DNA of 34,202 nt from Acidobacteriota bacterium (GCA_016213725.1 JACQZS010000259.1:1-34202); one strand, 5' to 3'; shown: positions 1-34,202, counted from the first letter of the stretch. Numbers and translations are program-made. Notes: a model not told the origin generated them from the sequence alone.

Positions 1-43
1 CCTGAGCGGCGCGTGCTTTGTCGATCTGGTATCGTTTCTTCAA
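1..43 (-). CDS. N-terminal fragment of an unidentified leftward gene, cut by the window edge
   Basis: Reading leftward, a TTG codon at 43-41 is preceded, with a 6-base spacing, by the strong ribosome binding site AAGGAGAG (57-50). The frame then stays open to the edge and gives LKKRYQIDKARAAQ, with the TTG read as Met. Only 14 codons are visible, so neither family nor function can be named. The basic start without a hydrophobic stretch does not look like a signal peptide, but it is too short to exclude one. The start lies about 200 bases from the divergent peptidase gene. The call rests entirely on the ribosome binding site and start context. Confidence 0.45.
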   Translation of the reverse strand, partial: MKKRYQIDKARAAQ

Positions 44-71
44 CTGCGACTCTCCTTTCCATAAACCGTTT

Positions 72-95
72 GCCGGAGCCTATCACGGCTCCGGC
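72..95. other. Perfect 9-bp inverted repeat between divergent genes
   Basis: GCCGGAGCC (72-80) and GGCTCCGGC (87-95) pair perfectly around the loop TATCAC. The element sits 29 bases upstream of the leftward TTG start at 43 and 150 bases upstream of the peptidase start at 246. Both flanking genes read away from it, so it cannot be an ordinary terminator for either; it would be a leader hairpin in the leftward transcript or a protein binding site. No T-run follows on either strand. The rest of 44-245 shows no convincing gene or promoter. Confidence 0.5.
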
Positions 96-245
96 GAGAG
101 TCGCGGTTTCAACTAAATTCCGGGCATCCTCAAGTGGGTCCCGCCCGGCCGAAATTTATTTTCCCTTTCCTCTCAATCACTTGATCGGCCCTCCCGGGCC
201 GCCTGCCGCTCCCGGGGCCGGACGCTTTCGCGTGGGAGCACAACT

Positions 246-1547
246 ATGCGCCAAACTCAGCAATTCCATCCCGGCCGCCTCCAGCCCCGGCTCATCGATC
301 TCGCCCTCGCCGCCCGCCTCGACGGCGCCGGACTCAACGACCCCTTCTCCGTCCTCCTCGAACTCCGCCACGGCGCGCCTCCCGCAACCCTGCTCGCGCT
401 CACGCCTCAGGCCCAACCCGTCGGCGCGCCAACCCGCGGCCTCTTCCGCGCCTTGCTCACCAAGTCTGAAATCCTCGCCCTCGAAACCGCCGCCCCCGAT
501 CTCCTCTACCGCATCTGGCTCAACCACACCGTCCGCGCCCTCACCACGCGCTCCATCGCCACCATCAAGGCAGACGCCGCCCACTCCGCCTTCGCCGCCA
601 CCGGCCGCGGCAGCGTCTGGGCTGTCGCCGATTCCGGCATCGCCCCCCACTCGCACTTCGACACCCATCACAATCTCTCCCTCCCCCACGGCCTCGAGCA
701 TCGCGACTTCACCGGCGGTCGCGCTCCCCTCGAAGACGAATTCGGCCACGGCACCCACGTCGCCGCCATCCTCGCCGGCGCGACCCTCAATCCTCAAGAC
801 CCCAGCCCCCGCTCCGTCGCTCCCCAGGCCACACTCGTCTCGCTGAAAGTTCTCGGCCCCGACGGCGCCGGCGAAGTCTCCTCCATCCTCGCCGCCATCG
901 ACTACATCCAGCAGGTCAACGACCACGGCCGCCGCCTCCTCATCCACGGCGTCAATCTCTCCCTCGGCTACGAATTCGATCCCGAGTGGTTCGCCTGCGG
1001 CGCCTCTCCGCTCTGCCAGGAGGTCGACCGCCTCGTCCTCTCCGGCGTCAACGTCGTCGTCGCCGCCGGCAACTCCGGCTACGGCTACCAGAACTCCCTC
1101 CACACCGGCGCCACCCCCACCTGCCTCGATCTCACCATCAACGATCCCGGCAACGCCGACCTCGCCATCACCGTCGGCGCCACTCACCGCGAGCGCCCCC
1201 ACTCCTACGGCGTCTCCTACTTCTCTTCCCAAGGCCCCACCGGCGATGGCCGCCGCAAGCCCGATCTCGTCGCCCCCGGCGAACGCATCCTCTCCGCCTG
1301 TCCGCCTTCCAAAGCCCCGCCCGGCACGGACTGGCGCACCGCTTACATCGAGGACTCCGGCACCTCCATGGCCGCCCCCCATGTCTCCGGCGCCATCGCC
1401 GCGTTCCTCTCCGTCCGCCCCGAATTCTGTGGCCGGCCGCTGGCCGTAAAGGAGATCTTTCTCCACTCCGCCACCGATCTCCGCCGCGACCCCGTTTTCC
1501 AGGGCCGCGGCCTCATCAACCTCTTTCAAGCCCTTCAGGAGCGATAA
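246..1547 (+). CDS. S8 (subtilisin-like) serine peptidase without a signal peptide
   Basis: The 433-residue protein carries the complete subtilase triad: Asp129 in AVADSG, His168 in FGHGTHVA and Ser374 in SGTSMAAPHVSG. The oxyanion asparagine is Asn276 in AAGNSG. Residues 1-118 precede the catalytic core and could be a propeptide or I9-like inhibitory segment, ending in the strand that leads into the catalytic Asp. The N-terminus (MRQTQQFHPGRLQP) has no hydrophobic export signal, which is unusual because most S8 peptidases are secreted. The start is supported by GGGAG at 234-238, 7 bases before ATG. The stop is followed after 2 bases by the GTG of an alpha/beta hydrolase, so the two are almost certainly co-translated. 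The substrate cannot be read from the sequence. Confidence 0.93.
   Translation: MRQTQQFHPGRLQPRLIDLALAARLDGAGLNDPFSVLLELRHGAPPATLLALTPQAQPVGAPTRGLFRALLTKSEILALETAAPDLLYRIWLNHTVRALTTRSIATIKADAAHSAFAATGRGSVWAVADSGIAPHSHFDTHHNLSLPHGLEHRDFTGGRAPLEDEFGHGTHVAAILAGATLNPQDPSPRSVAPQATLVSLKVLGPDGAGEVSSILAAIDYIQQVNDHGRRLLIHGVNLSLGYEFDPEWFACGASPLCQEVDRLVLSGVNVVVAAGNSGYGYQNSLHTGATPTCLDLTINDPGNADLAITVGATHRERPHSYGVSYFSSQGPTGDGRRKPDLVAPGERILSACPPSKAPPGTDWRTAYIEDSGTSMAAPHVSGAIAAFLSVRPEFCGRPLAVKEIFLHSATDLRRDPVFQGRGLINLFQALQER
1537..1541 (+). promoter_or_regulatory. Ribosome binding site fixing the GTG start at 1550
   Basis: AGGAG lies inside the last codons of the peptidase gene, 8 bases before GTG 1550. The reading frame is open far upstream, but only as antisense-like or shadow sequence inside the peptidase gene. 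This site and the homology-like start of the hydrolase fold decide the true start. Confidence 0.7.
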
Positions 1548-1549
1548 CC

Positions 1550-2437
1550 GTGAACAACTTCAGACTCGACTACGATGCCTCCGGCCGCCTGCTCAATCCC
1601 GCCGGCTGCGACCTCTTCCTCAACGCTTTGCGCCCCGCGCCGCCGTCCGATCTCTTCTTCATCGCCCACGGCTGGCTCAATGACCGCATCGCGTCTCAAA
1701 ACCTCTTCCAGTGGTTCTACCAGGGACTCGCGCCCGTCCCCGTCTGCGGCGTCTCCTGGCCTTCGCATCCCTGGAAATCCAACGCCGCCGGCCTGCTCAA
1801 GAGCGGCGCCGAAATGGCGTCCTACTACCTCATGAAGGAACGCGCCGGCGAAATCGGCGCCGCGTTCGCCGCCGACCTGCACCGCATCGCGCGCTTCCTC
1901 CCCAATACGCGCATCCACCTCGCCGGGCACTCCTTCGGCGCTCGGCTCATGACCTCGGCGGTCCACGCCTCAGCCGCCCTGAGCCAGACCGCCTTCGTCC
2001 GCTCATTGACGTTGATCCAGGCCGCCTTCTCGCAGTTTTCCTTCGCGCCCGAAGGTGCCTATCGCGACATCCTCACGCGCCGGCTCGTCCGCGGACCCAT
2101 CCTGATCACGCACTCCAAGCACGACGGCGCAGTCGGAAAGGCTTACCCCGTCGTCTCGCGGCTCAAGGGGCAGAACGCCTCCTCGCTCGGCGACGCTTCC
2201 GATCCCTTTGGCGGCCTCGGACGCAACGGTGCCCAGCGCCTCACCCCCGCAGAGTGCGTCGGCCTCAATCTGGGCGACCTCCAGAGCCTGCGCGCGTATC
2301 TCCAGCACCCCGTGGTCAACCTCAACGCCGACCGCGTCATCCTCAGCCACACGGACTACGAAAAGATGGAGTTGCTCGAGACCATCAAACTGTTATGGTC
2401 CCCCGCAGGTACAACACTGTCCGGCCAGCCATCCTGA
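1550..2437 (+). CDS. Alpha/beta hydrolase, translationally linked to the S8 peptidase
   Basis: A 295-residue protein starting at GTG. Motifs of the alpha/beta hydrolase fold are visible: the HGW oxyanion-type segment at residues 40-42 (FFIAHGWLND), the nucleophile elbow GHSFG with Ser128, a probable acid Asp192 in ITHSKHDGAVG, and a late His267 in ILSHTDYEK. There is no signal peptide or membrane segment, so it should be cytoplasmic like its partner. The gene begins 2 bases after the peptidase stop codon, which implies a shared messenger and related function. Its 3' end overlaps the convergent phzF-like gene by 53 bases. The substrate (ester, lipid or peptide) is unknown; a serine lipase or esterase is the conservative reading. 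The C-terminal 15 residues look disordered. Confidence 0.85.
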   Translation: MNNFRLDYDASGRLLNPAGCDLFLNALRPAPPSDLFFIAHGWLNDRIASQNLFQWFYQGLAPVPVCGVSWPSHPWKSNAAGLLKSGAEMASYYLMKERAGEIGAAFAADLHRIARFLPNTRIHLAGHSFGARLMTSAVHASAALSQTAFVRSLTLIQAAFSQFSFAPEGAYRDILTRRLVRGPILITHSKHDGAVGKAYPVVSRLKGQNASSLGDASDPFGGLGRNGAQRLTPAECVGLNLGDLQSLRAYLQHPVVNLNADRVILSHTDYEKMELLETIKLLWSPAGTTLSGQPS

Positions 2438-3170
2438 CCCGCTCGCCCAGCAGCTCGCAATCCAACTCGCCGCCGCGCGCACTCACCTGCCGGGCGGCGA
2501 GCCTCGTCTTGCCCAGCCGCTCCGCCCAATAGGGAATCAGCGTGCAATGCGCGGATCCCGTCACCGGATCCTCGGGCACTCCAGCCGCGGGCGCGAAGAA
2601 CCGCGAGACAAAATCCACCCCTTCCGCCGCGCCGGGCGCCGTCACGATGATCCCGAACCGGTCCAGCTCGCTCAGCGCCAGCATGTTCGGCTTCAACGCC
2701 AGCACTTCGGCCTCTGTCCCGTACACCACCATGTAGTCGCGCGAAGCCATCACGGCCTGTGGCTTGCCGCCCAGCGCCTCAACCAGGCCCACGGCGGTCT
2801 GCACCACCACCGGAGGCCGCGCTGGAAAGTCCATCGAATAGACCTCTCCCGCGCGCGTCACCGTCAAAGGCCCGCTCCTCGTGTGGAACACCACCTGCCT
2901 CCGCCCCGGCTCCAGAATCTCCATCACCACGGAAGCCGATGCCAGCGTCGCGTGTCCGCACAGGTCGATCTCGCGCTCCGGTGTGAACCACTTCAATCCG
3001 TAGTCTTCGCCCTGTTTCACCAGATACGCCGTCTCCGCCAGGTTGTTCTCCATGGCGATCGACTGCATCAGGCCGTCCGGCAGCCATTCCGTCAACGGCA
3101 CAATCGCTGCCGGGTTCCCTGTAAACACGCGGGACGCGAAGGCATCCACCTGGTACATGGTCAGGTTCAT
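2385..3170 (-). CDS. PhzF-family isomerase/epimerase
   Basis: A 261-residue protein of the PhzF (diaminopimelate epimerase-like) superfamily, close to the usual family length. It begins with the typical MYQVDAFASRVFTGNPAA segment. The catalytic glutamate of PhzF matches Glu46 in NNLAETAYL. Other family signatures are DLCGHATLASA (residues 69-79) and EDPVTGSAHC (residues 200-209). PhzF itself isomerises a dihydroanthranilate in phenazine synthesis, but most homologues act on unknown substrates, and no other phenazine gene is present here. The gene starts 9 bases after the TolC gene and is the last member of the exporter operon. An internal ATG at residue 5 is an alternative start; neither has a strong ribosome binding site. 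It converges on and overlaps the alpha/beta hydrolase. Confidence 0.9.
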   Translation of the reverse strand: MNLTMYQVDAFASRVFTGNPAAIVPLTEWLPDGLMQSIAMENNLAETAYLVKQGEDYGLKWFTPEREIDLCGHATLASASVVMEILEPGRRQVVFHTRSGPLTVTRAGEVYSMDFPARPPVVVQTAVGLVEALGGKPQAVMASRDYMVVYGTEAEVLALKPNMLALSELDRFGIIVTAPGAAEGVDFVSRFFAPAAGVPEDPVTGSAHCTLIPYWAERLGKTRLAARQVSARGGELDCELLGERVRMAGRTVLYLRGTITV

Positions 3171-3179
3171 CTATCCAAT

Positions 3180-4466
3180 TTACCGCCCGCTGAGGAACGC
3201 CATGACGTTGCCCTGCGCCGCCGCCATCCGCGCCGCTGCCGTCAGGCTCTGATATCGCGTGCGAATCGCCTCTTCCTCGGCCAACGCCAGGTTGCCCTGC
3301 GCCGTCGCTACATCCAGGCTGCCCGTCAGCCCGGCGCCATAGCGCAGCCGCGAAAGTTCCAGCACTTCCCGCGCCGCCGCCGCGGCGCGGCCCGCCAGCT
3401 TCTCCGCCTCCGCCGCCGCTTCGCGCTCCAGCGCCGCCCGGGTCAATTCCTGGCTCACCTGCAGCCGCAGCGCGCGCTTCTCCTGCTCCCACTGTTCAAT
3501 CCGCTGCGCCGCCGCCTTCACCTCATTCGAGATGCGCCCGCTGGTCCATACCGGGATCTGCACGCTCACGCCCACCGTGTACGTGCTCACGGCGTCGGTC
3601 GGATCGGCGCCCAACGCGCCGAAGTCTCCGAACGCCGTCACACGCGGCCACCGTTCGCGTTGCACCGCTACGCGATCGGCCTCCAAGGCCCGGCCCTTGG
3701 CATCGAGCGCCCGCATCTCCGGACGCGCTTTCAGTGCGTCTTCCACGGTCAAGGCCGGCAACTCTCCCGCCACCAGCTCCGCCAACTCCACCGTCTCCGC
3801 CTGCTCCAGTCCGGCTGTCTTCTTCAATAGAGTCAGCAACACCTCGCGGTCTCTCTTCGCCAGCACGCCGGCGGTCCTCTCGCTCTCCAGCCTCTGCGCC
3901 GCCCGCACCACCTCCAGCTTGTTGCCCGTGCCCGCCTCCTCGGCGTCCAGCGTCTGCTTCCACACCGCCTGTGCCGTCTCCTCCCGGGCCTTCGCCGCCC
4001 GTGCCCGGGAGCCTGACTCCAGCGCCTGCAGATAGAGATCGATCACCGCCAGCCGCGTTTGCTCCGCCAGCGCCGCCGCGTCTTCCTTCAATTGGCCGGC
4101 CCGCGCCCGCTCCGCCCGGTAGCGCGAGAGCAAGCTCATGTCGAGCACCGTCTGCGTCAGCCTCGGCCGCGCGTCCATCACCCGGTAGGGTCCAATCCGC
4201 GATGGCACGCCGGGAAACGTGATGCCGATCCCCTGCAGGTTCGACGTCTGGTAACTCTGCGACAGCGAGATGCCCACCTGCGGACCCAGCCCGGCTCTTG
4301 TCACCAGCGCCTGCGAATCCTGCTCCAACGCCCTGAGCCGCGCCTGCTGCAGCGCCGGACTCGCCGTCGCCGCATGCTCCAGCGTCTTTTGCAGGCTCCA
4401 ATCCGCCGCCGCCGCCGGCAACATCACCATCGTCAGCAACGTTGTGAAAAGCGCCGCCCGCCTCAC
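3180..4466 (-). CDS. TolC-family outer-membrane efflux protein
   Basis: A 428-residue protein with a clear Sec signal peptide (residues 1 to about 21, ending in AAAADW). Long alternating Ala/Glu/Arg/Leu-rich helices follow, typical of the TolC coiled-coil tunnel. The two-fold repeat organisation is suggested by the paired stretches RAEQTRLAVIDLYLQALE-like (around 130-155) and SQELTRAALEREAAAEAEKL-like (around 330-350). It should form the trimeric outer-membrane channel for the adaptor and ABC transporter encoded upstream. Its ATG overlaps the stop of the HlyD gene by 4 bases (ATGA), showing translational coupling. Product polarity cannot be inferred. Confidence 0.92.
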   Translation of the reverse strand: MRRAALFTTLLTMVMLPAAAADWSLQKTLEHAATASPALQQARLRALEQDSQALVTRAGLGPQVGISLSQSYQTSNLQGIGITFPGVPSRIGPYRVMDARPRLTQTVLDMSLLSRYRAERARAGQLKEDAAALAEQTRLAVIDLYLQALESGSRARAAKAREETAQAVWKQTLDAEEAGTGNKLEVVRAAQRLESERTAGVLAKRDREVLLTLLKKTAGLEQAETVELAELVAGELPALTVEDALKARPEMRALDAKGRALEADRVAVQRERWPRVTAFGDFGALGADPTDAVSTYTVGVSVQIPVWTSGRISNEVKAAAQRIEQWEQEKRALRLQVSQELTRAALEREAAAEAEKLAGRAAAAAREVLELSRLRYGAGLTGSLDVATAQGNLALAEEEAIRTRYQSLTAAARMAAAQGNVMAFLSGR

Positions 4467-5506
4467 CGCTTCACCTCCAGATATGCGTCCACCCGCAGCC
4501 CCACCGGCAGGCTCTGGCCGGCGTCCAGCTCCACTAGAGTCTCGAGGATCTTCGTGTCCACCCGCTCCGTGGGCTCTTCCGTGCGCACGTTCTTCCGCCC
4601 CAGCGCCTGCCCAATCCGCAGCACGTGCCCGGTGAACTTCCGCTCTCCATAGGCATCGGCGCGCACCCAGGCCGGCTGGCCCGCGTAAAGCTTCGCTACG
4701 TCGTTCTCGTCCACATCCACCCGCACGTGCAGCCGGCTCACGTCGCCCAGCGAAACGATCGGCGTATCGCCATTGCCGGACACGCTCTCGCCCGCTTTCC
4801 TATAGCGCCGCAACACTCGCCCGTCCAACGGCGACCGCACCACAGTCTTCGCCAGCATCGCCTCCGACTCCAGAATCGAAGCCCGCGCCTGCGCCACCGC
4901 CGCCTCCGCCCGCTTCAGATCCTCATACCTCGTCTGCTGCCGCACCACCGCCAGCCGCTGCCTCAGCGCCTCCACCCGAGCCAGCGCCGTCTCATAGTCC
5001 CTGGCCGCCAGGTCGCACTCGCTTTTCGAAACTGCGCCGCGTTCCCGCAGCGTCAGCCGCCGGTCCCGCTCCGCCCGCGCCGTTGAGGCTTGCGCTTCGG
5101 CTTCGCGCAGCAGCGCCGCCGCTTCGAGCTTGTCTTCCTCCCTGGCCCCGTTGCGCAACTTCTCCAACTCCGCCTGCCGGTCTGCCAGTTGAGCCCGCGC
5201 CAGCTCCACGCGTGCCGCGTAGTCGGCGTTTTCCAGGATCGCCAGCACCTGCCCTCGCCTCACGTTGTCGCCCTCTCCCACCAGCACGCGCGCCAGCTTG
5301 CCGTCGATCTCCGCGCCTGCTTTTACCTCTTCTCCGGCCGGCTCCACGCGTCCCGCCGCGGCAATCCACGCGGACGCCCGGTCTGGCGCCGCCGCCGGCC
5401 GCGCCGCCGCGGCGGCCGTCTTCTTCGCGGCGGAAGCCGTCAAGCCCAGCGCCGCCAGCGCTCCAACGGCCGCCACTGCTGCAATCCACCAAGTCGTCTT
5501 CTTCAT
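4463..5506 (-). CDS. HlyD/DevB-family periplasmic adaptor (membrane fusion protein)
   Basis: A 347-residue protein with an N-terminal membrane anchor (residues 7-26), a first half-lipoyl segment (about 58-92, GRVEPAGEEVKAGAEIDGKL then GDNVRRGQVLAIL), and a long coiled-coil hairpin (about 95-220). The second lipoyl half contains VRSPLDGRVLRRYRKAGESV (223-242), followed by a beta-barrel domain. This is the layout of adaptors that link an inner-membrane ABC exporter to TolC. The gene overlaps both neighbours by ATGA: its start with the ATPase stop and its stop with the TolC start. The closest architecture I recognise is DevB of the DevBCA glycolipid exporter type, consistent with the DevC-like permease, but the cargo is unknown. 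Confidence 0.92.
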   Translation of the reverse strand: MKKTTWWIAAVAAVGALAALGLTASAAKKTAAAAARPAAAPDRASAWIAAAGRVEPAGEEVKAGAEIDGKLARVLVGEGDNVRRGQVLAILENADYAARVELARAQLADRQAELEKLRNGAREEDKLEAAALLREAEAQASTARAERDRRLTLRERGAVSKSECDLAARDYETALARVEALRQRLAVVRQQTRYEDLKRAEAAVAQARASILESEAMLAKTVVRSPLDGRVLRRYRKAGESVSGNGDTPIVSLGDVSRLHVRVDVDENDVAKLYAGQPAWVRADAYGERKFTGHVLRIGQALGRKNVRTEEPTERVDTKILETLVELDAGQSLPVGLRVDAYLEVKR

Positions 5507-6195
5507 GCTGTCTTCTCCATGCCAAGCTCCGCGGAGCAGATGCGCCCATCGGCGATCTCCACAATCCGGTCAGCGAATCCCAATACCCGGCTGTCGTGCG
5601 TCACCACGACCACCGCGCGGCCCCGCTGCTTCGCCAGCCGCGTCAACATCTGCATCACGTTCAAGCCCGATTGCGAGTCCAAAGCCGCCGTCGGTTCATC
5701 GGCCAGGATGATGGGCGGATCTCCCGCCAGCGCCCGCGCGATCGCCACCCGCTGCTTCTGCCCGCCGCTCAAATCGGACGGCAGCCGCCCGGCCTTCTCG
5801 CTCAAGTCCACCTGCTCCAGTAGCTCCCCTGCCTGCCGCCGGGCCTCTCTGGCGCTCCGGCCTTTCAACTTCAAAGTCAACTCCACGTTCTCCTGCGCCG
5901 TCAGGGCGGGGAAGAGGTTGAACCCCTGGAAGATGAATCCGAAATGCTCCAGCCGTACGCCCGGCAGCTTCTTTTCCGGGAGTGAGGCCACCTCTCGGCC
6001 GTCGATCTTCACGCTGCCCGAGGTCGCCCTCAGAATGCAGCCCATGATCGATAGCAGCGTCGTTTTTCCGCTGCCCGACGGCCCCATCAGCATCACCACT
6101 TCGCCCGCGTCCACATCGAAGTCCACTCCCTCCAGCGCGTGCACCGCCGCGCTGCCGTGGCCGTAGGTCTTGAATAAGTTCCGAATTTCGATCAT
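5503..6195 (-). CDS. ABC transporter ATP-binding protein (DevA/LolD/MacB type)
   Basis: A 230-residue nucleotide-binding subunit with all key motifs: Walker A GPSGSGKTT (38-46), Q-loop Gln90 in FIFQGFNLF, signature LSGGQKQR (142-149), Walker B ILADEP with Asp166 and Glu167, and H-loop His200 in VVTHDSR. The LSGGQKQRVAIARAL variant and the short length match the MacB/LolD/DevA family that powers FtsX-type permeases through mechanotransmission rather than classic substrate translocation. It starts 6 bases after the permease stop and overlaps the adaptor by ATGA. Confidence 0.95.
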   Translation of the reverse strand: MIEIRNLFKTYGHGSAAVHALEGVDFDVDAGEVVMLMGPSGSGKTTLLSIMGCILRATSGSVKIDGREVASLPEKKLPGVRLEHFGFIFQGFNLFPALTAQENVELTLKLKGRSAREARRQAGELLEQVDLSEKAGRLPSDLSGGQKQRVAIARALAGDPPIILADEPTAALDSQSGLNVMQMLTRLAKQRGRAVVVVTHDSRVLGFADRIVEIADGRICSAELGMEKTA

Positions 6196-6201
6196 CCTCT
6201 G

Positions 6202-7332
6202 TTACCCCCGGAATACCATCGCCGGATCGATGCGCGTCGCCTTCCGGATTGAAATCACCGACGCTCCCATGCACATGGCCAGTGCCAGTGCCAGAGTCCC
6301 CACCGCGACCTCCGGCGGCAGCAGGATCGGCGCGTTGCCGCCCTGGCTGCCCTCCGATACCGTCAGCGCGATGGCGATCGCCGCCGTGTAACCCATCACT
6401 CCGCTGATGGCCGCCTGAGCCAGAATCACCCTGTAGATGTGCCCGTTTGACGCGCCCATGGCCTTCAACGTCCCGAACTCGCGGATGTGGTCCACCGTCG
6501 CCGCATAGATCGTCTGCGCCACCACTACCACTCCGACAATCAACCCCAGCACCGCTCCCAGCAACGTCGTGATTCCCGCGCCCGTTGCAAACACCCAGTG
6601 GGTCTGCGTCCGCCGGTGCATCTCCTCGTTCGTCAGAACATCCAGTTCCGGCACCATCGGCTGCACCGCCGCTTTCAGCGCGTTTGCGCTCACCCCCGCC
6701 CTACCCTTCACCAGCAAGTAGACTGCCTGGTCTTCCCGGATAATCCCTGCCCCGTAGTTCAGCGCATTCTTGAACGAGCAGAAGACGAACGGAGCCGTCG
6801 TAAAACTCCGGATCCCCCGCGTGAATCCCACAATCCGCGCCCGCCGCCCGCTGATCTCAAACACTTCGCCGATCCGACTTACCCCCAGCAGGCTTTTGTA
6901 GATCTCATCCACGATCACCGTGTCCTCGCCCCGCAGCGCTGCCGCCGATCCTTCCACCACATTCCACGGCCCCCCCACTCCGCTGTCCAGGTTGTAGCCC
7001 ACCACCTGGACGTTCTCAATCGCTCCAGTCTTCAGCTTCCACGGCACCCAGGCCAGAATGTAGCGGTCTACCCGCTCCACTGCCGGCACCGCCAGCACCT
7101 TCCACCGGTTCGATTCCGACAGAGGCGAGCCTCCATTGACATACGGAATCCGCGGCGACGTCACCCACAGGTCGGCCCCGCTGCGCTCCACAATGTTCGC
7201 GCTGGTATCCAGGAAGCCCAGAAACAGCCCGAATTGCATGAGAATCAACACCAGCGCGAAGACGATGCCCACCAGCGTCACCGCCAGCCGCACGCGATCG
7301 TGAAACAGGTTTTTCCAGGCCAAAGTCAGCAT
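6202..7332 (-). CDS. DevC-like ABC transporter permease (FtsX/MacB fold)
   Basis: A 376-residue inner-membrane protein with one N-terminal membrane helix (about 17-40, LVGIVFALVLILMQFGLFLGF), a large extracytoplasmic region (about 41-250), and three C-terminal helices (about 255-280, 303-327, 341-362). This is the FtsX topology; the N-terminal LAWKNLFHDRVRLAVTLVGI resembles DevC. It is the first gene of a five-gene leftward operon (permease, ATPase, adaptor, TolC, PhzF). A sigma70-like promoter at 7380-7409 and an operator at 7368-7380 lie 36-77 bases upstream, so the whole exporter should be repressed by the adjacent TetR protein. Confidence 0.92.
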   Translation of the reverse strand: MLTLAWKNLFHDRVRLAVTLVGIVFALVLILMQFGLFLGFLDTSANIVERSGADLWVTSPRIPYVNGGSPLSESNRWKVLAVPAVERVDRYILAWVPWKLKTGAIENVQVVGYNLDSGVGGPWNVVEGSAAALRGEDTVIVDEIYKSLLGVSRIGEVFEISGRRARIVGFTRGIRSFTTAPFVFCSFKNALNYGAGIIREDQAVYLLVKGRAGVSANALKAAVQPMVPELDVLTNEEMHRRTQTHWVFATGAGITTLLGAVLGLIVGVVVVAQTIYAATVDHIREFGTLKAMGASNGHIYRVILAQAAISGVMGYTAAIAIALTVSEGSQGGNAPILLPPEVAVGTLALALAMCMGASVISIRKATRIDPAMVFRG

Positions 7333-7367
7333 GATGGTCGTTACAAAGGTGAAATCTATTCAGTCTG

Positions 7368-7380
7368 TGAACACTGTTCA
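7368..7380. promoter_or_regulatory. TetR operator of the efflux operon
   Basis: TGAACA-C-TGTTCA is a perfect 6+1+6 palindrome located directly after the -10 element of the exporter promoter. Transcription would start within it. The identical 13 bases occur in front of the TetR gene (8064-8076), the only other clear copy I noticed. Flanking bases (CTG on the left, TAA on the right) no longer match the symmetry, so this site is probably the weaker of the two. Confidence 0.75.
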
Positions 7381-7409
7381 TAATGCGGGCATAGTTCACC
7401 TCAAGTCAA
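7380..7409 (-). promoter_or_regulatory. Promoter of the efflux-phzF operon
   Basis: On the minus strand, TTGACT (7409-7404) and CATTAT (7385-7380) are separated by 18 bases. This is a good sigma70-type promoter just downstream of the TetR stop codon (7427). The -10 abuts the operator at 7368-7380, so a bound repressor would block it. Confidence 0.65.
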
Positions 7410-7426
7410 GAGAAAAGTTGTAAATC

Positions 7427-8041
7427 CTACCGCAAACTGTCCAGCATCCGGTCCAGGGAATGCTCGATCAGCGTTTCGCGGTCGATGAACGGGAAGTCCG
7501 CCTCAAAGATCAGCCCGGTGGTAATCCCATGCATCATCAGCCACGTAGCCTGCGACACGGTCTCAACGTCAGCCCTTCGGATGGCCCCTGTGTCCATGCA
7601 AAGTCCCATGCCCACCCTCAACCGCTCGAAGCTCCCCATGCCGCAGCCCCACAGCTGCTCTTGGCCTTCAGGAGCCATTGCCTTGAACACGCTGGACGGG
7701 GTGCAGAAGACGAATGCGTAATGGCTAGGGTGCTCCAGTCCGAAATCGATGTAGGCGCGCAGGCTCTTGCGGAGCGTTTCCAGCGGCGCCAGACCCAGGT
7801 CCTGAATCTCCTGCAGGCGCTGGTCCAGTTCGGCGAACGTGGTCGTGCACAGGCTGCCCACCAGGTCCACCTTGTCCCGGAAGTGCAGGTAAATCGTCGA
7901 AGGGGCGTACTCGATCCGGTCCGCGATCTTCCGCATGGAGACGTTCTCGAACCCCTCTTCCACGAATAGCTCCGCCGCCGCGTTCAGAATCTTCTTCTTC
8001 AGGTCGTCCTTCTCGCGCGCGCGGCGCTCGGCTACTCCCAT
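7427..8041 (-). CDS. TetR/AcrR-family repressor of the adjacent exporter
   Basis: A 204-residue regulator. The N-terminal helix-turn-helix is typical: ILNAAAELFVEEGFENVSMR (18-37), then KIADRIEYAPSTIYLHFRDK (38-57). The C-terminal ligand domain contains WLMMHGITTGLIF (167-179), resembling the WHG-type TetR C-terminus. I chose ATG 8041 because GGAG (8050-8047) lies 5 bases before it and the conserved domain starts soon after. The longer open frame to 8311 would run over the regulator's own promoter and operator. It sits upstream of the exporter operon in the same direction. Identical palindromes on its promoter and on the exporter promoter point to autorepression and control of efflux, relieved by an exporter substrate. 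Confidence 0.92.
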   Translation of the reverse strand: MGVAERRAREKDDLKKKILNAAAELFVEEGFENVSMRKIADRIEYAPSTIYLHFRDKVDLVGSLCTTTFAELDQRLQEIQDLGLAPLETLRKSLRAYIDFGLEHPSHYAFVFCTPSSVFKAMAPEGQEQLWGCGMGSFERLRVGMGLCMDTGAIRRADVETVSQATWLMMHGITTGLIFEADFPFIDRETLIEHSLDRMLDSLR

Positions 8042-8056
8042 AGATGCTCCGACCCC

Positions 8057-8085
8057 AGGATACTGAACACTGTTCAGTAATTCAA
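8057..8085 (-). promoter_or_regulatory. Promoter of the TetR gene
   Basis: On the minus strand, TTGAAT (8085-8080) and TATCCT (8062-8057) have an ideal 17-base spacer. The spacer consists almost entirely of the repressor palindrome at 8061-8079, so binding of TetR would exclude RNA polymerase. Confidence 0.6.
8061..8079. promoter_or_regulatory. TetR operator, autoregulatory site
   Basis: TACTGAACACTGTTCAGTA is a perfect 9+1+9 palindrome lying between the -35 and -10 of the TetR gene. It shares its central 13 bases with the exporter operator at 7368-7380. It is about 75 bases upstream of the divergent cytochrome c peroxidase start (8154), so an effect on that gene is possible but not shown. 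Confidence 0.8.
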
Positions 8086-8153
8086 GTCTGCCCACTCTTG
8101 CACCGGCCATCTCGTTGGCGGATGATGGATCTTCCTCCCGGAGGAATTCATCC

Positions 8154-9176
8154 ATGAAGACTAAACTCATCCTGCTGATCTCCGCCTCGGCCCTTGCGGC
8201 CCTGGCAGTGGACGTTCCGGCATCCAAGCTGCGGATGTTCAAACCCCTGCCCTCTAATATGGATTCGACCGCGAATCCCGCCACGCCTGCCAAGCTCGAT
8301 CTCGGCCGCATGTTGTACTACGAGCCCCGGCTCTCCAAGAGCCAGAAGTTGTCCTGCAACAGCTGCCACATGCTCGACAAGTACGGCGTTGATAACGAGC
8401 CCACCAGCCCCGGCCACAAAGGCCAGCGCGGCGATCGGAACTCACCCACCTCTTACAACGCCGCAGGCCACATCGCCCAGTTCTGGGATGGCCGCGCCGC
8501 CGATGTCGAGGCGCAGGCCAAGGGCCCGGTCCTCAACCCCGTGGAAATGGCCATGCCCGATGAGAAGACCGTCATCGCAACCCTTAAGTCCATGCCGGAA
8601 TATGTCACGGCCTTCCAGAAGGCTTTCCCTGGCGAGAAGGATCCGATCAACTACGACAACATGGCCAAGGCTATCGGCGCCTTCGAGCGCAAGCTCGTCA
8701 CCCCCTCCCGCTGGGACAAATTCCTGGCTGGCGACCAGAAGGCCCTGACTGACGGCGAAAAGGCTGGTTTCCTGAAGTTCTCCGACACCGGCTGTTCCAC
8801 CTGCCACATGGGCGCCTATGTGGGCGGATCCATGTACCAGAAGCTCGGCGTCGTCAAAGCGTTCCCCGGCCTGAAGGACGACGGACGCATGAAGGCCACC
8901 CAGAAACCCGAAGATAAGGCGTTTTTCAAGGTCCCCTCCCTGCGCAACATTGATAAGACCGGGCCCTACTTCCACGACGGCCATGTGAAGACTCTGGAAG
9001 ATGCCATCAACCAGATGGCGGAGTATGAGTTGGGCAAGAAGCTCACCCCGGCCGACACCGCCGCCATCGCCACCTGGCTGAAGTCCCTCACTGGCCCGCT
9101 GCCGGCGGACTACGTGAAGCCGCCCAAGCTGCCGGCCTCCACCGCCAAGACCCCGAAGCCGAACAACGCCGACTAA
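8154..9176 (+). CDS. Diheme cytochrome c peroxidase (CcpA/MauG family)
   Basis: A 340-residue periplasmic protein with a signal peptide (about 1-19). It has two c-type heme motifs, CNSCH at 68-72 and CSTCH at 214-218. Other family signatures are WDGRA (111-115), LNPVEMAM (127-134), and FKVPSLRN then TGPYFHDG (258-276). Such enzymes reduce hydrogen peroxide with electrons from small cytochromes, or, as MauG, oxidise proteins. The start at ATG 8154 has a near-ideal GGAGGA at 8140-8145, 8 bases away. The Pro/Lys-rich tail (about 320-340) is probably flexible. A monoheme partner gene follows after 4 bases. The gene diverges from the TetR gene across a 112-base region. Confidence 0.94.
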   Translation: MKTKLILLISASALAALAVDVPASKLRMFKPLPSNMDSTANPATPAKLDLGRMLYYEPRLSKSQKLSCNSCHMLDKYGVDNEPTSPGHKGQRGDRNSPTSYNAAGHIAQFWDGRAADVEAQAKGPVLNPVEMAMPDEKTVIATLKSMPEYVTAFQKAFPGEKDPINYDNMAKAIGAFERKLVTPSRWDKFLAGDQKALTDGEKAGFLKFSDTGCSTCHMGAYVGGSMYQKLGVVKAFPGLKDDGRMKATQKPEDKAFFKVPSLRNIDKTGPYFHDGHVKTLEDAINQMAEYELGKKLTPADTAAIATWLKSLTGPLPADYVKPPKLPASTAKTPKPNNAD

Positions 9177-9180
9177 CCTG

Positions 9181-9744
9181 ATGCGCGCTGCAGCCAAGCT
9201 CGCCATCCTCTCCGTGCTCGCGGCGTCGGGCTTCTCCCAGGAGCCCACGCCGCGCCAGCGCGCCGCCGAGGCTGTCCGCGATCTCGCTGCCGTCCTCCAG
9301 CAGTTGCTCGGCGAAGAGATGAAGCGCGGCGGCGTGGAAGGAGCCGTGAAATCGTGCTCCGAAACGGCCCAGGTGGTTACCGAGGAGTTCGCCAAGGAAC
9401 GGGAACTCGATCTGCGCCGCGTCAGCCTCAAGTACCGCAATCAGAAAGACCAGCCTGACGACTACGAAGCCGCCCGGCTCAAAGAGTGGGAAGCCCAGAT
9501 CAAGCTAGGCAAACCGCCTGCCGAGCATACGCAGACCGTCACCGAGAACGGCCGCAGGTACATCCGCTATATGAAGCCGATCCTCGTGCAGGGCGTCTGC
9601 CTGGCCTGCCACGGCCCGCGCGAAAAGCTGGCTCCGGAAGTCCTGGAAGTTCTCGACGCCCGCTACCCGCGCGACAAGGCCACCGGCTACCGGGCCGGCG
9701 ACCTGCGTGGCGCGTTCAGCGCCATTGCCGAAGTCAAGCCCTAA
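9181..9744 (+). CDS. Monoheme c-type cytochrome, DUF3365/Tll0287-like
   Basis: A 187-residue secreted protein with a signal peptide (about 1-20). One heme-binding motif, CLACH (140-144), lies in the MKPILVQGVCLACHG context. The wider pattern, VKSCSETAQ near 57-64, LKYRNQKDQPDDYEA near 83-97 and YRAGDLRGAFS near 170-180, is that of the Tll0287-like (DUF3365) heme domain. That domain occurs alone or as a sensor module. It starts 4 bases after the diheme peroxidase stop without its own strong ribosome binding site, so it is probably translationally coupled. The most economical role is electron donor or redox sensor for that peroxidase. It converges on the VWFA gene with a 3-base gap. Confidence 0.88.
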   Translation: MRAAAKLAILSVLAASGFSQEPTPRQRAAEAVRDLAAVLQQLLGEEMKRGGVEGAVKSCSETAQVVTEEFAKERELDLRRVSLKYRNQKDQPDDYEAARLKEWEAQIKLGKPPAEHTQTVTENGRRYIRYMKPILVQGVCLACHGPREKLAPEVLEVLDARYPRDKATGYRAGDLRGAFSAIAEVKP

Positions 9745-9747
9745 GCT

Positions 9748-11403
9748 TCACTGCTTCGGCAGCGGCACGTCGAGCGTTCCGTAAGTCCCCGCCACCTTGT
9801 CGTGCACGATCACCCGGATGTGCGTGGTCCCCGTCGCCGGCTTCCACACGCGCGTATACCTCAGGTCCGCCGGCGAGAGCGGTTTCTGCCGCGATGCATC
9901 GAATGCGATCCGTCCCTTCTCGCAGTGGAATGCCGCGGAGCCGGTCGCCGTCATATCCCCCAGCCCGATCTCGATCTCCGTTACTACCCGTTCGCCTTCG
10001 CGCAGAAACTTCAAGCTCCCCGGGTCCATCTGCATCGCGAAAAAGACCGAGCCTGCCTCCACCCCTTCCGCCTTCCGGCAATGGGCATCCAGGCCGATTG
10101 CGCTCGAACCCAGCGGATCCCGCAGCGCCTTCTTCCACTCTTCCGCCGCCCATTCCACCGGCGCCGGAACGGCGTCTGCGGCCTGGAAACCCTGCCGGTA
10201 CATCAGCCGCACGCCCGGCCTTGCCGCCTTCACCTTCAAAGCGTGCCACTTCCCGTCCGGCTCACCTTCCGTGTAGAAGCCCAACGTATAGGAGCCCTTC
10301 ACGTCCTCCGCCGCCAGTCTCATCCCGTCCGCCATGTCGTTCGTGTTGCGGATCACGCGCCCGCCCGTGATCGCCGCCAGTTCATTCGCCGCCGGCACCG
10401 TGTCCGAGCTGAGCTGCTCGGCCTGCTCCTGTTTTTCAAATCGCCCGCGGCCCGGAATCGGTGGCGGCTGGGCCACCGAAGCCGTGACGTTCTGCAATCC
10501 CACCAGCCCCTTGGCGTCCACCACATACAGCGCCACGCCTGCCTGCGCCAGCCTGCGCGCTGACCGGCTCACCATCTCCTCCCAGGACTGAAATCCTCCA
10601 TGCGGCCCAAATCCCATCGCCCCCGTAATCGCCAGCATTGTCACGCCGCCGCCGATCCAGATCAGGTTCTTTCGCCCCGGAATCCCCGCCAGATGCGCCC
10701 CCAACGCCTCCAGCGAAAGCAGGGTCTGCTCCGTTCGCCGCCGCCGCACCTGGACGTTGCCCATCGCTTCGATTTCAATCTGGTTCCGCAGCATTTCCTC
10801 CAGCCCCGGCACGTCCGGGAACATGTTCAGAAGCGCCTCGGCTTCCCGCGCCATCCGGCCGATATCCTCTTCCGCCTGTAGCGGCAACTGCAAAGCGCCC
10901 TTCTCGATCCGCGCCCGCAGCGAGTCCGGATCGTCCGTGAAGTCGTGCAGAACCGTCAGCTGCGCGCCCAGGTGAAACACCGCCACGCGCGTCTGCGGCG
11001 CCAGCGTCTTCAGGTACCGCACCACCTGAGACTTCGCCCACATCATCTGGTCAGGCTGTGTATTCAACGTGTCCAACACAATGGCGGAAATGTTGCGCGC
11101 CGGACCCGGAGCATACTCGACGCGGTTGCTGAAGGTCTGTGGCGGAAGCGGCTGCGGCTTCCTTGCCGCATCTTCCGCTCCTTCAAACCGGAAGAACGCG
11201 ATGGGCCGGCGCTTCCCCTTCTCCGTCAGCTCCAGGTCTTCCTTCTTCAGGTCCTTCACCGCCCGCCCTTGTTTGTCCAGGGCCACCACCGTGAACTCCA
11301 CCAGCCGCGTTGTGGTTCGGAACACAACGATGTCTTCCTGTTTCGACGGCTGCGCGGACCCCACCAGCACCGCAGCCAGCGCCACAGTCAATAGCCGCCG
11401 CAT
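9748..11403 (-). CDS. Secreted VWFA-related protein of the acidobacterial type
   Basis: A 551-residue protein with a signal peptide (about 1-18). A short beta-rich segment (VVFRTTTRLVEFTVVALDK, 26-44) and KDLKKEDLELTEKGKRRPI (50-68) follow. They lead into a von Willebrand A-like domain beginning ISAIVLDTLNT (105-115). The metal site is the degenerate D-T-L-N-T form seen in the acidobacterial VWFA-related family rather than DxSxS. Later parts of the VWA domain include LIWIGGGV and VALYVVDAKGL. The C-terminal half (about 390-551) is a beta-rich region without a domain I can name. These proteins are abundant in Solibacter-like genomes but their function is not established. A small secreted protein is encoded 11 bases upstream in the same direction. 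Confidence 0.87.
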   Translation of the reverse strand: MRRLLTVALAAVLVGSAQPSKQEDIVVFRTTTRLVEFTVVALDKQGRAVKDLKKEDLELTEKGKRRPIAFFRFEGAEDAARKPQPLPPQTFSNRVEYAPGPARNISAIVLDTLNTQPDQMMWAKSQVVRYLKTLAPQTRVAVFHLGAQLTVLHDFTDDPDSLRARIEKGALQLPLQAEEDIGRMAREAEALLNMFPDVPGLEEMLRNQIEIEAMGNVQVRRRRTEQTLLSLEALGAHLAGIPGRKNLIWIGGGVTMLAITGAMGFGPHGGFQSWEEMVSRSARRLAQAGVALYVVDAKGLVGLQNVTASVAQPPPIPGRGRFEKQEQAEQLSSDTVPAANELAAITGGRVIRNTNDMADGMRLAAEDVKGSYTLGFYTEGEPDGKWHALKVKAARPGVRLMYRQGFQAADAVPAPVEWAAEEWKKALRDPLGSSAIGLDAHCRKAEGVEAGSVFFAMQMDPGSLKFLREGERVVTEIEIGLGDMTATGSAAFHCEKGRIAFDASRQKPLSPADLRYTRVWKPATGTTHIRVIVHDKVAGTYGTLDVPLPKQ

Positions 11404-11414
11404 CCCGCCTCCTC

Positions 11415-11849
11415 CTACTGCTTCTTCGGGGAGCCGCTCACCCGCCGGTACACAGTCTCATAGGACGGCCCGCTCCAACTCTTCGACGTCGTCATTGATC
11501 CGCTCGGCCCCCCGCCCGATCCGCCCGGGCGGTTCATCTTGTGCGGATCCGTGCCCGGCACCTCGCCCAGACCCGTTGTGGAGGTCGTTGTCGTCACCGG
11601 CTTGCCGCCCGGCGCCCGCGCCTCGATCCTCACAATCTCCTCCTTCGGGATGGACAGTTGCTCCTTCTTCGTCGCCACCAGCAGGCTCTCCTCCGTCGCC
11701 TGATCCATCTTGGCCTCCAATACCGGTTTGCCCACCCGGTGGATCTTCAGATCCGATCCGCTTTTCAGTTCCTTTACTTTTGCCCAATCGTCCGCCGCAA
11801 ACACCGCGGCGCACGCCAGTATCAGCACAGTCACTTTTGTGCGTCTCAT
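11415..11849 (-). CDS. Small secreted protein of unknown function
   Basis: A 143-residue protein with a signal peptide (about 1-18, MRRTKVTVLILACAAVFA). A compact region of about 65 residues (WAKVKELKSGSDLKIHRVGK to IPKEEIVRIEAR) resembles the short SH3-like or beta-sandwich modules of secreted proteins. A Gly/Ser/Thr/Pro-rich tail (about 88-143) is probably disordered. The ribosome binding site AAGGA lies 3 bases before ATG. It lies immediately upstream of the VWFA gene (11-base gap), so they form a two-gene operon. I do not recognise a named family. Confidence 0.8.
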   Translation of the reverse strand: MRRTKVTVLILACAAVFAADDWAKVKELKSGSDLKIHRVGKPVLEAKMDQATEESLLVATKKEQLSIPKEEIVRIEARAPGGKPVTTTTSTTGLGEVPGTDPHKMNRPGGSGGGPSGSMTTSKSWSGPSYETVYRRVSGSPKKQ

Positions 11850-11885
11850 TGTTCCTTCAATCTACCGTACTCTGGAAGAGAGCCC

Positions 11886-13178
11886 GTGCCCGGCCTACCC
11901 CTCATCCTCCGCCGAAACCGCAACTACCGCCACCTTTGGTTCGGCCAGGCCGTTTCCGAAGTCGGCGACCACTTCAATTCCATCGCCGTCCTCTCCCTCG
12001 CCCTTCATCTCACCGGCAGCGGGTTCACCGTTGGCGCCGTCATGATCGCCCGCGTCCTGCCGGCCATCTTTGCCGGCCCTGTCGCCGGGGTCGTCCTGGA
12101 CCGCATGGACCGCCGCAAGGTCATGATCGCCTCGGATCTGATTCGCGCCGCCGTTGCCGCGCTCCATATCCTTCTCCTCACCTACCGCGAAACGTGGCTC
12201 CTCTACACGCTATCCGGCCTGCTCATGTTCGCTTCGCCCTTCTTCAACAGCGGCCGCGCCTCCATCCTTCCCCGTATCGCCTCCCGCGAAGAACTCAGCA
12301 CCGCCAACGCCCTCACTCAGACCACCTCCTGGCTCACCCTCTCCGTGGGAACCATGCTGGGCGGCATCTCCACTTCCGGCTTCGGCTACGAACTGGCCTT
12401 CGTCGCCAACTCGCTCAGCTTCCTCTTCAGCGCCGCGGCCATCTGGAGCCTGCGCACCCCCGAAGGGCACTTCCGCCCCACCCGCACAAGCGCGCCCAGA
12501 ATCCGCAGGTCGAACTATGCGGAGTTCCGCGAGGGGCTGCGCTACATGGGCGCCCGCCCTCTCATTCTCGGCATCGGCCTGCTCGGCATCGGCTGGGCCA
12601 CTGGCGGAGGAGCCGCTCAGGTTCTCTTCACCCTCTTCGGGCAGAACGTGTATCAGCGCGGACCCGCGGGCACGGGCATGATCTGGAGCTTTGCCGGCCT
12701 TGGCCTCGTCATCGGCGGATTCCTCGCGCACCGCATGGAAACCCATCTGCACTTCCGCCGCTACAAGCGCGCCGTCACTTTCGCCTTCTTCTTCCACGGC
12801 CTGTGCTATTCGCTCTTCAGCATCATGCCCAACATCTGGGCCGCCATCTTCTTCATCACCCTCTCCCGCCTTTGCATGGGCATGAATTCAGTGATGAATA
12901 AGACTATGCTGCTCCTGCACGTGCCCGACGGCCTCCGCGGCCGCGTCTATACAACGGTGGAGACCATGTCCAACGCCACCATGATGCTTTCCATGGGCGC
13001 CGCCGCTGTCGCTTGTACCATTTACTCTCCGCGCCAGATCGGCTTCGTCGCCGGCCTTCTCAGCGCTTCCACGGCCGTCTTCTGGGCTTGGGCCGACGCC
13101 GCCGGCAAACTCCCCGAACCCGAACGGGACTGGAAAGAGCCGGAGCGCGCCTTCGAAGAGCCCGTCACCCCTGCTTGA
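11886..13178 (+). CDS. MFS transporter (drug/siderophore exporter type)
   Basis: A 430-residue membrane protein with about twelve hydrophobic segments. After the short start MPGLPLILRRNRNYRHLWFGQ there is a motif A-like loop, GVVLDRMDRRKVMIASDLIR, between helices 2 and 3 (about 68-87). The pattern matches the MFS_3/EntS-like branch that exports siderophores, macrolides and similar products. I chose GTG 11886, with a GGAAGAG ribosome binding site just upstream, because the domain begins right there; the longer open frame is antisense to the neighbouring gene. It diverges from the small secreted protein gene (36-base gap). Its 3' end overlaps the GT4-thioesterase gene by 14 bases in a convergent arrangement, so any link with that biosynthetic unit is by position only. 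Confidence 0.9.
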   Translation: MPGLPLILRRNRNYRHLWFGQAVSEVGDHFNSIAVLSLALHLTGSGFTVGAVMIARVLPAIFAGPVAGVVLDRMDRRKVMIASDLIRAAVAALHILLLTYRETWLLYTLSGLLMFASPFFNSGRASILPRIASREELSTANALTQTTSWLTLSVGTMLGGISTSGFGYELAFVANSLSFLFSAAAIWSLRTPEGHFRPTRTSAPRIRRSNYAEFREGLRYMGARPLILGIGLLGIGWATGGGAAQVLFTLFGQNVYQRGPAGTGMIWSFAGLGLVIGGFLAHRMETHLHFRRYKRAVTFAFFFHGLCYSLFSIMPNIWAAIFFITLSRLCMGMNSVMNKTMLLLHVPDGLRGRVYTTVETMSNATMMLSMGAAAVACTIYSPRQIGFVAGLLSASTAVFWAWADAAGKLPEPERDWKEPERAFEEPVTPA

Positions 13179-15186
13179 GGTCCGCCTTCAATGCTCCGAG
13201 CAGCGCCGCCTGCGAAGCCTCCAGATAGAAGTGCCCTCCGCGGAACTGCGCCCGCCGGAAGTACACCGATGTCTGCTCCGCCCATCCGTTCAGGTGCACC
13301 GTGGTCACGTTCGGATCCGCGTCGCCGCCGTAGGCGAACACCGGCAGCGGCAGCGGCTCGCCTGGCGTATATCGGTACTGCCGGTACAGCCGAGCGTCGG
13401 CCAGCAAGGCAGGCAGTGCCAGCTTCAGCAGTTCCGGGTTGTTCAATACGCTCGGGGGGAAGCCCTCCAGCCGCCGCAACTCTTCGATGAAATCCCGCAA
13501 CGTCGGCTCCGGCGGCGGCACGTGGTTCAGCCTGTACTGCGGCGCTCGCGCGCCCGAAACGTGCAGCGATTCCGGCAGCGGCAACCCTTCCCGGAGCAGC
13601 GCCCTCGTCAATTCAAAGCTGATGCCCGCGCCCATGCTGTGGCCGAAGAAGGTGAAGGGCCCGCCCACATAGGGCCGGATCTGCTCCAGCAGCGCCGCCA
13701 CCAGCGGCTCCATCCGCTCAAACGCCGTCTCGCCTGCCCGCGTCTCGCGTCCCGGCAGCCGCACCGGCACTACCGCCGCCATTCCGCTCAATGCCTCGCG
13801 CCATCCCCGGTACGGCAGTGCCCCGCCGCCCGCCCATGGGAAGCAAAACAGCTTCAATGTCCCTTCCGCCGCCTCTTCAATGCCGGGAAACCAAGGGTGC
13901 GACTCCTGCTTCGAGCCCGAAGCCCGCTGCTTCAGCCGCAGCGCCAGCAAACGCCGCTTGTCGTCGCTCAGCGTAGGCTTGGCCGCCGACGCCGCCACCT
14001 GCTTCTTCGGCTTCCGCAGCACCTCTTTCAAGGCTTGCTCGAACGGCACCACGTTCAGGTTCTCTGCATACTCCAGCGCCGCCCGCCGCGAAGCCGCCGA
14101 AATCTCTCGCCAATGCGCCTCGTCGCACACCAACCGCCGCAGGATCTTCTCCCACGGATCCACGTTCTGCTCCGGTACCTCCGCCACCGGCACCATGCTC
14201 GCGTCCACCGACGGTTTGTACTTCACAATCGGATTCACCCGCACCAGGTACGGCACTCCCAGCTTGGCTTCGTGCAGGCCCCCAACGTCGCTCGCCAGCA
14301 CCGGTACTCCGCGGCTCATCGCTTCCAGCACGATCCTCGACCGCGCCTCCGCCCAGATACTCGGCACCAGCATCACCTTCGTCCGCTTCAGCAGCCCGTC
14401 GATGTTGTCCATGCGGTCCACCAGCGTGACGTTTTCCAGCGCCCGCATCGCATCCATCTCGTCCTGCTGCGTGCCCCATGTCGGAACCGCCGCAAACTGC
14501 GTTTCCGGCATCCGCCGCGCCAGCTCGAGGAAGATCGAGATCCCCTTCACCGCGCACGGGTTCACCATCGCCACGAACTCGTTCTCAAACCGGCCCAGCG
14601 CCGGATAGGTGTCGCCCGCGTCCAGCAGCGAGATCGGCACGTGGATTGCATCCAGGCCGCTCCACTCGCGCACGTACCCCGCCACGTAGTGGCTGACGCC
14701 AACCACCAGGTCCGCCTGCTTCAGCATCGCCGTCTTCGATGAGCTCACCATTGAGCTGTCCGGCCCGAACGGCACCGCGATGGTCGCCCGCACCAGGTAC
14801 ACCACTCTCGCCTGCTGCGTCTTCACCGCCAGGTCAAACAGGATCTGCCCCGGATCGTCCGTCGAAGTGATGATCAGCTCCGGCGCGAACTCGTCGATGC
14901 ACTGCTGGAAGAACGCCCGCAGCTGCGGATGGCTCGTCAAGGCCCGCACTTCCACCCCGCCCAGTTTGTACTTCAGCCCGCCGCCGCTCTCCGCCGCTTC
15001 TATCCCGCGCTCGGCCAACTCCCTCCGCAGTTGCGCGTGGCCTGCCTCGCCAAACTGCTCCACCCGCGTCACCACCTGCACCGCATGGCCCCGCGCCGCC
15101 AGCGCCTCCATCAGCAGGCGGTTGCTCTTGTCCCCTCCGCCCAGGGCGGGGAAGTAGGTTGAGTTGTGCGCCAGCAGGACTCTCAT
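13165..15186 (-). CDS. Fusion of a GT4 glycosyltransferase and a type II-like thioesterase
   Basis: A 673-residue two-domain protein. Residues 1 to about 392 are a GT-B, GT4-type glycosyltransferase: MRVLLAHNSTYFPALGGGDKS at the start, VNPCAVKGISIFLELARR (208-225), and the nucleotide-sugar motif E280-x7-E288 in AEARSRIVLEAMSRG. Residues 405-421 (TLSDDKRRLLALRLKQR) resemble the short linker found before condensation domains in NRPS/PKS proteins. Residues 443-673 are an alpha/beta thioesterase of the GrsT/RifR kind. They show LFCFPWAGGG (446-455), nucleophile Ser517 in GHSMG, probable acid Asp622 or Asp624 in GGDADPNV, and His652 in GGHFYLE. Thioesterases of this type hydrolyse carrier-bound thioesters, so the GT probably acts on a carrier-tethered acceptor. 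The start overlaps the upstream GT4 stop by ATGA. Donor and acceptor are unknown. I am sure of both domains and less sure of the role. Confidence 0.92.
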   Translation of the reverse strand: MRVLLAHNSTYFPALGGGDKSNRLLMEALAARGHAVQVVTRVEQFGEAGHAQLRRELAERGIEAAESGGGLKYKLGGVEVRALTSHPQLRAFFQQCIDEFAPELIITSTDDPGQILFDLAVKTQQARVVYLVRATIAVPFGPDSSMVSSSKTAMLKQADLVVGVSHYVAGYVREWSGLDAIHVPISLLDAGDTYPALGRFENEFVAMVNPCAVKGISIFLELARRMPETQFAAVPTWGTQQDEMDAMRALENVTLVDRMDNIDGLLKRTKVMLVPSIWAEARSRIVLEAMSRGVPVLASDVGGLHEAKLGVPYLVRVNPIVKYKPSVDASMVPVAEVPEQNVDPWEKILRRLVCDEAHWREISAASRRAALEYAENLNVVPFEQALKEVLRKPKKQVAASAAKPTLSDDKRRLLALRLKQRASGSKQESHPWFPGIEEAAEGTLKLFCFPWAGGGALPYRGWREALSGMAAVVPVRLPGRETRAGETAFERMEPLVAALLEQIRPYVGGPFTFFGHSMGAGISFELTRALLREGLPLPESLHVSGARAPQYRLNHVPPPEPTLRDFIEELRRLEGFPPSVLNNPELLKLALPALLADARLYRQYRYTPGEPLPLPVFAYGGDADPNVTTVHLNGWAEQTSVYFRRAQFRGGHFYLEASQAALLGALKADLKQG

Positions 15187-16382
15187 CCCTGTGCCTTCTT
15201 CTTCAGCCGCGCCAGCAGCAGCGCCCGCTTCTGCGCATCCAGGCTCTTCAGCCGGTCCTCCGTCCGAAGCGGTTCCGTGCAGGGCGCCAGACCCCGCAGC
15301 ATCCTCTCGAAATCACCGGCGTCCAGTCTGCTGACAAATGCCAGCCCGGCCTCTCGCGACCGCCGCGCCTCCCCCCAGTACGCCTCCTCGTCCGACAACA
15401 GCGTCCGCAGCGCGGCCGCCCATGCCTGCGTGTCCTGCTCCGGCACCACCGCGCGCGGCATGTGCGTCTCATCGAACACCCGCTCATACCGCTCCACCGG
15501 CTTCACCGGCACCACGTAGCCAGTCCCTCGCTTGGCTTCTTCCAGACCGCCCGAGTTGCTGGCTATCACCGGCAGCCCGCGCAGCATCGCCTCCATCGCG
15601 ATCAACCCAAAACCCTCGTACCACACCGACGGCATCAGCAGCAGCCGCGCCTGCTCCAGCACCTCTTCGATGTCCGGAACGTTTTCAAGTAATCGTGTAT
15701 TCGCGCCGGAGCGCAGCGCGTCCCTGTCCGCCTGCGTCGTGCCCCAGCCGTTCAGCGCCGCGAACTCCACTTCCGGAAACTGCCTGGCCAGCTCCAGGAA
15801 GATCCGCACGCCCTTCACCACGCACGGATTGATCATCAGCACGAAGCCGCTGCCAAAGCGTCCAAACTGCCGGTAGGGCGGCGTCCCGTAGAGCGGCGGA
15901 TGAATCACCACCGACTCTCGTCCCAGATGCCTCCGCACGTACCCGGCCATGTGCTCGCCGATCACCACCACCGCCGCCGCTCGCCTCACCGCCTCCGTGC
16001 CGCTCTCATCCGGATGCCAGCTCTCCGGTCCGAAGGGGTAGAACTGCGGCGTATGCGCCAGATACACGATCCGCCCCGGCGCTACCGTCGAGGCCTCCCG
16101 AACCAGCACGTGCCCCACATCCTCGCTCGACACCAGCACCCACTCCGGCTGCGTCTCCCGGATCCGCTTCCCCAACTCCGCCGCCCGGAACGACAGGTCC
16201 TTCACCCCGTGAATCTCGATGCCATCTTGCACCGTGACGCGATCCGCTTCGCCCAGCGTCGGCGACACTACCACGCACTGGTGCCCGTGCGACGCCAGGT
16301 GCTTCAGCCATACCAGGTTCGATCGCGTCGAACCGCCTCTCGGCGGATCGTAACTCGCGTTCGAAGCCAGCAGTACCCGCAT
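15183..16382 (-). CDS. GT4-family glycosyltransferase with a C-terminal NRPS-linker-like tail
   Basis: A 399-residue GT-B glycosyltransferase. The N-terminal MRVLLASNASYDPPRGGSTR contains the GG loop; the C-terminal domain shows E256-x7-E264 in YEGFGLIAMEAMLRG and VIASNSGGLEEAKRG (272-286). It is a paralogue of the GT domain encoded next door, sharing the segment around VMINPCVVKGVRIFLELAR and the WGTTQADRDALR pattern. After the enzyme ends (about 365), residues 380-396 (LDAQKRALLLARLKKKA) match the same linker type seen inside the GT-thioesterase fusion, but here nothing follows it. It starts 6 bases after the FkbH-carrier stop and overlaps the next gene by ATGA, so all three are co-translated. 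It has no membrane segment; the sugar donor is unknown. Confidence 0.92.
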   Translation of the reverse strand: MRVLLASNASYDPPRGGSTRSNLVWLKHLASHGHQCVVVSPTLGEADRVTVQDGIEIHGVKDLSFRAAELGKRIRETQPEWVLVSSEDVGHVLVREASTVAPGRIVYLAHTPQFYPFGPESWHPDESGTEAVRRAAAVVVIGEHMAGYVRRHLGRESVVIHPPLYGTPPYRQFGRFGSGFVLMINPCVVKGVRIFLELARQFPEVEFAALNGWGTTQADRDALRSGANTRLLENVPDIEEVLEQARLLLMPSVWYEGFGLIAMEAMLRGLPVIASNSGGLEEAKRGTGYVVPVKPVERYERVFDETHMPRAVVPEQDTQAWAAALRTLLSDEEAYWGEARRSREAGLAFVSRLDAGDFERMLRGLAPCTEPLRTEDRLKSLDAQKRALLLARLKKKAQG

Positions 16383-16388
16383 GAGACC

Positions 16389-18542
16389 TTACTCTTCCTT
16401 GTCCTCTTGTTCCAGCAGCGCCCGCACTTCTTCGTCGCTCAAGCCCTCGATCTCCGCCAGCAGCGCCTGGTACTCTTCCGGGTTCAACTCGCCCAACTGC
16501 CGTGCTTCGATGGCCGCTCCCAGTTCGCCCAGGGTCAGCGTGCCGGAATAGACGTCGTCCACAGACAACTCCACGCCGAACTCTTCCTTCACCCGCATCA
16601 GCAGCAGCACGGCCAGCAAAGAATGCCCGCCCAGATCGAAGAAGTTCGCCGCCACCGTGGGCACCGGCCGCTCCAATAGTTCGCTCCAGATCGACGCCAG
16701 CTTGCGCTCCACCTCGCTCGCCGGTGCGCCGTCTCCGTCGTTCGCCTGCCAGGCCGCCTGCGCTTCCTTGCGCATCGCCGCCACTACCTGCGCAGCGCTC
16801 TGGAACTCCATCGCGATTCTTGCGTAGTCCACCTGCCGCAGCGCTACCTCCAGCTTCGGCCCGCTTGCCGGCGCCGTGACTGCCGCCGGCGAGGGCCTCC
16901 AGCGCAGCGCCTGTAACTCCGTTGCCGGCATCCGGTATACGCGCTCGCCGTTCTCGCCCACCACTGTCGCGAATTCGATGCTCTCCAGAAACTGGCGGGC
17001 CGGCGCGTTCTTCGCCGTCTCCCGGAACGGCACCGTGACCGTGTAGATGCCTTCGTCCAGCGCCGCCTCCGCCACCGCCGCCAGCAGGCGGTGCTCCACG
17101 CCGCGGCCCAGCGCCCGGCAGCTCAACAGCAAGGTGTCCACGTACAACTCCGTAATGCGCCGCTGCACGATCACCACGCCCACCAGGCCGTATTCGCCGA
17201 AGCGGTCGCTCACCTCCGCCGTGTAGCACTTCCACCCCGAGCGCTCCAGCAACTGCTGGATCTCGTTCTCCGTCCGCCGCACCGTGGTCGTATTGAACTG
17301 GTTTGTCCGCTGCGTCAGTTGCGACACCCGGCCCAGCCGCTCCAACTCCATCGGCTGCACGTCCACGCGCAGGTTCAATCCCGCCATGAACTCTTCCAGC
17401 CCTGCCGCCTGCTTCAATTCGTTCCCGAACTCGCGCGCCTGTGCCATGCGCTCGCCCCGTTTGCGGTCCTCTTCCGTCACCCTCAGATGGTCGAAAGCCC
17501 AAACGTGCTTCAGCATCTCCGGCAAATGCCCGATCTCTTCCGGCAGCACCAGCGGCAGCGCCTCCGGCGCCCCCTCGGCCACCTCCGCGCACTCCTTCGG
17601 GTTGTCGTCCAGGAATATGAACGTATCCAACCCTACGTTCAGCTCCGCCGCCATGGAGGCCAGGCTCTCCGCCTTCGGCTCCCAGTTCAGCCGCCATGCC
17701 GTGAAGTGCCTCAGTTGCAGCGGAAATTCAGGGTGCGCCGCGAACGTGTCGAACACGTCCTGTTCATTGTTCTTGCTCGCCAGCACCAGCATCATGCCGG
17801 CCTCGCGCTGCTTCAGCAGAAACTCGTGCAGCTGCCTCCGCGGCTCGTCCAGAACCACGCCCGCCGGGCCGTCCTCCCCGCAGATTCCCTGCCACAGCGT
17901 GTTGTCGCAATCCACCGCGATCACTTTGTACGGCGCCATCGCCAGCGCCTGGGCCCTGCGCACCAATATCGTCGCCAGCGCTGCGAACATCGTCTCCGTA
18001 TAAGGAATCCGGCCCAGGCGTTCGCCTTCGGGGTTGTGATACTCCGCCACCGGATAGAGCGCCGCCAGCCCCGCATCGTCCACCAGGTGCACACCGCTCT
18101 CACCCTTCAGTTCCTCCGCGAAGATGGCTCGCGCCCTCGGCATCTCCGCGGCGAATTCGGGCGACGCCGGGCACAATACAAAAACCAGCGGCACGCTCGT
18201 CCGCGCGGCTGCGTCCTTCAGCGCCGCCGCCAGTTGCCGGGCGTTTGCCTCAAGCTGCTGCAGCGCTTCCGCATCGTGCGTCTCAAACTGCCCCAGGTCT
18301 TCATAGCGGCACAGCGCCGCATTCACGCCATGCCGGTTCAGCGCAAACTCCCCCGCCGGGTCCAGCAGGGTCTGCACCACCTGGTTGAACGGCGCGAACC
18401 GGACTTCCACCTCGCTCTTCAGCCGCCGGGCCCAGAACTCCAAAGCCGCGCGCAGAGGCTCGGCCGTAAAGCTTGCCGCAATCGCGATGCGGAAGGGGGA
18501 GGCGGGGTGGCGGGTTACGGGGCTGGCTGTTGTTTCGCTCAC
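16389..18542 (-). CDS. FkbH-like HAD/GNAT protein with C-terminal acyl/peptidyl carrier domain
   Basis: A 717-residue protein starting at GTG. An N-terminal FkbH-specific region (17-200) precedes the HAD phosphatase core with VDCDNTLWQG (Asp211, Asp213), ASKNN (255-259) and FLDDNP (Asp312, Asp313). A GNAT-like domain (about 385-535) contains RTNQFNTTT and DRFGEYGLVG. A carrier domain of about 75 residues (607-682) has the phosphopantetheine serine Ser641 in DLGGHSLLAV. FkbH proteins take 1,3-bisphosphoglycerate, remove phosphate and place a glyceryl unit on a carrier; a fused carrier suggests loading in cis. The tail (YQALLAEIEGLSDEEVRALL, 691-710) resembles post-carrier linkers of NRPS/PKS lines. 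It is the first gene of the three-gene unit. No phosphopantetheinyl transferase is in the window. Lactate or another hydroxy acid is an alternative substrate. Confidence 0.93.
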   Translation of the reverse strand: MSETTASPVTRHPASPFRIAIAASFTAEPLRAALEFWARRLKSEVEVRFAPFNQVVQTLLDPAGEFALNRHGVNAALCRYEDLGQFETHDAEALQQLEANARQLAAALKDAAARTSVPLVFVLCPASPEFAAEMPRARAIFAEELKGESGVHLVDDAGLAALYPVAEYHNPEGERLGRIPYTETMFAALATILVRRAQALAMAPYKVIAVDCDNTLWQGICGEDGPAGVVLDEPRRQLHEFLLKQREAGMMLVLASKNNEQDVFDTFAAHPEFPLQLRHFTAWRLNWEPKAESLASMAAELNVGLDTFIFLDDNPKECAEVAEGAPEALPLVLPEEIGHLPEMLKHVWAFDHLRVTEEDRKRGERMAQAREFGNELKQAAGLEEFMAGLNLRVDVQPMELERLGRVSQLTQRTNQFNTTTVRRTENEIQQLLERSGWKCYTAEVSDRFGEYGLVGVVIVQRRITELYVDTLLLSCRALGRGVEHRLLAAVAEAALDEGIYTVTVPFRETAKNAPARQFLESIEFATVVGENGERVYRMPATELQALRWRPSPAAVTAPASGPKLEVALRQVDYARIAMEFQSAAQVVAAMRKEAQAAWQANDGDGAPASEVERKLASIWSELLERPVPTVAANFFDLGGHSLLAVLLLMRVKEEFGVELSVDDVYSGTLTLGELGAAIEARQLGELNPEEYQALLAEIEGLSDEEVRALLEQEDKEE

Positions 18543-18639
18543 TACTAAGACGTTCGTGGTCCGGTCCGGTTTCGAATCAGGGCACTTGCGCTGGTTGTCA
18601 GAGCCGCTTTCCTGTCCTCATCATTGTATCTATCGATAT

Positions 18640-19728
18640 ATGCTGATTGGAATGCGCCGCTTTATACTTGCCGCCCTTTTCCTCGCCGCCCAGGCCCATG
18701 CCGAGCCGCTTCGCCTCGCCATCGCCGGCCTCACCCATGGCCACGCTGCCGGTTTTCTCCGCTCCTGCCAGGGGAAGGACGTTGTCATCGTTGGCATCTC
18801 CGACCCCGATCCCGCCCTCCACAAGTCCTACTCCGAGCGCTTTCATCTGGATCGTAAAATTTTCTTCACCTCGCTCGATGCCATGCTCGATCAGGTCAAG
18901 CCCGAGGCGGTTGCCGCCTTCTCGTCCACCTTCGATCACCCCGTCATCGTGGAGGCCGCCGCCCGCCGTCACTTGCCCGTCATGATGGAGAAGCCCCTGG
19001 CCGTCTCCATGGATCATGCCCGCCGCATCCAGAGGGCCGCGCGCGCCAGTGGCATCCCTGTCGTCGTCAACTACGAAACCACCTGGTACCGCAGCCACGC
19101 CGCAATCTTCAAGACCATCCGCCAGCCCGCCTATGGCCCCATCCGCAAGATGGTCGCCATGGATGGCCACGAAGGCCCCAAGGAGATTGGAGTCGGCCCC
19201 GAGTTCTTCAATTGGCTTACCGATCCCGTGAAGAACGGCGCCGGCGCCCTCTTCGACTTCGGCTGCTACGGAGCCAATCTCATGACCTGGCTCATGGACA
19301 ACCAGCGCCCTGTCTCCGTCCGCGCTCTCACCCAGCAGTTCAAGCCCTCCATCTATCCCAAGGTGGACGACGAAGCCAACATCCTCGTCGAGTACAAAAG
19401 CGCCATCGGCATCATTGAAGGCTCCTGGAACTGGCCCTTCAGCCGCAAAGACCTCGAAGTCTACGCCCAGCACGGCTATGCCAACGCCATCGGCGGTAAC
19501 ACCCTCCGCCTCCGCGAACCCAAGGCCAAAGCCGAGCAGCAGCCCGCGCTCGATCCCCTGCCCGCCGATGAATCCGATTCCGTCTCCTACCTCACCGCCA
19601 TCGTCCGTGGCCGCCTGAAACCCTCCGGACTTTCCTCGCTGGAAAACAATCTCATCGTCACCGAGATCCTCGAAGCCGCCCGCCAGTCCGCCCGCACCGG
19701 ACGCGCTGTCCTCCTCCCGCGCCCCTGA
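18640..19728 (+). CDS. Secreted Gfo/Idh/MocA-family oxidoreductase
   Basis: A 362-residue protein with an N-terminal signal peptide (MLIGMRRFILAALFLAAQAHA). A Rossmann domain begins RLAIAGLTHGHAAGF (25-39), and the family's EKPLAV motif places the catalytic-type lysine at about 118. A C-terminal alpha/beta domain includes FDFGCYGANLMTWLM. Members use NAD(P) to oxidise sugars or cyclitols; an exported form would need a tightly bound cofactor, as in glucose-fructose oxidoreductase. ATG 18640 and ATG 18652 are both possible; the latter gives a tidier signal peptide, and neither has a good ribosome binding site. It is divergent from the fkbH-like gene across 97 bases with no promoter I trust. A serine hydrolase gene follows after 17 bases. 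Confidence 0.88.
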   Translation: MLIGMRRFILAALFLAAQAHAEPLRLAIAGLTHGHAAGFLRSCQGKDVVIVGISDPDPALHKSYSERFHLDRKIFFTSLDAMLDQVKPEAVAAFSSTFDHPVIVEAAARRHLPVMMEKPLAVSMDHARRIQRAARASGIPVVVNYETTWYRSHAAIFKTIRQPAYGPIRKMVAMDGHEGPKEIGVGPEFFNWLTDPVKNGAGALFDFGCYGANLMTWLMDNQRPVSVRALTQQFKPSIYPKVDDEANILVEYKSAIGIIEGSWNWPFSRKDLEVYAQHGYANAIGGNTLRLREPKAKAEQQPALDPLPADESDSVSYLTAIVRGRLKPSGLSSLENNLIVTEILEAARQSARTGRAVLLPRP

Positions 19729-19745
19729 GCTATCATCGGCCAATC

Positions 19746-20942
19746 ATGAGAGTCCTAAACCGCCGCGCCTTTCTCTCCACTGCCATCGCCGCCGCCGCGC
19801 CGCATCGGGATTCGATCGACACCGTTCTTCGCGACGGCGCCGCCAGCCGGAACATCCCCGCCGTCGCCGCAGTTGCCGCCGGTCCCGAGAAGACGCTCTA
19901 CTCCGGCGCATTCGGGGTGAGAGACGATTCCGGCGTCCCTGTCCGTGCCGACTGCCTCTTCAGCATCGCCTCCATGACCAAGGCCATCACCACCGTGGCC
20001 GCCCTCCAATTGGTGGAGCAGGGCAAGCTCCAGCTCCACCAGCCCGTCTCCCGTCACCTCAGGCAGTTTGAAGAGGTTCAACTCCTTGAGGGCTTCGATT
20101 CCGCCGGCAAGCCCATCCTCCACCCTGCCAGGACGCCCGTCACGCTGCACCATCTCCTCACCCACACCTCCGGCCTCTGCTACGACATCTGGGATGGCCG
20201 CATGCTTCGATACAATGCTTCAAAACCCGCCCCACGCACCGGTCCGCTCCTCTTTGAGCCTGGTACGAACTGGCAATACGGCCAGGGCCTGGACTGGGCC
20301 GGCCGCCTCATCGAAGCCGTCTCAGGCCTCAGCCTCGAAGCGTACTTTCAGACCCACATCCTTCAGCCGCTCGGCATGGTGGACACCAGCTACCTCGTCC
20401 CCGATTCGAAGTTCGATCGCCTCGTCTCCTGGTACTTGCGCGGCGAAGCCGGCAAACTCGTGCAGCAGAAGCGCGAGCCGCCCAAGCCCCCCACCTCCTT
20501 CAATGGCGGGGGCGGCCTCTACTCCACCGCGGCCGACTACGTGCGCTTCCTCCAAATGATCCTGCGCAACGGCGCCGCACCCGGCCGCGCCCGCATCCTC
20601 CAGCCCAAAACCGTCGCCCTCATGAAGGCCAACCAGATCGGTTCGCTCTCCGCCGGCAAGATGAAGGCCGCACGCCCCAACCTTTCCGCCGACGTGGACA
20701 TGCAGCCCGGCCACACCGAAAAGTGGACCTACGGCTTCCTGCTCAATACCGATCCCTACGAAGGCGGCCGCTCTGCCGGTTCGCTCGCCTGGGCCGGCTT
20801 TTACAACACGTACTACTGGGTCGATCCCCGCCGCAAGATCTGCGGCGTGATCCTCATGCAGTTCCTGCCTTTTGCAGACAAGGACGCCCTCGCCCTGCTC
20901 AACGGCTTTGAACGTGCCATCTATTCCGCCCGGCTCAGCTAG
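19746..20942 (+). CDS. Exported class C beta-lactamase-fold serine hydrolase
   Basis: A 398-residue protein with a Tat-like N-terminus (NRRAFLSTAIAAAAP, 5-19). The SxxK motif is Ser76-Met-Thr-Lys79 in SIASMTKAITT. The second-motif tyrosine is probably Tyr178 in TNWQYGQGLDWAG. HLLTHTSGLCYD (137-148) is typical of the family of esterases and D-aminopeptidases related to AmpC. The third motif (KTG in beta-lactamases) is not evident; the equivalent region reads SAGSLAWAGFYNTYYWVD. It is a paralogue of the cytosolic enzyme encoded at 27412-28521. It follows the Gfo/Idh gene after 17 bases, so both may be one transcript. An esterase is more likely than a true beta-lactamase. Confidence 0.9.
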   Translation: MRVLNRRAFLSTAIAAAAPHRDSIDTVLRDGAASRNIPAVAAVAAGPEKTLYSGAFGVRDDSGVPVRADCLFSIASMTKAITTVAALQLVEQGKLQLHQPVSRHLRQFEEVQLLEGFDSAGKPILHPARTPVTLHHLLTHTSGLCYDIWDGRMLRYNASKPAPRTGPLLFEPGTNWQYGQGLDWAGRLIEAVSGLSLEAYFQTHILQPLGMVDTSYLVPDSKFDRLVSWYLRGEAGKLVQQKREPPKPPTSFNGGGGLYSTAADYVRFLQMILRNGAAPGRARILQPKTVALMKANQIGSLSAGKMKAARPNLSADVDMQPGHTEKWTYGFLLNTDPYEGGRSAGSLAWAGFYNTYYWVDPRRKICGVILMQFLPFADKDALALLNGFERAIYSARLS

Positions 20943-20951
20943 CCGGCGGAA

Positions 20952-22511
20952 CTACTGTGGCCGGCTGCGCCGCTGAGCCATGTTGTGCGCCAGAATCCGT
21001 GACAACTCCGCCACAACTCCGGGCCGCTCCTCCGCAGCGTTCCGCGTCTCTCCAGGATCGCTCTCCAGGTTGTATAGCTCAGGCGATTCGCCCGGCTTCG
21101 TCGCCAAAATCAGCTTCCACGGTCCCCGCCGGACCGCCAGTCTGCCTGACCCATTTCCCTGCAGCACCAGATGGTCGCGCACGGGCCGCCGCGCCTGCCC
21201 GAGCAGTGCCGGCAGCAGATTGAAACTGTCCGGCCCTTCGTTGCCGGAGAGCTTCTGTCCCGCCGCCGCCGCCATTGTGGCCAGCAGATCTACCAGGCAG
21301 AGCAGTTCTCCGGATTGCGACCCCGCTCTGATGCGCCCCGGCCAGCGCGCCAGGAATGGTTCGCGGTGCCCGCCTTCATAGAGGCTGCCTTTGTAGCCGC
21401 GCCACGGTCCATTGCAATCATGCCCATTGGCGTCCCGCACATCGAAGCTCTGGTAGCCGTCGTCCATCGCCGGGCCATTGTCGCTCGAAATGACCAGCAG
21501 CGTATTGTCCGTCAGCCCCTTGCGGTCCAGAGCCGCCAGCACCGCGCCTACGCTCGAGTCGAATTCCGCGATGGAGTCGCACCGGGTGCCGCAGCCGCCG
21601 GCTCCTCGAAAACGCGGATGCGGCCAGCGCGGCTGGTGGATGTTGGAGGTCGCGAAGTAGAGGAAGAACGGAGCGCTCCGCTTCTCTTCGATGAATTCAA
21701 CGGCCTTGGCGGTCAACGTATCGGCCATCCGCTCGTCGTCCCACCAGGCCGGCTTGCCGCCGCTCATGAAGCCGATGCGGCTGATCCCGTTCACGATGGT
21801 CCCGTCGTGGCCCGCTAGCAGCTTCAACTTCAGCATCTCCGGATGCTCCCGTCCCGTGGGTTCGTTGCCGAGTTGCTTCGCGTAGCTGATGGCCAGCGGG
21901 TCGCCCGCTGTTAGGCCCGCCACCCGGTGGTTCTCGACGTACACGCACGGGACTCGATCGTTCGTGGCGGGGTAGTAATAGGCGTAGTCGAACCCCAACT
22001 CCAGCGGGCCGGGCCGGATCTCCAGATTCCAGTCCAGGCTGCGGCTGCGCTCGCCCACGCCCAGGTGCCATTTGCCGACATGCCCCGTGCGATACCCCGC
22101 GCGTTTCAGCATCGAAGCGAGAGTGGTCGTGGACGGATCGATCGACAGCGGGGCTTCCCCGCTGAGAATATGGTCCCCCGCCGGGTTTCTCCAGGCGTAT
22201 TGGCCCGTCAGCGCGGCGTACCGCGTTGGCGTGCAGACCGACGCTGGCGCGTGTGCGTCCGTGAAGCGGATCCCCTCTCTGGCAATCCGGTCCACGTTCG
22301 GCGTCCGCACTCGCTCGGCGCCATAACAGCTCAGATCCCCGTAGCCAATATCGTCCGCGAGGATGAAGATGATATTGGGCTTGCCCGGACGTGCCCTCGC
22401 TCCCTCGGCCACGGCGGCCAGCGGTGCGAACTTCAGGAAATCCCGCCGGCTGGACAGGCCGGGCACGCGGAGCGCCCCGGGAGTGCTGCGCCTCGAACTC
22501 CTATCGGGCAT
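20952..22511 (-). CDS. Tat-exported sulfatase
   Basis: A 519-residue sulfatase. The formylglycine motif is CTPTR with Cys93 in ASVCTPTRYAALTGQ, and the calcium ligands begin with Asp53 and Asp54 in ILADDIGYGDL. HVGKWHLG and VISSDNGPAMDD are further active-site segments. The N-terminus has SSRRDFLKFAP (20-30), a twin-arginine signal. I chose ATG 22511 rather than the TTG at 22553, because GGGAG (22525-22521) lies 9 bases upstream and the Tat signal is still complete. Maturation needs a formylglycine-generating enzyme, not seen here. The ThuA-DUF1080 gene lies 49 bases upstream in the same direction. The likely substrate is a sulfated glycan, but the sequence does not show which. Confidence 0.94.
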   Translation of the reverse strand: MPDRSSRRSTPGALRVPGLSSRRDFLKFAPLAAVAEGARARPGKPNIIFILADDIGYGDLSCYGAERVRTPNVDRIAREGIRFTDAHAPASVCTPTRYAALTGQYAWRNPAGDHILSGEAPLSIDPSTTTLASMLKRAGYRTGHVGKWHLGVGERSRSLDWNLEIRPGPLELGFDYAYYYPATNDRVPCVYVENHRVAGLTAGDPLAISYAKQLGNEPTGREHPEMLKLKLLAGHDGTIVNGISRIGFMSGGKPAWWDDERMADTLTAKAVEFIEEKRSAPFFLYFATSNIHQPRWPHPRFRGAGGCGTRCDSIAEFDSSVGAVLAALDRKGLTDNTLLVISSDNGPAMDDGYQSFDVRDANGHDCNGPWRGYKGSLYEGGHREPFLARWPGRIRAGSQSGELLCLVDLLATMAAAAGQKLSGNEGPDSFNLLPALLGQARRPVRDHLVLQGNGSGRLAVRRGPWKLILATKPGESPELYNLESDPGETRNAAEERPGVVAELSRILAHNMAQRRSRPQ

Positions 22512-22520
22512 TTGCCGGTT

Positions 22521-22525
22521 CTCCC
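22521..22525 (-). promoter_or_regulatory. Ribosome binding site deciding the sulfatase start
   Basis: GGGAG on the minus strand lies 9 bases before ATG 22511. No comparable site precedes the upstream in-frame TTG at 22553. Confidence 0.6.
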
Positions 22526-22560
22526 ATCGGAACTCCGCCAGGCGTTGCCGCAACGCTCAG

Positions 22561-24027
22561 TCAGTCCAGCGGCCGGTACCAGACATTCCGGAACTTCATC
22601 GTCGTGTCCGGAGCGCCTGGGAATCCCGAATGGTCCTGCAGCAGCAGCGGCCCGGCCTCGCACATCCCTTTGCGGAACCGCACTTCTTTGTGGTCCTGCA
22701 CCAGCACTCCATTCAGGAACACCGTCATCGTCCCAGGCGTCAGTTCCTGGCCCCGCTGGTTGCACACCGGTGCATGGTAGACGATGTCGTAACTCGACCA
22801 CTCCTCCGGCTTCCGCGATGCGTTCACGGCCGGCGGATACTGGTTGTAGATCGCGCCAACCACGCCGGTCGCATAAGTCGGGTTCTTGTAGCCGTCCAGC
22901 ACCTGCACTTCCGTGATCCCTTGGATGTAAACGCCGCTGTTGCCCTTCAATTGCCCATTCTGCTGCGGCATCGACGGAATGAAAAACTCGAGATGCAGCT
23001 GCGCGGACTTGAACTTCTTCTCCGTCACCGCGTCCCCCGATCCCGTCCGGCACACCATCTCTCCATTCGCTGCCTGGCACCCTGAGGGCGATCCGTTCGG
23101 CTTCAACCACCCCGCCATGCTCTTTCCGTCGAACAGAATCACCGCATCCGACGCCGGAGCCGCGCCCACGCCCGGCGTCACTTCCCGCGGCTGAACGTCT
23201 TCCCGCTTCCCGCCTTCCGCCAGCGCCGCCGGAATCGGCAGCGTCACGGCGCCCGTTGCCGCCCACTCCGCGCCGCGCGTAAACGTCACCACGAACGTAT
23301 CGGTCTTCACCGCCGCCGGGTCGTGCCCCAGCACCGTTGCGAACACGCGTCCCTGCCCGTAGTTCAGCGTCCACAGCATCGGCTGGTTCAATCCGTCGCC
23401 CGGCGTCGGCTGTTTGGCCTTGCCCTCGTACAGCTTGTGTTCGTCCCACGCCGTTGCCAGCACGTGGTAGCTGCCCTCCGGTTGCCACTTCAGATTCGCG
23501 TAAAGCTCGTCGGCAGGCTGCCGCAGCTTCTTCCTCAGGCCCTTCGTGATCGGGTGGTCCGCATCCGTGATCACCACCGTGTAGTCGTGCGCCGCGGAGT
23601 GGTGCCCGTTGTTCGGCCGCCAGTTCGCGCCGCTCAGCTTCTCATACTCCGGCCACTCCTGGAACGAAGCCGTCGAGAAGTGGTACATCACCAGACCCTT
23701 GCCCGACTTCACATAATCTAGCAACGCATTCTGCGCCTGCTCGCCCCAGGCGTACTCCTTGTTCCGCCCGTCGTAATAGTTCAGCACCACCAGGTCGTAA
23801 CTCTTCAGCGTCTCGGCGCTCGCTCCGCGGAACTCCTCCGTCACGCGGACGTCAAACCGCCCCGTCTCCTCCAACGCTTTCTTCAACTGCGGCGATACTC
23901 GCTGCCAGTCGTGCCCGCCCACCGGGCCTCCCGTAATCAGCAATGTCTTGATCTTGGCCGGCGCCGTCGGCGTCTGTGCGCACAGTAGCGGCGCGGCGAG
24001 CAGAAGAGCGGTGAGAGTGCGGTACAT
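22561..24027 (-). CDS. Secreted ThuA-DUF1080 two-domain protein
   Basis: A 488-residue protein with a signal peptide (about 1-18, MYRTLTALLLAAPLLCAQ). Residues 27 to about 270 are a ThuA-like domain (class I glutamine amidotransferase-like fold): LLITGGPVGGHDW at the start, YDLVVLNYYDGRN, GKGLVMYHFSTASF and the WTLNYGQGRVFATVLGH region. Residues about 294-488 are a DUF1080 (3-keto-disaccharide hydrolase) concanavalin-like domain: VILFDGKSMAGW, GNSGVYIQG, and FRNVWYRPLD at the end. Members act on oxidised disaccharides in the ThuA/ThuB-type pathway, where a Gfo/Idh enzyme makes the 3-keto sugar. A secreted Gfo/Idh gene is encoded 3 kb away. The sulfatase gene follows on the same strand. Confidence 0.9.
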   Translation of the reverse strand: MYRTLTALLLAAPLLCAQTPTAPAKIKTLLITGGPVGGHDWQRVSPQLKKALEETGRFDVRVTEEFRGASAETLKSYDLVVLNYYDGRNKEYAWGEQAQNALLDYVKSGKGLVMYHFSTASFQEWPEYEKLSGANWRPNNGHHSAAHDYTVVITDADHPITKGLRKKLRQPADELYANLKWQPEGSYHVLATAWDEHKLYEGKAKQPTPGDGLNQPMLWTLNYGQGRVFATVLGHDPAAVKTDTFVVTFTRGAEWAATGAVTLPIPAALAEGGKREDVQPREVTPGVGAAPASDAVILFDGKSMAGWLKPNGSPSGCQAANGEMVCRTGSGDAVTEKKFKSAQLHLEFFIPSMPQQNGQLKGNSGVYIQGITEVQVLDGYKNPTYATGVVGAIYNQYPPAVNASRKPEEWSSYDIVYHAPVCNQRGQELTPGTMTVFLNGVLVQDHKEVRFRKGMCEAGPLLLQDHSGFPGAPDTTMKFRNVWYRPLD

Positions 24028-24110
24028 GGTTGCGGATGCCTCGGTCCTATTCTATGACGACTCACTCTTGATACAATCGCGGATTCTATCCCAGTTGGAG
24101 GCAACCCAAT

Positions 24111-25475
24111 ATGAGCGATCCCATCAAATACGTCCTCGACGAGAGCCGCATCCCCAAGGCGTGGTACAACATCGCCGCTGACCTTCCCACTCCTCCGCCC
24201 CCAGTCCTCCACCCCGGCACCCTCCAGCCCATCGGTCCCGGTGACCTCGCCCCGCTCTTTCCCATGAGCCTCATTCTCCAGGAGGTCTCCACCGAGCGCG
24301 AGATCGAGATCCCGACACCCGTCCGCGACATCTATCGCCAGTGGCGTCCCAGCCCGCTGTGCCGCGCCCGGCGTCTCGAGAAGGCCCTCGATACCCCGGC
24401 TAAGATCTATTACAAGTACGAGGGCGTCAGCCCCGCCGGCTCCCACAAGCCCAATAGCTCCATCGCTCAGGCTTTCTATAACAAGGAAGAGGGCGTCAAG
24501 CGCCTCGTCACCGAAACCGGCGCCGGACAGTGGGGCTCCTCCCTCGCCCTGGCCGGCTCCTTCTTCGGCCTCGAGGTCGACATCTACATGGTGCGCGTCA
24601 GTTATAACCAGAAGCCCTACCGGCGCGCGCTCATGGAGACCTACGGCGCCCGCTGCGTCGCTTCTCCTTCCACCGAAACCGCCTCCGGCCGCGCCATCCT
24701 CGAAAAACGCCCCGATCACCCCGGCAGCCTCGGTATCGCCATCAGTGAGGCCGTGGAGATCGCCGCCCAGCGCGACGACACCAAGTACGCCCTCGGCAGC
24801 GTCCTCAATCACGTCCTCCTCCACCAGACCGTCATCGGCCAGGAAGCCATCGCCCAGCTCGACATGGCCGGCGACTACCCCGACGTCGTCCTCGGCTGCG
24901 CCGGCGGCGGCTCCAACTTCGCCGGCATCGCCTTCCCCTTCCTCGGCGCCGGCCTCCGCGGCGGCCCCAAGCCCCGCATCGTTGCCGTCGAGCCTTCCGC
25001 CTGCCCTTCCATTACCCGCGGCAAGTACGCCTACGACTTCGGCGATACCGCTCATCTCACGCCTCTCATGAAGATGCACACCCTCGGCAGCACCTTCACA
25101 CCGCCCGGCTTCCACGCCGGCGGACTCCGCTATCACGGCATGAGTCAGCTCGTCAGCCACTGTGCCCGGCTCGGGCTTATTGAGGGCCTTGCCGTCCCGC
25201 AGATCGCCTGCTTTGAAGCCGGCGTCCAGTTCGCCCGCTCCGAGGGAATCGTGCCCGCGCCGGAATCGAATCACGCCGTCTGTGCCGCCATCCGTGAAGC
25301 CCTCCGCTGCAAGGAAGAAGGCAAAGCCGAAACCATCCTCTTCAGCCTCTCCGGCCACGGCCACTTCGATATGCAGGCCTACACGGATTACTTCGCCGGC
25401 AAGCTCGCTGACCTCGAATACGACGAGGCTGAACTCGCCATGGCGCTCTCCGGACTGCCGTCCGTCAACGCCTAG
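24111..25475 (+). CDS. TrpB2-type (TrpB-like) PLP-dependent enzyme
   Basis: A 454-residue fold type II PLP enzyme. The PLP lysine is Lys113 in [15 protein letters not shown]. The catalytic-type glutamate and indole-site loop is [13 protein letters not shown] (134-146), and the phosphate-binding glycine loop is [10 protein letters not shown]. An N-terminal extension of about 80 residues ([20 protein letters not shown]) and the overall length fit TrpB2 rather than canonical TrpB (about 400). TrpB2 proteins condense indole with serine or O-phosphoserine, or have other roles. No trpA or other tryptophan gene is nearby. The start has TTGGAGG at 24095-24101, 9 bases before ATG. A TACAAT-like -10 (24072-24077) is possible but lacks a good -35. 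A strong hairpin follows the gene. Confidence 0.93.
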
Positions 25476-25516
25476 CCCGTCAACGCTGTTCCGCCCCAGC
25501 CTTCGCGCCGGGGCCG

Positions 25517-25542
25517 CGGGGAGGGCCCCAACGCCCTCCCCG
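25517..25542 (+). terminator. Hairpin downstream of the TrpB2-type gene
   Basis: CGGGGAGGGC (25517-25526) pairs perfectly with GCCCTCCCCG (25533-25542) around CCCAAC. It lies 42 bases after the TrpB2 stop and is followed by GCTTTCCC, only a short T-run. It is probably a terminator, possibly Rho-assisted. The rest of 25476-25710 holds no gene I can support. Confidence 0.6.
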
Positions 25543-25710
25543 GCTTTCCCGTACCGCGGCCGCACGCCGGCCTTCTCCGTCTCAAAACGCAGTTCCAGTC
25601 CTCCGCCTCCTGCGCTCTCCACGCGCATCCGGCGTCTGAGGCGCGCTTCCTCCCCCTCCTCTTCCCCCAGTGAGCGCGCTAAAATCGGAGTAGCGGGGCT
25701 CTATACCTGG

Positions 25711-27384
25711 ATGCCCCGCGCGTCTGAAATGAACGTCACACCACTTTCTCACCCCAAGGGCCGTCAGGCCCGCGTCCTCCTCACTTCTGTCTTCGGACCC
25801 TACGCCCAGGACGACGAATTCGGCTCCCGCTCCATCAATCCCATGGAGCTTTACCACAACCAGGTCACTCGAGCCCAAGGCCCCTATTCCCTCCGCATCT
25901 TCCACCGCTCCTGGGGCATCATGTTCATTCAGCAGAACATCGAAAACCCTTCCACTGTCCTGGATTTCCCTACCCGCGAGGACTTCGAGCGTGAACTCAC
26001 CTCGCACCACTACGACGTCGTCGACATCAGCTCCATCATCGTCAACATCGGGAAAGTGCGCGAGATGTGCCAGATCGTCCGCCGTCTCTCCCCCCACTCC
26101 ACCATCGTCATCGGCGGCCATGTCACCGCCATCCCCGGGCTCGAGCACATGATCGACGCCGATCACATCGTCAAAGGCGAAGGCGTCGGCTGGATGCGGT
26201 CGTTCCTCGATCAGGATCCCCATCAGCCCATCCACCACCCTCAAATCGCTTCCGGCTTCGGCCACCGCGTCATGGGCCTCAAGCTCCCGCATAAGCTCGG
26301 CTCCACCGCCGCCACCATCATCCCCTCCGTCGGTTGCCCGCTCGGCTGCGACTTCTGCACCACCTCCGCCTTCTTCGGCGGCAAAGGCAAGTTCATCAAC
26401 TTCTTCGACTCCGGCCGCGAGATCTTCAACGCCATGCAGCAGGCTGAATCCGCCTTCAACTTCAAGGCGTTCTTCGTCATGGACGAGAACTTCCTCCTCC
26501 ACCGCTCGCGCGCCATCGAACTGCTCGAATGCATGAAGGAGGCCCGCAAGAGCTGGGAACTCTACGTCTTCTCCTCCGCCAACGCCATCCGCAAGTACTC
26601 CATGGAGGAACTCGTCCAACTCGGCGTCTCCTGGATCTGGATGGGCCTCGAATCCCCCCAGAGCGGTTACGCCAAGCTCTCAGGCCACGATACCCTCACC
26701 CTCACCCGCCAGCTCCGTGAGAACGGCATCCGCGTCCTCGGCTCCACCATCGTCGGCATGTACCACCACACCCCCGAAAACATCGGCCAGGAAATCGACT
26801 ACGCGTGCTCGCATGAAACCGACTTCCACCAGTTCATGCTCTATACGCCCCTGCCCGGCACCCCGCTGCACGCCCGCATGGAGAAGGAAGGCACTCTCAT
26901 CGACGTCGATCTCGCCGATGTCCACGGCCAGTGGAAATTCAATTGGTCCCATCCCTTCATCTCCCACGACGACTCCAAGAAATTCCTCGACTGGGCCTTC
27001 GGCCGCGACTTTGAGCTCAACGGCCCCTCCCTCTACCGCATCTGCCGCACCACCCTGGAAGGCATCCGCAAGTACCGCCTCCACCCGGACCTCCGCGTTC
27101 GCGAACGCTTCGAGCGCGAAGCCCGCGCCCTCCAGACCTCCTACTCCGCCCTCCTCTGGGCCATGGAGCGCCACATGAAGCAGACCAACGAGGCGGTGGC
27201 AGACCGCATCCACTCCCTGCGCAAAGAGATCGCGCGGGAGTGCGGCAGCTTCTCCTCCGCCGCGGCCGCCTTGCTCGGCCCAATCATGCTGTGGCTCACC
27301 AGGCGCGAGGAACGGCGCCTTGAAAAGGGCATCACCTACGAGCCCGAAACCTTCATCGAACGCCGCAACTGGGTTGGCGTCTAG
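25711..27384 (+). CDS. B12-binding-domain-type radical SAM protein
   Basis: A 557-residue protein. The N-terminal part (about 20-165) has the Rossmann-like fold of B12-binding radical SAM enzymes, with VDISSIIVNIGKV and IVIGGHVTAIPG (132-143), but I see no DxHxxG cobalamin motif. The radical SAM core begins IIPSVGCPLGCDFC, with Cys209, Cys213 and Cys216 forming CxxxCxxC. WIWMGLESPQSGY is the usual beta-5 region. The C-terminal 120 residues are helical and basic (LEGIRKYRLHPDLRVRERF), without a named domain. The function is unknown; the layout resembles hopanoid- or lipid-modifying B12 radical SAM proteins. ATG 25711 was chosen; ATG 25729 (MNVT) is an alternative, and neither has a strong ribosome binding site. 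A hairpin follows the stop. Confidence 0.88.
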   Translation: MPRASEMNVTPLSHPKGRQARVLLTSVFGPYAQDDEFGSRSINPMELYHNQVTRAQGPYSLRIFHRSWGIMFIQQNIENPSTVLDFPTREDFERELTSHHYDVVDISSIIVNIGKVREMCQIVRRLSPHSTIVIGGHVTAIPGLEHMIDADHIVKGEGVGWMRSFLDQDPHQPIHHPQIASGFGHRVMGLKLPHKLGSTAATIIPSVGCPLGCDFCTTSAFFGGKGKFINFFDSGREIFNAMQQAESAFNFKAFFVMDENFLLHRSRAIELLECMKEARKSWELYVFSSANAIRKYSMEELVQLGVSWIWMGLESPQSGYAKLSGHDTLTLTRQLRENGIRVLGSTIVGMYHHTPENIGQEIDYACSHETDFHQFMLYTPLPGTPLHARMEKEGTLIDVDLADVHGQWKFNWSHPFISHDDSKKFLDWAFGRDFELNGPSLYRICRTTLEGIRKYRLHPDLRVRERFEREARALQTSYSALLWAMERHMKQTNEAVADRIHSLRKEIARECGSFSSAAAALLGPIMLWLTRREERRLEKGITYEPETFIERRNWVGV

Positions 27385-27386
27385 TC

Positions 27387-27406
27387 CCCCGGCCGTGAGG
27401 CCGGGG
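27387..27406. terminator. Bidirectional hairpin between convergent genes
   Basis: CCCCGGCC (27387-27394), loop GTGA, GGCCGGGG (27399-27406): a perfect 8-bp stem in the 27-base gap between the radical SAM stop and the serine hydrolase stop. There is no T-run, so it is probably a Rho-assisted or transcript-end stabilising hairpin serving both directions. Confidence 0.6.
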
Positions 27407-27411
27407 CCTCC

Positions 27412-28521
27412 TCAGGACCGATAAACCGCTTCCTCGAACTCCCGCAGCACCCCGATGCACTCCGCATCGAAGAACGGCAGCACCTGCATCATCACCACCG
27501 CCGCAATTCCCCGCGCCCGGTCCACCCAATAAAACGTATTCGCCAGCCCGCCCCACCCCAAGCTCCCCGCACTCCGCCCGCCCTCAAAGCCCGTCCGGTT
27601 CACCAGGAATCCCAGCCCCCATCCATCCTCGTGTCCAGGGTGCAGATCCGCATCCAGCGAATACTTCCGCATCGTGGAACGAAACCGCCCCGCCGCCATC
27701 CCCGCCACCTGGTCCCGCGCCATCTCGTCCATCGTCTCAGCCAGCAGCAGCGGCGCTCCGCCGCGCAGCATCATCTGCAGGAACGCGCAGTAATCCCCCA
27801 CCGTCCCGTAGAGCCCTCCGCCCCCGCTCTCAAACACCGGCTGCCCCGGCCGCCCGTTCGGCGTCTCCTCCAGGCCTCCATCCTCCCGCCGCGCCCGGCA
27901 TTTCATCACCCGGCCCCACTTCTCTTCCGGCACGCCAAAGCAGGTGTCTTTCATCCCCAGCGGTTCGAACACCTGCCCCTTCAAATACCCGCCCAGCGAA
28001 TCCCCGCTCGCCGCCTCCACCAGCTTCCCCAGCCAGTCCGTGCTCACCCCGTACTGCCACCCCTCCCCCGGCTCGAACAGCAGCGGCGAGTTCAATACGC
28101 CATTGCGCCGGTCTGCCAATCCCCCCTTGCCCGTTACTTCCGAATAGCGGAGGATCTCCGGCGATGTGAATTCATAGCCAAACCCTGACGTGTGCGTCAG
28201 CAGATGCCGCGCGGTTACCGCCTTCGACGCTGGCCGCAGCCGCGGCTCCCCCTCCGCATCGAACCCCTCCAGCACTTCCAGCCGCCCCAACTCCGGCAGC
28301 CACATCGAAGCCGGATCGTCCAGCGTCAACAGCCCCCGTTCCACCAACTGCATCGCCGCCACCGACGTCACCGCCTTCGTCATCGAATACAGCCGGAAAA
28401 TCGAATCCTCCCGCGCCTCCCCCACACTCGACCTCCACAGCACCCGCTCCGCGCTCACCACCACCCCGGCCGCCGCCGGTATCCCGTGCCTCTTGGCAAT
28501 CTCCTTCAGCCGGATCTCCAT
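27412..28521 (-). CDS. Cytosolic class C beta-lactamase-fold serine hydrolase
   Basis: A 369-residue protein with SxxK at Ser46-Met-Thr-Lys49 (LYSMTKAVTS) and a second-motif candidate Tyr157 in GWQYGVSTDW. HLLTHTSGFGYE (106-117) is typical of the family. It starts directly with a short helix (MEIRLKEIAKRHGIPAAAG) and has no export signal, unlike its paralogue at 19746-20942, with which it shares the segment around GGRSAGSLGWGG and the closing TFYWVD region. Esterase or amidase activity is likely; the natural substrate is unknown. It is the third gene of a leftward operon, 12 bases after the winged-helix regulator. Confidence 0.9.
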   Translation of the reverse strand: MEIRLKEIAKRHGIPAAAGVVVSAERVLWRSSVGEAREDSIFRLYSMTKAVTSVAAMQLVERGLLTLDDPASMWLPELGRLEVLEGFDAEGEPRLRPASKAVTARHLLTHTSGFGYEFTSPEILRYSEVTGKGGLADRRNGVLNSPLLFEPGEGWQYGVSTDWLGKLVEAASGDSLGGYLKGQVFEPLGMKDTCFGVPEEKWGRVMKCRARREDGGLEETPNGRPGQPVFESGGGGLYGTVGDYCAFLQMMLRGGAPLLLAETMDEMARDQVAGMAAGRFRSTMRKYSLDADLHPGHEDGWGLGFLVNRTGFEGGRSAGSLGWGGLANTFYWVDRARGIAAVVMMQVLPFFDAECIGVLREFEEAVYRS

Positions 28522-28533
28522 CCCGAAATCCTC

Positions 28534-28827
28534 TCACGCCCCGCCGCTCTTGCCCAGCAGCCCGCTCATCTGCCTCTTGTACGCCGCAAACGCCGCCGCG
28601 CCCGCCTGGGTCAGCCGCAGCACCGTCAGTGGGATCTTCCCCCGGAACGTCTTCTCCACCTCCACATACCCCGCCTCCTCCAGCTTTGCCACGTGGCTCG
28701 ACAGGTTCCCCTTCGTCAGCTCGCTCTCCCGCATCAGCCACAGGAAATCCGCCTCCTTCACGCCCGCCAGCAATGCCACGATCGTCAGCCGCGCCGGCTC
28801 ATGAATCACCCGGTCCAGATCGTTCAC
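28534..28827 (-). CDS. Small winged-helix transcriptional regulator
   Basis: A 97-residue DNA-binding protein made up almost wholly of one winged helix. Helix 1 is DRVIHEPARLTIVALL (5-20). The helix-turn-helix is LTKGNLSSHVAKLEEAGYV (37-55), and the wing contains EKTFRGKIPLTVLRLT (58-73). This is the small MarR/ArsR-like single-domain family (winged-helix PF13601 type) often encoded beside a membrane protein. It overlaps the membrane protein gene by ATGA and precedes a serine hydrolase by 12 bases. It has no ligand domain, so signals may come through the membrane partner or dimer contacts. The inverted repeat at 29476-29498 is a good candidate for its binding site. Confidence 0.9.
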   Translation of the reverse strand: MNDLDRVIHEPARLTIVALLAGVKEADFLWLMRESELTKGNLSSHVAKLEEAGYVEVEKTFRGKIPLTVLRLTQAGAAAFAAYKRQMSGLLGKSGGA

Positions 28828-29456
28828 AGCTCCACACCCTCCGCCACGCCGTGCTGTGCCAGGTATCGCCGGAATCTCCAGCCGCCGATCGCCGCCGCCG
28901 CCAGGCCCAGCCAGAGGAACATCCAGCTGATTCCGTCCCAGCTCGTGTGCAACGCCGCTGCCGCCAGCGCCAGAGCCAGCGCCACGCCGGCCAGCGCCAG
29001 CAGGTGCGGGGCCTTCTGGCGTACCGATGCCACCAGCAGCGCCAGGCTACAGAGCACTCCAGTCACCGGCGCAATCGTGAATTCCATCCCCGACGCACGG
29101 CCCGTCCTGATCGTCGCCGCCAGCAGCGCCGCCGACAGCGCCGCGATCACCGCCGTAAAGAAGCGCTGCTTGCGCGATGGCTCCTTGTACTCCACATACC
29201 CCGTCCGCGGATACGTGAACCGTGCCTTCAACTTCTTCGTCGCCCATTGCTGCCCCCAGCCGCTCAGCGCCAGCAGGGCCGGTACAAACAGCCAGTAGGC
29301 CTTGTAAACCGGCTTGCTCTCGATCTGGTTGCCGAGGAGCATCGCGCCGCCCCACACCATCCATGTCAAACCCATCATCAGCTCTGGAATGCCGTCCACG
29401 TTCCAGTAGCGCTGGGGCCGGCTCTCCAGGTCGCGTAACTCTGATTGTGTCGTCAT
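28824..29456 (-). CDS. Integral membrane protein of unknown function
   Basis: A 210-residue protein with about six hydrophobic segments (roughly 24-42, 53-68, 100-116, 125-145, 150-170, 174-192). A conserved-looking N-terminus (SRPQRYWNVDGIPELMMGL) precedes the first helix. I chose ATG 29456, with GGAAA a few bases upstream; the longer open frame to 29492 would overlap the probable transcription start. It is the first gene of an operon with a winged-helix regulator (ATGA overlap) and a serine hydrolase. This membrane-protein plus small regulator pairing is common, but its role is not established. I do not recognise a named family. Confidence 0.82.
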   Translation of the reverse strand: MTTQSELRDLESRPQRYWNVDGIPELMMGLTWMVWGGAMLLGNQIESKPVYKAYWLFVPALLALSGWGQQWATKKLKARFTYPRTGYVEYKEPSRKQRFFTAVIAALSAALLAATIRTGRASGMEFTIAPVTGVLCSLALLVASVRQKAPHLLALAGVALALALAAAALHTSWDGISWMFLWLGLAAAAIGGWRFRRYLAQHGVAEGVEL

Positions 29457-29475
29457 TGTGGTTTCCAATCCGCAA

Positions 29476-29498
29476 ACTGGTCTGTACTGCAAACCAGT
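29476..29498. promoter_or_regulatory. Inverted repeat, candidate operator of the winged-helix regulator
   Basis: ACTGGT (29476-29481) and ACCAGT (29493-29498) are inverted around 11 bases. GCAAAC also occurs twice in direct orientation (29472-29477 and 29489-29494), 17 bases apart. The element spans the -10 and the expected transcription start of the operon. Confidence 0.55.
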
Positions 29499-29524
29499 AT
29501 GCGCAGGTTCCGCCTTCGAGTCAA
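29496..29524 (-). promoter_or_regulatory. Promoter of the membrane protein/regulator/hydrolase operon
   Basis: On the minus strand, TTGACT (29524-29519) and CATACT (29501-29496) are separated by 17 bases. The expected start of transcription falls near 29489, inside the inverted repeat and about 33 bases before ATG 29456. Confidence 0.65.
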
Positions 29525-29547
29525 GCCCTTTGTTTGTTGGCGCCCTT

Positions 29548-30735
29548 CTAGTGCGCCGCCGCGCTCACCGCCACGCCGCCAATCACCACGCCCGTGCAGT
29601 GTGTGGTGTACTCCAGCGGGTCGCCGTCGTACAATGCCACGTCGCCGTCCTTGCCCGCTTCGAGCGACCCCACCCGATTGGCGATGCCCAGCAGCCTGGC
29701 CGCATCGATGGTGATGCTTGCCAGCGCCTTTTCCATGCCCAGCCCGTTGGCGGCCGCCATGCCCGCCTCCCACAGCACCACGCGCGTCTTCGGCACATAG
29801 CCTTCAAAGCCGCTCTGCAGTGCAAACGGAATGCCGGCCGCGCTCAGCTTGGACGCCGTCTCCATGCTGAGGCTCTGCGCGTCGCCATAGGAGCGCTGCA
29901 TCGTGGGATGGATGATGACCGGGTAGCCCGACGCCTTGATCTGCGGAAGCACCTCCGGCGCCTCCGAGACGCCGTCCAACACCAGCTTCAGGCCGAACTC
30001 CTGGCCCAGCCGGATCGCCGTCAGAATGTCGTTGGCTTTGTGCACCGTCACCAGCAGCGGCAGTTCGCCCTTCACCAGTTTCTGGAACGCCTCGGCGCGC
30101 AGATCGCGTGCCGCGTCCTTCTTCTCGGCCTTCTTCGCGGCCTCTTGCGCCTTGATCAGCTCTGCCCGCAGCATCGCGATCATCTTGGCCCGTGTCCCAG
30201 GGCTCTTGCCGCCCTGGGCCCGCGCCTCGCTTCCCAGCGTCGCGGCGATCATCGCCGCCGGCACCACCGCATCGTCGGCGGTCTTGGCGTTGGTCTTCAC
30301 GATCATCGTCTGGCCGGAAACGAGAATTCCCTGGCCATGGCCCGTGTGAATCGTGGTCACGCCGAAGCTGCGCACCCATTCGATGAGCCGCTCCTGCGGA
30401 TCGAAGGCGTCTATCGCGCGCAACTCCGGCTGCATCGGAGCGCTGCTTTCAACCTGGTCCTGGTCCTGCGGCTGATTCAGCGCGCCGCTCAGCCCCAGCG
30501 TGGCATGCGCGTCGATCAGTCCCGGCGTCACCACTTTGGCCCTGACCACCTGGTAACCCGCCGGCGGGGTCACTTGCGAAGCCGGACCCACACGCTCAAT
30601 CTTGCCGTCACGGATCAACACCACGCCGTCCTTCAGCGCAGCGCCAGCCATCGTGTGAACCACATCGCCGCGAATGGCGAGATTCTGTCCCGCGGCCAGC
30701 CCGGCCGCCATCGTCAACAGCAGGAGGCTCTTCAT
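29548..30735 (-). CDS. Secreted amidohydrolase-like protein with degraded metal site
   Basis: A 395-residue protein with a signal peptide (about 1-16, MKSLLLLTMAAGLAAG). It has the amidohydrolase frame: a small N-terminal beta-sandwich (GKIERVGPASQV), PGLIDAHATLG (71-81), and the closing GSLEAGKDGDVALYDGDPLE. The first metal motif HxH is HAT (77-79), so one ligand is missing. Compared with its neighbour, HH in VVLHHVS is DG in LVLDGVS (252-257), and the late FHTDDG segment is LQSGFEG. It is therefore probably not a normal two-metal hydrolase. It starts within the TAATG junction with the upstream paralogue (1-base overlap), so both should be made together, perhaps as a heteromer. A substrate cannot be assigned. 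Confidence 0.88.
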   Translation of the reverse strand: MKSLLLLTMAAGLAAGQNLAIRGDVVHTMAGAALKDGVVLIRDGKIERVGPASQVTPPAGYQVVRAKVVTPGLIDAHATLGLSGALNQPQDQDQVESSAPMQPELRAIDAFDPQERLIEWVRSFGVTTIHTGHGQGILVSGQTMIVKTNAKTADDAVVPAAMIAATLGSEARAQGGKSPGTRAKMIAMLRAELIKAQEAAKKAEKKDAARDLRAEAFQKLVKGELPLLVTVHKANDILTAIRLGQEFGLKLVLDGVSEAPEVLPQIKASGYPVIIHPTMQRSYGDAQSLSMETASKLSAAGIPFALQSGFEGYVPKTRVVLWEAGMAAANGLGMEKALASITIDAARLLGIANRVGSLEAGKDGDVALYDGDPLEYTTHCTGVVIGGVAVSAAAH

Positions 30736-32042
30736 TAGCGGAGGTCCTCGCTTCCCTTCATGCACTCGTCGATGTGCAGGTCGCCGTCCTGGCCGGCGCC
30801 GTAACCGCCCACGGCCATCAGGTGGTCCTTCGGATTGGAGCGGTCGAACACTTTCGATCCCTCCACCCAGGTCTCCAGCACGTGGCTGTACACGCTCAGC
30901 GGATCGCCCGAAATCAGAATGAAATCGGCGTCCTTGCCTTGCTCCAGAGTGCCCACGCGCTGATCCATGCCCAGAATGCGCGCATTGGCCATGGTCAATC
31001 CGTACAGCGCCTTCTCGCGCGACATTCCCCCGCGGACGGATATGGCCGCGGCCCGCAGGAACAGGCGCGAATCCGTCACGCCGTCGTCCGTGTGGAAACC
31101 CACCAGCACGCCGGCTTTTTCCAATACTCCGGCCGTGCGGATGTCGGCGTCCTTGGCCTCCAGCTTGCCTCCGGGAGAATCGATGACGATCACCGACACT
31201 GGCACTTTCGCCGCGGCGATCTGGTCGGCCACCATCCATCCGTCGCTCACGTGATGCAGCACAACCTTGAATCCGAACTCCCTCTGCAGCCGCAGCACCG
31301 TGAGAATGTCGTCATGCCGGTGCGTGTGATGTTGCACCGTGCGCTTGCCGTCGAGCACCTCCACCAGCTCTTCCATCCGCAGGTCCCGCGCCGGCATCTT
31401 GGAGGCGTCGCCCGCCGCCGCTTTCACTTTGTCGCGGTACTCCTGCGCCTTGATGAACTGCTCTCTCACCAGCGCCGCGGCCTTGGCGCGCGTGCCCGGG
31501 AACGGCGCGTTGCGCCGCGGGTTCGTCCCATTCGCCATCTTCAGTCCGCCGGCGATCGATCCGTCGCTCAGCTTGATCAGCAGGTCGTCGATCGTCTGTC
31601 CCGCCCGCAGCTTCAAGTACAGCGTCTGCCCGCTGGAGAGATGCCCGGAGCCGGGCATCACGTTCACCGTCGTAATCCCGCCGGCGCGCGCCTTCTGCAC
31701 GGAGCTGGCCCGCACGTTGATCGAATCCAGCACGCGCACGTCCGGCTGGATCGGCCCGCTCGCGTCGCCGCCCTCCGGCCCGCCGATGTGGCTGTGCGAA
31801 TCCACCAGCCCCGGCATGATCACCTTCCCCCGCGCGTCGATCTTTTCCGCGTTCGCCGGCACCGCCGTCGAAGCCGCCGGCCCTACGGCCAAAATCTTCC
31901 CTTTCTCTACCACCAGAACGCCGTCGGCGATCTCCGGTCCGGCCACAGGAATGATGCGCGCGCCCGTGAAGGCTGTCGGCCGCGTCTGGCCCCACAGCCC
32001 GCACGCCGCGCACAGCGCGAGTGCAGTTGTCTTGATGTTCAT
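30735..32042 (-). CDS. Secreted amidohydrolase (imidazolonepropionase/D-aminoacylase-like superfamily)
   Basis: A 435-residue metal-dependent hydrolase with a signal peptide (about 1-19). The metal motif is complete: HSH at 83-85 in PGLVDSHSHIGG. Further candidate ligands are His241 and His243 in HTHRHDDI, His263/His264 in VVLHHVSD, and Asp319/Asp320 in FHTDDGVTDS. The C-terminal part carries the usual VGTLEQGKDADFILISGDPL segment (363-382). It is followed, with a 1-base overlap, by a paralogue lacking several of these ligands. The permease gene ends 41 bases upstream on the same strand. Exported members of this group often act on peptides or cyclic amides; specificity cannot be read here. 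Confidence 0.92.
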   Translation of the reverse strand: MNIKTTALALCAACGLWGQTRPTAFTGARIIPVAGPEIADGVLVVEKGKILAVGPAASTAVPANAEKIDARGKVIMPGLVDSHSHIGGPEGGDASGPIQPDVRVLDSINVRASSVQKARAGGITTVNVMPGSGHLSSGQTLYLKLRAGQTIDDLLIKLSDGSIAGGLKMANGTNPRRNAPFPGTRAKAAALVREQFIKAQEYRDKVKAAAGDASKMPARDLRMEELVEVLDGKRTVQHHTHRHDDILTVLRLQREFGFKVVLHHVSDGWMVADQIAAAKVPVSVIVIDSPGGKLEAKDADIRTAGVLEKAGVLVGFHTDDGVTDSRLFLRAAAISVRGGMSREKALYGLTMANARILGMDQRVGTLEQGKDADFILISGDPLSVYSHVLETWVEGSKVFDRSNPKDHLMAVGGYGAGQDGDLHIDECMKGSEDLR

Positions 32043-32058
32043 TGGAGTTCGAAGCTGA

Positions 32059-32073
32059 TTAGGAATAGCCTAA
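32059..32073. other. Short inverted repeat upstream of the amidohydrolase pair
   Basis: TTAGG-AATAG-CCTAA lies in the 41-base gap between the ADOP permease stop and the amidohydrolase start. It is AT-richer than its surroundings. It could be a small operator or processing site; a chance occurrence is also possible. Confidence 0.3.
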
Positions 32074-32083
32074 CACGACCGCC

Positions 32084-34202
32084 TCACCCGTCCACCCGCA
32101 GTGCCCGCAGCGGATCGATGTGCGCCGCCCGGCTTGCCGGCGCTACGCCCGACCCCGCTGCAATCAATGCCAGCACCCCGGCCACCACCCCCAGCGTGCC
32201 GGCGTCGTGCGGCTTCACGCCGTACAGCGACGCTTCCGCAAGCCGCGACAGCCCCAGCGCCGCCGGCGCGCCGCACACGAGCCCCGCCGCCGCCACCGCG
32301 AACGACTCCCGCAGCACCATCCGCATCACGTCCCACGCCTTGGCCCCCAGCGCCATTCGCACGCCGATCTCCGCCGTCCTCTGCGTCACTGCAAACGACA
32401 GCGTGCCGTAGATCCCCACCGCCACCAGCACCAGCGCCAGTCCGCCGAAGAACTCGGACACCCGCGCCAGCAGCCGCTCCTGGCCCAGCGCCTCCTCGAT
32501 CTGCTGCTCCTGCGTCTTCACGTTGAACAGCGGCAGTTTCGCATCCGCCTCGCGCACCGCTGCAAACACCGCTGGCAGCACGCTCGCGGGCGCTCGCACC
32601 GCGTACGACAACCGGCGCGACCGATCCCACCTGGCGCTGTAGGACAGGAACACTGTCCGCGGCGGCTCCTCCCGCATCCGTTCGAACTTCGCGTCCGCCG
32701 CCACGCCGATAATCTCGTACGCCTTCTCCGGGTTCAGCCGCTCGTCTCCTATCGAAAGCCGGTGCCCCACCGGGTTCTGTCCAGGAAAAAACGCTTCCGC
32801 CCAACTTTGATTCACCACCGCCACCGGCCTGCCGCCGGCGATATCCGCCGCGGTCATTCCCCGCCCCAGCACCAGCTTCATGCCCATCGTCTCAAAGAAG
32901 CGCGGCCCCACGCGGTTGTAGTGCACTCCATTCGGTCCCTTCGGCTGCGGCCCGTCCGTAGCGCTCGGCGACGTGTTCGACCACCCCGACAACAGCACGA
33001 ATTCGCTCATCGTCGCCGCCCGCACGCCCGGCACCGCCTGCACCGCTTCGAGCAGCCGCGCGTGCAGCGCCATACCCGCCGTCCCCTGGTAGCCGCTCCG
33101 CTCCGGATCGATGTCGAACAGCAGCAGGCTCTCGCGCTGAAACCCCAGCGCCTGAGCGTCCAGGTTTCTCAGCGTCCGCAGAAACAGCCCCGCTCCATAC
33201 AGCAGCACCACCGACAGCGCCACCTGCGCCGCCACCATCCAGCGCGACCCCGGCCCCGCCGGCTTCAGCCGCGGCGTCAGATCCTCGCGCGCCGCCCGCA
33301 ACGCCGGCGCCAGCCCACACACCACCCCAGTCACCATCGACAGCCCCACCGTAAACGCCAGCACCGCGCCATCCACCGATACGTCCACCTGTGTGCCTCG
33401 CCCGCCGCCCACCAGCAGCTTCAGTAGCGCCGGCCCCAGCCACACCGCCATCCAAAGCCCCAGGACGCCGCCCGCCAGCGACAGCAGCAGCGTCTCGCTC
33501 AGAAACTGCGACGCGATGCGCCCGCGCGATGCCCCGATCGACAGCCGGATCGCTGTCTCCTTCCGCCGCGCCCGCGCCCGCGCCGCCATCAGCGCCGCCA
33601 GGTTCGAGCACGCGATCAGCAGCACCACGCCCGACGTCAGCAGCAGAATCCGCAGCGACAACGCGTACCGCTTCCGGTAGCTCTCAAACACCGGCCCTGC
33701 CGCTGATAATTCCAACCCCGGCAGCGGCCTCGGCAGCTCCGCGACGCCGGCCGTAACTGCCTGTTGAAACAACCGCTCCGTCTCCGCCTGCGCCTGCTCC
33801 CGCGTCACTCCCGGCTTCAGCCGCGCGCCGATCGTCGTCCACCACCACGTGTTGTCCGTGAACGGCGACTGTGCCGGCTTCGACCGTGAATTCCACGGCC
33901 GCAGCGCCGCCGTCGGCCGTAGCGGCACCCATACATCCGCCCGCGTTCTCAGCAGACCGGCAAAACCCGCCGGCGCCACGCCCGCGATCGTGAACAGCTG
34001 CCCGTTGATCGTCATCCGTTTCCCAACGGCCCGCGGGTCCGCACTCAGTTCCCGCGTCCAGAAGCCGTGGCTGACCACCGCCACGTCCGGCGCGTCCGCG
34101 CGGAGATCGGAATCCACCAGCGCGCGGCCCAGCGATGGCCGCACGCCCAGCGCGGAGAAGTACTCGCCCTTCACCATATCGCCGTCCACCGCCGTCGCCC
34201 TC
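32084..34202 (-). CDS. ADOP-type MacB/FtsX permease, N-terminus beyond the window
   Basis: The frame is open to the right edge (reading RATAVDGDMVKGEYFSALGV from the edge), so the true start lies outside. About 706 residues are visible. They hold a MacB-like periplasmic domain (GVRPSLGRALVDSDL, VGKRMTINGQLFTIAGVAPAGF) and a first FtsX-type segment with several helices (LLLTSGVVLLIACSNLAALM, then RRKETAIRLSIGASRGRI). A second periplasmic domain and a second FtsX segment follow (GIYGTLSFAVTQRTAEIGVRMALGAKA, ending DPLRALRVDG). This duplicated layout without a linked ATPase gene is the acidobacterial duplicated orphan permease type, usually 800-900 residues. Its cargo is unknown. The amidohydrolase pair lies 41 bases downstream and may share the transcript. 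Confidence 0.9.
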   Translation of the reverse strand, partial: RATAVDGDMVKGEYFSALGVRPSLGRALVDSDLRADAPDVAVVSHGFWTRELSADPRAVGKRMTINGQLFTIAGVAPAGFAGLLRTRADVWVPLRPTAALRPWNSRSKPAQSPFTDNTWWWTTIGARLKPGVTREQAQAETERLFQQAVTAGVAELPRPLPGLELSAAGPVFESYRKRYALSLRILLLTSGVVLLIACSNLAALMAARARARRKETAIRLSIGASRGRIASQFLSETLLLSLAGGVLGLWMAVWLGPALLKLLVGGGRGTQVDVSVDGAVLAFTVGLSMVTGVVCGLAPALRAAREDLTPRLKPAGPGSRWMVAAQVALSVVLLYGAGLFLRTLRNLDAQALGFQRESLLLFDIDPERSGYQGTAGMALHARLLEAVQAVPGVRAATMSEFVLLSGWSNTSPSATDGPQPKGPNGVHYNRVGPRFFETMGMKLVLGRGMTAADIAGGRPVAVVNQSWAEAFFPGQNPVGHRLSIGDERLNPEKAYEIIGVAADAKFERMREEPPRTVFLSYSARWDRSRRLSYAVRAPASVLPAVFAAVREADAKLPLFNVKTQEQQIEEALGQERLLARVSEFFGGLALVLVAVGIYGTLSFAVTQRTAEIGVRMALGAKAWDVMRMVLRESFAVAAAGLVCGAPAALGLSRLAEASLYGVKPHDAGTLGVVAGVLALIAAGSGVAPASRAAHIDPLRALRVDG

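Follow-up and report, generated by a model that had tools for sequence, protein, structure and literature searches.

A carrier-protein locus of Bryobacteraceae with two GT4 glycosyltransferases and a glycosyltransferase-fused thioesterase: a candidate route to exported glycosylated glycerate

Background

As a rule, FkbH proteins act as suppliers of PKS or NRPS systems (PMC7489565; PMC8949500). In the vioprolide and corramycin starter, with the order FAAL-ACP-C-FkbH-T, FkbH stands in place of an A domain and puts glycerate onto the fused carrier, and a C domain that forms ester bonds attaches a fatty acid to this glycerate (PMC10099666; PMC8949500). The acyl-glycerate then passes on to the peptide line. 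The glycerate-utilisation genes of the tetronate and methoxymalonyl pathways comprise an FkbH-like protein and an ACP. Glucosylglycerate and mannosylglycerate synthases use free or 3-phosphorylated glycerate and no carrier protein.

The locus described here lies in a stretch of 34,202 nucleotides from an Acidobacteriota bacterium (GCA_016213725.1, JACQZS010000259.1:1-34202), which was analysed as a whole and is called the window below. An original prediction had read three adjacent genes of the window, which encode an FkbH-carrier protein, a GT4 glycosyltransferase (GT4a) and a GT4 enzyme fused to a thioesterase (GT4b-TE), as a minimal carrier-protein assembly line.

Results

Genes and domains of the window

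All three genes are located on the minus strand, and their coordinates bear out the predicted spacing, with a gap of 6 bases (16383-16388) between genes 1 and 2 and a 4-base overlap (15183-15186) between genes 2 and 3. Gene 1 (16389..18542) encodes the FkbH-carrier protein of 717 aa, which consists of an N-terminal domain, an HAD/GNAT-like FkbH domain (residues 205-525; 16968..17930), a carrier (PP-binding) domain (residues 613-677; 16512..16706) and a C-terminal tail, LLAEIEGLSDEEVRALLEQE (16392..16475), resembling a PKS subunit C-terminal tail in a relative (G306). The FkbH domain matches TIGR01686 with 294 bits against a cut-off of 147. Its HAD-IIIC motif DCDNTLW includes Asp211 and Asp213, both invariant in the alignment columns, and its GNAT-like half contains the invariant LSCRALGRGVE, with Cys475 likewise invariant. 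The carrier matches PF00550 with 53.5 bits, and Ser641, the residue named in the original prediction, is invariant in the alignment within GGHSL. The best PDB match of the protein model (mean pLDDT 82) is 3slr for the HAD part, in addition to GNAT folds.

Gene 2 (15183..16382) encodes GT4a, a protein of 399 aa that ends in the docking-type motif SLDAQKRALLLARLKKKAQG (15186..15245), one of the positions covered by the motif census across loci. Gene 3 (13165..15186) encodes GT4b-TE with 673 aa. Its GT4 part occupies residues 1-405, a second docking-type motif (13912..13971), LSDDKRRLLALRLKQR at residues 406-421, lies between the two enzymes, and a type II thioesterase follows at residues 440-670 (13177..13869), with a PF00975 match of 139 bits at 445-667. 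Both glycosyltransferases belong to the GT4 families Glyco_trans_1_4, Glycos_transf_1 and Glyco_transf_4 and carry EX7E motifs, EGFGLIAME in gene 2 and EARSRIVLE in gene 3. Structural matches of the GT4b-TE model (pLDDT 85) are type II thioesterases of the BorB/RifR type and GT4 folds like those of BshA/MshA, and the best named matches of the glycosyltransferases are BshA and related models. The GrsT/RifR-like thioesterase is thus as predicted, but only one version of its triad stood. Ser517 and His652 are invariant in the alignment, and of the two candidate acids Asp624 is nearly invariant while Asp622 is not conserved, which identifies Asp624 as the triad acid.

The predicted absence of A, C and KS domains was confirmed by domain scans of the window proteins, and a C domain is also absent from the whole genome of the window. 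No polymerase, flippase, ligase or nucleotide-sugar genes appeared in these scans, and no GpgS/MpgS-type family models were found among the Pfam/NCBIfam matches of the window proteins.

Conservation and distribution

Scanning GTDB contigs with an alignment of GT4b yielded 80 loci, and the set in which loci sharing identical GT4b segments were merged contains 88 non-redundant loci, with the gene order FkbH-carrier, GT4a, GT4b-TE fixed. These loci essentially all belong to Bryobacterales (Bryobacteraceae) or Solibacter-type Acidobacteriota. The FkbH-carrier gene lies upstream in 71 of the 88, and several of the remaining loci stop at contig edges. The same order of this three-gene operon is kept in dozens of genomes at protein identities of 45-89% and is not a chance arrangement. 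The closest relative, with a GT4b 89% identical, is a Paludibaculum MAG. GT4b-TE is confined to the window's own family among 299 genomes of the class searched, and GT4a gave only two strong matches outside its own genome among 396 genomes of the phylum, in which the own family is thinly sampled. The host family comprises Acidobacteriota of soil and water. No relatives were found in viral contigs.

The thioesterase is fused to GT4b in 80 loci, and in 24 loci a single polypeptide combines GT4a with GT4b-TE. On a quick tree, from which both the fusion history and the grouping of loci were read, the fusion label changes 7 times, and the starred branches force at least 5 of these changes. Two variants carry an FkbM methyltransferase: one (L152) has FkbH-carrier, GT4b and the methyltransferase without GT4a or thioesterase, and the other (L166) has GT4b and the methyltransferase. 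Three matches, carrying the labels Arcobacter, Phycisphaerales and Nevskia, probably come from mis-binned or mislabelled MAG contigs and were handled as such. Two solo GT4b loci, one behind a peptidase M28 gene (L180) and one behind a spurious long reading frame (L188), do not represent new loading modules.

Partner genes

The three genes of the original prediction stood, but it had missed two partners of the locus. One is an EntS-like MFS exporter on the plus strand (11870..13178, start approximate; ORF from 11541), matched by the MFS_1/MFS_3, EntS and 2A0121 models, which converges with gene 3 in a 14-base 3' to 3' overlap. Such a gene is present in about 20 of the 88 loci: in 15 it lies directly at the 3' side in convergent orientation, and in 4 it is located upstream and points away; the converging MFS gene belongs to the locus. 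MFS matches 9 kb upstream in five genomes (G153, G113, G089, G109 and G169) share 25-27% identity and were left out of this count. The other partner is a 4'-phosphopantetheinyl transferase gene, located directly after GT4b-TE in 12 of the 88 loci. The window's own draft genome has one AcpS-type transferase only, and phosphopantetheinylation of its carrier is therefore assumed. Also, a 2-hydroxyacid dehydrogenase gene follows in 9 loci that lie close together on the tree and might bear on glycerate supply. In one relative (L071), a flippase-type gene is located 3 kb downstream.

Docking-type motifs

Both glycosyltransferases carry the motif LSxEKRxLLxxRLKxK, in the form LDxxKRALLLxRLKxK at the end of GT4a and LSEEKRRLLALRLKxR in the GT4b-TE linker. 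The carrier tail matching it is EGLSDEEVRALL, with the consensus end EYxxLLAEIEGLSDEEVRALLxxE. A search of 15,851 reading frames with a 20-residue motif profile gave 204 hits on glycosyltransferase proteins and, above 8 bits, three other frames. One of these, of 80 residues (L173), reads as a displaced GT4a tail. The other two are located in a PKS/NRPS cluster of the relative G306, in which the C-terminal end of a PKS, LLELVEGLSESEVREMLARQE, is similar to that of the FkbH carrier, and a free methyltransferase and condensation-domain proteins downstream of this PKS start with LSPERRKLLERLLRQK-type motifs.

The motif is present at the C-terminus of 39 of 48 stand-alone GT4a proteins. It also occurs in the linker of 75 of 80 GT4b-TE proteins and, where GT4b has no thioesterase, at 5 of 7 C-termini (the other two are interrupted or truncated sequences), and at none of the 24 fused GT4a-GT4b junctions. 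This is expected of a docking element that is needed once per polypeptide. From the G306 cluster and general knowledge of PKS/NRPS subunits, we infer that the glycosyltransferase motifs and the carrier tail are putative docking elements, and the pattern of the motif supports glycosylation on the carrier.

Relation to NRPS and PKS

That this is not an ordinary NRPS/PKS locus held for the great majority of loci, though not for all: in 3 of the 88 a condensation domain is fused ahead of FkbH, and two of these also have a fatty-acyl-AMP ligase (FAAL) and a carrier. The two (L068 and L069) encode FAAL-ACP-C-FkbH-ACP proteins of 1879 and 1827 aa with the same glycosyltransferases and thioesterase behind them. 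In the third (L195) the C domain precedes FkbH at the contig start, and the three group together on the quick tree. These C-FkbH relatives connect the module with NRPS logic. FAAL-ACP-C before FkbH is absent from the window, and a search for a FAAL/C partner elsewhere in its genome gave only weak AMP-binding matches and no close relative.

Among 22 module-bearing genomes, 16 are free of C domains, among them G109 and G153, each a single contig, and G302, with two contigs. In G173 and G185 the sole C domain belongs to the FkbH protein. This count covers C domains; KS domains were left uncounted because fatty-acid synthesis always supplies some. Most module-bearing genomes examined, finished ones included, thus have no C domain, which indicates that the module is autonomous. 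Moreover, no NRPS/PKS gene recurs among the neighbours of the loci, and a regular position inside NRPS/PKS or O-antigen clusters was looked for and does not apply to the great majority of the 88.

The same GT4 subfamily in other bacteria

A Streptomyces plasmid (NZ_CP107920) encodes an FkbH-carrier protein 39% identical over 677 aligned positions, nearly the whole length with the carrier included, and a GT4 enzyme 37-39% identical, from which the docking-type motif is absent. The group also holds a thioesterase, a free ACP, a GT1-type enzyme, a C-domain protein, an MFS gene and nucleotide-sugar genes. It is an independent assembly of FkbH-carrier with the same GT4 subfamily. In another acidobacterium (G368), this subfamily is fused ahead of an NRPS in the order GT4-C-A-PCP-C. 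Together, the plasmid and the fusion link this GT4 subfamily to carrier proteins beyond Bryobacteraceae.

Discussion

Proposed assembly line

With moderate confidence, resting on sequence comparison, the locus is proposed to be a small thiotemplated assembly line making an exported glycosylated glycerate. As judged from the protein families, the carrier of the FkbH protein would be phosphopantetheinylated, a step for which some relatives have a dedicated transferase, and FkbH would draw glycerate from 1,3-bisphosphoglycerate with removal of the phosphate, giving glyceryl-S-carrier. GT4a and then GT4b may bind the carrier via the short PKS/NRPS docking-type motifs; the motifs, gene order and fusions suggest that one or two sugars would be added to the glyceryl hydroxyls while the unit is still tethered. 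From families and position, the thioesterase fused to GT4b is predicted to hydrolyse the thioester, and the MFS protein to export the product. In a side branch, FAAL-ACP-C would first place a fatty acid in ester linkage on the glyceryl unit, leading to a glycolipid product.

The tethered glycosylation of the original prediction is thus supported indirectly, by the docking-type motifs, the invariant gene order, the GT-GT-TE fusions and the Streptomyces grouping. BshA, which is among the closest GT4 folds, glycosylates malate, a small hydroxy acid, and this was counted in favour of the glycosyl-glycerate line. The chances appear evenly balanced for the more specific claim that the modules acting on the carrier are themselves glycosyltransferases, recruited by docking to decorate a glyceryl starter with sugars before release by a glycosyltransferase-fused thioesterase.

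Several points of this scheme can be read differently. The glycosyltransferase acceptor may be a free molecule. One such reading makes the glyceryl unit the donor: the glycosyltransferases would first make the glycoside of a small free acceptor, and the thioesterase (as a transferase) or FkbH would move the glyceryl group from the carrier to a hydroxyl or amine of the sugar. Bacterial glycans include sugars with an amidated glyceroyl group, and the fusion of thioesterase to glycosyltransferase suits transfer to a sugar. The carrier tail and the docking-type motifs on both glycosyltransferases, however, argue that these enzymes visit the carrier, the FAAL-C variants already use the glyceryl hydroxyl as an acyl acceptor, and the thioesterase is a hydrolase-type type II enzyme, so that this reading is considered unlikely. 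It is also possible to keep the whole scheme and change its load, as the sequence by itself does not reveal the substrate. FkbH proteins that take other substrates have been described, and the load could be another three-carbon acid. A lactyl or other acyl phosphate-derived unit in place of glyceryl is nevertheless highly doubtful, given a TIGR01686 score well above the cut-off, the usual DxDNTLW and LSCRALGRGVE motifs, and an architecture shared with the glycerate module of vioprolide.

The release step is weakened by the nearest relatives of the thioesterase, which appear to be RifR and BorB; several enzymes of this kind edit rather than release. This resemblance to editing enzymes, and the usual PKS- or NRPS-feeding role of FkbH proteins (PMC7489565; PMC8949500), would suit a module that supplies glyceryl-carrier to an unlinked synthase, with the thioesterase clearing only misloaded carrier and the glycosyltransferases tailoring the final product of that synthase. 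Complete module-bearing genomes without any C domain, in a count that covers C domains, and the lack of any other recurring PKS/NRPS gene among the neighbours make such a supply role improbable.

If the proposed assembly line is right, carrier-protein biosynthesis would extend from peptides and polyketides to glycosides, and a compact three-gene system, together with a phosphopantetheinyl transferase and an exporter, would be available for a direct test of on-carrier glycosylation. A class of exported glycosyl-glycerates or glycolipids would be predicted in Bryobacteraceae, a family that is common and from which few metabolites are known. Also, the GT4 subfamily would mark such systems in other phyla, as in the Streptomyces plasmid and the GT4-NRPS fusion.

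Comparison with known systems

All components of the locus belong to families already known, and the variant FAAL-ACP-C-FkbH-ACP corresponds to an established starter, as L068 and L069 share their five-domain order with that of vioprolide and corramycin. Unlike in those pathways, two GT4 enzymes and a glycosyltransferase-fused thioesterase follow, there is no amino-acid module, and the window is without FAAL-ACP-C. Compared to the tetronate and methoxymalonyl pathways, the locus has no KS/FabH-like enzyme, dehydrogenases, O-methyltransferase or PKS and has glycosyltransferases and a thioesterase instead. Its predicted product, a glycosyl-glycerate, is of the same class as that of the glucosylglycerate and mannosylglycerate synthases. 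The thioesterase shares its fold and Ser-Asp-His triad with RifR and BorB, which are free-standing, whereas that of gene 3 is joined to a GT4 enzyme through a docking-type motif. BshA and MshA have the GT4 fold and EX7E in common with the glycosyltransferases, at about 15% identity in structural alignments, but the carrier-linked context and tail motif are not known for them. In the titles and abstracts of the open-access literature, outside which most subscription papers lie, no FkbH-carrier feeding glycosyltransferases and a glycosyltransferase-fused thioesterase without A/C/KS modules was found, in agreement with the earlier view that no system of exactly this composition had been described. 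There is a serious chance that the locus represents a distinct kind of carrier-protein biosynthesis.

Other genes in the window

The operon at positions 3180-8311, consisting of genes for an outer-membrane efflux protein, HlyD, an ABC ATPase and a DevC-type permease, with a TetR-family regulator, is a complete exporter adjoining the module, and it recurs in only the closest relatives. A di-haem cytochrome c peroxidase (MauG-like), adjoining a Tll0287-like protein, is found at 8115-9744. The B12-binding radical SAM protein at 25162-27384 is matched best by HpnJ- and PhpK-like models, scoring well under the cut-offs of both.

Variants of the module and clusters in other genomes

At two loci, L152:5716-10194 and L166:4121-6254, an FkbM-family methyltransferase follows GT4b in place of the thioesterase; GT4a was not found at either, and FkbH-carrier is retained in the L152 variant. 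A D-isomer 2-hydroxyacid dehydrogenase lies 3' of GT4b-TE at L159, L163, L172-L175, L178, L190 and L199, often after the phosphopantetheinyl transferase gene, possibly reflecting a tie to glycerate supply. The Bryobacteraceae module was also observed in records labelled Arcobacter, Phycisphaerales and Nevskia (L127, L151 and L189), which are probably mis-binned or mislabelled MAG contigs.

Giant NRPS genes span about 90 kb in a same-genus relative (G198:C1:3465000-3552000), with about 40 condensation-type matches, many having identical scores. An uncharacterised cluster on a plasmid of Streptomyces sp. NBC_00441 (L201:2650-20916) encodes FkbH-ACP, a free ACP, a thioesterase, a C domain, a GT4 and two GT1-type enzymes, together with MFS and nucleotide-sugar genes, a formylglycine-generating-enzyme-like protein and MoaD/ThiS proteins. 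In acidobacterium G368, an NRPS carries at its N-terminus a fused GT4 of the subfamily shared with the module GT4s (L203:14170-19998, contig C91). This 2970 aa reading frame, ordered GT4-C-A-PCP-C, is a peptide line with a glycosyltransferase occupying the loading position.
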